A DNA stretch of 64,000 nt from Paracoccaceae bacterium (GTDB taxonomy: Bacteria; Pseudomonadota; Alphaproteobacteria; Rhodobacterales; Rhodobacteraceae), in assembly GCA_026709265.1 (NCBI GenBank), contig JAPOTI010000013.1, positions 1 to 64,000 on the forward strand, in the 5' to 3' direction. This document shows, piece after piece, positions 1 through 64,000 of this stretch. Below the pieces are notes generated by a model, which was given only the letters and a program-made list of their open reading frames with translations, was not told the DNA's origin and ran no database searches. Every line of letters begins with the position of its first letter. The first letter of the stretch is position 1. The position numbers were made by a program, and so were the translations under genes.

Positions 1-19
1 AAAAGGCCGTTGACTGCCT

Positions 20-616
20 CTACGAAGGTAGCTGATAACGGGGGCAAGTAGTTACGCCTTCGGATCTGAAATGCCCCCGCAGTTTGTCTGTCGCGATCCT
101 GTCCCGCCGCCAGCCGCCGTCCCGCCAGAACAGGGTTGGACCGGTAAAGTGTGTCCATGCGTCCCGCTGAGCACCCATGTTGTCCCAACCCGCAATGGTC
201 AACGCACGGGGTGGAATCTGGCAGAGTTTCTGCCTGACAATGTCCCTGGGAGCACCCAGCTTCCTGTCCCGACCGTTATGGGCATTCACCAGTGCGGCCA
301 CCTCGACCGGAAGCAGAAAGCCAAGATTGTCGATCTCGATGCCGAGAATCGAACAGGTCATCTGCCACGACAGACGGTCAGATCGGGTAAGATCGCCCGC
401 ATCATCCGCCCATTGCCGGCCCGTGAGCCGTCGCCAGATCGTGTCACAACTGTCCGTCGCCCATCTCCACCGGGTGTTCGCGTCGATCTGCCCCTCCTGT
501 GGCAGACCCGCCAAGGCCTCAACGGTCGTATCGATCAGGAACTCCCGCGGATCATCACTGCGTGGGGGATCAAGCATCTGAATATCGCGTGGGGTCACAG
601 GTGACATGGGAGCCAT
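20..616 (-). CDS. hypothetical protein
   Basis: ORF 20..739(-); more likely start MAPMSPVTPRD at 616. Confidence 0.5.
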   Translation of the reverse strand: MAPMSPVTPRDIQMLDPPRSDDPREFLIDTTVEALAGLPQEGQIDANTRWRWATDSCDTIWRRLTGRQWADDAGDLTRSDRLSWQMTCSILGIEIDNLGFLLPVEVAALVNAHNGRDRKLGAPRDIVRQKLCQIPPRALTIAGWDNMGAQRDAWTHFTGPTLFWRDGGWRRDRIATDKLRGHFRSEGVTTCPRYQLPS

Positions 617-861
617 TCCTTTCCTATCGTGTCCTATCTTGCGGCGTGGCCCTGAATCGCAGGGCGAATCAGCGATTCGCCCATCTGCACAAACGTGGCC
701 AATCAGGGCCAGAGCAATTTTATCATTTTGTCGCCACAAAATGCGACTCCCACCGCGGTTTCGTGACCATCAACCGCTGATTCCCTTTTGGCCATTACAA
801 TTGTCGGCAGGCCTGGGATCAGGCGCAGCGACGAATCAGCAGACAGCGATGGAATCTCACG

Positions 862-2586
862 ATGGCCATGGAACCCAACAGACTCAACACGCGCACAGCC
901 AGAACCGATGATGGGGGTTCTGCCTGCCTGTTCTTCCACGATTCCTATCAGATGTGGTGCATCCGGCTTTACAAGACATCTGACGACAACAATTCCTTCG
1001 ACCCGGCGGCGCCCCGCGATCAGTTCATCTTCGAGAATTATCCGACGGCGCTGGAAGCGTTTCAACATTACGATGCGGCCCAACCCGCGGCGGCTGACCG
1101 GAAGATTGAGGCCGAAACCGCGATGACAGAGGATCCCGCACACCATCTGCAGACAACATTATCAGATCCGCATGATCCGGACAGGGAAAATACCGCCGCC
1201 CGTGCCCTCGTCGCGGCCGAGCAACAGAACGGGATCAGTGAACAGCATTGGCTCCCGGCCGAGATCGTCACAACGGAGATCATGACAGACCCGGAAACCG
1301 GCAGGAGGCAACTGAGACATCAGGTGCACCCTGTCGAACTCCGCTGGGATGACGGGGACGAGGGATTCCATCTGCGTCAGCAGGGCGACACAAGCCAAGG
1401 AGAGCGTCTCGGCATTCATGCCGACTCAGAGCGCAAGGTCAGCGATCTCAGCGATCTTCGGATCAAGATTCCGACGCGCAACCCGGAGGATGGAACCCGC
1501 GCCGAAAATACCTGTTGTCCCTTCACGCTCGAAGGCTGGGCCACGATGCGTCAGGTCTGCATGGATGCCGACATTCCACGCGAGAACGAACTCAAGGCCA
1601 GCACCACGCGCTGGGCGGCCTATGTCACCCGGATGCACCAGTGCATTCAGGACCGCCTGCGGGACGCGCAGGGTTCAACCCGTGACGCCGGGCTGGATCC
1701 GGTCATCACTGCGATTTCACTGTCCCGCGTGATTTCCGAACAGATCGGTCCCTGTGAGTTACCGACCAATGTCACCTATGACGACCTGTGCCGCTATGCG
1801 CTGGCCGAGTCCCTGGAACGCCAGTTGCGCCTGTTCCCCGGTGGGGTGAAACCGGAACCGCCACTCGACCTCCCGGCCACGATCGGCGCGACCATTGGCG
1901 TGGAACCGGTGACGGCAACTGTCGGGTCCGGTGCCTGGTTCCGGGCTGGCGTCTACCGCACGGCGGCCGGCGGCGGGCCCGGTGCGTTGGATGCCCGCAG
2001 CAACGACAATCTGGTCCGAATGGTTTTTGAACCTCTCACCACCACACCGCCCGAAGAACTTCAGGTCGCCAAGTTTACAGGAGATGAGGCGATTCATGAT
2101 CGGGTGCAGGAGCGACTTGAGGTGATCGCTGAAGAGAGCCAGAAGACCCATGTTGCCGATGGCCGGGTCAATCCCGGAACCAATCCCTGGGTCGATGAGG
2201 TTCTGAGCCGCCTGCAAAAGGCGTTCCCTGACAAGATCTATGCACCCGACGCCATCGATCTCTGGCGAATCGGCGGGCGCGATGGCATCGATATCCTGCG
2301 GGTGCGCGACCTCGCCGGCACGACCCTCTTGACCTGGCCGGCAGCGGATCGCCGCTCCATTCTGGAGATCAGCCGTGAGGGGCGGGATTACCCGATGATC
2401 CATCGCGCCCAGATTGCCACCCCCGAAGAGATCACGCAGCTGCACCAGCGGGTTGAGGAACGCGCCGCCCGGACGCGCGTTGGACCCGATGAGACCATCA
2501 CTGAACCGGTGCGGCTGATCGACACGGAAGCGGTCAGACGCACCGAACGGCAACGCGATCGCGACGAAACCGGATGGGATCTCTGA
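862..2586 (+). CDS. hypothetical protein, first gene of a tightly packed unidirectional set
   Basis: 574-aa ORF, 3-nt gap to the next gene. Confidence 0.65.
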   Translation: MAMEPNRLNTRTARTDDGGSACLFFHDSYQMWCIRLYKTSDDNNSFDPAAPRDQFIFENYPTALEAFQHYDAAQPAAADRKIEAETAMTEDPAHHLQTTLSDPHDPDRENTAARALVAAEQQNGISEQHWLPAEIVTTEIMTDPETGRRQLRHQVHPVELRWDDGDEGFHLRQQGDTSQGERLGIHADSERKVSDLSDLRIKIPTRNPEDGTRAENTCCPFTLEGWATMRQVCMDADIPRENELKASTTRWAAYVTRMHQCIQDRLRDAQGSTRDAGLDPVITAISLSRVISEQIGPCELPTNVTYDDLCRYALAESLERQLRLFPGGVKPEPPLDLPATIGATIGVEPVTATVGSGAWFRAGVYRTAAGGGPGALDARSNDNLVRMVFEPLTTTPPEELQVAKFTGDEAIHDRVQERLEVIAEESQKTHVADGRVNPGTNPWVDEVLSRLQKAFPDKIYAPDAIDLWRIGGRDGIDILRVRDLAGTTLLTWPAADRRSILEISREGRDYPMIHRAQIATPEEITQLHQRVEERAARTRVGPDETITEPVRLIDTEAVRRTERQRDRDETGWDL

Positions 2587-2589
2587 TCC

Positions 2590-5500
2590 GTGGCCAAATG
2601 GTATGCCTTCCCGCCGCGTTCACCGTTGCGCCTGCATTATACCCTCGAGGACGGCGGCCAGCGGCGCTTCATCCTGCGGATGCCACCCCGTATCAACGCG
2701 CCGAACCTGTTCGCCGCCGGCTGGCGGCGACCCGGCGGGATTGCCGGTCTTCTGAGTGGCATGGCACCGGATCCGGCGGCCTTGTTCCCCCGGCGTGTCC
2801 GTCAGTGGATGGCGCAACATGGAGCCGAATCGATTGATCTGCCACAGGCCGAATTGCGGCGGCGTTACTTTGTCCCGCGTGTCTGTCCTCTCAATGCGCT
2901 GACCATTGGGATCAATCGCAACGGGGCGGAGGTCCGGGAGTCCGGGGATGACCGCTGGCTGGTTCTGGATGGATTGTCACAGGAGGAGTCGTGGGCGGGT
3001 TCAGAACGGCTGCTGCTGGGTGGGCAACTGGATCTCAGCCTGCGCATGCGCGATCCCAGCCAGTATCAGCCCCTGGCCGCACGAATCGCCGATGAGGTCG
3101 CCGTCAACAGACTCAGGATCAATCCCGACGAGATGCAGGAACTTGCGGCCGCCCTGATCAAGCCTGGCCATCGCGATTTGCCGACCTGGACCGCCAGCGC
3201 AGACCAGTCGTATGCATTGCTGCAGCAGGAAATCATGCTGGCCATGCTGGCACCGGCGCGGGACTCGGCCGCACGGCCGCTGCACAGTTCCGCCCGGCGG
3301 CTCATCTCGGCAATCCCGTCGCTCAGGGACGGCGGCGACACCGATCCCCCGCCTGATGTCATGGCGGCACTGGCTGCCGTGGTCGGCCCCCTCGAGGCGG
3401 CACAACTGGTCGCCCCGAATGGGGACGCAACACGCGGGTGGGGGCGATTCTTCACGGGTGCGGATGACAGTCACGCGGTCCTGGATCTACGTGGCCTGCC
3501 ACCGCACGAAGCCGCAGCCACAATCACGACGGAATGCGCCCGGCGCAACGGACGCGTGGTCACCCTGCTCGCGACCGACCCGCACAGTGATGACGGCGCT
3601 CCGGTCCTGCAGGCGTGGCAGGATGTGGCCAGGGTCCGGGGTGTCGAGGCCGCGGCTGTCTTGCCGGATGAGACCATCTGGGAGGGTCCGGCAACATTCA
3701 TCGCGTTCGGCCAACGGCGGGAGAATCTGCTCGACGCCGCCACGGGCGTCTCAATGCGGCTGGAGCGTGAACAGGTGCGTGAGGATCTGTCTCACTGGAT
3801 CTACGAAGCCCAGCGTGGGCGCGCCGGAATTGCCGGTCAACAGGACCGACTCGCCAAGTTGACCGATTACCGGCCGGCCTCCAACGTCAGCACAGCGGTG
3901 CTCAAGCTCCCGCGTGCACAGGCGGCAGATGCCCGCCGCGCCATGCGCCGCCTGATGACAGATCATGGCGCAGTGGACGCCTATGTCGCCGGAATCATGG
4001 GGCTTGAACCCGCAGAACTCGCCGTGGATCCCGCCACGGGACACGGCTGGTCGGCAGAGCAGATCGATGCAATCGCGCTGGCGGAATCGGCGCATCGCGA
4101 CCAGGGTCGCGGCTTTATTCTGGCCGACCAGACCGGAACCGGCAAAGGCCGGACCGCGATGGGTTGTGCCCGGGCCTGGCTCAACGGGGGAGCCCATCGG
4201 AAGGTGATCTACCTCACAGTGGACAAGGCCGTCGCCGTGGATGGTGTCTTGCGTGACCTTGTCGATACCGCGACAGAGGGGTTGGCTGGCCGGCCACTCG
4301 TCATTGCCCGTGATAGTGAACCCCCCGCAGATCTCGCCGATGCGGCCCGGTCCATCAACCAGCGACGGGAACTCTATCAGAGTGGTGGATTTCCCGCCGA
4401 TCGCCGGTTTCTGATCTCGACCTATCCGGCATTTCAGGCGGCGAAGTGGGATGATCCTGATCCCGATAAGACCGACAATGACCGGGCACCGGCCGCCTGG
4501 TTGCAGGCAGTCTGCAACGACCCGGCTGTCATGGTGATTCTGGACGAATCCCACAAGGCCCTGAACCGTGAAGGCAATATCGGCCACAATATGCGGGCAG
4601 CGATTGCCCATGCGGGACGAGTCCTGTTCGTCTCGGCGACGGCCCTGCGCGATGGCCGGAATGTGGACCTCTACCGCCGGGTCTTCCCGCCGACGATGTC
4701 ACCGGAGGATTTTCAGATCATCGAAGCCATGCTCCGACGCGCGTCGGCGATGGAACTCGAATCCTTCGCCGCCTCCCTGATCCGGGATGGCGTCATGCTG
4801 CGGCGTGAACATGACAGTGCCGACATCATCCGCTCCGTGGCCGGTCCGACCGACACCGAGACGCAATCCTATGACCAGGTGATGAACGGGCTCCGCGGCC
4901 TCGCGAGCGCGCTTCTGGAAGCCAAACGCACCATCAGAACCCGGAACATGGGCGGTGCCGGTCAAGGCTGGCGCCACTGGTCCGACGCCGCACAAGTCAA
5001 CATGACAGCCGGAATGGGCGTCATTCTGGATCAGATTTCATCCCTCACCCTGGCCAGCATGACCATTCCGCAGACCGCACGTGTTGCCAGCCTCAATATC
5101 GCAAAGGGCCGCAAACCGGTGATTTCCATGACACGCACCAACGAATCCTATCTGCAACGGATTCTGTCCGGAGACGCCCTTCTCACACCGGGCGAGGAAC
5201 ATCGCATCGGTGACCAATATGAGGACGGCGTCGCGACTTATCAGCCTTTCCCACCCCGTCAACTGGATGCCCGGGACTATTTCAAGGAGCAGGCCGCCCG
5301 GCTGTTTGACATCACGATCAGCGACCGCGGGCACAGATCCATCCCGGAGGGCGGGCGCGGCGTCGCTGTCCGACGCCGCGGCGGACCCATTCGTCGCAAT
5401 CTGCTGGATGAGGCTCGCCGCGGTGAGGCCCCGGACATTGCCCGGGTGTGGAACCGGATTGTCGAGGCTGTCGAAACCTTGCCGGCACTGCCGGTCTCGC

Positions 5501-6390
5501 CCTTCGATGCTCTGAAACAGGAGTTGGCGAAAAATCCCGATGGTTCCGGTCGCGTTCCGACACTGGTTGAGATTACCGGCCGCGAACTGTTCATCAATGA
5601 CGACGGCGAAATCGAAAAGATCAACAAGACGAATGACCATAAACAGAGGGCCGCGGCGCGTTTCAACAACGGTGACGCCGACATCCTGGTCTTCTCGCCG
5701 GAATCCGGGGGAACAGGAGCTTCCTACCATGCGTCGGAGACGTTCGCCGATCAGCGGCCCCGGGAATATATCCAGAATGGCTTTGCCAACAATATCCTGA
5801 CCTTTGTCCAGAGCGGTGGGAGAACCTGTCGTTTCGGGCAGGTGGCAACGCCGGGTCATACCGTGATTGATACCGGTACGGTCCCCGATCGCCGGGCGCA
5901 GAAGATCCACAATGCCAAACTGCGCAATCTGGGCGCGATCAACGAAGGGGATCGTCAGCATGACGCCATACGGGACGATGTTCCGGACATTCTGAACAGG
6001 ATCGGGGCTGATGCCACCAGCCGTGTTCTGGAGGCCCTGCCCGATATTCGCGCGCGTTTGGGGGACCCCGAATACAATCCCGGGCGCGGGGATACAGCCG
6101 AGGCCTTCCTGCGCAAGATTCTGAATGCGCAACTGTTGCTCGATCCCGACGACAACCACAAGTTCAACAATTTGTGCGACTACGAGTACAACCAGTTGCT
6201 CGAGGAGATGAATTCGGTCGGCAACAATCCGCTGGAGACGCAAAAACTGCGGGGTGATGTGTTCATCAGGGCCCGTTCACGATTCATTGAAGACAATGAC
6301 TCGCTCAGCACCGACCCACATGACATTCACAGTGCCTTGCAGGAGCCGGTCGAACTGCTGACCGGCGACTGGTACCGCGAACCGGGATGA
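2590..6390 (+). CDS. strawberry notch-like helicase/ATPase (SF2-type), 1266 aa
   Basis: GRGFILADQTGTGKGRTAMG (Walker A-like), VMVILDESHKALN (DEAH-like), and C-terminal ADILVFSPESGGTGASYHAS...RPREYIQ...QSGGRTCRFGQ resembling the SNO C-terminal helicase domain. Confidence 0.82.
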   Translation: MAKWYAFPPRSPLRLHYTLEDGGQRRFILRMPPRINAPNLFAAGWRRPGGIAGLLSGMAPDPAALFPRRVRQWMAQHGAESIDLPQAELRRRYFVPRVCPLNALTIGINRNGAEVRESGDDRWLVLDGLSQEESWAGSERLLLGGQLDLSLRMRDPSQYQPLAARIADEVAVNRLRINPDEMQELAAALIKPGHRDLPTWTASADQSYALLQQEIMLAMLAPARDSAARPLHSSARRLISAIPSLRDGGDTDPPPDVMAALAAVVGPLEAAQLVAPNGDATRGWGRFFTGADDSHAVLDLRGLPPHEAAATITTECARRNGRVVTLLATDPHSDDGAPVLQAWQDVARVRGVEAAAVLPDETIWEGPATFIAFGQRRENLLDAATGVSMRLEREQVREDLSHWIYEAQRGRAGIAGQQDRLAKLTDYRPASNVSTAVLKLPRAQAADARRAMRRLMTDHGAVDAYVAGIMGLEPAELAVDPATGHGWSAEQIDAIALAESAHRDQGRGFILADQTGTGKGRTAMGCARAWLNGGAHRKVIYLTVDKAVAVDGVLRDLVDTATEGLAGRPLVIARDSEPPADLADAARSINQRRELYQSGGFPADRRFLISTYPAFQAAKWDDPDPDKTDNDRAPAAWLQAVCNDPAVMVILDESHKALNREGNIGHNMRAAIAHAGRVLFVSATALRDGRNVDLYRRVFPPTMSPEDFQIIEAMLRRASAMELESFAASLIRDGVMLRREHDSADIIRSVAGPTDTETQSYDQVMNGLRGLASALLEAKRTIRTRNMGGAGQGWRHWSDAAQVNMTAGMGVILDQISSLTLASMTIPQTARVASLNIAKGRKPVISMTRTNESYLQRILSGDALLTPGEEHRIGDQYEDGVATYQPFPPRQLDARDYFKEQAARLFDITISDRGHRSIPEGGRGVAVRRRGGPIRRNLLDEARRGEAPDIARVWNRIVEAVETLPALPVSPFDALKQELAKNPDGSGRVPTLVEITGRELFINDDGEIEKINKTNDHKQRAAARFNNGDADILVFSPESGGTGASYHASETFADQRPREYIQNGFANNILTFVQSGGRTCRFGQVATPGHTVIDTGTVPDRRAQKIHNAKLRNLGAINEGDRQHDAIRDDVPDILNRIGADATSRVLEALPDIRARLGDPEYNPGRGDTAEAFLRKILNAQLLLDPDDNHKFNNLCDYEYNQLLEEMNSVGNNPLETQKLRGDVFIRARSRFIEDNDSLSTDPHDIHSALQEPVELLTGDWYREPG

Positions 6391-6391
6391 T

Positions 6392-7852
6392 ATGCGGACA
6401 TTCTCGGAGAGACTGACGACCGCGGTGATCGGGTCCATCTGGAAAGACATACGACAGATCTCCTTCACTGACTCTCTTGGCGTGGTCGTTGGCTATTCGG
6501 CACCACCCGCAGAATTGGCCGATCATGCCATTTCGCATCGGTTTCTTCTCGCACGGCCCGGCAATGCCCAACTGGAGACGATCTCGGCCAAAGACTTCAT
6601 GAGGCATTTCATGGAGGACGATTCCGGGCTTTTCGGGCGGGCGGGACCGCCCCCGCCACGCGTCGTTGAAGCCTTCAATGCCCTGGCGAGCCCGACCGGG
6701 AACACGCGACCGATACAAATTCTTCGCGGTTCACCGTTTACCACCGCCCGGGCCGCGGAGAGAATGCGCAACACCAGACGCTATATCGCACATCACCATC
6801 TCCGGCCCTACCTGCTGACCGAGCGCAATGAACGCGGCGAGAGCTACCGTGCCTGGGTCAATACCGATCCTGGAAAGCTGGATCTGGCCAACACACCCTT
6901 TCGCATTACCGCCGCCTCAATGATTGATGCGGCCAGAGCCGACTCACTGGGAGCCACATCACTCCACCAGAAACCCCGCGCAACGCAGGAGACCCGAGCC
7001 AGCCTCCGCAAATCCGACCACCGTCCCGAATATCTGTTACAGATCAGGGCCACCAACAAGGGTTTGGCCATCAGCGGCAAGGCCATTTCAAAATCATCCA
7101 TTGCGGAATTCTGGGGCCACAGCACCGGCCCCCAACTCTACCGGGCACTCACCGGGACGAAATTGCCAGCGGTCAATGACACGATCGACCAGAATGCCCC
7201 CATTCCGGCGCGGACATTCCGGCTCGCGAACCGGGATGAGGGGCAGCGGGCGGCCTATGTGGCGGCCCTGCTGGATGCCCATCCGGGTGTGCAACTCATG
7301 GCTGCGGGGCAGATGCGGGCCTGGTACGGCGAACATGGCCATCGGAATCACGAACAGCGCAAGGCCACCTGGCAGCCGCAAGCGGATTTCAACATGCCCT
7401 CGGTGGCAGAATTGGCGCAGACCGGCAATCAGGATCGCCCGTTATTGCGCGCGAGCTGGGCCAATGGTGCGGTCATGTTGTCGGCACTGCCGCCACAGGG
7501 TCACGACACAAATCAGACTGGACACGACGGAATTGGGATCAATTCCATCGGTGGCTGGGTGCTGGAACTGCCTGACTTTCGGACACCGGCTGCAGCCTAT
7601 TGGCGCAGCGAAGCGGGACGCAAACTGTGGCAGATGATCGAAGGCTGTGCGTTGCCAGACATCGCCCGGGTCGCCCTGGATGGAGACGTCGCGAAGCGTG
7701 CTGTTCTCTTCATCGACCCCGAAGAAGCCCATACAGCTGCGACGCTGGCATGGATTGCGGCGGCGTCACTGGGTGCGCGATCCGAACTCAATCGTGATTC
7801 AGAGGTGCCGATCCGTGCCAACAATCATGACACGGTGACGCTGGCGGCCTGA
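6392..7852 (+). CDS. hypothetical protein
   Basis: 486-aa ORF, 1-nt gap from the helicase gene. Confidence 0.62.
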   Translation: MRTFSERLTTAVIGSIWKDIRQISFTDSLGVVVGYSAPPAELADHAISHRFLLARPGNAQLETISAKDFMRHFMEDDSGLFGRAGPPPPRVVEAFNALASPTGNTRPIQILRGSPFTTARAAERMRNTRRYIAHHHLRPYLLTERNERGESYRAWVNTDPGKLDLANTPFRITAASMIDAARADSLGATSLHQKPRATQETRASLRKSDHRPEYLLQIRATNKGLAISGKAISKSSIAEFWGHSTGPQLYRALTGTKLPAVNDTIDQNAPIPARTFRLANRDEGQRAAYVAALLDAHPGVQLMAAGQMRAWYGEHGHRNHEQRKATWQPQADFNMPSVAELAQTGNQDRPLLRASWANGAVMLSALPPQGHDTNQTGHDGIGINSIGGWVLELPDFRTPAAAYWRSEAGRKLWQMIEGCALPDIARVALDGDVAKRAVLFIDPEEAHTAATLAWIAAASLGARSELNRDSEVPIRANNHDTVTLAA

Positions 7853-7853
7853 G

Positions 7854-10100
7854 ATGTACGCCAGTCGGACATATCGCGGGGCGGGGAGCAACGCTGACAG
7901 TCTCATTGTGGGCATCAGCGACACCGGTCACTTCACAGCCATCTGCGTCGAATTCGACCTCGCTGGCCCCTATCTCGGCACCCGCGCCCTGTCCATGCGA
8001 TTGTCCGCCAACACAGCCAATGACGCGCGCAGCACCGGAGATATCCTGAAAGCCGCACGCGGTTATGCCGAAACCCATTTCGGACTCGGGAAAACTTCAG
8101 CAATCCAGGCGGCGGGGATCCCGCGTCCCCTTGATCCCTTTGATCCCCTGGTGGGTTACCGCCACCTCCGTGATCAAGACGCCGGCAGGGGCCCTGCGGG
8201 GACGTGTGATCTGACATTTCTTCCTGTTGAGGACGCACATGCGCAACTGACGGGTTCGGCGCTGAGACAGGCCAGTCTGGCTGTTCTCAATGGAGATGCC
8301 GACATGTTTCAGGAACATGTCTTCACTGCTGTCACGCCAGACTTCGGGCACCATTGGGAGACGAGCGATCTCGCGGGAATCCGCCGCGCGCTGATCGGTC
8401 ATGGCTATGATCTTGATGCTACCACGCGTCTGTTCAGTGCCGATGGATGCGAAGAGGCCGCAACCCTGCTCTGGTATGCTGAACCCGGCCCAAAAGGTGA
8501 AGATCGCCGCCAGGCCGCCGAATCCTGGCCCTGCCTCACCGCGATGATTGCCCAGAGTGAGCACTTGCAGGCGACGGTCGATCAGCGACGTCCCCTCGGA
8601 GCGGAATTATCCGCAATCTTCTCTGGGATAGGCAAGGGCGGACTGCGCAAGCTCGGTCGCATCCACCAGACATCGACCGAGCACGGCCCCCTCGCCGAGG
8701 CCTTTGTCGGAGCTGATGACGCCGATGCAATTGGCGTGGTCCGGCAACGCCGGGTCGCACTTGAAGGCAGTTGGAAAACCGAAGACGCCGTCCGTTGGCT
8801 TGACCGGAACGCTGCGGCGGGCGGTGGGGCCAATGCCATTCCAGACGGCAACGACGAATGGAATGCCTTTACCTCCATCTATGCCGGTATGATCAAACCC
8901 CTGGCATCACATTTTGTCGGCCAGGCCTGGCTCGAAACCATCAAGCCCCCGCGGAACAGCTGGACCCAGCTTCTCGAAGGTCTGGGATCAGATCTCGAAC
9001 TGCCGTACAGAGCCGACCGCCGCAGTCTCAATGTGGCTGTTGCTGACGCCGTCGAACTCTGTGATGCCCTTGCACGTGATATTATCCTGCCGGTCATCCT
9101 GACCACGATCGACACGATGCCGGGGTACCTGCATATTCCCGATGCCCGGGATCGGTTCTTCCTGGCGGCGCGGAGTGTTGCCGGCGAGATGCTGGTGCCG
9201 ACATCAGCCCAACAACCCCTGCGCTCCATCGCCACGACGGTCCGTGCCGGGCTGACCCGTCTCAACAGGTTGGAGATGATCCGTCTACCGCCGCCCGCTG
9301 AAGTGGACATCGGGCAGCCAGAGCCCGCGGCGCAACCCCACCCTGATCATGCACGTTATCTCAAAATGGAATGGGAATCGCCGTGGGCGGATACGGACAT
9401 CAATGGGGTGACGATCTCCTTCCTCACCAGCAAACGCGCGATGCAAGCTGAAGGGAAGACCATGAAGCATTGTATCGGCGGGCGCGGCTACAGCCACCGT
9501 TGCTGGAAAGGCGAAGGAATCGCTGCACATCTCGAGGATGAGTCCAGTGCCCAGGCTACAGCCTTCATCAACTTCTGTGACAGGGATACCCGTCGTCCGG
9601 TCTGCCGGGAAATCAACGGTCCGCGCAACCAAAGAGGCTATATGGCGCGTGAGGGGCTCGCGCTTCGGCGGGCGCTGTCCAGATTTCTGAAACTGGCAGG
9701 CGGTGCTGTCTGCGAAGTCGAAGAGAATCCGCGACGGACAGATTTTGAGGAATGGACAAAAAGCGCGGCGGCCCGGGAGGTGCTGACCCCGTGGCAAGTG
9801 GGTCTCGACCCGACAGCCGCCGAGTCATTGCGCATCTGGGAACAGGCGATGGAACGCCCCCTCTTCCACGAAACCGGCAATATTGATGCATTATGGGACG
9901 TCTGGACCGAAATCCTTCCCGCTCCCGCGTCGCGTGCATCGTCTGCACAGGCCGCGGTCTGGCGTCTGCCGTCAGCACAAATCCTGCTGCGCGACATGTC
10001 ACCTGCAGTCCATGAACAGATGATCTTGGAATCGCAGGAACGTGCCCCGCAACCGCGCGTTGCCGCCGAACCTGTCGCGACCGGACCCAGCGGACCATGA
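7854..10100 (+). CDS. PcfJ-like domain protein
   Basis: C-terminal half contains GKTMKHCIGGRGYSHRCWKGEGIAAHL...CREINGPRNQ, the arrangement typical of PcfJ-like proteins (MKHCVGG...C...G...I.G..N). Confidence 0.65.
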   Translation: MYASRTYRGAGSNADSLIVGISDTGHFTAICVEFDLAGPYLGTRALSMRLSANTANDARSTGDILKAARGYAETHFGLGKTSAIQAAGIPRPLDPFDPLVGYRHLRDQDAGRGPAGTCDLTFLPVEDAHAQLTGSALRQASLAVLNGDADMFQEHVFTAVTPDFGHHWETSDLAGIRRALIGHGYDLDATTRLFSADGCEEAATLLWYAEPGPKGEDRRQAAESWPCLTAMIAQSEHLQATVDQRRPLGAELSAIFSGIGKGGLRKLGRIHQTSTEHGPLAEAFVGADDADAIGVVRQRRVALEGSWKTEDAVRWLDRNAAAGGGANAIPDGNDEWNAFTSIYAGMIKPLASHFVGQAWLETIKPPRNSWTQLLEGLGSDLELPYRADRRSLNVAVADAVELCDALARDIILPVILTTIDTMPGYLHIPDARDRFFLAARSVAGEMLVPTSAQQPLRSIATTVRAGLTRLNRLEMIRLPPPAEVDIGQPEPAAQPHPDHARYLKMEWESPWADTDINGVTISFLTSKRAMQAEGKTMKHCIGGRGYSHRCWKGEGIAAHLEDESSAQATAFINFCDRDTRRPVCREINGPRNQRGYMAREGLALRRALSRFLKLAGGAVCEVEENPRRTDFEEWTKSAAAREVLTPWQVGLDPTAAESLRIWEQAMERPLFHETGNIDALWDVWTEILPAPASRASSAQAAVWRLPSAQILLRDMSPAVHEQMILESQERAPQPRVAAEPVATGPSGP

Positions 10101-10420
10101 GTCAGCGATCAGCCAAACAGATCCCGCGCTTGCGCCCCGCCATCCTGCTGGGGCGGCGGGTTGATTTCTTCCCGGCTGACCATTGGCTGCGGTTGTGCCC
10201 GGGATGGCCACCCGCTGCCGGCTGGTGGCGGGATCACAACAGCAATGAATGTGTCCTCGCGGCACTCGTGCCGGCCCAATCACAATGTCTCGCAGCCCTG
10301 CTGCATATCCGGCGGGAACCCTGGACGCTGGGCCATGTGGAAGCCCGGGCAGCCGAGGCCTGCGAGGCACTCGACTGGACTTTGCAGCTGCTGCCCTGCG
10401 CTGATGGCCAGGCGGGTTGA
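10097..10420 (+). CDS. hypothetical protein
   Basis: 107-aa ORF with ATGA overlap with the upstream stop. Confidence 0.5.
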   Translation: MSQRSAKQIPRLRPAILLGRRVDFFPADHWLRLCPGWPPAAGWWRDHNSNECVLAALVPAQSQCLAALLHIRREPWTLGHVEARAAEACEALDWTLQLLPCADGQAG

Positions 10421-10622
10421 GGGAGGCACCATCCATGGACTGTCGCGGCTCAATTCGTGCGCAGCACAGCCTATTCTCAAATGATTCCTGCTTTCAGGAT
10501 CGCGACGCACGTCTGCGCGCGACACTGGAGAGACGACCCGAAATGAGTGCCCGGGTCCAACTCATCAGCGGGAGGATGGCGCTCACAGCAAACCAACTCG
10601 ATCAACAGATAGGAAACTCATA

Positions 10623-12023
10623 ATGGCTTTTGGCAACAAAAATCGTGGCCGCCAGAAACACGATCATGAACCTCAACCTCTGGCAAGAATCGCCTTGACG
10701 GTCACGTCGATGGATAATTCTGACCCTGACAATCCGGTCATGAAAGTGAGCTTGGCTGACGGAACACGGGACACTCTCGGCATATCGGCCGACAGTCCCG
10801 AAATCCAGTTCGTGATGCACGAGGATCACAGGAAGGACGGGGGTCTGAAGGGCCTGTTCGGCAAGTTGCCGGGAGCCGCCCAGAGTCAGGAGGTCAAGGA
10901 GGGTTATACCTTCTGGGCCGACGCCATCCGCAAGATCAATGACAACACCATATCGGGTGAATGGTATGGGACATTCTTCGGCGTGGGCGCACAAAAGAAC
11001 GCGGAAGAGAAAGGCCAGGGTATGCCACTCCGCATGGATGGCACGGTCAAGACCACACGCTTTGCACCGAAGGACGATCAGGACGCCCGATGGGAAGCCA
11101 CAATGATCTGGCCGGATGCTGCCGCCCAGGTGGGCAGCAAGGCTGACCTGCAGACGCAACTGGAAGCCACTCTCGGCCAAGAGGGGCCGGGTGAAAAAGT
11201 CGCTTATGTGCGGTTCTCAACCGCCGCCGGAGAGACCCGGGATTGTGGCGTCTTCATCGGATACAACAAGGACGAGGAGCGGCGGCAGACCCCGTCCGAA
11301 GCCGTCAAGGGGTGGATGACCCGGTCACATGACGGGCAGAAGATCGACGACTATTTTGCCGAAGCGAATGCCGTGGAGGTCATTCCCGGGACCCGTCTGC
11401 AGATGGGAGCGGCCACGGCCAACGGTGTTGAGACTAATTTCCTCGAGCAGATGGGCAAGCGTAAATTCGCCATTGGAAGTTCAAAGGTGACCGTCGCGGA
11501 AATCCCTGCGTCAAAGCGTCTTGACGCGCCGTCGGGTCAACCCGATGAGCGTCCGAGTGACAGGCAGATGGACTATATCAAGGCGATATCCACCAACCGC
11601 GGGCGCAAGATTCCTGATGAGGTCGAGCGCAGCCAACTGGCAGCGAGTGCATGGATCGGGCAAAATCAGGTCTCCCTAGGTTGGCAGCGTGGACAGATCA
11701 TCTGCCGCCCCGACTACAAGGATAAAAATGGCAACATGTTCGCCTTGGCAATCGGGGTCTGTCACGAACGGCGCGCTGGCATGCCGCTGGCTGCCGTGCC
11801 GACACCAGCAGCGCCGAACGCGCCGCAATTTGCTGCCGAGGCGGCCCGGGAAATTGCGCGCGAACGCGACAGTATCCTGACCGGCGAAGCGCGGGTGCTG
11901 GAGGAGCGACGTCAAGACCAGCAGGTGGATACCCGTGTGGAGACTGGCAAAGCCTCGGAACTCGAACCACCAGCCAGTCATGATGATCTCGAAGAGGATG
12001 CCGGGATGCGGCCGGGCGGTTGA
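10623..12023 (+). CDS. hypothetical protein with a topoisomerase III-type C-terminal motif
   Basis: 466 aa; PSDRQMDYIKAISTNRGRKIPDEVERSQLAASAWIGQN resembles the PTxKQ...P.....D...C..W/FL module at TopB C-termini. Confidence 0.62.
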   Translation: MAFGNKNRGRQKHDHEPQPLARIALTVTSMDNSDPDNPVMKVSLADGTRDTLGISADSPEIQFVMHEDHRKDGGLKGLFGKLPGAAQSQEVKEGYTFWADAIRKINDNTISGEWYGTFFGVGAQKNAEEKGQGMPLRMDGTVKTTRFAPKDDQDARWEATMIWPDAAAQVGSKADLQTQLEATLGQEGPGEKVAYVRFSTAAGETRDCGVFIGYNKDEERRQTPSEAVKGWMTRSHDGQKIDDYFAEANAVEVIPGTRLQMGAATANGVETNFLEQMGKRKFAIGSSKVTVAEIPASKRLDAPSGQPDERPSDRQMDYIKAISTNRGRKIPDEVERSQLAASAWIGQNQVSLGWQRGQIICRPDYKDKNGNMFALAIGVCHERRAGMPLAAVPTPAAPNAPQFAAEAAREIARERDSILTGEARVLEERRQDQQVDTRVETGKASELEPPASHDDLEEDAGMRPGG

Positions 12024-12060
12024 TCGCGGGTGCCGGACAGAATCCTGATCACAGGAGGCG

Positions 12061-13416
12061 GTGGTGATATCGCCTCCTGAACAACAGGCAGCGCGGCCGG
12101 GTGTGATCGCCGCACTGCGCGCCCGACTGGGCAAGCGGGTATCCGGCAGGAGCGGTGCCCCCGAACCGGCCGAATCCACCTGGCAACAGACTCGTCTGAA
12201 TCTTCTCAGTCATGCCATCAGACCGGTCAGTTTTGGTGGACAGACCTGCGTTGTCGGTCTGCATTGGCACCATCAGCGGTTCAACCCCGTCGCGGGGCCG
12301 ACATTCGGAGTCAGCTGGCGTGAAGCCCATGCCGGGGCGGATGACCCCGCCTTTGCCGGACTTCCCCCACTCGTGGCGATCGTCGGTCTGGCGGCCGAAG
12401 CCGCTGATCATTCCAAATTCGGTGAGCGGGGTGCAACCGAAGGACGGGTGGCCGTCACGGTGGAGGATTCAGGAGAGAATCTGTGGTGGGCGGCAATGCT
12501 CAGCGAAGGGCAGCCACTGCCGATTGCGGAGTATCTGTTCAACGATCAGTCCGGGCTGATCGCATGGATTGAATCGGAAGCCAGCGAGATCGACCGGATT
12601 ATCACGGGCGGGGATTTCGAACGCGAACTGAATGTCAGCAAACCCCTGTTACGGGTTGACACCCGTGATATCCGACCGACTCTGGACCAACCGGAATTCA
12701 GGCGGCGGGGCGGACCGGTCGCGGTCCGGATGGCGGCGGGCTGTGCGCTGCTCGGGCTGCTCGGTCTGTTGGGCAATTACGTATGGAGTACCGTTGAACG
12801 TGCATCTGTCACCCCGGACGTTCAGTTTGTCCCCTGGGAAATGGAGCTGGAAACATTTGTCCGGGGTTGCGAATCCGCGTTGAGCGGCTTCTGGCCCCGC
12901 CCGCCCGGTTGGGAGATGGATCAGGCCGGCTGTTCAGCAGCCGGTATGCAGGACAATTCTGTTCCACAAGGTCAAATTCCCGGAATTCACGCGGAGCACG
13001 GCATAGCCTATCATCGTTTCCGGCTGATGGCCGGACATAATGCTGTTCTGGCTCGCGCTGCAGCGGAACTGCTTTACGAGACCTGGGACGGGACGGCCGA
13101 GATCCAACCGGAAGAAATCGTCCTGACGCGAACGTTCAGCCTGATAATGAACCCGGTCCTTGGCAGGCGATCACAGGTGATGACCGATGATCTGCTGGAA
13201 GAAGCCGAGCGTCGTTATCTGGGACTCGCAGATGTCACCCTGAGCGACGACGGTGTGCGGCTGACATCGCAGGCTGGACTGGCGTCTCTCATCGTGCGGA
13301 TGCTGGCCATTGACCAGCACATGCCGCTCAGTGTGCGAACCCTGCGGCGCGGGCGGGAGGGGCTCGAGATCGTGATTGAGCCGCGGCGCCAGACGATGCG
13401 GGAAGCCAGTGGATAA
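12061..13416 (+). CDS. bitopic membrane protein, possible PilO-like type IVb pilus accessory protein
   Basis: 451 aa with one central TM segment (VAVRMAAGCALLGLLGLLGNYVWS) between cytoplasmic- and periplasmic-like halves; family assignment tentative. Confidence 0.45.
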   Translation: MVISPPEQQAARPGVIAALRARLGKRVSGRSGAPEPAESTWQQTRLNLLSHAIRPVSFGGQTCVVGLHWHHQRFNPVAGPTFGVSWREAHAGADDPAFAGLPPLVAIVGLAAEAADHSKFGERGATEGRVAVTVEDSGENLWWAAMLSEGQPLPIAEYLFNDQSGLIAWIESEASEIDRIITGGDFERELNVSKPLLRVDTRDIRPTLDQPEFRRRGGPVAVRMAAGCALLGLLGLLGNYVWSTVERASVTPDVQFVPWEMELETFVRGCESALSGFWPRPPGWEMDQAGCSAAGMQDNSVPQGQIPGIHAEHGIAYHRFRLMAGHNAVLARAAAELLYETWDGTAEIQPEEIVLTRTFSLIMNPVLGRRSQVMTDDLLEEAERRYLGLADVTLSDDGVRLTSQAGLASLIVRMLAIDQHMPLSVRTLRRGREGLEIVIEPRRQTMREASG

Positions 13417-13666
13417 ACGATACGTCACTGTTGAACGGGTGAGCCGGCTCACGGGGCAACGTCACAGACGGGCGATTGAGTTCGGCAATGCCAAGATGTT
13501 GGATGCCTTCGTCGACTGGGAAGCCCGCGCGGCGGCGCGGCGCCCTCTCATCCAGCAAGCATGTCCAGACCTGTCGGCCGATGATCGCGAATTCCTGTTG
13601 AACGGCATCACACCCGACGAATGGACCCTGTTCTTCGGGGATGATGACACCGACGAAAAGACGTGA
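13409..13666 (+). CDS. small hypothetical protein
   Basis: GTG start overlapping the upstream stop; LSADDREFLLNGITPDEWTLFFGDDD. Confidence 0.45.
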   Translation: MDKRYVTVERVSRLTGQRHRRAIEFGNAKMLDAFVDWEARAAARRPLIQQACPDLSADDREFLLNGITPDEWTLFFGDDDTDEKT

Positions 13667-13974
13667 TCAGCCCGGCCTCTGATGTGAGCGTCAGGAAATT
13701 CAGAATCCCCTGAGACAATTCATCAAAACACTGTCTTCATTCAAACCCCAGTTCCAGTCTGAGGCCCAACGGCCGGAATCGACCCGAGGGAAGGCGAAAC
13801 CCAAGCGCGGATTGCACACGTCGGGTTCTCATCAGGAAACAGAAGAGAGGGAGGTTGTCCGCTGGGGTTGCGCATCGGTGAGAATCCAACATGGATATGC
13901 AGGGCCGCTGTATCAGGATGCACGGCGGCCCAAAGAACTGGCTGATCGAGACAGTCTCCCACCCGGTCCAACAA

Positions 13975-14385
13975 TCAATCTCTGGAATCGTTCTGCTCAG
14001 CACGGCAGGTCCAGAAACGGTCAGCACGGCGCTGCCAGCGCGGGGGCGGGACGATGCGCATCAAGGCGGGATCCCAGACACCGTGATCTGCCGCGCACAT
14101 GTAACTGGCGGGACGGCACGGCAGGCGCGAGGTGGCCCGGCGCCGGTCGCCAGCGAGTGCGGCACGCACACCGCGCAACGCGGCCGGGATCGAGATCCCG
14201 CGATATTCACACCAACTTGCCAGAATCAGGGCCAGCACGAGGATGACGAAGGTCGTAAGACGGGCATGGACGATGAAGAGTCCGAGAGCCGGGGCAATCC
14301 GCGCATCCCAGAGAAACAATTTTGCCGGTTGCATGGTGGCGCGCCAGTAGAGGCGGCGGCCATAGATATTCCCGTCCTGGGTCAC
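13975..14385 (-). CDS. IcmT/TraK-like T4BSS protein
   Basis: WRATMQPAKLFLWDARIAPALGLFIVHARLTTFVILVLALILASWCEYRGISIPAALRGVRAALAG resembles IcmT (WR...FLxxDARxxxPLLxFLLHxxxWTF...LExxGxxxxxxLRxxRxxLAG); ATGA overlap with the DotB-like gene. Confidence 0.62.
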   Translation of the reverse strand: MTQDGNIYGRRLYWRATMQPAKLFLWDARIAPALGLFIVHARLTTFVILVLALILASWCEYRGISIPAALRGVRAALAGDRRRATSRLPCRPASYMCAADHGVWDPALMRIVPPPRWQRRADRFWTCRAEQNDSRD

Positions 14386-15584
14386 AGATCAAGTTCCAAT
14401 GAAGCGATCTCCTCCTCGCTGACCCGCCCGTCAGCGCGCAGACGGGCAAGGTCACGGCTATAGGGGCGCAACGCGGGATTGCCAGGTTCGGCGGAACTGA
14501 GGAACCGGCGAGAAATGGCAGGCCATTGATCGGGTGGGGAATCGGTGAGTGTGCGCCGCAGATCACCCGCCAGGACGGCCATCTCACGGACCGGATAGCG
14601 GTTCAGGCCGACAGCAGAGCGCAACAGGCGTTGGGCCACACCAACTTTGAAGGTCTGCAGAATATCGACGGCGGCGTTGCGCTCGCCCGACTCGGTGGCC
14701 AGCAGTGCCTGGAATCGACGGAATATTTCCGGAACATCCCCCGCATGAATGGTCGTATAGACCAGGTGGCCGGTCATCGCGGCATCGACGGCGGCACGCG
14801 CCGTCTCCGAGTCCCGGATCTCGCCGATAACCAGGATATCCGGGGCACGGCGGAGCGCCGAACGCACGCCATCCGCGAAGGATTCGATATGGGTGCCGAC
14901 TTCCGATTGGCCGAGTGAGGAACCGCCCCGGGTTGCCGTGTCAATATCGGTGAAGGCAAACTCGATCGGGGCCTGAATATCAACGATCTTCACGCGGCGG
15001 ACGAACTGCTCGCGCAGGATCGCGGCGAGCGTCGTGGACTTGCCCTGCCCTGTGGCACCGGCGACGATCACCATGCCGGACGGCGGCGAAAGCAGCGGCA
15101 GCAAGTCAGGTGGAATCCCGACCTGTTCCAGGGTTGGCGTCTCACGCGGGAGCGCCCGCGCGGTGATCTCGATCCCGGCACCGCCCCGCCGGGCCAGGAT
15201 GCCAGTCGCATTGACGCGGAACCGCTGGGTGACGGAACGGCTGAGCGCAATTGACCAGGAGAAATCAAGGACCTTGCGCCCCGCCAGCAGGGTCGGGGCC
15301 GACGCCGCACCATACAGCGCGATCAGGATCGTCTCCATCTCCGTGGGAGTCAGGGGACGCCGACCTGCGCGGAACTGGCGACCGGCAATTTCACAGCGTG
15401 GTGGCTGGTCGGTCTGCAATGTCACGTCCGAGGCCCCCGCTGTGACCGCATTGACGACGAACTGACGTAGGGCCGCGACGTCATATAAGGGTGGTTCGGG
15501 ATCAAGTGCGGCCCAGTATTCTTGGGTCGTGTCGGGGCGTGGACGGTCCTGGGGTTCGGTCATCATGTTCATGGATCGGTCCAT
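14382..15584 (-). CDS. DotB/TraJ-like secretion ATPase (PilT superfamily)
   Basis: GASDVTLQTDQPP near N-terminus as in DotB; Walker A GATGQGKST; IGEIRDSETARAAVDAAMTGHLVYTTIHAGDVPEIFRRF. Confidence 0.8.
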   Translation of the reverse strand: MDRSMNMMTEPQDRPRPDTTQEYWAALDPEPPLYDVAALRQFVVNAVTAGASDVTLQTDQPPRCEIAGRQFRAGRRPLTPTEMETILIALYGAASAPTLLAGRKVLDFSWSIALSRSVTQRFRVNATGILARRGGAGIEITARALPRETPTLEQVGIPPDLLPLLSPPSGMVIVAGATGQGKSTTLAAILREQFVRRVKIVDIQAPIEFAFTDIDTATRGGSSLGQSEVGTHIESFADGVRSALRRAPDILVIGEIRDSETARAAVDAAMTGHLVYTTIHAGDVPEIFRRFQALLATESGERNAAVDILQTFKVGVAQRLLRSAVGLNRYPVREMAVLAGDLRRTLTDSPPDQWPAISRRFLSSAEPGNPALRPYSRDLARLRADGRVSEEEIASLELDL

Positions 15585-15739
15585 GCAGATCTCTCATGGC
15601 AGCAGTGGATCGTGTGGCGACACAGCGGGGATAGGGCCGATGAGACAATCCATGAAAACCGGCCACCTGGCCTGATATCCGTCTGATGAGGCCCGCCGTA
15701 ACCCGCCACCCGGAGGATCATTGAAACGCGGCCTGACAG

Positions 15740-16018
15740 TCATATTTTATGACCCTGCTTGCGGAATGTCCATTCAAGATGCCTACTGATCACCTCGGAC
15801 ATCGAAATTGCGTCCTCGGCAGAAATCTCTTTTGCCACCTGATAGACGCGCATCGGGAGTGTGACCTTGATTTCAATCTCCTTGTGCCGCTCAGACTTCG
15901 GTTTGCGGGGTGAGTCTTCCCATGCCGTGGACGTGACGGGCGGGGCTTTCGACCCTGTCTGGAGAGTTTGACCCCGGATATCAGGCGGTTCGATGTCTGG
16001 CCGACCAACCCCTCTCAA
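15740..16018 (-). CDS. putative ribbon-helix-helix DNA-binding protein
   Basis: KEIEIKVTLPMRVYQVAKEISAEDAISMSEVISRHLEWTFRKQG; start uncertain (TTG at 16018 proposed). Confidence 0.4.
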   Translation of the reverse strand: MRGVGRPDIEPPDIRGQTLQTGSKAPPVTSTAWEDSPRKPKSERHKEIEIKVTLPMRVYQVAKEISAEDAISMSEVISRHLEWTFRKQGHKI

Positions 16019-16298
16019 GGCCGCCGCCGATGCCGCTGAGGGGGCCGAGAGCGTCAAGAGCACGGCGTGGATCGACACACACAAGGCCATCCTGACAGAT
16101 GATCCCCAGGGTGTGGGCAAGGTGATCGATGCGTTGTGTGATCTCCGGTGAAAGAACACAGGACACAGCGAGATCATCACCGCCATTGGGTATTTCCGCA
16201 GAAACCGCCTGCGGATGCACGATCAAGCGGCCCAGTCCCGGGCACACGCGTCGTGCCACGACGAAAATTTGGCCCTTTATGGATTGACGCAAATGCAC
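15981..16298 (-). CDS. hypothetical protein overlapping the RHH-like ORF
   Basis: 105-aa ORF; AVSCVLSPEITQRIDHLAHTLGI is protein-like; overlaps 15740..16018 in another frame. Confidence 0.3.
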   Translation of the reverse strand: MHLRQSIKGQIFVVARRVCPGLGRLIVHPQAVSAEIPNGGDDLAVSCVLSPEITQRIDHLAHTLGIICQDGLVCVDPRRALDALGPLSGIGGGLERGWSARHRTA

Positions 16299-16573
16299 AC
16301 AACGTTAAAGATGGGTGAATATAGGAAAAATGGGTAATGTTCCCCTTTTTCTATTCAGTTGAATGGTCATCAGAAGCGTAAGGGGGTTATCGACCGCACG
16401 TGGAATGGGACAGGCGGAACTTTTGAACCGGGCGGAATTCGGGGTGAAGACTTCCGAATAGAGGATTTACAGCAGAAGTTTGTGGGGTTCGCACAGAATC
16501 CGGTCTGTACGTGCAGCAGAATACGGGGTGTACGCATTGAGCCGGGATTATTGTCGGGTGGGGGATCAGTCTG

Positions 16574-18853
16574 ATGGGTGACGTCGTGATTTGCGAGAAA
16601 CCGTCGCAGCGGGCCAATCTGATCCGTGCGCTGGGCCGGGATGTCGGCACTGTAGTGGCCGCTCGGGGACATCTCTATGACCTGAAAGAGCCTCAGGAGG
16701 TCCGGGATGACTGGGCACGATGGGGGTTCGATCTGCTCAATCCCGGGGAACCTTATGCCCTGAAATCCCGCACGGGGCGCGGGCTACAGGAGGTCCGGGG
16801 GCGGATCCGGGACGCTCTCAAACATGCATCGCGCGTCGTGATTGCGACCGACTGTGACCGTGAAGGCCACCTGATCGGCATGGAAATCCTGCAAGCCTGC
16901 GGGTATCACGGCCCCGTTTTGCGGGCCATGTTCAATGCGGAAGATACCGATTCCCTGCGTGTTGCCTGGCAGAATTTGCGCCCGGCTGCCGATTACGCGG
17001 GACTTTTGGCCGCAGGGGAAGCCCGCCGCCAAGCCGATCAAATCGTCAATCTGTCGCTCACACGGGCGATCACCAAACAACTCATGGGGGAGACCCGCGG
17101 GGTGCTCGGGATCGGCCGCGTCAAGACACCAACGCTCGGAATCATCTGCCAACGCGAAGAAGAGATCCGCAATTTCCGGTCGGAGATGCGCTGGGCCATT
17201 CGCGCCGATGTGGCGGGCGGGGCGAATCCCGATTGCGAGTTTATCGCCGAATGCCGGATCCTGCCAGGCGATGCGAAAACACCAATCACACGAAAGGAAC
17301 TGGCGGAACGGATTGCCGCGGCCGCACTGAATTGGCAGGGACCTCTGCGGGTGAATACGAAGCGCAGGACGCAGGGGCCGCCACCACCGTTCGATCTTTC
17401 CGGTCTGCAGAAACATATGGCTGCCCGGTTTGGGTGGCCCGCGAAGATGACTGCGGATACGGCACAGCGCATCTATTCGGATGTGCCGTTGATCACTTAT
17501 CCGCGCGGGGATGCCCGCGCCTTCCCCGAAGCGATGGTCGCGGAGATGGCGGCGATGCGCATCGGCTGCGCCGCAATCCTCGGCGAAGCGACAATCGGTG
17601 CGGGCCAGATTCGCCAAGGGGCGCGGGGCATCTTCTCCGACAAACGGCTCGAAGGGGCTTCCCACCACGCCATCGCGCCGAACCCGAAAACCATCGACGA
17701 ATGGCCCCGCCTGATGGTCGGGCTGGGGGATACCGAGACGCGGCTGGCGCGCGAAGTGATGCGGCGGTTCCTGATGGTCACCGACACCGATTGGGTCTTC
17801 GATGCGCAGGACATCTCCTTTGAGGTGCCGACCGAAGACGGGAATGCGCGATTCCGCGCCCGCGGCAAAACCACGATTGAGACCGGGTGGAAACGCTGGG
17901 GTGGGACTGAGACTGCCGCCAATGATGACCGGGAACCGGACAGGACACGGGAGATCGCTCAGACGCTCCCCGATATCCCGGATGGAAGCCAAGGCACCGT
18001 CACACGGACCGGACTGGCGGAGCGACCGACCCGACCGCCGCCACGTTTCTCAGAGGGTGGCATCCTTGAGGCGATGCGCGATGCCTGGACATTCCTGCCT
18101 GATGGTCCCGAAAAGGATCGCCTCAAGGACGCCGGGGGAATCGGGACGCCTGCCACCCGCGATTCCATAATCGCCGGACTGGTGCGCCAGGGACAGGTGA
18201 AACTGGATGGCAAAGGACGATCCGCCCGCTATATGCCGACGGCGCGGGGCTGGACACTCTGGCAGATCCTCGACCGGCATCTCTGTGAGCTGGTCGATCC
18301 TGGCATGACTGCGATCTGGGAAGCGGAGTTTGATGCGCTCGCACAATCCGACGGAGCCGACTGGTGGGACGTCGTGGAAAAGATCGCCGACCGGGCCGCG
18401 ATGCAGATCATGGTCATCCAGACACTGGAGACGGGATGCATTGGACACGTCGACACAAATCAGGATAGTCAGACACACAACCGCGGCAGACGCCGCACAG
18501 AACCACCCGCATCACAAGCATCAGGGAGGCGCGGAATGAGTGGCGACAACACCAATGACACACGGGACATGACGCCCAGTGCGGGGAAACTCGCTTTCCT
18601 GCACCGCCTGTGCGCCCAGACCGGCACAAGCAAGGATCAACTCAAGGCGGGTTGGGACAGTGATTATCGGATCTGCGGCGATGAGATCGACCGTCTGAAG
18701 ACACTGCCGGGTGGCAATCCACCGACCACGAAACAACTGGCCGCCGCAGAACGGGTGGCGGTGCGACTCGGGATCGACCTGCCGGATGCGGTGCGACAGG
18801 ATTTCACCCAATGCTCACAATTTCTCGACGAGCATTTCCGGAGGGAGGGATGA
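16574..18853 (+). CDS. topB: DNA topoisomerase III (type IA)
   Basis: VVICEKPSQRANLIRALG, IATDCDREGHLIGMEIL, RIYSDVPLITYPRGD, GGIGTPATRDSIIAGLVRQG; C-terminal PTTKQLAAAERVAVRLGIDLPDAVRQDFTQCSQFLDEHF. Confidence 0.92.
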   Translation: MGDVVICEKPSQRANLIRALGRDVGTVVAARGHLYDLKEPQEVRDDWARWGFDLLNPGEPYALKSRTGRGLQEVRGRIRDALKHASRVVIATDCDREGHLIGMEILQACGYHGPVLRAMFNAEDTDSLRVAWQNLRPAADYAGLLAAGEARRQADQIVNLSLTRAITKQLMGETRGVLGIGRVKTPTLGIICQREEEIRNFRSEMRWAIRADVAGGANPDCEFIAECRILPGDAKTPITRKELAERIAAAALNWQGPLRVNTKRRTQGPPPPFDLSGLQKHMAARFGWPAKMTADTAQRIYSDVPLITYPRGDARAFPEAMVAEMAAMRIGCAAILGEATIGAGQIRQGARGIFSDKRLEGASHHAIAPNPKTIDEWPRLMVGLGDTETRLAREVMRRFLMVTDTDWVFDAQDISFEVPTEDGNARFRARGKTTIETGWKRWGGTETAANDDREPDRTREIAQTLPDIPDGSQGTVTRTGLAERPTRPPPRFSEGGILEAMRDAWTFLPDGPEKDRLKDAGGIGTPATRDSIIAGLVRQGQVKLDGKGRSARYMPTARGWTLWQILDRHLCELVDPGMTAIWEAEFDALAQSDGADWWDVVEKIADRAAMQIMVIQTLETGCIGHVDTNQDSQTHNRGRRRTEPPASQASGRRGMSGDNTNDTRDMTPSAGKLAFLHRLCAQTGTSKDQLKAGWDSDYRICGDEIDRLKTLPGGNPPTTKQLAAAERVAVRLGIDLPDAVRQDFTQCSQFLDEHFRREG

Positions 18854-20880
18854 TCTCGATGATACGGGTGTCCCAGACAACAGCCGCAGGTCTGGCGTTG
18901 CTACTCACCGGCTGCGGGCCCTTCGGCCCGGGCGGCGATTTCACCGAGGAACGCGCCCGGACCGGCGAACGGGTCGATGCCGTGGCCGAGATCGCCCGAA
19001 CGCAACCGGTAGCTGCCCCGGTCAGGCGCTCCGGCAAACCCCATTACGGGAGTGAAGATGCCAGTCTGAAACCACGCACAGACGCGCATCCCAACGGATA
19101 TCCCCTGCCCGCACGACTGCAACAGCGGGACGCCATCGCGGTAACCATCGCGGCCCAACAACCGATCCGTGAGACCGCCAACGTGATCGCAGCCGCCTCC
19201 GGACTGCCGGTGACCGTGATCGACACCCTCACCGCGCCTGACGGTGAGACCCTGGTCGTACCGATCAAAGGCGGGCGACCCATCACCCATGACGGGGCGC
19301 TGGCCGCCCTGCTCGACCGGGTCGCTGGCGAATACAATCTCTTCTGGCGGTTCGACGGACGCCAGATCGTCCTTTCTTCCGTGCGCACCCGGGGCTGGAC
19401 CATCCCGCTCCCCGCCGGATCAGCGACGCTCGCCGCTTCCTCTGGCGGACTGTCAGGCGGGGGGCAGGACCGATCGGTCACGATGTCCACCTCCGCCGAA
19501 CAGGATCCCTGGATCGGTCTGCAGGTCGAACTGGAAGCCTCCGTGCGCCCGCCGGCCACCGTCACGGTGATCCGCGAATCCGGACGGGTGCTGGTGACCG
19601 GACGCCCCTCTGACCTCGAATCGGCCGGGCGGATCGCCGCCGCCTGGACCGAGCTCTACACCCAGCGGATCACCATGGAGATCGGCATCTACGAGATCGA
19701 TGCTTCAAGATCCTCCGAATTTGAACTCGGACTGAAAATGCGCAACGCCTCGGTCGAGGACATGCGGGCGGAACGCGACCATGTCCGGGCGCAGGCGACC
19801 GGGGCGCGCAGCGCGAAGGAAGCCGAAGCCACACAAACCGAACTGGCCGGCCGGGCCGCGCGGACGACCAAGGAAGACGAGGCAAGACTCGTCGCCGCGA
19901 AAGGAGAGGCCGAGGCGGCACAAATCCGGGCGGAATCCGTGGCGGCGTCAAACAAGGCCCGGGATGACACCCGTAAAGCTGTCGCGGATGCGGAAATCAA
20001 GGTCAGGGAAGCTGCGGCCAAACTTGCGGGAGCCACCACCGAACAGCGGGCCCAGGCCCTGGCCGACAAAGTGAGGGCCGATGCCGAACTTGTGGCGGCA
20101 CGACAGGAAGACGTTCGGGCCCAGGCGGCAGCCGGGACAGTCTCGGATGTCGCTGAACAGCGTGCGGAAGCCGCCATCAATGAAGGCTCCCTCGAAGCCG
20201 CCAAGTTACGCAATGAGGGACGGGCGGCATTGGCGGAAGCCACGCGGGCGGCGGCTGTCCTGCGCGGTGACGGGGCATCGGCAGAAGCGGAGATCCTGCG
20301 CAACGAATTGGCACCCGCCGTCGCGGTCAATCTGCCCGGCGCGGGCGAAGCCTCGATCATCGATGTGATTTCCGGGCGACGATTGCAGCTCGACCTGAAA
20401 GCCCTCGCCGACAATTCCTCTGTCCTGGCCTATCGGACCGCACGGACCGCCGTGCAATCCGGCGTGCCCGCCCCGATCATCCTGACCCGCCAGCACGATT
20501 TCCTGGCGGGGCGCGAAACCACGGAGGAAGGTGGTGTCAGCGAGTCACGGGAATCCGTGGATTCGGGCCTGTCCCTGCACCTGCTGCCGCGGCTCGTGCC
20601 GACCGGAAGCAGCCATGATGTGCAGCTCAGCCTCAACTTGATGCAGAACAACCTGATCGCGATCAATGCGTGCGGGACGATCGAATGCCCGCAGACCGAA
20701 AGCCGCATGATCTCCTCGCAGCTGCTGCTCAAGCCCGGGGAGACGCTGGTCCTCTCGGGCTACGAACAGGACCGGGTCCAGACCGGGGGCGGCAGCGGCC
20801 TCCTCTATACCGGTCGGAAGGGTGAGAGCAATCGCACCGCCCTCGTGGTCATCGTGCGCGTCGGGCTGACGGCGGCGTGA
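18850..20880 (+). CDS. pilN: PilN-like type IVb pilus secretin (lipoprotein)
   Basis: Lipobox LLLTGC; secretin features VTVIRESGRVLVTGRPSDLESAGRIAAAWTELYTQRITMEIGIYEID and C-terminal SSQLLLKPGETLVLSGYEQDRV; ATGA overlap with topB. Confidence 0.75.
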   Translation: MISMIRVSQTTAAGLALLLTGCGPFGPGGDFTEERARTGERVDAVAEIARTQPVAAPVRRSGKPHYGSEDASLKPRTDAHPNGYPLPARLQQRDAIAVTIAAQQPIRETANVIAAASGLPVTVIDTLTAPDGETLVVPIKGGRPITHDGALAALLDRVAGEYNLFWRFDGRQIVLSSVRTRGWTIPLPAGSATLAASSGGLSGGGQDRSVTMSTSAEQDPWIGLQVELEASVRPPATVTVIRESGRVLVTGRPSDLESAGRIAAAWTELYTQRITMEIGIYEIDASRSSEFELGLKMRNASVEDMRAERDHVRAQATGARSAKEAEATQTELAGRAARTTKEDEARLVAAKGEAEAAQIRAESVAASNKARDDTRKAVADAEIKVREAAAKLAGATTEQRAQALADKVRADAELVAARQEDVRAQAAAGTVSDVAEQRAEAAINEGSLEAAKLRNEGRAALAEATRAAAVLRGDGASAEAEILRNELAPAVAVNLPGAGEASIIDVISGRRLQLDLKALADNSSVLAYRTARTAVQSGVPAPIILTRQHDFLAGRETTEEGGVSESRESVDSGLSLHLLPRLVPTGSSHDVQLSLNLMQNNLIAINACGTIECPQTESRMISSQLLLKPGETLVLSGYEQDRVQTGGGSGLLYTGRKGESNRTALVVIVRVGLTAA

Positions 20881-20883
20881 GGA

Positions 20884-21345
20884 ATGGCACGGGCGATGGA
20901 CCCTGAGACGATGGAGACAGTTGATCAGGAGTTTGTGCACGATACCGGATTTGCAAAGCACCGCCAGATCGGGCTGACGATTCACCAGATGGCCGAGATC
21001 TATTTTGACAAGTGTCTTGAGCAGGTGGCACGTGCCAGATCAATCTCCACGGGTCAGACAGGAAATCCGCGTGACGAGGTCGCGGCGATCGCGAAGGCCA
21101 CCAAGCTGGCCAGGGACTGGCGGTGGGAATGCGGAAGTGACGAACTGACCTATCGGATAATTGAGATGTGGATGGATTCCGCTTTTTCGGAGAGCAGCAG
21201 GTCTATCCACGACGATCGCATGGGCAAAAACGACGACAGCCCGCGGATGGAGGCATGCGGGATGGGTCAACAGGCTTGTGAACTGGGACGCAGATTCTGG
21301 ATATCCAGAATCTTCTGGCCGGCAGGACAGCGGGCCGATGGCTGA
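20884..21345 (+). CDS. hypothetical protein
   Basis: 153-aa ORF immediately after pilN-like gene. Confidence 0.5.
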   Translation: MARAMDPETMETVDQEFVHDTGFAKHRQIGLTIHQMAEIYFDKCLEQVARARSISTGQTGNPRDEVAAIAKATKLARDWRWECGSDELTYRIIEMWMDSAFSESSRSIHDDRMGKNDDSPRMEACGMGQQACELGRRFWISRIFWPAGQRADG

Positions 21346-21886
21346 GGACAAGGATTCCGACATGATGGCGAACACGGACCAACTCAACGAAGCGCGGGAC
21401 CGGCTGGACGCATTCCTCTCCTCGTTCCGGATGAACCACCTGCCCCCCGACGCTATCGCCACCGCGCTGCTTGAGGCGGCGGCGCGCCTGGACTCCAGGG
21501 ACAGCGAGATCGGAGCGACACCCGGGGCCGAGACCCCTAGCGAAACACCCGGAGGCGCACGGGCGGCAACATCCCCCACACCCGCCCAGCGGCGCACCGC
21601 GGCCGGTGAGATCACCGACACGCTGACCAACGCGATCCGGCTCATCGGGGCCGTCCTCAGGACCCTCCCCCCGATCCGGGGGAATAGTGTCAACGGGGAC
21701 AGCCTGGATCCGAGCTGGTGGCGCAAAGAGATCCGCAGCCTGATCTTCCTGACGACACGGACCGTGCAGGCCCGTCAGGCGGCAGGGTTGGATCCCCTTG
21801 ATATCGATTCGCTCTTCATGGTCTGGGAACAGATTGATGACATCATCCCGGACCGGGATGAGACGCGGGGTGGTGCGGATGCCTGA
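21338..21886 (+). CDS. hypothetical protein
   Basis: ATG at 21338 (MAEDKDSDMMANTDQLNEARDRLDAFL...) overlapping the upstream ORF by 8 nt. Confidence 0.55.
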   Translation: MAEDKDSDMMANTDQLNEARDRLDAFLSSFRMNHLPPDAIATALLEAAARLDSRDSEIGATPGAETPSETPGGARAATSPTPAQRRTAAGEITDTLTNAIRLIGAVLRTLPPIRGNSVNGDSLDPSWWRKEIRSLIFLTTRTVQARQAAGLDPLDIDSLFMVWEQIDDIIPDRDETRGGADA

Positions 21887-22226
21887 CTCCATCCGGAAAC
21901 CCGCCACCCGTCCGGCAGGCACACGTCGCGTCAAGGGCGATTTATTGCAAACCTCAAGGATTCGCAGTGGGCTGCTTCTGCCCCCTCAAAACACGTGATG
22001 GCATCCCAGCGGCGCGGAATCGGCCTCTGACGCAGACTGGTGGGGACAAGGAAGGTGTGACTGCGCCGGATCCATGGGGGATTCCCGACCGGGCGACGAT
22101 CCAGCGTCCTCGCCCCCGCGGTGAACGCCGCGCCGCCTTGCGGGATCGCCACCATCTCAAACGACTCTGTGAAGAGATCCAGCGACGCGGGCGGGTGACC
22201 CCGAAACCCCGCGGGACACCCCGGAG

Positions 22227-22550
22227 ATGAACCGGGACACCCGCAATGATCGCGCGGCGGCGACCCGGGCCCAGACAGAGCAGGCTGACGTACGGCTGCG
22301 CACGTTGATTGCCACCGGCGCGTTCGACGGGATGGCCAGCACGGCGGTGGCCTGCGGATTCCTCGAATGGGCGGCACGATTCCTCGGCGTCGGACTCGCC
22401 GGGGCCGATGACGACCAGACCCGCGTGATGCTGGAACAGTTGTTCGTGGACTTCGCCGCGAAGACCGCTGCGGCCCAAGAGGCGCGCCGCGACGCGCTCC
22501 AACAGACTGATGGGGCGCAGGCTCCCGTCGCGAGTCACCGCATTCACTGA
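22227..22550 (+). CDS. small hypothetical protein, single helical-module type
   Basis: LRTLIATGAFDGMASTAVACGFLEWAARFLGVGLAGADDDQTRVMLEQLFVDF; resembles both halves of the next ORF. Confidence 0.5.
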   Translation: MNRDTRNDRAAATRAQTEQADVRLRTLIATGAFDGMASTAVACGFLEWAARFLGVGLAGADDDQTRVMLEQLFVDFAAKTAAAQEARRDALQQTDGAQAPVASHRIH

Positions 22551-22580
22551 CACGGGCAGCAGATCCGGAGGCGAGAAACG

Positions 22581-23207
22581 ATGACAAAACAGGACGGACA
22601 CAGGGAGAGCGGGCGCAGCGATGAGGTTTATCACCGCCTTGCCGCATTGATCATGTCGGGCCCGTTTGATGAGTTTTGCAACCGGGAGGTCCTCATCGGC
22701 ACCCTGGCCCTGGCTGCCGTGTCCCTGCAGACCGAAGTGGACAAGGGCGGGGCGGACCCGCAGGGTGAGACCGAACTGTCCCAGCTCGAAGCACAATTCG
22801 ACGCTCTGGTGCAGGCGGTGCGGCGCTGTCTGCCGCCGGAGCCACGCGCGGGGGCGACGGACCCGACCTCATCCGATGACGCGGCGGGGGACGATGATGC
22901 ACACCCGGCCCCGCAACCCTCCGCAGAGCGGATCCTGCTGGAGGGCGACGCGGTCAATTCTGCCTATCAGAACCTGACGCAACTGATCAGGGGACCCGAA
23001 ATGATTGATGTGCCCCGACCCGCCCTGCCCGGTGCGGTCCTGCATCTCGCCGCCGCGCTGTTTGCCGGTCGCCTGGTGCAGGAGACAGATGACCAGATCG
23101 ACGCGGATGTGGCCTATCTCGGCGCGATCTTCCGGCAGATGGTGATCGCGCAACTCGGCCTCGCACGGCTGCACGCGGCGGAGCCGGCCAGCAAGGCCAT
23201 GAACTGA
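22581..23207 (+). CDS. hypothetical protein with two tandem copies of a ~65-aa module
   Basis: YHRLAALIMSGPFDEFCNREVLIGTLALAAVSL... and AYQNLTQLIRGPEMIDVPRPALPGAVLHLAAALF... Confidence 0.58.
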   Translation: MTKQDGHRESGRSDEVYHRLAALIMSGPFDEFCNREVLIGTLALAAVSLQTEVDKGGADPQGETELSQLEAQFDALVQAVRRCLPPEPRAGATDPTSSDDAAGDDDAHPAPQPSAERILLEGDAVNSAYQNLTQLIRGPEMIDVPRPALPGAVLHLAAALFAGRLVQETDDQIDADVAYLGAIFRQMVIAQLGLARLHAAEPASKAMN

Positions 23208-23224
23208 GAGGCACACCGATTGAG

Positions 23225-23671
23225 ATGCCGGACACGGAGCGCCTGCGGAGTCATTCAATGGCACGTCCCTCCATGAGACGCGGACATGCAAGTCTGGCCG
23301 GGGTGGGACTGGCACTGGCCCTGCTCCTCACCCCGCCGAACCCGCCTGTTGCCCGGGCGGACACGATCACCCCTCTCACGCATGAGACACGCCGGGGCGC
23401 CGATGCAGCCGAACGCCAGGCGGTGTCCGATCCGGATTTCCTGGGGACCGCACGGGGCGGTGTCTGGTCGTGGGGACAGATGCGGATCGTGATCGCCGAG
23501 GACGCCCTCAATTGCGGCTGGCGGGGCGAGGTCTGCCCTTTCGTGCTCCTCGCACCTGATGGGCAGATCCGGGTGCGGGGCACTGCCCGGATGCGCCCGT
23601 GGATCGCCGGGGCGACCCTGCGCTGGATCGGGGCCGACGGCACGGTGCAGATCGCGGCCCCGCGTGAATGA
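23225..23671 (+). CDS. putative periplasmic protein
   Basis: N-terminal signal-like stretch (LAGVGLALALLLTPPNPPVARA) and two Cys in the mature region. Confidence 0.5.
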   Translation: MPDTERLRSHSMARPSMRRGHASLAGVGLALALLLTPPNPPVARADTITPLTHETRRGADAAERQAVSDPDFLGTARGGVWSWGQMRIVIAEDALNCGWRGEVCPFVLLAPDGQIRVRGTARMRPWIAGATLRWIGADGTVQIAAPRE

Positions 23672-23813
23672 CATGACCCGATTTGTGTGTGTGGCATCAG
23701 TTTCAGGACAGATCTCGCACGCAGCTTTCTGCGTAGCGAGGCAAATCACCGATGACATTGCCGCGCCCTTATGCTACATATCATCCACACAATCACACCA
23801 GGCGAATTCACCA

Positions 23814-24077
23814 ATGTCACATCCGAATCCGGCGGCCCGTGCCGCCGCCGACAGCAAACTCCAGGCGCTCAGGAATCTGGGCGCAGGACCCGGAAAATCC
23901 GCGGATTACACGCAGGGCTGGGACGACGCCGTCACCGTCTTTTCCACCGTGCTGCTGGAGATCAAGTTCAACAAGACGAAGCGCCCCAGCGCCATGCAGC
24001 GCCTGCGGCACCTCTCCGCCCGCTCCCGCCAGCGACAGGCCGACCGTGCGGCACACGCAGCGGAGAGCATCGGCTGA
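23814..24077 (+). CDS. small hypothetical protein
   Basis: MSHPNPAARAAADSKLQALRNLG...; in-frame ATG at 23814. Confidence 0.42.
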   Translation: MSHPNPAARAAADSKLQALRNLGAGPGKSADYTQGWDDAVTVFSTVLLEIKFNKTKRPSAMQRLRHLSARSRQRQADRAAHAAESIG

Positions 24078-24091
24078 CACGGTGTCTGACG

Positions 24092-24304
24092 ATGCTACCT
24101 GACAGATCAGGCGCACCCCCGATACGGCCGGTGGCCCCCGCGGGCGAGAGAACCTGTCGTGTCTGTGGCTGCTGGGAGTTCGTGGCCTGCTGGGACGACA
24201 CGCTCGGGGGCCTGCTGGTAGGTCGCACCCGACCTGTGTGCGCATTGCGCCGCCGCGATGCCGGATATGCAACCCCGTGCCTGAGCCGCAAGAAGGGCCG
24301 ATGA
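24092..24304 (+). CDS. small Cys-rich protein, possible zinc-binding
   Basis: RTCRVCGCWEFVACWDDT...PVCALRRRDAGYATPC. Confidence 0.38.
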   Translation: MLPDRSGAPPIRPVAPAGERTCRVCGCWEFVACWDDTLGGLLVGRTRPVCALRRRDAGYATPCLSRKKGR

Positions 24305-24337
24305 GCCTCCTCCGTGCCCTGTCATAGGTCACCCTCC

Positions 24338-25915
24338 ATGATCTGCCGACTTGTCCCGCTGGGCGGGGTCAGGGAGGCCCTGACAAGCTTTTCCGAAGTG
24401 CCTTCCGGCGCGGGATGGCGAACCGGATCTCCATCTGCCACATCGCGTCATCATTCCGTTTGTTCTCCCCAACTTCGTGGTGTTGGCGGTCCGGCACGCC
24501 GCCGCCGCGGTCTCAGCCTGCTGGCGGCCGCCATTGCCACTTCCATCCTGGCCCTCCTGGCCGCTGAATGGGCGGATCTGCAACGCCGGTCCCAGGACCG
24601 GATCGCTGCCGAGGCCCTCGGACAGGAACTCGCAGCACGGGCACGGGTCTTCGATGCCTGGCTCAACGCGGATGAGCAGGATCGATCCTTTTCCACAGGT
24701 CCAGGCCCTGGCCGAATCCCCTGGTTCCGGCCAACCTCCCGACCGGAGACAATCCCGCCCACACCCCGCGAGCAGGCCATCGTAGCCATTCCCGCCCCCG
24801 ATTTTCTTGACATGATGGATGGGGTGGCCGAACCCTGGACGAACAATAGCCGGCCGCGGCTCCGGGTGTGGGACGACCCGCTCGCGGCGACCATCCCCGG
24901 CGACTGGGTCCTGCGCTACGTGGTGGGTTGGCCGGACGGGGCGGATGCGTCCCGACCCGGTGCCGGCCCGCCGCACGGGGTGATCGTGGCAACTCCGGAC
25001 TCCAGTCTGGAGACCGGAGAGATTCTGCGCGTGCGCCGTTCCGTTCTCCGCCGCGGCGGGGGTCCCGGCGTACGTGCTGGTCGGGTCCCCAATAATGATC
25101 TGGCGGCGACCCTGGCCCGCGCCGGATCCATTGGTCCGATCAACGCCCATACGATCTTCATTCCGAGCTGGCAGTTCGCTGATATTCCACGCTGGCTGGC
25201 CTTGCGCCGGCCACGGGCCGGTTTCCCGCCGCCCGGGACCGATTTCGGTCTGGGGTTCGGGGGCACGGCCACCGCGACAGGGGCAGAAGCCCAGGGTCTC
25301 GAATCCCGCGGTGCGCGGATCGGTGGTGCCGTAACGATCGGCAGCATCCCCGGTGCCGAGCCACAATGGACCGATCCGGGCAACCCCCGGTTGCCCACTG
25401 TCTTTGCCGAAACAACCCCGTTCAGCACGCTGAACGGGCAGGATTGCGCTGACTGTGGCACGATTACCGCCAATGAGATCATCCTGCGCGGTGATGCCCG
25501 TTTTGCCAATGCCAGTGCAGGTGGTGGAATCGATGGCGAGCGCGTCTCTGTTGACGGCAGCGTGACCACGTCCCGGCTGCAGGCCGGAACGATGCGGGTG
25601 GACGGAACCTGGACCGGTACCTCTCTCAATGCCGAGACAATGGATGTCGGTGGGACAGCCATCATCAGCGGGACGCTCGCGATCGGTGAGCGTGCCGGTG
25701 TCACCGGATCCCGGGCCACATTCAGCGAACTTGATTCCGGTCGGATTGGGATCAACGGACAGCTGACCGTGCAGGACACCCCTGACGAGATCGGGCTGTT
25801 CTCTTCGGACGAGACCTCTGCCGCTGCCCTGACAGTCACCGGCCCCGATGCGCGCTGTATCGGCTGTGTCCCCCCGCCCCTCCAACCCGGTGATCCCGGA
25901 TACGTCCCACCGTGA
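24338..25915 (+). CDS. prepilin-like repeat protein A (PilV-like minor pilin/adhesin)
   Basis: RRRRG|LSLLAAAIATSILALLAAEWADLQRRS prepilin-like segment (no Glu5); beta-repeat-like C-terminal half; ends DARCIGCVPPPLQPGDPGYVPP. Start uncertain. Confidence 0.62.
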   Translation: MICRLVPLGGVREALTSFSEVPSGAGWRTGSPSATSRHHSVCSPQLRGVGGPARRRRGLSLLAAAIATSILALLAAEWADLQRRSQDRIAAEALGQELAARARVFDAWLNADEQDRSFSTGPGPGRIPWFRPTSRPETIPPTPREQAIVAIPAPDFLDMMDGVAEPWTNNSRPRLRVWDDPLAATIPGDWVLRYVVGWPDGADASRPGAGPPHGVIVATPDSSLETGEILRVRRSVLRRGGGPGVRAGRVPNNDLAATLARAGSIGPINAHTIFIPSWQFADIPRWLALRRPRAGFPPPGTDFGLGFGGTATATGAEAQGLESRGARIGGAVTIGSIPGAEPQWTDPGNPRLPTVFAETTPFSTLNGQDCADCGTITANEIILRGDARFANASAGGGIDGERVSVDGSVTTSRLQAGTMRVDGTWTGTSLNAETMDVGGTAIISGTLAIGERAGVTGSRATFSELDSGRIGINGQLTVQDTPDEIGLFSSDETSAAALTVTGPDARCIGCVPPPLQPGDPGYVPP

Positions 25916-27330
25916 GGATGCACAGGCACCGAGACGGGCGGGGACGCGGAATGCGCCGACAGCGGCGCGGCCTGACACTGGTCGAGGCCGTCGTGACCAT
26001 CATGCTGTCAGCCATCGCCGTGCTGGTGCTCACAACACTCGTCGATTCCGTGAGCCGTACCACCATTCTCCAGAGCGAAGCCCGTGCGCTCTCGCGTGCC
26101 GCTGATGATGCAGTGCGAGCCGCACGATCTGATCTTGATGCCCATATCGCTGCAGCGCAAGGATCTGTTATCCGCATCGGGGCTGGTGACATCACCGGTC
26201 TCACGCCGTCGCTCCTGACAGACAGCACGCCGGTCACCGCCACCACACCCTATGGACACACGATTCAATTTGCCCATTTCGCGCCCGATCCCGACACGCT
26301 GCTGGTGCTGACCTGGACGACCGAAACGCTGGCGGGTGTCCAGGGAATCGCCATACCCCGCGTGCGTCCGGGAGGCGGGATCCGCCGGGTCGGTCGCGCC
26401 GGTGGGATCACCGCAGATCTGCGCTGTCCGGCAGATCACTGGTGCGGTGTCGGAATCAACTGGGACACGGCCCGTTTCACCGCGGCGGCGGGGACGCTGG
26501 CTCCGGCGGCCGGGGCACTGGTGGCAATACGCGACATTTCACTGGCGCGCGAACCGACGCAACTCCTGTGGCGCACTCGCAATGCACCACGTCATCTGTC
26601 GCGCATGGACACCGTGATGCAGGTGAGTGGCACGATCGTCAATGTCGATCAGGTGGTGGCACCCCGGACCATCGCCGGAATCGGGACCCTGACGATCACC
26701 CCGGCGATTCCCCCGGGATCGCCTGCGGGGACGGCGGCGCAGGGTAATCTGACCACCGCATCATTGACCGTGGGACAGGATCTGACCGTCGGAGGCGATC
26801 TGGATGGTGCCGGCCAGATCATCGGCGCCGGGACGGCAATCGGCACCGAGGATTTCGGTTTCGGGTTTTTTGACATCGCCGGCGATGCCGGTTTTTCCAC
26901 CGCCCGCATCCGGTCGCTCGACTCGGTGCCTGTGGGCGGAAATGTCCACGTGACGGGCAATGTCAACTTCGACACCACCGACGTCCGTGAAGGGCATGGC
27001 GGGACCTTGGCGGCCCGCGCAGGAACAGGGCAGAATCTGGGTCAGGTGAAGACCGATGCCGGCGGACCCAGCCTCCGACAGGTGACGGCAGCGTCCGTGC
27101 AAGCCGATCATACCGCCATCCGCAAGGGTTGTGCCGGTGACCTCGCGGATCCACGTGATGCCGATTCCGCCTGCACCCACATGAGCGGTGCCCAGGCGAT
27201 CATCCGCGGTGATGCCGCCGCAGCGCAACTGGCGACCCATGACGCTGACATCTCAGGTGGAATCACCGTGAATGGCTGGATGTTCGTCAATGAATGGTGC
27301 AACGGCTGTGCAGCACCGTCCACACCGTGA
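25912..27330 (+). CDS. prepilin-like repeat protein B (type IV pilin-like N-terminus)
   Basis: RRQRRG|LTLVEAVVTIMLSAIAVLVLTTLVDSVSR (Glu5 present); CPADHWCG; ends NEWCNGCAAPSTP; GTGA overlap with A. Confidence 0.68.
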   Translation: MRMHRHRDGRGRGMRRQRRGLTLVEAVVTIMLSAIAVLVLTTLVDSVSRTTILQSEARALSRAADDAVRAARSDLDAHIAAAQGSVIRIGAGDITGLTPSLLTDSTPVTATTPYGHTIQFAHFAPDPDTLLVLTWTTETLAGVQGIAIPRVRPGGGIRRVGRAGGITADLRCPADHWCGVGINWDTARFTAAAGTLAPAAGALVAIRDISLAREPTQLLWRTRNAPRHLSRMDTVMQVSGTIVNVDQVVAPRTIAGIGTLTITPAIPPGSPAGTAAQGNLTTASLTVGQDLTVGGDLDGAGQIIGAGTAIGTEDFGFGFFDIAGDAGFSTARIRSLDSVPVGGNVHVTGNVNFDTTDVREGHGGTLAARAGTGQNLGQVKTDAGGPSLRQVTAASVQADHTAIRKGCAGDLADPRDADSACTHMSGAQAIIRGDAAAAQLATHDADISGGITVNGWMFVNEWCNGCAAPSTP

Positions 27331-27337
27331 GAACGCT

Positions 27338-28819
27338 ATGACTCTTAAGCTGCAGCCATCCCTGATGATGCCCCGTTGGCGACGGGATCTGTGGGCCCGG
27401 TTCCTGCAACACTGGCGGGCCGTCCGGGAACCGCCGCTCCGGACACCGCCGCGTCGCTCGCGGTGCGGTTTGACCCTGTTTGAGGCCGCGGTCACACTGG
27501 CCCTCGCGGCGGCGACCGGAGCGTCGGTGATGGAGGTTGCCCGCCAGTGGGCGGAACAGGAAAATGTTGCCAATGAGGTTCACGCGCTGGCCGATGCGGT
27601 CGAACTGGCAGCGTCCCATGCCCGGGGAGACCTGACGCGCTTTCTCTGCCAGACTCATGCCGGCAGCCAGGGCGGGGCGATTGCATTCGATGTGAATGCC
27701 CTCGACAATTTTGACGATGTCGGCCGAACCCTGACCCAGATCCGGGGTGGCACAATCCGGTTTGCCCTGTATCGGCCCAGCGACAATGCTGCTGATGGGC
27801 GGTTGCTGGTGGTCGCCTGGGCCGCACCGACACCCGGACTGGACAGTTATACCCTGCCGGTGCCGCAGACCCGTGCGCATGTCGGGCGCCGCGGCGGTGT
27901 CGGCCAACCCTGTGCAGCAAACCATCTGTGTGGACCCACGATGAACTGGGACGCGTCGAACATGTTCACCATGCTGGGCACATTGCCCAGCCCGCCCGCC
28001 GTGGGATCCCTGGTGGCCGTGCGTCAGCTCAGTTTCGAGGCGGACCGCGATCCGTTCCTGCACCGGGTCAGACTGACGGAAACCGCGTCCTGGTTGTCCG
28101 CTGCACCCACCGCCTGTTCCACCGGCAGCGCGGCGCATCTGGCCCAGCGCGCCGCGGCCGATGCGATGAACCGGGTGATCGGCGACTTTGATCTTGGCGG
28201 CGGGAATCTGGGCAATCCGGATGCGGTAACGCCTGCAGTGCAAATGCCGACGCGGCTGCTGGTCAATCGGTTCGATGTCAACGGACATGTTGTCTCGGAC
28301 GGAGATCTCGCACCGGAATCGGTCCAACTGGCCGGGACTGTCACGGCGAGCGGCTCCGTGACCTCCACCACATCAATTATCGGACAGGGTCTGGATGACA
28401 CCACATCGCCGCCCACGCCGATCCGCTCGAGCGGGAGATTTGACGTCACCGGCAACCTGACTGCAGGCGGCGCGTTGCGCAGCCACGTGTTGGCGACCGG
28501 AACGCTGGTGCAGACCGGCGGAACCGGTGGTGTGATCAATGTCGGAGATCTCAGTGTTGGAGATGACATGACCATTGCCGGCCCTATTGCGATCGTCCCG
28601 CCAGCCGGGAGCACCAATCGCGCTCATGGCACCTTTTCCGCGGGCCAGGTGCAGGCACAGACCCTGTCGCTGCCGCCCGGTACGGAGTTTCGCACGGGTG
28701 CTGGCTGGGAGACCGATCTCGGTTCCTATCACTTGACCAATTCCGGAACTTTTGGAAACCCCGATGGTTTTCATATCGGTGGCGATCTCACCGTGAACAC
28801 CCCCTGCGTCGGATGCTGA
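27338..28819 (+). CDS. prepilin-like repeat protein C (type IV pilin-like N-terminus)
   Basis: SRCG|LTLFEAAVTLALAAATGASVMEVARQWAEQ (Glu5 present); CAANHLCG aligned with B; Gly/Val/Thr repeats; ends NTPCVGC. Confidence 0.68.
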   Translation: MTLKLQPSLMMPRWRRDLWARFLQHWRAVREPPLRTPPRRSRCGLTLFEAAVTLALAAATGASVMEVARQWAEQENVANEVHALADAVELAASHARGDLTRFLCQTHAGSQGGAIAFDVNALDNFDDVGRTLTQIRGGTIRFALYRPSDNAADGRLLVVAWAAPTPGLDSYTLPVPQTRAHVGRRGGVGQPCAANHLCGPTMNWDASNMFTMLGTLPSPPAVGSLVAVRQLSFEADRDPFLHRVRLTETASWLSAAPTACSTGSAAHLAQRAAADAMNRVIGDFDLGGGNLGNPDAVTPAVQMPTRLLVNRFDVNGHVVSDGDLAPESVQLAGTVTASGSVTSTTSIIGQGLDDTTSPPTPIRSSGRFDVTGNLTAGGALRSHVLATGTLVQTGGTGGVINVGDLSVGDDMTIAGPIAIVPPAGSTNRAHGTFSAGQVQAQTLSLPPGTEFRTGAGWETDLGSYHLTNSGTFGNPDGFHIGGDLTVNTPCVGC

Positions 28820-28875
28820 CGCACAGCCACGCGTCGCCGCCCAATCGCAGACACGGATCAACGAAAGGTTTCATC

Positions 28876-29811
28876 ATGATTGAGAACCGAAAAGAACACC
28901 GGGCAGGGCTGATGGACTGGGCTCTGTCGCTCACGATGATGATGACCGTGGGCCTGTCGGATCCCGGTCTGGCACAGACCAGAAACGATCCGATCCATCA
29001 GGTGATTGGTGAGATGACCACAATCCTTGAGCGCCAGGCCGGGCGAACCCTGCCGGCAGCCGCCGCCTTGATGCTCTCAGGGCACGTGGACGTGGTGATC
29101 CGGCCCGATTCCAACCAGGTCTGGCTGGTGGGAACAGATGATGCCATCGTCGATGTGGGTGAACTGCGTGTGCGGGAGCGCCGCAACAATGCTGATCTGA
29201 TGGTCTCCTGGGAGACGCACGGTCACCGTGTGGTGCCGCCCGATGTCTTGCTCTCACTGCTGCGTGAAGGGACATTCGGAGACACCCATCCCGCCTATCT
29301 CTGTCAACTCCAGGTGGCCGCGGGCGGTATGCTGCGGACAGCGGTCGGCGCAATTCCCGCCGGGGCCTTGATCGGCAACGGCGCGGTCACCCATGATGGC
29401 CAGTTGCTGGCGCTGTTTGCCGGATCTGGCGATCAGTTGCGATTCATGGATTCGGACGGGAATGATATGCGGCTCGGCGCGGCAGGAAACCCACATCTTC
29501 CCTGCGCAATGGTGGCTGCCGAACTTGGCGGAACCGGGCCGGTGATGGCCGCGTTGCGCGCCGAGAAACTGGTAAATCTGCGCACTGCCCTTCTGGATGG
29601 CAATGCGGCATTGCGGCGCACTGCCGGGTATCAGGACCGCCTCAAGCGACTCGCCGCGGACGATCCTGCGGCGGCGCTGCGGGCACGGCTCAGTCTGGCT
29701 GAATGTCTGAACACCCCGACCCTCTCGATCCTCTGCGATCGACTGCCAGCCACCTTTTCCGATGAGAGTGGCCGCACCATTATTCCTGACAATGAGGAAA
29801 CCCGACAATGA
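28876..29811 (+). CDS. putative exported protein
   Basis: Signal-like MDWALSLTMMMTVGLSDPGLAQ; overlaps next gene by ATGA. Confidence 0.6.
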   Translation: MIENRKEHRAGLMDWALSLTMMMTVGLSDPGLAQTRNDPIHQVIGEMTTILERQAGRTLPAAAALMLSGHVDVVIRPDSNQVWLVGTDDAIVDVGELRVRERRNNADLMVSWETHGHRVVPPDVLLSLLREGTFGDTHPAYLCQLQVAAGGMLRTAVGAIPAGALIGNGAVTHDGQLLALFAGSGDQLRFMDSDGNDMRLGAAGNPHLPCAMVAAELGGTGPVMAALRAEKLVNLRTALLDGNAALRRTAGYQDRLKRLAADDPAAALRARLSLAECLNTPTLSILCDRLPATFSDESGRTIIPDNEETRQ

Positions 29812-31127
29812 CGAACACAGAGACAAACGGTATCACATTGCATGTCACCCGGGGGCAGTTGCTGGCGGGCGGGTGCGTCGCGAGCGCGGTCGTGGTCCTC
29901 GCCCTCGGCTTGTGGTCTCAGGGATCAGATCCCCCGTTCCCTCCACCGACATATCGACCGCCGGTGGCAGCGGCTGAAACGGGACCCGCTCCTGATCGAC
30001 CGAACCGTGCGCCAATTCCGTCTCTGGAATCCGATAATGTGGCCGTAACATTCATCTCAACCGAGACCCCGAAAATGGAGATTGAGCGCAAGAGATTTGA
30101 CGAAGGAAAACGGATCGCCCGTGAAGCCGGGGCACAGGCGACCGTGTCACTGCTGCAGGCGATGCAGACGCGCGATGACCCCGACTGGGCGCAGATGGCC
30201 GGGATGGGCACCGCACTGGCGGAGATTGTCCAGAACGTCTCCGGTTTACCGGTGGTGACTGCGGCGCTGGCGGCGATGCCATTGGCATCGCCCGCCTCCT
30301 CATGCGCTTCTGTGGCACTGTGGCCCGGATCCTTGTCTCCTGAGTCGGTGAAGCCAACATCGGCAGCGGCCACGACCGCACAGACCACCAGCCGGGATGC
30401 CGCACTGTCGGTGCCTGATACACCTTCCCGTGTTCCACCGGGGATCGTCCGGTTCGCCGAACGGGAGACTCCACCTGCTGCGGTCACAGCCGTTGCCATT
30501 CCGCCCCCGCCGGACGGGTTGCAGGATCGCCTGTCACAAGTCGCCGACCAGACATTCTGGGTACGCCTCGGAGACGTCGGGGTCCCGGCCCTGGTCATGT
30601 TTGCCGATCCCGGTTGTCCGCATTGTGCGGCAGCTCTGGACAGATTGTCCGGACCGATTCTGTCCGGACAGCTGCAGATCAGGCTCGCCCTCGCGCCCTT
30701 CCTGAGCGAACATTCCTGGGATCTCGCCGCCGAGATCCTGCTGGCCGCGGATCCTGCAGGACATGCCTGGAACATGATGTTGACCCAGGCACGCGGGACA
30801 CCGCGCCTGGCCATTCCCGGAACCGGGGCGGCCATTGGCGCACTGGGTGGCGCACTGCTGGATGCCAATCTCGACTGGATGCGGCACATGACAATCTCGG
30901 CGGTGCCGCATTTTGTCTGGCAGGACAAGGATGGAGTCTGGCACCAGGCGAGCGGGGTGCAGCCGATCACGACATTTGCCAATGCCGCCGTTTTGGGCGG
31001 CGATCTCGGGATGCACGCACCGGCTGCGGTGCTCGAGATGGTGGATCTCGAGGCACTGGGTCTGACGGAGGTTGCCGATACCGAGAATGCCCAGGCTGCA
31101 GCGACACATTCGGGAGATGACGGGTGA
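29808..31127 (+). CDS. membrane-anchored DsbC/DsbG-like thioredoxin-fold protein (TrbB-like)
   Basis: N-terminal TM LLAGGCVASAVVVLALGLWS; VPALVMFADPGCPHCAAALDRLSGPILSGQLQIRLALAPFLSEHSWDLAAEIL. Confidence 0.7.
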   Translation: MTNTETNGITLHVTRGQLLAGGCVASAVVVLALGLWSQGSDPPFPPPTYRPPVAAAETGPAPDRPNRAPIPSLESDNVAVTFISTETPKMEIERKRFDEGKRIAREAGAQATVSLLQAMQTRDDPDWAQMAGMGTALAEIVQNVSGLPVVTAALAAMPLASPASSCASVALWPGSLSPESVKPTSAAATTAQTTSRDAALSVPDTPSRVPPGIVRFAERETPPAAVTAVAIPPPPDGLQDRLSQVADQTFWVRLGDVGVPALVMFADPGCPHCAAALDRLSGPILSGQLQIRLALAPFLSEHSWDLAAEILLAADPAGHAWNMMLTQARGTPRLAIPGTGAAIGALGGALLDANLDWMRHMTISAVPHFVWQDKDGVWHQASGVQPITTFANAAVLGGDLGMHAPAAVLEMVDLEALGLTEVADTENAQAAATHSGDDG

Positions 31128-31855
31128 GGATAAGCCCGCTCATCATTCCACTCCTGACCGGGTGGCTGCTGGGCGGAGCGGCAGAAGCTGCAGGCAGCCG
31201 ATGCGGCAGCTTTGCGGGCGACATCGTCAGCCATGAGGTCGGTGGATGTGGTTGGTCGGAGAATTGTTATCACCGCCCGTCCACCTCATCTGCCCAGGGA
31301 TGTTTTGGCATGACCCATGCCGCTCTGGTTGATGTCGGTCTCAAATATCGCAATGGACACTGGCGTCCCAACCGGTGGGAGATCACCTCGGATCAGGAAT
31401 TCCAGTCCAATTGGGCGGCACAGAAACATGCGTTTCGTCAATATACAGCATTGAACTGGCAGCGACTGGAACCGGTGCGGGGGTTGGTCGGTCAGGAGAT
31501 CAATGGTGTGCGGATCACCGAAGGCGGTTTGCTAAGTGCCGCGCATTTCCTCGGGCCTGGCGGTGTACGACAGCTCGCCGATTGCGGATTTCGACCCGAT
31601 TGTATTTCCGATGACGCCGCGGCGGCGAATGGCGGTCACGACACAACCTTCCAGATTACCATGAACCGCCTGGCGCAGGGAAGCAACCAAAATGCCGGTC
31701 TGTATGCCGGTGTGCAGACAACGGGCGGTGGCGGCCAATTCACTGGTACGGGTAATGCCGGTCCGACTGTTCCCACGTCGGCCTTTCTGCAATGGAACGC
31801 ACAGGCGACCCATGAAATGCCACCACTCCAGGGCGAGCGGCAACAACTGCGATGA
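31124..31855 (+). CDS. secreted protein resembling phage/VirB1-type peptidoglycan lytic enzymes
   Basis: Signal-like N-terminus; QEFQSNWAAQKHAFRQYTALNW...GVRITEGGLLSAAHFLGPGGVRQL; six Cys within the first ~55 residues of the mature protein plus two later. Confidence 0.5.
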   Translation: MRISPLIIPLLTGWLLGGAAEAAGSRCGSFAGDIVSHEVGGCGWSENCYHRPSTSSAQGCFGMTHAALVDVGLKYRNGHWRPNRWEITSDQEFQSNWAAQKHAFRQYTALNWQRLEPVRGLVGQEINGVRITEGGLLSAAHFLGPGGVRQLADCGFRPDCISDDAAAANGGHDTTFQITMNRLAQGSNQNAGLYAGVQTTGGGGQFTGTGNAGPTVPTSAFLQWNAQATHEMPPLQGERQQLR

Positions 31856-32216
31856 TAGTTGTGGGTCAGACAGGTTGCTGGATTTCCAGTCAGAGTCAGG
31901 ATTTTTAATCAACGCATTCTGTTTTTGTGATCGCGTCCCGCGTGGATCACCAATGAGCCCCCGCGGTTTTGTGCGATGGGCTAGAGATCATCGACAATCA
32001 GCAGACCCAGCTGCTGCGGTCACTGCAAACGCCTGACCCGCATCACAGGCTGTGCGATTGTCAGGACGGTCGGCGTGTCCTTCCAGAGGGCCAATGCGGT
32101 GAGTGACTTTCATCCGTTCCGCACCAACTCTCCATGAAAACCTGATTTGGTTCACCAAACAGCATAACACAGCTTTCCAGGATGGATTCTGCTGTGGATT
32201 CGAGTTCAATTCCCAT

Positions 32217-32317
32217 CGGGAATCGAACCGGGACAAAACAGGGGATGAAACCAATCTTGAAATAGACATAAATGGACAAAAATGGACAAAAATACCGCAT
32301 CTGCGGGAATCGAACCG
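32217..32317. repeat. two direct copies of CGGGAATCGAACCG (32217-32230, 32304-32317) flanking three ~10-bp phased repeats (32261-32290)
   Basis: Read directly: AATAGACATA/AATGGACAAA/AATGGACAAA in tandem between the 14-bp repeats, just upstream of int. Confidence 0.75.
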
Positions 32318-32350
32318 CGGGACGGGACATGAGACGCGAAGGAGGATACC

Positions 32351-33619
32351 ATGTCATCAAATGACGGAAAACTGACGGATACTATCGTGCATGGCATCGT
32401 TGGTCCTGGGAAATTCTATGATGGAACCAACGGATTGTATCTGCGAGTCGCCGCCACTGGTGCGCGCCAATGGGTACAGCGAATTGCAATCAGGGGCAAA
32501 ACCCGTGAACTGGGTCTTGGTGGCTATCCTGTGGTCACGCTGAGAGAGGCCCGAGTCCAGGCGCTCGCCAACCGTCGTCTGGCCCGGGCGGGCGGTGATC
32601 CAACGGAAACGCCGTGGCCGGTCCAAGTGGCGGATCTGACGGAACTGTTGAGCCGCGGGCAACTGAAAACCGCACCTGTACCCGACGAACCCGATACAAA
32701 CGTTCCAGACACGAACGTTCCGACGTTTGCACAAGCGGCGGAAACGGCAATCGCGCTGAAGAGTTCAAGATGGAAAAACGGAGGAAAGTCAGCCGCGCAA
32801 TGGCACGCCTCGCTGAGGCAATATGCATTTCCGACGATCGGTGACGTTCGGGTTGACAAGATTACCACGCAGGAAATCGTGGATCTCCTCCATCCGATCT
32901 GGTCCAGTAAACATGAAACAGCATCGCGTGTGAAACAACGTATATCAGTGGTGATGGACTGGGCCAAAGCCAGTGGATTCCGGGCCGATAATCCAGCAAC
33001 TATAGCGGATTCGCTGCTGCCCAACATCCGTCGCAACGCGGTGCATTTCCCGGCTCTTCCCTATCGCAACGTCAGGGACGCCGTCCAGAAAGTGCTGCGC
33101 TCCAATGCATCCCAGAGTGTGCGGCTGGCGTTCGGTTTTCTGGTTCTGACCGCCTGCCGCTCCGGTGAAATCCGTGGCGCGACCCATCATGAGATCGACT
33201 GGGATCAGAATATCTGGACAATCCCCGCCGCACGCACAAAAACCAGCCGCGTTCATCGGGTGCCCTTGTCGGATGGGGCGCGATACATTCTGGATGTGTC
33301 ACGCGGGGGTTTACCGGGCAAGGGATTGCTCTTTCCGATGAGGACCGGGCGACCGATGTCAGATTCAACCCTGTCAAAATTGACGCGCTCACTGGGCATT
33401 GCCTCAGTGCCTCACGGGTTTCGATCCAGCTTTCGTGACTGGGCCGCCGAAGAAGCCCAGGCCCCGCGGGAAGTTGCCGAAATATCTCTGGGGCATGAAA
33501 CTTATTCCCGCGTCGAAGCCGCCTATGCGCGGTCGGATTTGCTTGAAAGACGACGGGAACTGATGCAAGAATGGTGTGATTATCTTCAACTGAATCGTCC
33601 CGATGAAGCCCTCCGATGA
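32351..33619 (+). CDS. tyrosine recombinase/integrase (P4-type, DUF4102 N-terminus)
   Basis: GLYLRVAATGARQWVQRIAIRGKTRELGLGGYPVVTLREARVQA; catalytic segments LTACRSGEIRGA, PHGFRSSFRDWAAE, LGHETYSRVEAAYAR. Confidence 0.93.
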   Translation: MSSNDGKLTDTIVHGIVGPGKFYDGTNGLYLRVAATGARQWVQRIAIRGKTRELGLGGYPVVTLREARVQALANRRLARAGGDPTETPWPVQVADLTELLSRGQLKTAPVPDEPDTNVPDTNVPTFAQAAETAIALKSSRWKNGGKSAAQWHASLRQYAFPTIGDVRVDKITTQEIVDLLHPIWSSKHETASRVKQRISVVMDWAKASGFRADNPATIADSLLPNIRRNAVHFPALPYRNVRDAVQKVLRSNASQSVRLAFGFLVLTACRSGEIRGATHHEIDWDQNIWTIPAARTKTSRVHRVPLSDGARYILDVSRGGLPGKGLLFPMRTGRPMSDSTLSKLTRSLGIASVPHGFRSSFRDWAAEEAQAPREVAEISLGHETYSRVEAAYARSDLLERRRELMQEWCDYLQLNRPDEALR

Positions 33620-33846
33620 CTGACGCCAACTCGCCCGACAACGAAATCGAAGACATAGAACACGTTGATCGTATCTTACGGCTGCCGGAAGTGGTGCGGC
33701 TGACGGGATTGTCCGGAAAACAACTTGAACGTGCAGAAAATGCAGGAGAGTTTCCGTGTCGTCGCCGCCTGCTGAAAAGTGGTCGGGCCATTGGCTGGCT
33801 GCACTCGGAAGTCATGGCGTGGATCCGGACACGACCGAAAACGTGA
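33616..33846 (+). CDS. AlpA-family regulator/excisionase-like protein
   Basis: DRILRLPEVVRLTGLSGKQLERAENAGEFPCRRRLLKSGRAIGWLHSEVMAWIRTRP; ATGA overlap with int. Confidence 0.85.
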   Translation: MTDANSPDNEIEDIEHVDRILRLPEVVRLTGLSGKQLERAENAGEFPCRRRLLKSGRAIGWLHSEVMAWIRTRPKT

Positions 33847-33858
33847 GACTGCGATCGC

Positions 33859-35196
33859 TCAGAACTTGCGGCTTTCGGGGGCGACCGGCAGGATCGACTC
33901 GCGTTTCTTCGCGATCCGCCAGCGGATCGCATCGATGCCGTCCCGGAGCGTGGCCGGCGATGCCGTCCCCTCAGCCCAGCGGCTGGTCAGTGCCCGCAAG
34001 GCCCCGCCGACGCTGCGAATGGGGTTGGTGGCGCGATGGCGGTTTCGATCCAGCATGAGCAATGCGATAAAGGCGTTGCGCAACCCCATGCGTTGGGCCG
34101 CCGCCAGCCAGATGGTGTCCTGAATCCGCAACCGACCCGCCAAGAGAAGCGCCGTCGCTTCCATCGCCGCGGCCCCGCTGTGCCCGTATTCCGCGGCCTG
34201 GGCTGCCGCCGCCTGCCAGTCGGCGGTGCCGATCTCGTCCGCCAGCGCGACAACATCGCCCGTCACCGCCCCCGTGTCCCTGTTTTCCGGGGTGTTTTGT
34301 GTGTTTTGCTTGCCTGTCCCCGGGGTTGGCGGGGTGGCGTCCCCTACGTATCCCTCTACGTTGTTAGAGTCTTTACTTACTCTACCACGTTGTAACTCAA
34401 GGTCGGACATTTTGTCCGACCCGCCGGACAAATCATCCGTCCATTCGCTCTCAGGGAGCCCGTTTTCCAGCGCATCTGGGGTGAATCCGTGCAGATTCCC
34501 GACCGCCGTGAGCAGGGTTTCAAAGAACGAGACGGCGGTGCGCATTTTGGTCCAGTTGGCCACCGTGCCAAGCGTGCCGGCCATGATCCGTTTCAGGATC
34601 GTCTGAATGTCGATGATGGTGGTGAGATGTTCAGTGGCCGCCGCGACACCGGCAGCCACGGCGTCCACCAGGGCGCGGCGTAACTGTGACAATTCCCGCC
34701 GCAATTCCCGGACGAGGCGCTGTGCGGTGTATGTCTGCTCGTGATGCGCCTCCACCGCCGCGGCAATCTGGCTGAAATGGGCCAGGACCGGACCGAGGCT
34801 GATGCCATGGATAGCTCCGTCGGCACAGCGGCCGACAAACCCGTTGAGCCCCTGACGCCGCTCAATCAAACCGTCCTCGGAAAATCGGGTGAGGGCCCGG
34901 GTGACCGTGCGCGTGTTCACCGTCGCTTCCCGCGCGATCATCGACAGTTTGAGCCAGCAGGCCGGGTCGGGCGAATCGTGTGATTCCCAACTGCCACTTT
35001 TGTGACTGAATTCACAAAGCAGGCGAAAAATTTTGATTTCGGCTTCCGAATATTTGAGGAGTCGCAGCCACGACAAAATGATTTTCAAGGCCTGTCTGAA
35101 GCTCATATCCGAAGGCAATGCCCTCAGACCCCCCTGCTGGAGATTGAGTGTCGCACCGAAATGATTCGATGGACGAACTTCGGCTGTCGTGTTCAT
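33859..35196 (-). CDS. RepC-like plasmid replication protein
   Basis: N-terminal wHTH-like WLRLLKYSEAEIKIFRLLCEFSHKSGSWESHDSPDPACWLKLSMIAREATVNTRTVTRALTRFSEDGLIERR; C-terminal LRNAFIALLMLDRNRHRATNPIRSVGGALRALTSRW. Confidence 0.78.
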   Translation of the reverse strand: MNTTAEVRPSNHFGATLNLQQGGLRALPSDMSFRQALKIILSWLRLLKYSEAEIKIFRLLCEFSHKSGSWESHDSPDPACWLKLSMIAREATVNTRTVTRALTRFSEDGLIERRQGLNGFVGRCADGAIHGISLGPVLAHFSQIAAAVEAHHEQTYTAQRLVRELRRELSQLRRALVDAVAAGVAAATEHLTTIIDIQTILKRIMAGTLGTVANWTKMRTAVSFFETLLTAVGNLHGFTPDALENGLPESEWTDDLSGGSDKMSDLELQRGRVSKDSNNVEGYVGDATPPTPGTGKQNTQNTPENRDTGAVTGDVVALADEIGTADWQAAAAQAAEYGHSGAAAMEATALLLAGRLRIQDTIWLAAAQRMGLRNAFIALLMLDRNRHRATNPIRSVGGALRALTSRWAEGTASPATLRDGIDAIRWRIAKKRESILPVAPESRKF

Positions 35197-35233
35197 TTTG
35201 TCTGACGATTGAACAACTCCAAAAGCTTGAGTT

Positions 35234-35323
35234 TGGCGGAGGCGGTGGGATTCGAACCCACGAGACAGTTTCCCGCCTACTCCCTTAGCAGGGGAGCGCC
35301 TTCGACCACTCGGCCACGCCTCC
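35234..35323 (-). tRNA. tRNA-Ser(GCT), CCA encoded
   Basis: Reverse complement GGAGGCGTGGCCGAGTGGTCGAAGGCGCTCCCCTGCTAAGGGAGTAGGCGGGAAACTGTCTCGTGGGTTCGAATCCCACCGCCTCCGCCA; paired acceptor stem, GCT anticodon, variable arm. Confidence 0.97.
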
Positions 35324-35617
35324 TGATCCGTTCATAACGCAACTTGTCTGACCGAAACAAGTTGAACAATGACTCGCAACTCATCGGAGTCAATCTCCTG
35401 ATGCACACGATCATGGATCATAATCCACCATCACAAGCCTGTGACACCCCATGGCAACAAGTCGTACCGGATGTCATGGTGACATGCGAAACGCGATCCT
35501 GCCCTTGTTCCTCTCACTTGACAATTTTGACTTGCCTGTCGATTGCTGTTAGCGGCACAGGATTGAGTGGCCTCCCGATGCGCCACACCAATCCATCAAA
35601 TTCTCAGGAGGATACGT

Positions 35618-37354
35618 ATGCGGAAACATGTACTTGGAGCCATTGTCTCGTCGGCAATCGTTATGTGCAGCGGTGCGTCACAGGCTGACATGGCTGCCGC
35701 CGAGAGGTGGATCGACGATGAATTCCAACCATCAGCATTATCGCGGGATGAACAACTCGCGGAAATGGAATGGTTCATCAATGCGGCCAAACCTTTTGCC
35801 GGTATGGAAATCAACGTTCTTTCAGAAACCATTCCGACTCATTCCTATGAGTCAGAAACTCTCACCCGGGCATTTGAAGAAATCACCGGAATCAAGGTGA
35901 ACCATCAGCTTTTGGGTGAGGGAGAAGTTGTCCAGGCCGTACAGACACAGATGCAGACACAACGGAACCTGTATGACGGCTACGTCAATGACTCGGATCT
36001 CATTGGAACGCATGCGCGCCTCCAGCTCGCCTATAATTTATCCGATCAGATGAATGGCGATTGGGCAACCACAACCAATCCCGGCCTTGATCTTGACGAT
36101 TTCATTGGCAGGTCCTTCACAACCGGTCCTGATGGTAAACTCTACCAGTTGCCCGATCAACAATTCGCGAATCTTTACTGGTTTCGTAAGGATTGGTTCG
36201 ACCGTGAAGACCTGCGTGCCCAGTTCAAGGACCTCTATGGCTATGAGCTCGGTGTGCCGGTCAATTGGTCAGCCTATGAAGACATCGCAGAATTCTTCAG
36301 CGTGCATGTCCAGGAAATTGATGGGGTCCGCATCTATGGCCATATGGACTACGGAAAACGCGCCCCGGACCTTGGCTGGCGCATGACTGATGCATGGCTT
36401 TCCATGGCGGGAGCTGGCGATGTCGGTCAACCCAATGGTATTCCTGTTGACGAATGGGGCATCCGCATGGAAGCCGGAACCTGTAACCCTGTCGGCGCAA
36501 GTGTCAGCCGGGGTGGTGCTGCCAATGGACCTGCTGCCGTTTACGCAATTCGCAAGTGGGATGAGTGGCTGAGGAATTACGCACCTCCCGGTGCCGCCTC
36601 CTACGACTTCTACCAGTCACTTCCGGCCCTGTCTCAGGGAAATGTGGCGCAGCAGATTTTCTGGTACACGGCCTTCACCGCTGACATGGTGGCCTCCCGG
36701 GACGCCGGCAACAATACCGTCGACGCCGATGACAACCCACTTTGGCGAATGGCTCCGAGTCCGCATGGACCCTACTGGACCGAAGGACAGAAGGTCGGGT
36801 ATCAAGATGCCGGTTCATGGACCTTCTTGAAATCAACGCCGTCAGATCGGGCGCAAGCTGCCTGGCTCTATGCACAGTTCGTGACGTCAAAAACGGTTGA
36901 TGTCCGCAAATCTCATGTCGGTTTAACCTTTATCCGCAACTCGACGGCAAATCACCAGAGCTTTACTGAGCGGGCACCGAAACTGGGCGGCCTGGTTGAG
37001 TTTTATCGTTCGCCAGATCGTGTGGCCTGGTCGCCAACCGGCATCAACGTGCCCGATTATCCAAAACTTGCACAGATCTGGTGGCAGCAAATCGGTGATG
37101 TGAATTCGGGTGCCTTTACACCGCAGGAAGCCATGGACCGCCTTGCCGCGGAGATGGATACCACAATGGCGCGCATGCAGGCTGCCGACGAGGCTGCCAA
37201 TGTTTACGGCGGATGTGGGCCACGTCTGAACGACGAGCGGGACCCGGAATACTGGTTAGGTCAACCCGGCGCACCGAAACCCAAACTTGCGAATGAAAAA
37301 CCGCAAGGCGAAACCGTGCGCTATGAAGACATTGTTGCACGCTGGAAACAGTAG
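35618..37354 (+). CDS. glpV: glycerol ABC transporter substrate-binding protein (GlpV-type)
   Basis: Signal peptide; extracellular solute-binding protein family 1 character; order with two ATPases, two permeases and DUF2160 matches the rhizobial glpSTPQUV system. Confidence 0.82.
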   Translation: MRKHVLGAIVSSAIVMCSGASQADMAAAERWIDDEFQPSALSRDEQLAEMEWFINAAKPFAGMEINVLSETIPTHSYESETLTRAFEEITGIKVNHQLLGEGEVVQAVQTQMQTQRNLYDGYVNDSDLIGTHARLQLAYNLSDQMNGDWATTTNPGLDLDDFIGRSFTTGPDGKLYQLPDQQFANLYWFRKDWFDREDLRAQFKDLYGYELGVPVNWSAYEDIAEFFSVHVQEIDGVRIYGHMDYGKRAPDLGWRMTDAWLSMAGAGDVGQPNGIPVDEWGIRMEAGTCNPVGASVSRGGAANGPAAVYAIRKWDEWLRNYAPPGAASYDFYQSLPALSQGNVAQQIFWYTAFTADMVASRDAGNNTVDADDNPLWRMAPSPHGPYWTEGQKVGYQDAGSWTFLKSTPSDRAQAAWLYAQFVTSKTVDVRKSHVGLTFIRNSTANHQSFTERAPKLGGLVEFYRSPDRVAWSPTGINVPDYPKLAQIWWQQIGDVNSGAFTPQEAMDRLAAEMDTTMARMQAADEAANVYGGCGPRLNDERDPEYWLGQPGAPKPKLANEKPQGETVRYEDIVARWKQ

Positions 37355-37372
37355 TTCACGTTTAAGAATAGA

Positions 37373-37396
37373 GCCGAGTGCCTCCGGGCGCTCGGC
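37373..37396 (+). other. intercistronic RNA hairpin between glpV and glpS
   Basis: GCCGAGTGCC-TCCG-GGCGCTCGGC: 10-bp stem (one G-U), 4-nt loop, no U-tract. Confidence 0.7.
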
Positions 37397-37491
37397 CGTC
37401 CCAATGACATCCCCCGTCGCAGGAGATGGGGTTGTGCGGCGAGATGGAAGAGCCTTGTTCCAGTCATGGGGCAATTCTCACTGGGGTCTGA

Positions 37492-38571
37492 ATGACACTT
37501 GAATTGGAAGGCATCACCAAAAAGATTGGTGCGCAGACGCATATCCACGAGACGAATCTAAAGCTTGAGCGTGATGCCTTCAATATATTGCTCGGCGCCA
37601 CCAATGCTGGCAAAAGCACCCTGATCAGACTCATGGCCGGGCTTGACCGTCCCACCAAAGGCGAGGTTTTCTTTGACGGCGAACGTGTCACCGAACTCAG
37701 CCCGCAAAAGAGAAATATCGCACTCGTCCACCAGTTCTTTATCAACTATCCGCATCTTACCGTTTACGAGAACATCGCCTCACCGTTGCGTGTCAGGAAA
37801 ATGTCGAGAACTGAGATCGACCAACGCGTTCGTGATTCCGCCGACCTTCTGCAACTCGGACCGATGCTGGACCGGCGACCTCAGGAATTATCTGGCGGAC
37901 AGCAACAGAGGACGGCCCTCGCCCGTGCGATTGTCAAGGAATCTCGGGCAATCTTCCTTGATGAACCCTTGGCCAATCTCGACTACAAACTGCGGGAAGA
38001 ACTTCGTGAACAGCTTCCGGAGATCCTGAGCCAACGCGGGACAGTGGTTGTCTATGCGACCTCGGACCCGACCGAGGCACTCCTGATTGGAGGGAACACC
38101 GCGCTTGTTCATGAGGGTTCGGTTGCGCAATTCGGCCGGACTGCCGACATCTATCGATCACCAGCCAACCTTTCCTCAGCACGCGTTTTTTCTGATCCAC
38201 CGATCAACCTGGCGAAAATCCACAAAACAGGTTCAAAGATCGTTCTTGACCAACATGACTGGCAAGCCAGCGGTGATGTTCTGGCACTTGCGGATGGACA
38301 ATATACTATCGGTATCCGCCCGCATCACGTTGTTCCCACGGCACCGTCACCACCCTTCGTGCGGATTCGAGACCGAGTCGACATCACCGAACTCAGCGGC
38401 ACGTCAAGTGTCGCTCACTTTTCAATGGGGAAAAGGAACTGGGTGAGCCTTGCCGCCGGAACCCACCCCTACCGGGTCGGTGACATGCACGACTTTTATC
38501 TGTTGCCGGAAAAATGCCTGTATTTCGACAGCGCTGGCATCTTGGCCGCGGTGGGAACTGATCATGGCTGA
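37492..38571 (+). CDS. glpS: ABC transporter ATPase (GlpS-type)
   Basis: LLGATNAGKSTLIRLM, ELSGGQQQRTALARAIVKESRAIFLDEPLANLD. Confidence 0.88.
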   Translation: MTLELEGITKKIGAQTHIHETNLKLERDAFNILLGATNAGKSTLIRLMAGLDRPTKGEVFFDGERVTELSPQKRNIALVHQFFINYPHLTVYENIASPLRVRKMSRTEIDQRVRDSADLLQLGPMLDRRPQELSGGQQQRTALARAIVKESRAIFLDEPLANLDYKLREELREQLPEILSQRGTVVVYATSDPTEALLIGGNTALVHEGSVAQFGRTADIYRSPANLSSARVFSDPPINLAKIHKTGSKIVLDQHDWQASGDVLALADGQYTIGIRPHHVVPTAPSPPFVRIRDRVDITELSGTSSVAHFSMGKRNWVSLAAGTHPYRVGDMHDFYLLPEKCLYFDSAGILAAVGTDHG

Positions 38572-39640
38572 GATCGTTCTTGAGCGCCTCAGCCACAGTT
38601 ACTTTCCCAATCCCAGTTCAACGCGTGATTATGCATTGCGCAATATTGAACTGAAATGGAGCGATGGCGGCGCTTACGCGTTGTTGGGCCCCTCAGGCTG
38701 TGGCAAATCGACATTGCTCAACATTATTTCGGGTCTGTTGAATCCGACCGAAGGACGGGTATTGTTCGACAAGAAAGACGTCACGCATCTGCCACCGGAC
38801 AAGCGAAATATCGCGCAGGTTTTCCAGTTTCCTGTTATTTACGATACAATGACAGTTTACGATAATCTTGCCTTCCCTCTTCGAAATCGCGGTGTCGATT
38901 CCCAATTCATCGATCAGCGAGTCCGTGCGATTGCTTCCATGCTGGAACTCGACAGTCGGCTATCGCTGCGTGCCGCAAATCTGGCGCCTGATGACAAACA
39001 AAAAATCTCGATGGGACGGGGACTGGTGCGCGATGATGTCAATGTCATCATGTTCGATGAACCGCTGACAGTCATTGATCCCGAACTCAAATGGAAACTG
39101 CGCTCCAAGCTCAAGGAACTCCACCAAAATATTTCCCTCACGATGATCTATGTCACACATGACCAGACCGAGGCTCTCACATTTGCCGACGAGGTTATCG
39201 TTATGCAGGACGGCGAAATCGTTCAGGTTGGCACACCAATCGAGCTCTTTGAACGCCCGCTTCATACCTTTGTCGGGCATTTCATCGGCTCTCCGGGCAT
39301 GAATATCCTCCCGGTTGAAATGACTGGGAACGGAGTCTGTTTTCACGGCCACCCTGTTGCACTCGAGGGAACAGCCACGACCAAGACAGGCAAATTCGAA
39401 ATCGGTATACGCCCGGAATTTGTGAAGGTTTGCTCCAGCGGGATCCCGGCAAAGGTCCATAAGACCGCTGACATCGGGAGACATACGGTCATTGAAGCGC
39501 AAGTGGGCGTATCATCCGTCAACGTCATCTCTTCCGGCCCACCCCCGGCGTTGGGTGCACACATTCACCTCGAGTTCATTCCCGAACATACGCGACTCTA
39601 TGCCGACGGGTGGATCGCCAGCGAAGGTGGTTCCGGATGA
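38564..39640 (+). CDS. glpT: ABC transporter ATPase (GlpT-type)
   Basis: LLGPSGCGKSTLLNIISG, VIMFDEPLTVIDPELKWKL, non-canonical signature APDDKQKISMGRG; overlap with glpS. Confidence 0.86.
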   Translation: MAEIVLERLSHSYFPNPSSTRDYALRNIELKWSDGGAYALLGPSGCGKSTLLNIISGLLNPTEGRVLFDKKDVTHLPPDKRNIAQVFQFPVIYDTMTVYDNLAFPLRNRGVDSQFIDQRVRAIASMLELDSRLSLRAANLAPDDKQKISMGRGLVRDDVNVIMFDEPLTVIDPELKWKLRSKLKELHQNISLTMIYVTHDQTEALTFADEVIVMQDGEIVQVGTPIELFERPLHTFVGHFIGSPGMNILPVEMTGNGVCFHGHPVALEGTATTKTGKFEIGIRPEFVKVCSSGIPAKVHKTADIGRHTVIEAQVGVSSVNVISSGPPPALGAHIHLEFIPEHTRLYADGWIASEGGSG

Positions 39641-40497
39641 GAACCCATAATCCGCGCGGATGGCTGTTTGTCCTTCCGGTTCTCGTTCTTGTCGCTTTCA
39701 ACGCCCTTATCCCTTTGATGACTGTTGTCAATTACTCGGTGCAGGAAACGTTCGGGAACAACCAGTTCTTCTGGGCCGGGCTGAGATGGTTCGAAGAGAT
39801 TCTCCGCTCGGAGCGATTCCACGCGGCTCTGGGTCGACAGCTCCTGTTTACCGCAACGATATTGGTGATTGAGATTCCGCTTGGTGTCATCATTGCGCTT
39901 TCGATGCCGCGCCATGGGATCTGGGTGCCTGTCTGCCTCGTATTGATGGCACTCCCCCTTCTCATTCCCTGGAACGTTGTCGGTGCGATGTGGAATATCT
40001 TCACGCTGCCAAAAATTGGCTTGCTGGGATACACACTGAACAGCGTCCTGGGCATCGACTATAATATGACCCAGAGCCCGACCGCCGCCTGGGTGACGGT
40101 CATCACGATGGATGTCTGGCATTGGACATCTCTGGTCGTCCTGCTCGCCTATGCCGGGTTGATTTCTATTCCGCCAGCCTATTATCAGGCGGCCAAGATC
40201 GATGGAGCATCAAACTGGTCAGTTTTTCGCTACATCCAGTTGCCCAAGATGAACCGGGTGCTCACCATTGCCGTCCTGTTGCGTTTCATGGACAGTTTCA
40301 ACATCTATACGGAACCCTTCGTCCTGACGGGCGGGGGTCCGGGGAATTCGACAACCCTGTTGTCGATTGACCTGGTCAAGGTTGCCTTGGGTCAGTTCGA
40401 TCTCGGTCCAGCAGCAGCGATGAGCCTGATATATTTTGCCATTGCCCTGGCCGTGTCCTGGATTTTCTATGCCCTGATGACAAGAGATCGACAATGA
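39637..40497 (+). CDS. glpP: ABC transporter permease (GlpP-type)
   Basis: Multiple TMs; PPAYYQAAKIDGASNWSVFRYIQLPKM (EAA-type loop). Confidence 0.87.
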   Translation: MRTHNPRGWLFVLPVLVLVAFNALIPLMTVVNYSVQETFGNNQFFWAGLRWFEEILRSERFHAALGRQLLFTATILVIEIPLGVIIALSMPRHGIWVPVCLVLMALPLLIPWNVVGAMWNIFTLPKIGLLGYTLNSVLGIDYNMTQSPTAAWVTVITMDVWHWTSLVVLLAYAGLISIPPAYYQAAKIDGASNWSVFRYIQLPKMNRVLTIAVLLRFMDSFNIYTEPFVLTGGGPGNSTTLLSIDLVKVALGQFDLGPAAAMSLIYFAIALAVSWIFYALMTRDRQ

Positions 40498-41291
40498 GAC
40501 CACGAAGCCTGGTCCCCATTATTTATATCGTGTTCCTGATGCTGCCCATCTATTGGCTCGTCGCGATGAGCTTCAAGACAACCAATGAGATCTTGGGCGG
40601 GTTTTCGTTGTTTCCGCAGGATTTCACGCTGGAAAACTATCGTGCGATCTTCACGGACCCCACCTGGTATTGGGGTTACATCAATTCGATCATTTATGTG
40701 ACCCTGAACACTGTAATCTCACTTGCGGCCGCATTACCGGCTGCCTATGCCTTCTCGCGATACAGTTTCATCGGCGACAAGCATTTGTTCTTCTGGCTGC
40801 TCACCAACCGAATGGCACCAGCGGCTGTATTCGCCCTGCCCTTTTTTCAACTCTATTCTTCCGTTGGGCTGTTTGACACGCATCTGGCCGTGGCACTTGC
40901 CCATTGCCTCTTCAATATTCCACTCGCGGTCTGGATTCTTGAAGGATTCATGTCGTCCGTACCAAAAGAGTTGGATGAAACTGCCTATGTTGATGGTTAT
41001 TCTTTTCCACGGTTTTTTGTAACGATCTTCATTCCTGCGATCAAAGCCGGCGTTGGGGTTGCGGCCTTTTTCTGTTTCATGTTCTCCTGGGTCGAGTTGC
41101 TCCTCGCCAAGACACTGACGGCAGTTGAAGCCAAGCCGATCGCTGCGACGATGACCCGCACTGCCTCTTCTGCCGGATATGAACTGGGACTCCTCGCGGC
41201 CGCTGGTGTATTGACGATTATTCCCGGTGCAATCGTCATTTATTTTGTACGCAACTATATTGCCAAGGGCTTCGCCCTCGGGAGGGTTTGA
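40494..41291 (+). CDS. glpQ: ABC transporter permease (GlpQ-type)
   Basis: VPKELDETAYVDGYSFPRFFVTIFIPAIKAGV; carbohydrate-type permease topology. Confidence 0.87.
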   Translation: MRPRSLVPIIYIVFLMLPIYWLVAMSFKTTNEILGGFSLFPQDFTLENYRAIFTDPTWYWGYINSIIYVTLNTVISLAAALPAAYAFSRYSFIGDKHLFFWLLTNRMAPAAVFALPFFQLYSSVGLFDTHLAVALAHCLFNIPLAVWILEGFMSSVPKELDETAYVDGYSFPRFFVTIFIPAIKAGVGVAAFFCFMFSWVELLLAKTLTAVEAKPIAATMTRTASSAGYELGLLAAAGVLTIIPGAIVIYFVRNYIAKGFALGRV

Positions 41292-41695
41292 TGCGTAAAA
41301 CTGCACTTGGTGTCAGTATCTTGCCTACCATCGCCCACGCCCAAGGCTGGGGCAATGTAGGCCAGGAGGCACCGCAGGTCTTTTCCTGGGGTCAATGGTG
41401 GACTGAGCCGCTTTTTTCGGGATTCTGGATGGCCTGGACCCGTGCAACACTTGCCTTTTTCCTGTTTGTTTTTGGCACAATTCTGATCCTGACATTTATC
41501 GAATTGCGTTGGCCGGGCGGACGGGAACGGCGGGGTGTTCTGGGTCTGACAACCACACGCGGCGATCGACTTTTCGTCGCGTTGCTCGGATCCGTCTATA
41601 TCTTTCTCGCCTGGATCGGCCTCGTCGGCACGATCTTATGGGCACCTCTTGCCATCAGCATTGTCTGGCTGAGCTTCTGTTTCTGGAAAATCTAG
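41291..41695 (+). CDS. DUF2160-like small membrane protein
   Basis: 135-aa class protein with 3 TMs directly after glpQ, as in glycerol ABC operons; ATG at 41291. Confidence 0.72.
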   Translation: MRKTALGVSILPTIAHAQGWGNVGQEAPQVFSWGQWWTEPLFSGFWMAWTRATLAFFLFVFGTILILTFIELRWPGGRERRGVLGLTTTRGDRLFVALLGSVYIFLAWIGLVGTILWAPLAISIVWLSFCFWKI

Positions 41696-42151
41696 CTGTT
41701 TGCCCGTCACCTGACACCGGGATACCCGTCAACCAGGAATTTCCCCACCAACCTTTGACCGGATTTCATGCCCTTGACGGGCCATCAGGATGTCGATGTC
41801 AACCGGCATGTCGAGGAGGCTATTGGGTCCGGTTCGGGCAATCGCCTGCACCTTCAAACCCTGTTCCGGCACTACGCGGGGGTTTGGCCCATGTCACCCG
41901 GCACCCACAATCGACTTGCTCCTTTTGATTCATGGTGATCGCATCGACCCCGGCCTCATCGCGCAGCATATCCTGCAAGCTGCCTTCTTGCCATGTTGCA
42001 CGCTGGCAATTCTCCGTCCTGAACCCACCTTTGTGTCAAGAGTTTTTTGACTTGACAGAAAATGCCGTCGTGATAGCTCATGACAGCTTGTTATTGTGAA
42101 TTCATGATGCGCATTGACTGGCGCAGCCCTGACCTTTTGGAGGACCCTGAC

Positions 42152-43480
42152 ATGCCGCTTGATCTGAAGCCACCACCGAATGATCTGCGAAGCTTCTGGC
42201 TGCCTTTCACTGCAAATCGACAATTCAAAAAGGCTCCACGACTTCTCGTTGCAGCTGATGGAATGTATTACCGCTCGCATGATGGTCGTGACATCCTCGA
42301 CGGCACCGCCGGTCTCTGGTGCTGCAATGCCGGACATAACAGTCCACGAATTGTCAAGGCTGTGCAGGAACAGGTTGCCACGCTCGACTTTGCACCGTCA
42401 TTTCAAATGGGTCATCCACAGAGTTTTACGCTTGCCAACCGACTTGTCGATATGGCACCCGACGACATCGAACATGCGTTCTTTACCAATTCAGGTTCAG
42501 AATCGGTTGAAACGGCCCTCAAGATCGCAATCGCCTACCATCGCGCCCGCGGTGAAGGACAGCGCACACGGTTGATCGGGCGCGAGCGCGGCTATCATGG
42601 GGTGAATTTTGGCGGCATATCGGTCGGCGGCATGGTCAACAACCGCCGGGTCTATGGCCCCATGCTGAACGGCGTGGATCATATGCGGGATACGCATTTG
42701 CCGGAACAGAATTCCTTTAGCCGCGGTTGCCCCGCATATGGTGCTGATCGCGCTGACGATCTGGAGCGATTGGTTGCATTGCACGGCCACGAAACCATCG
42801 CCGCTGTCATCATTGAACCTGTCGCAGGTTCCACCGGCGTTTTGGTCCCACCTGTTGGCTATCTCGAACGTATACGGGAATTATGCACAAAATATGGGCT
42901 GTTACTGATTTTCGATGAAGTGATCACCGGCTTTGGTCGCCTCGGTTCCAGTTTTGCCGCCGCGCATTTTGCGATCGCACCTGATCTGATCACTTGCGCC
43001 AAAGGCCTGACCAATGGCATCATTCCCATGGGAGCCGTGCTGACAACAGATGACGTTCATGACGCTTTCATGACCGGTCCCGAACATCTCATTGAACTGT
43101 TCCATGGCTACACCTATTCCGGTAATCCCGTCGCCTGTGCCGCAGCGCTGGCCACCTTGCAAACGTACGGCGAGGACAGATTGTTTGAGAATGCAGCCTC
43201 ACTGGCACCGTATTGGGAGGAGTCGATCCATGCGTTGCGAACCTGCCGGAATGTGATCGATATCAGGAATATCGGACTGATGGGGGCAATTGAACTTGCA
43301 CCGCGTCCCGGTGCCCCGACCCAACGGGCTTATGATGTCTTTGTCAAGGCCTATGAAGCCGGTGCCATGATCCGCGTCACGGGTGACACCATCGCCCTGT
43401 CACCACCGTTGATTGCTGAAAAAGAGCATATCGATCAACTCTTCAACATCCTGGGCGATGCGCTCAACGATACCGACTGA
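42152..43480 (+). CDS. class III omega-amino acid--pyruvate aminotransferase
   Basis: FFTNSGSESVETALKIA, LLLIFDEVITGFGRLGSSFAA, DLITCAKGLTNGIIPMGAV; SD GGAGGA upstream of ATG 42152. Confidence 0.9.
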   Translation: MPLDLKPPPNDLRSFWLPFTANRQFKKAPRLLVAADGMYYRSHDGRDILDGTAGLWCCNAGHNSPRIVKAVQEQVATLDFAPSFQMGHPQSFTLANRLVDMAPDDIEHAFFTNSGSESVETALKIAIAYHRARGEGQRTRLIGRERGYHGVNFGGISVGGMVNNRRVYGPMLNGVDHMRDTHLPEQNSFSRGCPAYGADRADDLERLVALHGHETIAAVIIEPVAGSTGVLVPPVGYLERIRELCTKYGLLLIFDEVITGFGRLGSSFAAAHFAIAPDLITCAKGLTNGIIPMGAVLTTDDVHDAFMTGPEHLIELFHGYTYSGNPVACAAALATLQTYGEDRLFENAASLAPYWEESIHALRTCRNVIDIRNIGLMGAIELAPRPGAPTQRAYDVFVKAYEAGAMIRVTGDTIALSPPLIAEKEHIDQLFNILGDALNDTD

Positions 43481-43504
43481 TACAATCGACACTCATATCA
43501 GAAT

Positions 43505-44770
43505 TTGGAGGCGAGGATCTTGGCCCGATTGAACGATAATCTGAAGATCGATGGAGAACGCCTCTGGGACTCGCTGATGGAGATGGCGCAAATCGGACCT
43601 GGCGTTGCGGGTGGCAATAATCGGCAAACGCTGACTGATGAGGACGGTGAGGCCCGCGATCTGTTCCAGTCGTGGTGCAGACAGGCCGGGCTCGTAGTCA
43701 ACACCGACCGTATGGGCACGATGTTCGCACGGCGTGAGGGGGAGGATCCCACGGCACTGCCCGTCTATGTGGGGTCACATCTCGACACCCAGCCCACGGG
43801 CGGAAAGTATGACGGTGTGCTGGGTGTGCTGGGCGGTCTGGAAATCATACGAAGCCTGAATGATCTCGGCATCCGGACACGCCACCCCATCGTGGTCACC
43901 AACTGGACCAATGAGGAAGGGACACGTTTTGCCCCGGCGATGCTGGCTTCCGGCGTCTTTGCTGGGATTCATGACGAAGAATGGGCGTATAATCGTGAGG
44001 ATGCCGAGGGAAAGCGTTTCGGTGATGAACTGAAGCGAATTGGCTGGCAGGGCAGCGAGATCACCGGAGATCGCAAAATGCATGCCTTTTTCGAACTGCA
44101 TATCGAACAGGGGCCAATTCTGGAAGCTCAAGGTCATGAGATTGGCGTTGTCACTCATGGGCAGGGCCTGTCATGGACCCAGGTCACCATCACCGGGAAA
44201 GATAGCCATACCGGGTCCACGCCAATGAATATGCGTCGCAATGCCGGTCTTGGCATGGCACGGATTCTCAATCTCGTTGATGAGATTGCGTGGGATTTCG
44301 CACCCGATGCGGTGGGTGCCGCAGGACATATTGATGTCTATCCGAACAGCCGCAATGTGATCCCCGGCAGAGCCGTATTCACGATTGATTTTCGCTCACC
44401 TGACAAACCCACCATAGTGGCCATGGAGGATCGATTGAAATCCGAAGGGGAGGCCATTTGTCAGGACATGAATCTCGACGTGGAATTTGAGAAGATTGGC
44501 GGCTTTGATCCCGTCGAATTTGACGCCGGCTGTGTCATGGCGGTCCGCAACGCTGCTGCTCGACTCGGTTATTCTCATCAGGATATTATTTCCGGTGCCG
44601 GACATGATGCATGCTGGATCAATCGTGTCGCTCCCACCGCGATGGTGATGTGTCCCTGTGTCGATGGCCTGTCCCATAATGAAGCGGAGGACATCAGCCC
44701 GGAATGGGCGACAGCAGGTGCCAACGTGCTGTTCCATGCGGTGGTCGAAACGGCAGAAATCATTCCATGA
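43505..44770 (+). CDS. Zn-dependent amidohydrolase (beta-ureidopropionase/N-carbamoyl amino acid hydrolase family)
   Basis: YVGSHLDTQPTGGKYDGVLGVLGGLEI, NWTNEEGTRFAPAMLASGVFAG, FFELHIEQGPILE. Confidence 0.9.
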   Translation: MEARILARLNDNLKIDGERLWDSLMEMAQIGPGVAGGNNRQTLTDEDGEARDLFQSWCRQAGLVVNTDRMGTMFARREGEDPTALPVYVGSHLDTQPTGGKYDGVLGVLGGLEIIRSLNDLGIRTRHPIVVTNWTNEEGTRFAPAMLASGVFAGIHDEEWAYNREDAEGKRFGDELKRIGWQGSEITGDRKMHAFFELHIEQGPILEAQGHEIGVVTHGQGLSWTQVTITGKDSHTGSTPMNMRRNAGLGMARILNLVDEIAWDFAPDAVGAAGHIDVYPNSRNVIPGRAVFTIDFRSPDKPTIVAMEDRLKSEGEAICQDMNLDVEFEKIGGFDPVEFDAGCVMAVRNAAARLGYSHQDIISGAGHDACWINRVAPTAMVMCPCVDGLSHNEAEDISPEWATAGANVLFHAVVETAEIIP

Positions 44771-44884
44771 GACATGCTCTGTTCCGCACGCAATCAACAG
44801 TCGCGAGGTCAGTGACAGAGGCTAAGGTCGGCATGAAACACACTGATTTTGGCACAAATCAGAGGGTGACATAGGAGAATCGAG

Positions 44885-46345
44885 ATGTCCAAGGTGATCA
44901 AGGGTGGAACGGTCGTCACAGCTGACCGCTCGTGGCAGGCGGATGTTCGTATCGAGGACGAAAAAATTGCCGAGATCGGTAATGATCTGAAAGGTGACAG
45001 TTATATTGATGCTGAGGGGGCTTATGTCATTCCTGGAGGCATCGACCCGCATACACATCTGGAAATGCCGTTTATGGGCACCACGGCCGCAGAAACCTTT
45101 GAATCAGGAACCTGGTCAGCGGCGGCCGGTGGCACCACCATGTTAGTGGATTTTTGCCTTCCCGGTAGCGATGGTTCGATCAGGAATGCCATTGGTGAAT
45201 GGCATCGTAAATCGGCACCGCAGATCTGTGCGGATATCGGTTATCACATGGCGGTGACGGGCTGGAACGAACACATTTTCAATGAAATGAAGGATGCGGT
45301 CGATATGGGCGTCAATTCCTTCAAACATTTCATGGCTTACAAGGGGGCTCTCATGGTGGATGATGACGAAATGTTCGCCTCATTCAACCGCTGCCGCGAG
45401 CTTGGTGCCCTTCCCATGGTGCATGCGGAAAATGGCGATATCATCGCCGAATTGCAGCAAAAATATCTGGAGATGGGCATCACTGGTCCCGAGGGCCATG
45501 CCTATTCCCGCCCCGCTGAGGTTGAAGGGGAAGCGGCCAATCGGGCAATCATGATTGCCGATGCGGCGTCCGTCCCACTCTATATCGTGCATGTCTCATG
45601 CGAACAGGCACATGAAGCCATCCGTCGCGCGCGCCAGAAAGGGATGCGGATCTATGGCGAACCCTTGATCCAGTTCCTCACATTGGACGAGAGCGCATAT
45701 TTCTCTGATGACTGGGATCATGCCGCGCGGCGGGTCATGTCACCTCCCTTCCGCTCAAAGGAACACCAGGATGGGCTATGGAATGGTCTTGCGGCAGGCT
45801 CGTTGCAAGTCGTCGCCACCGACCATTGTGCTTTCACGACTGCGCAGAAGCAGCGGGGGCGGGACAACTTCACGCTCATTCCCAATGGGACCGGGGGGTT
45901 GGAAGAAAGGATGGCCGTCTTGTGGACCGAGGGTGTTGAGAAAGGGCGGCTCACGGCGAACGAATTTGTCGCCGTGACGTCAACCAATATTGCCAAGATA
46001 CTGAATATCTATCCCACCAAGGGGGCGTTACTCCCCGGTGCCGACGCCGATATTGTGGTATGGGATCCGGCGATCAGCAAGACAATCTCAGCGACGACGC
46101 ACAAATCAATCCTCGACTACAATGTATTCGAAGGGTTCGAGGTCATGGCACAGCCACGCTACACCCTGTCGCGCGGCGAAGTGATCTGGGCCTGGGGACA
46201 GAATTCTCAGCCACAGCCAGGGCGCGGGCGGTTTGTGCCGCGACCACCTTTCCCGGCTCCGCATCAGGCGGTCGCCAAATGGAAGGAACTCAATCGTCCC
46301 CGCAAGGTTGAACGCGACCCGCTGAATATTCCAGCAGGAATTTGA
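44885..46345 (+). CDS. hydA: dihydropyrimidinase (D-hydantoinase)
   Basis: VIPGGIDPHTHLEMPFMGTTAAETFESGTWSAAAGGTTMLVDF; SFKHFMAYKGALMVDD; QVVATDHCAF. Confidence 0.93.
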   Translation: MSKVIKGGTVVTADRSWQADVRIEDEKIAEIGNDLKGDSYIDAEGAYVIPGGIDPHTHLEMPFMGTTAAETFESGTWSAAAGGTTMLVDFCLPGSDGSIRNAIGEWHRKSAPQICADIGYHMAVTGWNEHIFNEMKDAVDMGVNSFKHFMAYKGALMVDDDEMFASFNRCRELGALPMVHAENGDIIAELQQKYLEMGITGPEGHAYSRPAEVEGEAANRAIMIADAASVPLYIVHVSCEQAHEAIRRARQKGMRIYGEPLIQFLTLDESAYFSDDWDHAARRVMSPPFRSKEHQDGLWNGLAAGSLQVVATDHCAFTTAQKQRGRDNFTLIPNGTGGLEERMAVLWTEGVEKGRLTANEFVAVTSTNIAKILNIYPTKGALLPGADADIVVWDPAISKTISATTHKSILDYNVFEGFEVMAQPRYTLSRGEVIWAWGQNSQPQPGRGRFVPRPPFPAPHQAVAKWKELNRPRKVERDPLNIPAGI

Positions 46346-46384
46346 CCGGCGCGGTGTGCCCCTTTCATTGGCCCTTTCCATAGC

Positions 46385-47167
46385 ATGTCAGAACACGCCA
46401 TATCTGCCGTCGATCTCGGCCTCGAATTCCCGACCCGCGATGGTAAAATTGAAGCGCTGCAACAGATTAATCTCGAGGTTGAAAGCGGAGAATTCATCGC
46501 TCTGATCGGCCCGTCCGGTTGTGGCAAAACCACGTTCCTGCGGATCGTTGCCGCACTTGAAAAACCGACATCGGGGGTTATCCGGGTCAATGGTCTTTCG
46601 CCTGAGGAAGCAAGAAAAGCGCGCAGCTATGGCTATGTTTTTCAGGCAGCCGGACTCTATCCATGGCGTTCTATCGCTGCCAATGTGCGCCTGCCCCTGG
46701 AAGTGATGGGATTCGATCGCCGTGAACGCGATGACCGGGTGCGTCACGCGCTCGATCTTGTGGGTCTGTCAGGATTCGAAAAACAATTCCCATGGCAACT
46801 CTCCGGGGGGATGCAACAACGCGCATCCATTGCCCGCGCCCTGTGTTTTGATGCCGATATTCTGCTGATGGACGAACCTTTCGGTGCCCTGGATGAAATC
46901 GTTCGCGACCATCTCAACGAACAACTTCTTGCCCTATGGCAGAAGACAGGCAAGACTGTTGGCTTCGTGACCCATTCAATTCCCGAAGCCGTCTATCTGG
47001 CATCACGTATCGTGGTCATGAGTCCGCGGCCCGGTCGCATCACGGCAGTGATTGAAAATGACCTGCCGACGGAACGTCCACTCGAGATCAGAGATTCATC
47101 GGAATTCATTGCCATTGCGCAGAAAGTCCGTCATGCGCTCCGCGCCGGAGGCGACGCACATGATTAA
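46385..47167 (+). CDS. ABC transporter ATPase (nitrate/sulfonate/pyrimidine-type)
   Basis: IGPSGCGKTTFLRI, QLSGGMQQRASIARAL, LLMDEPFGALDEIVRD. Confidence 0.92.
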   Translation: MSEHAISAVDLGLEFPTRDGKIEALQQINLEVESGEFIALIGPSGCGKTTFLRIVAALEKPTSGVIRVNGLSPEEARKARSYGYVFQAAGLYPWRSIAANVRLPLEVMGFDRRERDDRVRHALDLVGLSGFEKQFPWQLSGGMQQRASIARALCFDADILLMDEPFGALDEIVRDHLNEQLLALWQKTGKTVGFVTHSIPEAVYLASRIVVMSPRPGRITAVIENDLPTERPLEIRDSSEFIAIAQKVRHALRAGGDAHD

Positions 47168-48035
47168 GGTTACGGCGCTTGTTCTGCCGGTAACCACCGT
47201 CGTGTTGGCGATTATTGGCATTTGGTACCTTTTTGCTTTCTCATTGAATTCCCAGTGGGCTGAGGATCAGGCTGCGCGGGCGGGCGTGGAACTCACGGCC
47301 ACCGAACTCTGGGCCGCAACGATGTCGCAAGACAGACCAAGACTGGCGACCCCACATCAGGTGGCGGCAGAACTCTGGGACACCACAATCAACAAGAAGG
47401 TGACGTCGAAACGAAGCTTGATTTTCCATGGCTGGGTAACTCTCTCTGCGACGCTGCTGGGATTTGTCATCGGCACCATGCTGGGAATTCTTTTGGCGAT
47501 TGGGATTGTGCATAATCGGGCAATGAATCTCAGCGTCATGCCATGGGCCATCGCCAGTCAGGCCATCCCCATCCTCGCACTGGCACCGATGATTATCGTT
47601 GTCCTGCATTCAGTCGGACTCTCCGGGTTGCTGCCTAAAGCCTGTATTTCAGCTTATCTGAGCTTCTTTCCGGTCGTGGTCGGCATGGTGTCAGGGTTCC
47701 GCAGCCCCAATCAGATGTCCCTGGATCTTCTTGATACCTATGCCGCCAGTCGACCACAGATATTCTGGAAGCTCCGCCTCCCCGCCTCCATGCCGTATCT
47801 GTTTACTTCGCTCAAGGTGGGTGCTGCGGCATCACTCGTCGGCGCGATCGTTGGGGAACTCCCCACCGGTGCTGTCGCCGGACTCGGTGCGCGTTTGCTG
47901 GTCGGCAGCTATTATGGGCAGACGATACAGATCTGGTCAGCACTTTTTGCCGCTGCTGCACTGGCGGCGCTGTTGGTTGGACTCATCGGACTGGCGCAAA
48001 AAGTCACTCTCCGGCAAATGGGAATGGCCCGCTGA
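47160..48035 (+). CDS. ABC transporter permease
   Basis: ATG at 47160 overlapping the ATPase stop; permease topology, LLDTYAASRPQIFWKLRLPASMPYLFTSLKV. Confidence 0.87.
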   Translation: MIKVTALVLPVTTVVLAIIGIWYLFAFSLNSQWAEDQAARAGVELTATELWAATMSQDRPRLATPHQVAAELWDTTINKKVTSKRSLIFHGWVTLSATLLGFVIGTMLGILLAIGIVHNRAMNLSVMPWAIASQAIPILALAPMIIVVLHSVGLSGLLPKACISAYLSFFPVVVGMVSGFRSPNQMSLDLLDTYAASRPQIFWKLRLPASMPYLFTSLKVGAAASLVGAIVGELPTGAVAGLGARLLVGSYYGQTIQIWSALFAAAALAALLVGLIGLAQKVTLRQMGMAR

Positions 48036-48118
48036 CTGATCTCCTCACCGGCTTCGTCATCTGGGGACTGGCCTGGTGGCTCAATGGCCGCCTCGCCGCC
48101 CGTGCCCAACACCGCATT

Positions 48119-48883
48119 GTGCATTTTGCCGTTCCCGCAATTTTTGGGGTTACCGTTCTGCTCGTCTGGGAATGTCTGGTACGCGGGCTCAATGTTCCAG
48201 GAGTCATCTTGCCGGCACCCTCGGTCATCATCGGTGCATTTGCCGGCAATGGCGCAATGCTGTGGGGCGATCTGGTGCAAACTTTCTTCAAGGGTGCTCT
48301 GTCCGGATATGTGATCGGTTGCAGCGCCGGGATTCTCACCGCGATTCTGATCCATCGTTCACTATTTTTGCGGCGCGGCCTGCTTCCGGTAGGAAATTTC
48401 CTTGCGGCCCTGCCGATTGTTGGCACCGCCCCCATCTTCGTCATGTGGTTTGGTTTTGGCTGGCAGTCAAAAGCGGCGGTTGTTATCGCCATGGTCTATT
48501 TTCCGATGTTGATCAATATGGTCGAGGGGCTGTCCTCCTCTGACGCCATGCAACGGGACCTGATGAAAACCTATGCCGCTTCCTACTGGCAGACGATGTT
48601 CAAATTGACTCTTCCGGCTGCCATGCCATTTGCCTTTAATGGGCTGAAAATCTGTACAACATTGTCGCTGATTGGTGCTATTGTTGCCGAATTCTTCGGG
48701 TCGCCCACGCTGGGAATTGGATTTCGTATCTCGACCGAAGTCGGTCGACTGGCACTGGATGTCGTCTGGGCAGAAATTATTGTTGCGGCGGTGACCGGCA
48801 CGGTCTTTTACGGACTGGTCGCCGCGAGTGAACGTGGGGTGACCTTTTGGCACCCCTCAATACGGGGCCGGTCGGCCTCATGA
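48119..48883 (+). CDS. ABC transporter permease
   Basis: GTG start; LMKTYAASYWQTMFKLTLPAAMPFAFNGLKI. Confidence 0.85.
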   Translation: MHFAVPAIFGVTVLLVWECLVRGLNVPGVILPAPSVIIGAFAGNGAMLWGDLVQTFFKGALSGYVIGCSAGILTAILIHRSLFLRRGLLPVGNFLAALPIVGTAPIFVMWFGFGWQSKAAVVIAMVYFPMLINMVEGLSSSDAMQRDLMKTYAASYWQTMFKLTLPAAMPFAFNGLKICTTLSLIGAIVAEFFGSPTLGIGFRISTEVGRLALDVVWAEIIVAAVTGTVFYGLVAASERGVTFWHPSIRGRSAS

Positions 48884-48902
48884 CCAAAAAAGGAGTCGAA
48901 TC

Positions 48903-49883
48903 ATGAAAAAGATTGCTGCCGCGTGTATCGCGGTTGGACTGGCAACGGGTGCCGCTTCGGCAATGGACGAAGTGACCCTGCAGCTCAAATGGGTCACGCA
49001 GGCTCAGTTTGCCGGATATTATGTCGCTCTCGACAAGGGCTACTACAAGGATGAAAATCTTGAGGTGACCATCAATGCAGGTGGCCCCGATATTGCGCCG
49101 CCCCAGGTTCTTGCCGGTGGCGGCGCAGATGTGATCATTGAATGGTTGCCGGCGGCCCTGGCAGCACGCGAGAGGGGTTTACCGCTGGTCAATATTGCCC
49201 AACCCTTCAAATCCTCGGGGCTTATGCTGACATGCAGCAAGGAGTCCGGAATCAGTTCACCCACAGACTTTCCTGGCCGAACCCTCGGCGTGTGGTTTTT
49301 CGGCAATGAATATCCGTTTCTGAGCTGGATGAGCCAACTCGGTATTCCGACCGATGGCGGTGGTGGGGGTGTCACCGTGTTGAAACAGGGATTCAACGTT
49401 GACCCCCTCCTTCAAGGTCAGGCCGATTGCATTTCCACCATGACTTACAACGAATACTGGCAAGTCATTGATGCCGGCATTTCTGCCGATGAACTGGTGA
49501 CGTTCAAATACGAAGATCAGGGTGTTGCGACACTGGAAGACGGGATCTATGTCCATGAAGAGCGCCTTTCCGATCCCGCTTTCGTTGACAAGATGGTACG
49601 TTTTGTTCGGGCATCAATGCGCGGATGGAAAGACGCCGAGGCTGATCCGGATGCTGCCGCTGAAATCGTTCTCGACAATGATGCGACGGGTGCGCAGACA
49701 GAAAAACATCAAAAACGGATGATGGGCGAGATCGCCAAACTCACCGCAGGGTCAAATGGTACTCTGGATCCGGCTGACTTCCAAAGGACCGTTGACACGC
49801 TCCTCGCCGGAGGCTCCGATCCCGTTATCACGATGCAACCTGAGGGTGCCTGGACGCATCTCATCACCGACCAGGCTCTGTAG
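48903..49883 (+). CDS. ABC transporter substrate-binding protein (NMT1/ThiY-like)
   Basis: Signal peptide; VTLQLKWVTQAQFAGYYVALDKGYYKDENLEVTINAGGPDIAPPQVLAGGGADVI. Confidence 0.9.
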   Translation: MKKIAAACIAVGLATGAASAMDEVTLQLKWVTQAQFAGYYVALDKGYYKDENLEVTINAGGPDIAPPQVLAGGGADVIIEWLPAALAARERGLPLVNIAQPFKSSGLMLTCSKESGISSPTDFPGRTLGVWFFGNEYPFLSWMSQLGIPTDGGGGGVTVLKQGFNVDPLLQGQADCISTMTYNEYWQVIDAGISADELVTFKYEDQGVATLEDGIYVHEERLSDPAFVDKMVRFVRASMRGWKDAEADPDAAAEIVLDNDATGAQTEKHQKRMMGEIAKLTAGSNGTLDPADFQRTVDTLLAGGSDPVITMQPEGAWTHLITDQAL

Positions 49884-49937
49884 TCGATTGCAAAAACAGT
49901 TCCAGACCCGTTTCATACCGCGAATGAGCCGTGGGGT

Positions 49938-50711
49938 TCACGTTCGTCGGAACGGGTCTGGATCATAATCCACACGCTCGAGATAAAGGCCTGTCGCCGG
50001 GGCCACGGGACCGCATGTGGAGCGGTCACATGCGTGCAAGGCATCGCGCAGTTGATCGGCGCTCATTGCACCGGCACCAACGCGTTCCAGGCTTCCCACG
50101 ATACTGCGTATTTGACGATGCAGAAAGCTCCGTGCCTCCGCCCGAATGTGCAGCTCACGCCCGTACAGCACAGGAATTTCCTGGATGGTAAGTCGGTCAA
50201 GGGTCTTGATCGGTGATTCAGCCTGACAATGCGTCGCACAAAAAGTGGTAAAGTCATGTGTTCCGATCAAGTGTGCGGACGCCCGTTGCATTGCCGTTGA
50301 ATCGAGATTGACGGCAACCCTCCAAGCCAGGCCAGGGGCATGGGCAAGCGGCGCACGACGCATGATGATCCGGTAAAGGTAGACTCGCCGGACAGCCGAA
50401 AATCGTGCGCTAAAGCCAGAATCAACAGAGGCGGCCCTCAAAACAGACACTCTTGCGGAACGCAAATGCGCATTCAACGCATCACACAATCGTCCTGCGT
50501 CCCAGTCACGGCGCACATCGCAATGGACAACCTGACCATAGGCATGGACTCCGCTGTCGGTCCGCCCCGCAGCTGTCACATCAGATGCATCCGGGTCAAG
50601 TTGACGGAGTGCTTTTTCAAGGGTCCCCTGAACTGAATTGCCGTTGGCCTGTCGTTGCCAGCCAATAAACTGACTGCCTTCATATTCTATGATCAAAGCG
50701 TATCTCGGCAT
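49938..50711 (-). CDS. truA: tRNA pseudouridine synthase A
   Basis: IEYEGSQFIGWQRQANGNSVQGTLEKAL, AAGRTDSGVHAYGQVVH, FLHRQIRSIVGSL. Confidence 0.95.
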   Translation of the reverse strand: MPRYALIIEYEGSQFIGWQRQANGNSVQGTLEKALRQLDPDASDVTAAGRTDSGVHAYGQVVHCDVRRDWDAGRLCDALNAHLRSARVSVLRAASVDSGFSARFSAVRRVYLYRIIMRRAPLAHAPGLAWRVAVNLDSTAMQRASAHLIGTHDFTTFCATHCQAESPIKTLDRLTIQEIPVLYGRELHIRAEARSFLHRQIRSIVGSLERVGAGAMSADQLRDALHACDRSTCGPVAPATGLYLERVDYDPDPFRRT

Positions 50712-50986
50712 GGGCAGGATCCATTACAGGTTCAAAGACAGGTGCCACGGGTGTCGGCAAGAAACCGGTTGCGTGAAGCTACATCAAATCCCACAGGATG
50801 TGCAGTTGCTGTTGGATATGATGCACTTCTGTTATACGGAGACCATACCATCTGGCGATGTCGCCCCATGGATGGTGACCGTGCAGTGGCAATCGCTGGC
50901 TCAACCACAATCTGTCGCGACGCACGATATACCCGAGTGACCTCCGCCTATCCGTTCAAACTGTTGCAAAATTCATTGAGTCCCAC

Positions 50987-52426
50987 ATGAGCCGACCGGT
51001 TGTGATGCTGTTTCGTGATGACCTGCGTTTGGCAGATCATGAAGCCCTCACCCGGGTCGTCGGGTGCACGGCACCTGTTGTCTGTGTCTATGTGCACGAT
51101 GACCGTCCGCCCTTTGCACGTGGTGGGGCGCAGAAATGGTGGCTGCATCATTCACTGATCGCGCATGCACGTGCTCTGGAGTCAGTCGGTGCCCCTCTGA
51201 ACATCCGGATCGGACCCGTCGAAAAGGTGGTGGATTCGGTCATTGAGGAGACCGGGGCCGATCGTGTTTTCTGGTCACGCCGCTACGCACCGCATCACGT
51301 GCAATGTGACACCCAAATGAAGGCGCGGTTACGCAGGAGTGGAACTTGCCAGGCAACCAGTACGCGGGGACGGTTATTGATGGAGCCCTGGGAGATTGGT
51401 ACTGCCAGTGGCGATCCATACCGCGTCTTCACGCCTTTCTGGAACTGTTTGCGGCGCCAGTTTCAGATAACCGCACCGCTGCCCGCACCAAGCGATATCC
51501 CCGGCATCAAACTCAACAACAGCCAGACAATCGAGGATCTCAAACTCCTTCCGACTCAACCCGACTGGAGTCAAAAGTTTCATGGTCTGTGGCAACCCGG
51601 TGAAGACGGTGCCACAGAAAAACTGAATATTTTTGTTCAACGCACGACAAATTATGCCACCGCAAGAGATTATCCATCGCAATCTGCAACATCTCTCCTC
51701 TCGCCACATTTGCAGATGGGTGAGGTCAGCCCGCGCCAGGTCATGATCCGACTCATGGAGCAGCGGGAGAGGGGTAAAATCAGCAATGATGATTTCATGA
51801 AATTCTATTCCGAATTGGCGTGGCGGGATTTCAACAGCCATCTTTTGTTCCACATGCCCGAATTGACCGATCAGGAATTCAAACAGGAGTTTCGCAACTT
51901 CCCCTGGCGCGATGATCCCCATGGCTTGGCTTGCTGGACACAAGGGCAGACAGGTTACCCCTTGGTTGATGCCGGCATGCGCGAGCTCTATCAGACCGGA
52001 ACGATGCATAATCGTGTGCGTATGGTCACGGCATCCTTCCTGACCAAACATCTGCTGATTGACTGGCGCATGGGCATGAACTGGTTTTGGGATACGTTGC
52101 TTGATGCCGATATCGCGTCAAACAGCATGAACTGGCAATGGGTTGCCGGTTGCGGGGCCGATGCCGCGCCCTATTTCCGGATCTTCAACCCGACCATCCA
52201 GGCGCAGAAATTCGACCCGGAAGGGACCTATATTCGAAAATGGGTCCCTGAAATTGCAGCGATGCCGACGCATAGGCTGGCCAATCCGTCAGCGGCCCAT
52301 GCTGAAATTCTTCGTGCTGCCGGAATCACCCTGGGTACCACCTATCCCCGTCCTGTTGTTGACCATAAACCCGCGCGTGAGCGCGCACTTGAAGCTTATG
52401 CCAATCGACCTCGACGCCGCTGCTGA
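50987..52426 (+). CDS. phrB: deoxyribodipyrimidine photolyase (cryptochrome/photolyase family)
   Basis: PVVMLFRDDLRLADHEAL; ELAWRDFNSHLLFHMPE; GYPLVDAGMRELYQTGTMHNRVRMVTASFLTKHLLIDWR; DADIASNSMNWQWVAGCGADAAPYFRIFNP. Confidence 0.95.
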   Translation: MSRPVVMLFRDDLRLADHEALTRVVGCTAPVVCVYVHDDRPPFARGGAQKWWLHHSLIAHARALESVGAPLNIRIGPVEKVVDSVIEETGADRVFWSRRYAPHHVQCDTQMKARLRRSGTCQATSTRGRLLMEPWEIGTASGDPYRVFTPFWNCLRRQFQITAPLPAPSDIPGIKLNNSQTIEDLKLLPTQPDWSQKFHGLWQPGEDGATEKLNIFVQRTTNYATARDYPSQSATSLLSPHLQMGEVSPRQVMIRLMEQRERGKISNDDFMKFYSELAWRDFNSHLLFHMPELTDQEFKQEFRNFPWRDDPHGLACWTQGQTGYPLVDAGMRELYQTGTMHNRVRMVTASFLTKHLLIDWRMGMNWFWDTLLDADIASNSMNWQWVAGCGADAAPYFRIFNPTIQAQKFDPEGTYIRKWVPEIAAMPTHRLANPSAAHAEILRAAGITLGTTYPRPVVDHKPARERALEAYANRPRRRC

Positions 52427-52775
52427 CGGGGTCCACCACGCCATGAAAGATCGGACCTGGCGACGATCTCCGCATCCATCGACTCGGGCTGAATCAGGCA
52501 GCCTTTTGATAGGGTTGCACGGCAACTCCAACGTCTCTTGGCGGTCTGATGGGACGCGACAGTGAGATTGTACAGCATCCTCCGGCGCTGTCTTGGGCTC
52601 GCGCAACCAACCGGCGCATGCGTTGACCCGTGTCGTCAGATTCATGGCCTCCCTGATTGTTGAACAGAGGCATATGCTAGACATGAGATACAGGGTTCCA
52701 TATAGGCCCTTGCAGCCCGTCATTTGACTTGCCCTGGGCCTTTCTGGTGGCAAGACCCCAACCCGAGAAACACCC

Positions 52776-55715
52776 ATGCCCAAATCATCCGACGGCTTCC
52801 GAGACACGTTGCAGTTGCCACAAACAGACTTTCCGATGCGCGCAGGATTGCCGCAACGGGAGCCCGAATGGTTACATCGTTGGGAACAGATCGGAATCTA
52901 TGCGCGTCTCCGTTCACGCGCCAAGGGCCGCCCTGTCTTTGTGCTCCATGATGGCCCCCCTTATGCCAACGGCCATCTCCATATCGGTCATGCCCTCAAC
53001 AAGATCCTCAAAGATATGGTCGTTCGCTCACAGCAGATGATGGGCAAGGATTCGCGTTACGTGCCCGGTTGGGACTGCCATGGATTGCCGATTGAATGGA
53101 AAGTCGAAGAGCAATATCGAGACAGTCACGCCGCCAAGGACGATGTGCCGGTTGTCGCACTGCGCGCAGAATGTCGCCGCTTTGCCGAAAAATGGATCGA
53201 TATCCAGCGCGATGAATTTCGCCGTCTGGGCATAACCGGTTGTTGGGATGATCCTTATCTCACCATGGACTTTCACGCCGAGGCTGTCATTGCCGAAGAA
53301 TTCATGAAACTCCTGATGAACGGATCCCTTTATCGGGGTTTCAAACCGGTGCTGTGGTCAACTGTCGAAAAAACCGCCCTGGCAGAAGCCGAAGTCGAAT
53401 ATCATGACCACAAGAGCGATGTGGTCTGGGTACGGTTTCCGATCATTTCACAGGCCGGCGACAGCGATCTGACAGATAATAAAACATCTGTGCTGATCTG
53501 GACCACCACACCCTGGACACTGCCGTCCAACCGCGCCATTTGCTACAATCCGGATGTCAGCTATGGACTCTATGAGGTCACAGAGGCCGCCGAGGACAAT
53601 TGGTTGCAACCAGAAACGCGCCTTCTGATTGCCGACAATCTCTCTGAATCCTGTATGGAAAAAGCACGCGTCAGGTCCTATTCGCGTCTGCGCTCATGTG
53701 CCAAAGAGGAATTGGCCCAATTGGTCTGTAGCCACCCGTTTCGTGGATTGGTGTCGGCCGACCAGCCCGAAGGAAATCGCTGGGACTATCCGGTCCCGCT
53801 GCTTGCCGGTGCACATGTCACAGACACAGACGGCACCGGCTTTGTCCATACGGCGCCGTCGCATGGCGTTGACGACTATCGCATCGGCATGGCGCATGGG
53901 CTGGACGTTCCCGATAATGTTCAGGAGGACGGGAGTTTTCGCCCTGATCTGCCGTTCTTCGGTGGCCATAGAATTTTTCGCGAGAAGGGGAAGACAGGGA
54001 GTGCCAACGACACCGTCATCGCCGCTTTACGGCGTGCCAATTGCCTGGCGGCCCGAGAAACGATGACACATTCTTACCCGCATAGCTGGCGTTCCAAGGC
54101 CCCATTGATCTATCGTAGCACGCCACAATGGTTTGCCGCTATTGATCGCTCCCTGGGAGATGGAATGGACCAATATGGAAAGACCATTCGTGAAAGGGCG
54201 TTGAAGCTTATCGATTCGCAGGTGCAATGGACCCCGCCGACCGGCCGTAACCGCTTGTACGCCATGATCGAACAGCGTCCCGACTGGGTATTGTCGCGCC
54301 AACGTGCCTGGGGTGTCCCCCTGACATGTTTCACCAAGAACGGGGCTGAACCAGAGGATGAAGACTTTTTTCTCAAAGACGACAAGGTCAATCAACGAAT
54401 CGTCGCGGCATTTCTCGAAGACGGTGCCGATGCCTGGTTCCAACCGGGTGCCAAAGAGCGATTTCTCGGCGATGACTATGATCCCGCTTCCTATAGTCAG
54501 GTTTTTGACATTCTGGATGTCTGGTTTGATTCGGGATCAACGCACGCCTTTGTCCTGCGCGACCGGAACGATGGCCCCGAGGATGGCATAGCCGACCTTT
54601 ATCTGGAAGGAACCGATCAGCATCGCGGCTGGTTCCACTCATCGTTGCTGCAAGCCTGTGGTACGCGCGGTGAAGCCCCCTATCGCGGTGTTCTCACGCA
54701 TGGATTTACCCTCGATGAGCATGGCCGAAAGATGTCCAAATCCCTGGGTAATACGATCGCCCCTGAGGATATTGTCCGCCAGAATGGTGCCGATATTCTT
54801 CGTCTGTGGACCGCGCAGTCAGACTATCGTGTTGATTTGCGCATTGGACCGGAAATTCTACGCGGTGTCACCGACAGTTACCGCCGCATCCGCAACTGCT
54901 TTCGCTTCATGCTGGGGAATCTGTTTGACTTTGTGCCGGGCGATAACGTTCCTTTTGTCGAATTGCCTGGGCTTGAACGCTGGGTTCTCCACCGCCTCTG
55001 CGTGATTGAAGGCGACGTTCGGGACGCATATTCGGCCTACGACTTTCAGCGTGTCTTTCAGACCGTGTTTGATTTTGCCAACACGGATTTGTCCTCGTTT
55101 TATTTCGATATCCGCAAAGACACGCTCTATTGTGAAGCCGCCGGGAGCTGGAAACGCCGATCGGTCCAGACGGTCCTCGATATCCTCCATCAACATTTGT
55201 GCACGTGGCTGGCGCCGATACTGGCGTTTACCGCTGAGGAAGTGTGGCTGGCGCGATTTCCGGGAGATGATTCATCGGTCCATTTGCAGGATTTTCCGCC
55301 CGTACCCGAAGAGTGGAAGGACCAGAAACTGGCAGACGAATGGGGCATTGTCCGCGACGCACGGCGCGTCGTCACCGCTTGTCTGGAATTTCAGCGGCGC
55401 GACAAGGTCATCGGATCAAGCCTTGAATCCTGTCCGACCGTGATCGTCAGTGATCCTGATATCTACGCGCTCCTCGAGCGTTTCAAACTTGACGATATCT
55501 GCATTACGTCGGGAATTCACCTGATCAACGACAAGACGCCGCGTCCCGACGCTGTTTCAATCCCGGATGTCCCGGGAATATGGGTCGAACATGCGCCCGC
55601 AGACGGCAAGAAATGTGATCGTTGCTGGAAATTTTTCACGAATCTGGCACAACGTGCGCAAGGTTCAGTTTGCGCGCGGTGTGCGCAGGTCCTCGATGAA
55701 CATGGTGGCGCATGA
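52776..55715 (+). CDS. ileS: isoleucyl-tRNA synthetase
   Basis: DGPPYANGHLHIGHALNKILKD (HIGH), GRKMSKSLGN (KMSKS), C-terminal zinc site CDRCWKFF...CARC. Confidence 0.97.
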   Translation: MPKSSDGFRDTLQLPQTDFPMRAGLPQREPEWLHRWEQIGIYARLRSRAKGRPVFVLHDGPPYANGHLHIGHALNKILKDMVVRSQQMMGKDSRYVPGWDCHGLPIEWKVEEQYRDSHAAKDDVPVVALRAECRRFAEKWIDIQRDEFRRLGITGCWDDPYLTMDFHAEAVIAEEFMKLLMNGSLYRGFKPVLWSTVEKTALAEAEVEYHDHKSDVVWVRFPIISQAGDSDLTDNKTSVLIWTTTPWTLPSNRAICYNPDVSYGLYEVTEAAEDNWLQPETRLLIADNLSESCMEKARVRSYSRLRSCAKEELAQLVCSHPFRGLVSADQPEGNRWDYPVPLLAGAHVTDTDGTGFVHTAPSHGVDDYRIGMAHGLDVPDNVQEDGSFRPDLPFFGGHRIFREKGKTGSANDTVIAALRRANCLAARETMTHSYPHSWRSKAPLIYRSTPQWFAAIDRSLGDGMDQYGKTIRERALKLIDSQVQWTPPTGRNRLYAMIEQRPDWVLSRQRAWGVPLTCFTKNGAEPEDEDFFLKDDKVNQRIVAAFLEDGADAWFQPGAKERFLGDDYDPASYSQVFDILDVWFDSGSTHAFVLRDRNDGPEDGIADLYLEGTDQHRGWFHSSLLQACGTRGEAPYRGVLTHGFTLDEHGRKMSKSLGNTIAPEDIVRQNGADILRLWTAQSDYRVDLRIGPEILRGVTDSYRRIRNCFRFMLGNLFDFVPGDNVPFVELPGLERWVLHRLCVIEGDVRDAYSAYDFQRVFQTVFDFANTDLSSFYFDIRKDTLYCEAAGSWKRRSVQTVLDILHQHLCTWLAPILAFTAEEVWLARFPGDDSSVHLQDFPPVPEEWKDQKLADEWGIVRDARRVVTACLEFQRRDKVIGSSLESCPTVIVSDPDIYALLERFKLDDICITSGIHLINDKTPRPDAVSIPDVPGIWVEHAPADGKKCDRCWKFFTNLAQRAQGSVCARCAQVLDEHGGA

Positions 55716-55817
55716 GACTGTGGCACCTGATGCGCCACAACCCGTGTTTTTGTCACTGGATCGAATGCTGCACGGGATCAAGCCTGTTTCCTAGTGGGTG
55801 GCTGCCCGTCAGATCAT

Positions 55818-56915
55818 CTAGACATTGAAAAGGATCCGCAGGACATCGCCATCCTTGACCCGATAGTCACGTCCTTCGGCACGCAATTTTCCTGCTTCTT
55901 TCGCCCCAATCTCTCCACCATGAGCAATAAAATCGTCGTAGGATACGGTTTCTGCGCGTATGAAACCCTGGCTGAAATCCCGATGAATACGTCCCGCCGC
56001 CTCAATCGCCGACATCCCGCACGAAAGTGTCCAGGCACGGGTTTCCTTCGGTCCAACAGTAAAAAATGTAATCAGACCGAGAAGCTGATAGGCGGCCGAA
56101 ACGGTTCGCTGCAAACCCGACTCGTGGCATCCAATCGATTCGAGAAACGCGGTCGCTTCCTCCTCATCGAGGCCAACAAGTTGTTCTTCGAATAATGCTG
56201 AACAAACCACCCAGGGACTTCCTCGGGAGGCCGCATGTGCGCCAACTTCACGTGAATAGGCATTACCCTCGGAAGCCGCCTCCTCATCCACATTACAGAT
56301 ATACAGCACCGGCTTCGCCGTCAGTAAACCGAGACATCGCCAATGCCCCAATTCAACATCTTCAATCAAAGCCTCGTGCACCGGTTTACCGTGTTCAAGC
56401 ACATCCTGTGCTTGTGCCAGTCGATGGTCTTGCGTCCGGGCTTCAGCATCACCTGACTTTAATCGCCGCACCAGCCGCTCACGCTGCCGAAGCACCGAGT
56501 CGAGATCCGCCAGCATCAATTCCGTCTCGATTGTGATGATGTCGTCTATCGGATTGACCTGTGTCGTGACATGGGTGATGTCAGGATCATCAAAGCAACG
56601 GACCACATGTGCAATTGCATCAACTTCACGAATACTCGCCAGAAAACGATTGCCAAGACCCTGGCCTTTTGATGCCCCGGCAACCAAACCCGCGATATCG
56701 ACAAAGTGAGTCTTCGCCGGAATCATCTTTCTGGACCGGGCCAGAGCAGCAAGCTGTTCCAGGCGAAAGTCGGGAACCGCAACTTCGCCGCTGTTCGGGT
56801 CAATCGTGCAAAAGGGATAATTTTCTGCCTGCGCCGATGCGGTTCCTGTGAGCGCATTGAAAAGAGTCGACTTGCCCACGTTGGGCAATCCAACAATTCC
56901 CGTTTTTACTGAAAT
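55818..56915 (-). CDS. ychF: redox-regulated/ribosome-binding ATPase YchF
   Basis: GIVGLPNVGKSTLFNALTGT.SAQAENYPFCTIDPNSGEVAVPD...FVDIAGLVAGASKGQGLGNRFL; conserved N-terminus reaches back to an ATT codon at 56915. Confidence 0.93.
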   Translation of the reverse strand: MSVKTGIVGLPNVGKSTLFNALTGTASAQAENYPFCTIDPNSGEVAVPDFRLEQLAALARSRKMIPAKTHFVDIAGLVAGASKGQGLGNRFLASIREVDAIAHVVRCFDDPDITHVTTQVNPIDDIITIETELMLADLDSVLRQRERLVRRLKSGDAEARTQDHRLAQAQDVLEHGKPVHEALIEDVELGHWRCLGLLTAKPVLYICNVDEEAASEGNAYSREVGAHAASRGSPWVVCSALFEEQLVGLDEEEATAFLESIGCHESGLQRTVSAAYQLLGLITFFTVGPKETRAWTLSCGMSAIEAAGRIHRDFSQGFIRAETVSYDDFIAHGGEIGAKEAGKLRAEGRDYRVKDGDVLRILFNV

Positions 56916-57272
56916 CTTTCGTCACCTTGTGAATTATGAAGCGCATTGCTACAGCGCATGCAGACAATAGTCTCTGCCAGGGCCCTATCCCGCTGGCGTA
57001 ACTATCCCGACCGATCAGTGAATTCAAGCCTGTTGAAATGGGCGGGTGGCCGTCGCCTGATACGGTGTCTGGATTTTGACGGAAACCGGGTGACAGCCGC
57101 AAAGATCATCATCAATTGCACGACCTGCGCACTGACGAACCGGCGCTGCTCACGATCCATCATCATAGACAATGATGCGACTTCGTCTTATGCTGATTTG
57201 CGATGCACAGACGTTGGCAATCTCGCGATCTCAACATTGTACCCTCATGCGACCGGGAAATAAAAATGGGGG

Positions 57273-57364
57273 ATTATATACTTAACTACCCAAAACACTA
57301 CATATTCTATTATCAATCACTCGTAACCACTACGTATAGTACGATGGGTAGCCAAGTATATAAT
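57273..57364. promoter_or_regulatory. large inverted repeat upstream of the TRAP transporter genes
   Basis: ATTATATACTTAACTACCC (57273-57291) and GGGTAGCCAAGTATATAAT (57346-57364): 17/19 complementary. Confidence 0.7.
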
Positions 57365-57373
57365 TCCCTAAAA

Positions 57374-58438
57374 ATGAGAATGTTCACCAAGTTTCGTAAA
57401 ACTTGTGCAATTCTTGGTGCTGTTGTGACGTTCCTCGTTGCGGCCATAACCACGTCGACGGCGGAGACAATCCGCTATGCCGACAGCGATCCGTCGAGCT
57501 GTCTGCGCTGCCGTTTCCTGATCGAAAGCTATTTTCCTGCGCTTGAGGATGCGACCGACGGAGAATTGCAGGTGCAAGGGTTGTTTGGTGCCGTTGTTGG
57601 CTCGAACAAGGAAAATCTTAAACTGACCCGCGACGGCGTGGTCCAGCTCAGCGCCACTTTCGTTGGCTATCACAACAATATTTTTCCAGCACAATCAGCC
57701 TTTGATCTTTTTTCTCGTGGACCCCGGGAATTTGCCAATCAACTCTATTTTTATCGTCAGGCTTACGCACGCATTCCCGAGATTCAGGATGAACTCGCCG
57801 CACAGAATCTCAAGTTGATCATGATCAATCCCTTACTTCATCTTGCCTTCGCTTCGCGCAATGAGATTGAATCCATCAGTGACATTCGCGGCCATAAATG
57901 GCGGGCCGGCACCAAATTGTTGTTGCGTAACCTCCGGTCAGCTGGTGCCTCTCCCGTATCGGTTCCTTGGAGTGAAGTTTATATCGCCTTGCAAACAGGT
58001 GCGATTGACGGCGTCCTGACCAACTATGACGGACTCGACAATGCAAAATTCCATGAGCCTGCACCACATATTCTGATCTCTCCTGAACTGTGGATGGCGA
58101 ACCCGATGATCACCATTGTCAATCGTGATTACTGGGACAGTTTGCCACCGCACGTGCAGCAGATATGGGAAAAGACATCGCAGGAAGCAGAGTTGGAATG
58201 GGGCCAACGGTTGCAGGCTGCACGCTCAAACATCATCAATTCGCAGCGGGAACTCGGTGTCACTATCAATGAACTTTCCGAGACCGATCTGGTCAATTGG
58301 GAAAATGCTGCAAATCTCGATGAGATTGAAACCCTATGGATTGCCGAGGCCAGGGCCGCGGGACTGGAGAATGCCGCCGGTGTCCTCATGACGCTCAAGG
58401 AAATCCATCAGGAAGCCCTCGCACGCGACAATCAATGA
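57374..58438 (+). CDS. TRAP transporter substrate-binding protein (DctP family)
   Basis: Signal peptide; RGHKWRAGTKLLLRNLRSAGASPVSVPWSEVYIALQTGAIDGVLTNYDGL. Confidence 0.9.
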   Translation: MRMFTKFRKTCAILGAVVTFLVAAITTSTAETIRYADSDPSSCLRCRFLIESYFPALEDATDGELQVQGLFGAVVGSNKENLKLTRDGVVQLSATFVGYHNNIFPAQSAFDLFSRGPREFANQLYFYRQAYARIPEIQDELAAQNLKLIMINPLLHLAFASRNEIESISDIRGHKWRAGTKLLLRNLRSAGASPVSVPWSEVYIALQTGAIDGVLTNYDGLDNAKFHEPAPHILISPELWMANPMITIVNRDYWDSLPPHVQQIWEKTSQEAELEWGQRLQAARSNIINSQRELGVTINELSETDLVNWENAANLDEIETLWIAEARAAGLENAAGVLMTLKEIHQEALARDNQ

Positions 58439-58959
58439 GCAGATCGCAGAACAGACATCATGCACGATCGGAGCGATCGGCACACAAAATTGTCAGAGGC
58501 GGGGGACGATTACTCAGCCGGGTCAATGCCTGTTTCGCAACCATTGGTGGGTGGCTGCTGCTGCTGACTGCCATCATGCTGACCGTTGATGTGACGTTCC
58601 GCAATCTGTTCGAACCGTTGCAGATGATTCCTCTTCTCTCGGTCTTTGCCCTGATCGCTGTTACCTATTTTGGCCTTTCGGCAACCGAAGAAATTGACGG
58701 ACATGTGAGCCTCAAGTTCCTTGTGACCCGGTTGACCAGCCCGTTTCGGCACATTGTCAATGTCCTCACTGTCATGGGGAGTGGATTGCTGGCTGTCGCC
58801 CTGATCACCAATGCCGTCGACAGTTTCATCACGGGGGAAGGCAGCGAAGGTGCCCTCACATTCAAGCTCTGGCCAATCAAATTTGCCATGGTTGTCGGTG
58901 CTGCTTTGTTTTTTGCCGAAACCTGCCGCAAAATGATGACCCGTCAGCCGTCTGCGTGA
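58435..58959 (+). CDS. TRAP transporter small permease (DctQ family)
   Basis: Four TM segments, ATGA overlap with the DctP gene. Confidence 0.82.
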   Translation: MSRSQNRHHARSERSAHKIVRGGGRLLSRVNACFATIGGWLLLLTAIMLTVDVTFRNLFEPLQMIPLLSVFALIAVTYFGLSATEEIDGHVSLKFLVTRLTSPFRHIVNVLTVMGSGLLAVALITNAVDSFITGEGSEGALTFKLWPIKFAMVVGAALFFAETCRKMMTRQPSA

Positions 58960-59164
58960 TTGCGATTACACATGTCATCAGGCCATCTTGAGATTCCTTG
59001 CAGCCGGCACAATCATGATCAGCATGTCCCGCGCCATGTCTGCATGCCCACGAATCGTGCCGGTCAAAATCAGGAGAGCTGCTTGCTTAAGAATGAGACC
59101 CTTCTGCAATTTTTGGTGCCATGAATTGGACAGGCGGGTCAGGACATAAAGGGCTGGAGCATTT

Positions 59165-60487
59165 GTGGACCCATTGACGTCTGGAATTCTGTGCGGAATC
59201 CTGCTGCTCTTCCACTTTGGAATTGGCGTGAGCATTGGCCTGTCGTTCATTCTCTCCGGGTTTGTGGTTTCACTGATGCTGCTGGGAGTCGCAGCGTCAC
59301 TCTCGCTGCTTGGTGAGGCCGCCTATAGCGCGATCGCGCGCCCGAGTTGGGCTGCCATACCGCTCTTCATTCTGATGGGCTGCTTCTGCGCCCGCGGCGG
59401 GCTCGCCAGGATGGCCTATCTTGGAACCTATGCCCTGGCACGCAAATTGCCAGGTGCGCTGATGATCGCAACCTGTTTGAGTTGCGGACTCTTCGGTGCG
59501 ATTTCCGGCTCGTCAGTTGCAACCACCGCTTTGTTTGGGAGAATCGCATTACCGGAGATGCTCAGATTCAACTATGATTCGGCACTTTCGGCAGGTTGCA
59601 TCGCTGCGGCGGGCACTTTCGCTTCAATGATTCCACCCAGCATTTTGCTGATTATCTATGCGATGTTCACACATCAATCGGTGGTCGAACTGTTTGCTGC
59701 CGGGATTATTCCGGCACTCCTCACAATCGCCGCCTATTGTCTGACCATATTCGTTTTGGTCAGAAGAAAACCGTTTCTGGCACCGGCCAGAGATCCGACC
59801 GAGATTCTGGGAGCCGATATCAGTCGGCGGCGCGCAGTCACGGGCATGTGGCCAATCTTCATCATCGCCGGGATCGTTCTGGTTGGTCTTTATGGGGGAT
59901 TCTTCACACCAACAGAAGCTGCTGCCGTTGGAGCCATTGCGAGTCTGGTGGTGGCATTCGGCTTGCGCCCGAATGCCTGGCAAACGACGCTCATCAACAG
60001 TCTGCATGAATCGGCACGCATAACAGCGATGCTGTTTCTCCTTGTTATCGGCGCACTTTACTTCAGTCGTGTGGCAGCGATTACCGGATTCCCCCAGGAG
60101 ATTGCCCGTACGGTCACTTCTTGGGCATTACCGCCATTCGCCGTTCTCCTCGCAGTGATGCTGATCGTCTTTATCCTCGGAATGTTCATGGTTCCGGTCG
60201 GTATTTTCGCACTGACCTTGCCGATTATGTTGCCGGTCTTGCTTGAGCTCGGTTACGACCCGGTCTGGTTTGGTGTCATCATGCTCAAACTCACCGAAAT
60301 CGGCGCTGTCACTCCTCCCGTTGGCCTCAATATCTTCGCGATGAAAGCCGCCTGCCCTCCATCCGCGCGTCTTGGGCTGGGTGATATCTCGCGTGGCTGT
60401 GCAATTTTCATCATTGTCGATCTGTGCATTCTTGCGGCCCTTGTTGCGTTTCCAAATCTTGCCTTGTGGCTCCCCAGCCTGTTGTGA
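59165..60487 (+). CDS. TRAP transporter large permease (DctM family)
   Basis: ~12 TMs; GCFCARGGLARMAYL, GAISGSSVATTALFG, GGFFTPTEAAAVGAI, ITPPVGLN-like VTPPVGLNIFAMK. Confidence 0.93.
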   Translation: MDPLTSGILCGILLLFHFGIGVSIGLSFILSGFVVSLMLLGVAASLSLLGEAAYSAIARPSWAAIPLFILMGCFCARGGLARMAYLGTYALARKLPGALMIATCLSCGLFGAISGSSVATTALFGRIALPEMLRFNYDSALSAGCIAAAGTFASMIPPSILLIIYAMFTHQSVVELFAAGIIPALLTIAAYCLTIFVLVRRKPFLAPARDPTEILGADISRRRAVTGMWPIFIIAGIVLVGLYGGFFTPTEAAAVGAIASLVVAFGLRPNAWQTTLINSLHESARITAMLFLLVIGALYFSRVAAITGFPQEIARTVTSWALPPFAVLLAVMLIVFILGMFMVPVGIFALTLPIMLPVLLELGYDPVWFGVIMLKLTEIGAVTPPVGLNIFAMKAACPPSARLGLGDISRGCAIFIIVDLCILAALVAFPNLALWLPSLL

Positions 60488-60591
60488 TCTGCCAGGCATA
60501 ACTTGACGTGAAGTCGTTATTGTCTCAATGAGCTGAATTGATTAGCAAGGGATCCTCCGGTCATTGGAGAGTTTGCAGACGAGGCTGGCAC

Positions 60592-61014
60592 ATGCATTTC
60601 ATTCCATATCTCACCTTCAACGGAAATTGCCGTGAGGCATTACAGCGATATGCCGAAATTTTCAGTGGGGACATTGTTGCCATGCAACGATTTGGTGACG
60701 AGGAAAGTTGTCGTTCAATGCCTGCGGAGACCCAGGAATTGATCATGTTCGGTCATTTGAAAGCCAATGAGGCCGTGTTGTTTGCATCCGATGATCCTTC
60801 AAACAGCTATGAGCTTCCCCAGAGCATGCATATCTCCGTCAGTTTTCCGACCGTGTTGCAGGCGAAAGAGGTTTTTGACCAGCTGAATGATGGTGGTGAG
60901 ACGCTGATGCCGTTTGAGAAGACCTTTTTTTCCGCGGGTTTTGGCATGACAAGGGATTGTTTTGGTATCTTGTGGATGGTGAATGTCAACGATCCTGATT
61001 CCGACTATTATTGA
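60592..61014 (+). CDS. VOC/PhnB-like glyoxalase-fold protein
   Basis: [29 protein letters not shown]...[18 protein letters not shown]...[15 protein letters not shown]. Confidence 0.88.
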
Positions 61015-61034
61015 GCCCGGTCCAGGTTGTCCTG

Positions 61035-61829
61035 ATGACAACACGCATTGATCAGCGATTTGCATCGCTCCGGCAGGCCAATCGAAAGGCTTTCGTCACT
61101 TATATCATGGCCGGTGATCCGGATGCGGAATCGTCAATGGAGCTCCTGCTGGGTTTGCCAAAGGCTGGCGCAGACATTATCGAAATGGGCTTTCCCTTTA
61201 CCGACCCGATGGCTGATGGGCCGACCATTCAACAGGCCGGAAACCGCGCACTGGCTAATGGGCAAACACTGATCAAGACCCTGGATCAGGTACGGGTTTT
61301 CCGTCGTGAAGATGACACGACACCCGTCGTTCTGATGGGTTACTATAATCCCATCCATCATATCGGCTCAGTGGAGTTTCTCAACGCCGCCAAATCGGCC
61401 GGTGTTGACGGATTGATCATTGTCGATTTACCTCCCGAAGAAGATCAGGAACTCTGTCTGCCGGCAATGGAAATCGGTTTGAATTTCATCAGGCTTGCGA
61501 CACCAACAACACACGCACGGCGCCTTCCCGTTGTGCTCCATAATACGAGTGGATTCGTCTACTATGTCTCGATTACCGGGGTTACCGGAGCCGGTATCCC
61601 GCAAACAGAAGCTGTCGAGCATGATGTTGCCCGAATCAAGGCGGCCACAGAATTGCCGGTCTGCGTCGGATTCGGTATCAAAACGCCTGAAGTTGCACGC
61701 AAGATTGCACAGACAGCCGATGGGGTCGTCGTCGGTTCATCGATTGTCGAGAGACAGGGGCGCAGGGAATCACCTGAATCGATCCTGGGATTCGTATCAG
61801 AACTCGCCGATGGTGCGCATGGTTGTTGA
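61035..61829 (+). CDS. trpA: tryptophan synthase alpha chain
   Basis: [82 protein letters not shown]. Confidence 0.96.
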
Positions 61830-61901
61830 TTGTGATTATCCCGCATTCGATGACCATGTCCTGGGACTCGGTCAGATGTGGAAGATTGAAAGTGAAGTCA
61901 A

Positions 61902-63065
61902 ATGACGACCATCACCAATATCGATGATCTGAAACGTCTTTACCGCCGCCGGGTTCCACGGATGTTCTATGATTATGCCGAATCCGGCAGTTGGACCGAA
62001 CAGACATTTCATGCCAATGTCACGGACTTTTCCCGGATTCGTCTTCGCCAGCGTGTTGCCGTGGATCTGAGTGATCGCAGCACGTCTTCGACAATGGTTG
62101 GCCAGGATGTCGCCATGCCGGTGGCGCTTGCCCCTGTTGGCATGACCGGAATGCAATCTGCCGATGGTGAGATCAAGGCGGCACGTGCAGCGGCCAAGTT
62201 TGGTATTCCTTTTACTCTTTCAACCATGTCAATTTGCTCAATCGAAGATGTCGCGCAAAAGGCCGAAAGGGGATTTTGGTTTCAACTCTATGTGATGCGC
62301 GATCAGACCTTCGTCGAAAGCCTGATCGGACGTGCCCAGGATGCTGGTTGTCGTGCTCTGGTTTTGACGCTCGACCTGCAGGTTCTTGGTCAAAGGCACA
62401 AGGATATCAAGAACGGACTTTCGGCACCGCCTCGCCCGACCCTGACTGTCATGGCGGACCTCTCCACCAAATGGCGCTGGATGGCGGGAATGGCAAAAAC
62501 GCCGCGGCGAAGCTTCGGCAATATCATCGGTCACGTCCAGGGTGTGAAAGACACATCATCCCTGATGGACTGGACGGCTTCACAATTCGACCCTTCTCTG
62601 AACTGGGACAAGGTCAAGAAAATCAGGCGGATGTGGAACGGCCCTTTCATTCTCAAGGGTATTCTGGACAGTGAAGACGCACGACGTGCTGTTGACTGCG
62701 GTGCCGATGCGCTCATTGTCTCAAACCATGGCGGCCGGCAACTTGATGGTGCATTGTCTTCAGTTCGTATGCTGCCTGCTATAGTCGATGCAGTGGGAGA
62801 TTCGATTGAGATCCATTTTGATTCGGGCATCAGGTCAGGGCAGGATGTGTTGAAAGCGCTCGCACTCGGCGCAAGGGGCACCTATATTGGCCGTGCCTAT
62901 ATTTACGGTTTGGGCGCAATGGGAGAAGCGGGTGTCCGTGCTTCACTTGATGTGATCCATAAGGAACTTGATACCACAATGGCATTGTGCGGCAGAACAC
63001 GCGTCGGTGACCTCAATCATGACAATCTCATCATGGAACCCGGTTTCACCACAGTGACAAATTAG
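61902..63065 (+). CDS. lldD: FMN-dependent L-lactate dehydrogenase/alpha-hydroxy-acid oxidase
   Basis: [104 protein letters not shown]. Confidence 0.95.
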
Positions 63066-63172
63066 GGCAAGACGGCTCTTGCACTCGAGACGCATTCAAA
63101 GATAAAGGCGCGTTTCAGTTGGCATACACCCTTGGAGGATGCCAGCTTGCAACTGAACTGGAGATACATATC

Positions 63173-63817
63173 ATGGCTAGCGAGATCCCAGATCTCAGCG
63201 TCGAACTGCGTTCGGGGACAGGCAAGGGGGCCGCCCGTCAAGCAAGGCGCACGGGATTTGTACCGGGAATCGTCTATGGGGGTGGCATTGATCCCATGGC
63301 GATCCAGATCGACTTCAACTATCTTCTCAAGCGACTTAATCAGGGTCGCTTTCTGTCGACTCTCTTCAATCTCAAGATCGCCGGGCAGCAGGATGTCCGG
63401 GTGATTTGTCGTTCGGTGCAACGGCATGTCGTCAAGGACCTGCCATTGCATGTCGATTTCATGCGGCTGAAGGACGGTTCCCAAATCAACCTCTTTATTC
63501 CGGTGCGCTTCATCAATGAACAGGACTCCCCTGGCCTGCGCCGTGGCGGTGTCCTGACTGTTGTGCGTGGTGAGATTGATCTGGTCGTCAATGCCGGCAA
63601 TATTCCGGCTGAGATTGTCGCTGATATCTCAGGGCTTGATGTGGGCGATGTGGTAACGATTTCCAAGATTGAACTCCCCGAAGGCACGCGCCCGCGCATT
63701 GCCGATCGCGATTTTGTGATTGCCAATATCTCGGCACCATCAAGCTTGCGCTCAGCAGACGAGGAAGAGGAAATCGAAGAAGAGGAAACGGAAGACGACA
63801 ACACAGAAGAAGAATGA
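63173..63817 (+). CDS. rplY: 50S ribosomal protein L25/general stress protein Ctc
   Basis: L25 N-terminal domain, TL5/Ctc C-terminal domain, acidic tail [19 protein letters not shown]. Confidence 0.95.
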
Positions 63818-63909
63818 ATCATCCCGGCCCCTCCATCGGGGTGAATCGACCGCATACGAATTCCCATGAATCCAGGTGGAAACACCGGTGAATTGAGAAT
63901 CGCAGACAG

Positions 63910-64000
63910 ATGAAACTGATTATCGGACTTGGTAATCCCGGCCAACAATATGAAGGTCATCGGCACAATATCGGCTTTATGGCTGTCGACCGGATTGCTT
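63910..64000 (+). CDS. pth: peptidyl-tRNA hydrolase (5' part, truncated by window end)
   Basis: [30 protein letters not shown]. Confidence 0.93.

Follow-up and report, generated by a model that had tools for sequence, protein, structure and literature searches.

Tandem PilV-type minor pilins sharing a C-terminal CxGC tag on an integrase-bearing element of a Paracoccaceae bacterium

Introduction

PilV, which corresponds to the Pfam family Shufflon_N (PF04917), is the tip adhesin of the thin pili of IncI-type plasmids (R64, TP114). At the pilus tip, TcpB and related proteins assemble as trimers, to which a secreted partner binds (PMC9565799). In type II secretion, GspK is the only one of GspHIJK that lacks Glu5, and it is located at the tip of the pseudopilus; likewise, one minor pilin without Glu5 is present in most T2S and T4a systems and in BFP (PMC5207764).

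Here we describe a locus within a stretch of 64,000 nucleotides from a Paracoccaceae bacterium (contig JAPOTI010000013.1; hereafter the window), in which the tandem genes A, B and C are followed by a gene for a secreted protein, D. The locus and its relatives resemble PilV systems in their homologous pilin domain with the junction motif NRM..DLdM.G, in the position of the genes behind PilS in a PilP-Q-R-S operon, and in their linkage to conjugation genes. However, they contain two or three tandem genes in place of the single one, have no shufflon, and encode proteins without a recognised C-terminal adhesin domain. Similar to the TcpB/CofB systems, a large type IVb minor pilin and a secreted protein are encoded in one operon, although TcpB and CofB are single proteins with Glu5 and an H-type lectin-like domain, and D is comparable to TcpF and CofJ only as a secreted protein from the operon of the pilin. 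With GspK and PilX, the apex minor pilins of T2SS and T4aP, A shares the lack of Glu5 but no significant homology, A being a PilV-type paralogue of B with a repeat stalk and a CxGC end.

Results

The presence of three tandem prepilin-headed genes with a terminal CxGC, as given in a preliminary description of this DNA, was confirmed (Table 1). Protein A begins with the cleavage-like head RRRRG/LSLLA, which lacks Glu5, and continues through a pilin-like domain and a repeat region to CIGC and 15 further residues. B starts with RRQRRG/LTLVE (Glu5), followed by a repeat region and CNGC plus 6 residues, while C has the head RRSRCG/LTLFE (Glu5) and terminates directly at CVGC. B and C align with 33% identity over about 210 residues including CPADHWCG and CAANHLCG, respectively, whereas the alignment of A and B is found at the profile level only (98.4% probability, 220 columns, E 9e-15).

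Table 1. Positions of the genes, tags and element features in the window.
Feature	Position	Strand	Basis or remarks
Probable PilO	12061..13416	+	tblastn E 5e-16 to L031 ORF between secretin and PilP; name from gene order
DotB/TraJ-like ATPase	14382..15584	-	TIGR02524 E 2.4e-67
PilN-like type IVb secretin	18811..20880	+	TIGR02520 E 1.2e-13; Pfam Secretin; 34-40% identity to L031 secretin
Gene A	24314..25915	+	ORF; homologues at nine loci; profile homology to B-type
Gene A, alternative start	ATG 24338	+	
Tag CIGC of A	25856..25867	+	TGT ATC GGC TGT; without embedded start codon
Gene B	25912..27330	+	ORF; profile match to PilV; start GTG 25912, alternative ATG 25918
Tag CNGC of B	27298..27309	+	TGC AAC GGC TGT; without embedded start codon
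Gene C	27272..28819	+	ORF; paralogue of B; alternative ATG 27338
Tag CVGC-stop of C	28805..28819	+	TGC GTC GGA TGC TGA; ATG of gene D embedded at 28813
Gene D	28813..29811	+	Secreted protein with conserved C-terminal domain, C-x9-C; homologues in ten loci
DsbG/DsbC-like thiol-disulphide protein (CPHC)	29808..31127	+	NCBIfam DsbG model E 1.8e-13; kept in G014 block
Tyrosine integrase of element	32351..33619	+	Pfam Arm-DNA-bind_3, Phage_int_M, Phage_integrase; shufflase role only putative
RepC-like replication protein	33859..35196	-	NF040974 E 4.8e-20, below cut-off; present in G014

The relatives' loci were retrieved by profile searches of whole genomes, which gave ten related loci including the window, from Rhodobacteraceae and one other alphaproteobacterial family. 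Other genera of the same family contributed L005 (G014), L006 (G104), L053 (G1017) and L054 (G029); L023 and L024 are from Ruegeria atlantica (G487), L050 and L051 from another genome of that genus (G897), and L085 (G785) belongs to a different family within the class. A tblastn search of PLSDB with window B and C as queries returned no match, and a scan of genome contigs for PilQ found only two Ruegeria loci, both already known. Most loci have the gene order PilP, PilQ, PilR, PilS, A, B, D, with PilS adjoining A/B in the type IVb pilus operons of the relatives and not in the window. The order A-B-C-D is confined to the window and L005, the other loci having A-B-D. Downstream of D, a PilU-like prepilin peptidase is encoded in the Ruegeria loci and VirB11-/VirB9-like genes in several loci. 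The A/B/C proteins are mostly only 20-50% identical. The B gene of the second locus in the Ruegeria genome G897 (L051, 5585-6663) is broken by a frameshift or an assembly error, with its CSGC end intact.

Comparison of the B-type proteins with the PilV profile gave a probability of 99.5% (E 1.8e-22, 234 columns), and tblastn connected them to an annotated PilV (E 2e-9). The Pfam Shufflon_N cut-off was passed by B of L053 (30.3 bits versus 27.5), single-sequence hmmscan found no Shufflon_N match in window B and C, and the Pfam N_methyl match of window B stayed below threshold (20.7 bits versus 21.2). Judged by this homology, B and C are PilV-family minor pilins and A is a distant paralogue of B, in agreement with the pilin type proposed in the preliminary description. 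The absence of a shufflon, which had also been suggested, was borne out as well, since a search of 23500-33700 revealed no family of inverted sites of the kind seen in shufflons; a shufflon-diversified PilV was therefore rejected as a candidate.

The two classes differ in residue 5 of the mature chain, which is acidic in 11 of 12 B/C proteins, with B of L085 as the exception, and in none of the nine A proteins. Like GspK, A has a non-acidic residue 5 and is the one such protein per operon; a PilX_N match, a weak one (E 0.017), was obtained for A of L051 only. The best reading of this residue, together with operon logic, is that A would be the apex subunit and B/C the subunits beneath it.

The second feature that unites these proteins is their end. 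CxGC occurs at the C-terminus or at most 15 residues from it in 18 of the 21 A/B/C proteins from the ten loci (A 8/9, B 9/10, C 1/2), with I, Y, A, R, D, T, N, Q, S or V as the variable residue, and in 11 of the 19 tabulated proteins the mature chain, as predicted, has no cysteines other than these two. In a set of 904 six-frame ORFs from 17 loci, each 100 aa or longer, CxGC falls within the last 20 residues of 17, of which 16 are A/B/C proteins and one is out of frame; beyond this count, the tag is present in another two A/B proteins, from a further locus. In the window's own genome the DNA pattern TGYNNNGGNTGYTRR occurred 43 times versus 35 for the control, a near-control level which makes counting at the DNA level uninformative and the protein-level count the relevant one. 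None of the eight canonical PilV or PilV-like proteins checked has a CxGC end (canonical PilV of Bosea (two), Methylorubrum, Stutzerimonas, Hydrogenophaga and Methylovorus; PilV-like proteins of Flagellatimonas and Alteromonas). The proposal of a shared, conserved C-terminal tag thus held for the large majority of homologues, and as a strict rule it failed in three: B of L006 and C of L005, both of which have no cysteine near their ends, and A of L054, which has two C-terminal cysteines spaced C-x12-C. Since B of L054 keeps CxGC, strict pairing of the tags of A and B is not required everywhere. At 28805-28819 of the window, GGATGY provides both tag and start codon, and equivalent junctions are present in L005, L023, L024, L050, L051, L053, L054 and L085.

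In AF2 predictions (four sequences), the pilin domain of a Ruegeria B-type protein was fair, with block means mostly of 64-87 over residues 21-200, and its repeat region was strand-rich at low confidence; window B was modeled poorly (pLDDT 42.8). Foldseek found no significant fold match in the PDB, bactofilins, which are beta-helices, being among the best non-significant matches, and a sequence search of the PDB returned only a bactofilin (E 0.15). A beta-solenoid second half is plausible from these low-confidence strands and weak bactofilin matches.

At each of the ten loci, gene D lies directly behind the final pilin gene (in L005 at 5873-6736, and likewise in L006, L023, L024, L050, L051, L053, L054 and L085). 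The D protein carries a hydrophobic segment at its N-terminus, taken by eye for a signal peptide, and its C-terminal domain, roughly 60 residues long, contains C-x(8-9)-C; the library searches made assigned the protein to no family. The DsbC-like gene expected nearby by the preliminary description is present immediately downstream as a DsbG-like gene. Between this gene and the integrase, 31124-31855 encodes a secreted Cys-rich protein of 243 aa, possibly a cell-wall hydrolase, for which Pfam, NCBIfam and the PDB gave no credible match.

The block A-B-C-D-DsbG-integrase-RepC is common to the window and G014, and topoisomerase III is also encoded in the window. The window yielded no PilP, PilQ, PilR or PilS, and the partner pilus is therefore assumed to be encoded elsewhere. 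In both the window's genome (G000) and G014 a pil operon without PilV exists elsewhere; in G000 this second operon (L028, G000:C36:1-20000) comprises PilN, PilP, PilQ, PilR and PilS. The genes behind the operon on C36 resemble those of an I-type (Dot/Tra-like) secretion system.

Discussion

Our analysis suggests, with about even chances in our estimation, that A, B and C form a fixed heteromeric tip, derived from PilV, of a conjugative type IVb pilus, whose ends are closed or stapled by distal CxGC disulphides. The tip would be carried by an integrative element, with A, lacking Glu5 like GspK of type II secretion, at the apex and the Glu5-bearing B and C below it, each chain running from the pilin domain through the repeat stalk to the CxGC end. 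In the oxidising periplasm the cysteines would be joined either within a chain, capping the stalk, or between chains, stapling neighbouring ends, and this closure may replace the swappable adhesin domain of the shufflon PilV. D is a candidate for a partner that is bound to the tip or takes part in its assembly. The most economical prediction for the function of CxGC is such a disulphide-based cap or staple. The more specific variant, a covalent heteromer in which the distal ends of A and B (or C) are stapled by inter-chain CxGC disulphides in a cystine-knot-like manner, with D clamped or clamping, seems unlikely.

The tag could instead be a docking site, by mixed disulphide or by shape, for D or another secreted adhesin, and not a clamp between pilins. 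This reading, which we regard as unlikely, would fit the invariable position of D behind the last pilin gene and its own conserved cysteine pair, and has a precedent in the secreted TcpF and CofJ, which are carried by TcpB and CofB (PMC9565799). However, the cysteines of D are retained at L006 despite the loss of CxGC from B, indicating that CxGC and D are not strictly coupled, and the C-x(8-9)-C of D may be merely an internal disulphide. A metal-binding or redox-active CXXC site at the pilus tip would agree with the spacing of the cysteines and with the 11 proteins that have no other cysteine to pair with, but neither a conserved His nor another ligand is found nearby and the position is extracellular, which makes this function very improbable. 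A sorting signal was rejected as unlikely, as neither a transmembrane segment nor a basic tail lies behind CxGC, and the processing signal that had been considered earlier is unlikely on the same grounds, with nothing hydrophobic or basic following the tag. It is improbable, too, that the three proteins represent a frozen shufflon, in which each would be a fixed and redundant variant for receptor binding. The three tandem genes with divergent distal halves, the paralogy of B and C and the lack of shufflon sites would be in line with such an origin, but A constitutes a separate class without Glu5, and the divergent halves share the same end and contain no recognisable adhesin domain. Moreover, every one of the nine loci in which A is visible has B as well, which suggests distinct roles. 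The earlier view of three fixed variants of one adhesin is consequently not upheld, since only C is a paralogue of B and most loci contain A and B alone.

A further explanation, quite improbable in our judgment, is that CxGC arose mainly as a by-product of gene overlap, GGATGYTGA supplying the ATG of the next gene so that translational coupling forces Gly-Cys-stop. Fourteen of the 18 tags indeed use GGA TGY with the embedded ATG of the next gene, although GGA accounts for only 120 of the 582 Gly codons in these genes. However, the first Cys lies outside the coupling ATG and is nevertheless present in 18 of 18 tags, the stop follows two codons past the tag in L005 A, L053 A and L054 B, and four tags (window A, window B, L053 B and L085 A), with GGC or GGT for Gly, are kept without an embedded ATG. 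The latter rule out overlap as the whole cause and, together with the position of the first Cys, indicate that selection is likely to act at least partly on the protein. The overlap with the next gene is thus likely an added constraint on top of protein-level selection, and GGATGY serving as both protein tag and start codon represents a clear case of overlapping constraint.

If A, B and C do form a heteromeric tip, their arrangement bears on what keeps several minor pilins joined at a type IV pilus tip and on recipient choice by conjugative pili that have no shufflon. Although the PilV family itself is known, we found in the families and papers searched no description of two tip-pilin classes sharing one C-terminal cysteine tag, and our literature searches found none of a terminal CxGC in minor pilins. 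Two PilV-type subunit classes with the same four-residue cysteine tag make a compact natural system, and since the tag often contains the only cysteines, covalent tip assembly is accessible to a small number of point mutations.

In contrast to the IncI plasmid with which the locus had initially been compared, the carrier is an alphaproteobacterial element with an integrase and RepC. The pil operons without PilV in the two genomes, G000 and G014, may provide the partner machinery for the tip proteins of the window. The RepC-like gene is located next to the integrase and a tRNA-Ser, and in G014 the integrase is likewise followed by RepC, a combination that suggests an element between a plasmid and an integrative element. 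Just upstream of the integrase, the 14-base sequence CGGGAATCGAACCG is directly repeated at 32217-32230 and 32304-32317. It resembles the complement of a tRNA T-arm and may mark attachment sites; it is absent from the tRNA-Ser at 35234, and this tRNA beside RepC is not supported as the attachment site. The element also encodes a Strawberry-notch-type helicase and a PcfJ-like protein (2590-6390 and 7854-10100), and a similar helicase is found beside the pil genes of a Methylorubrum extorquens megaplasmid (L035).
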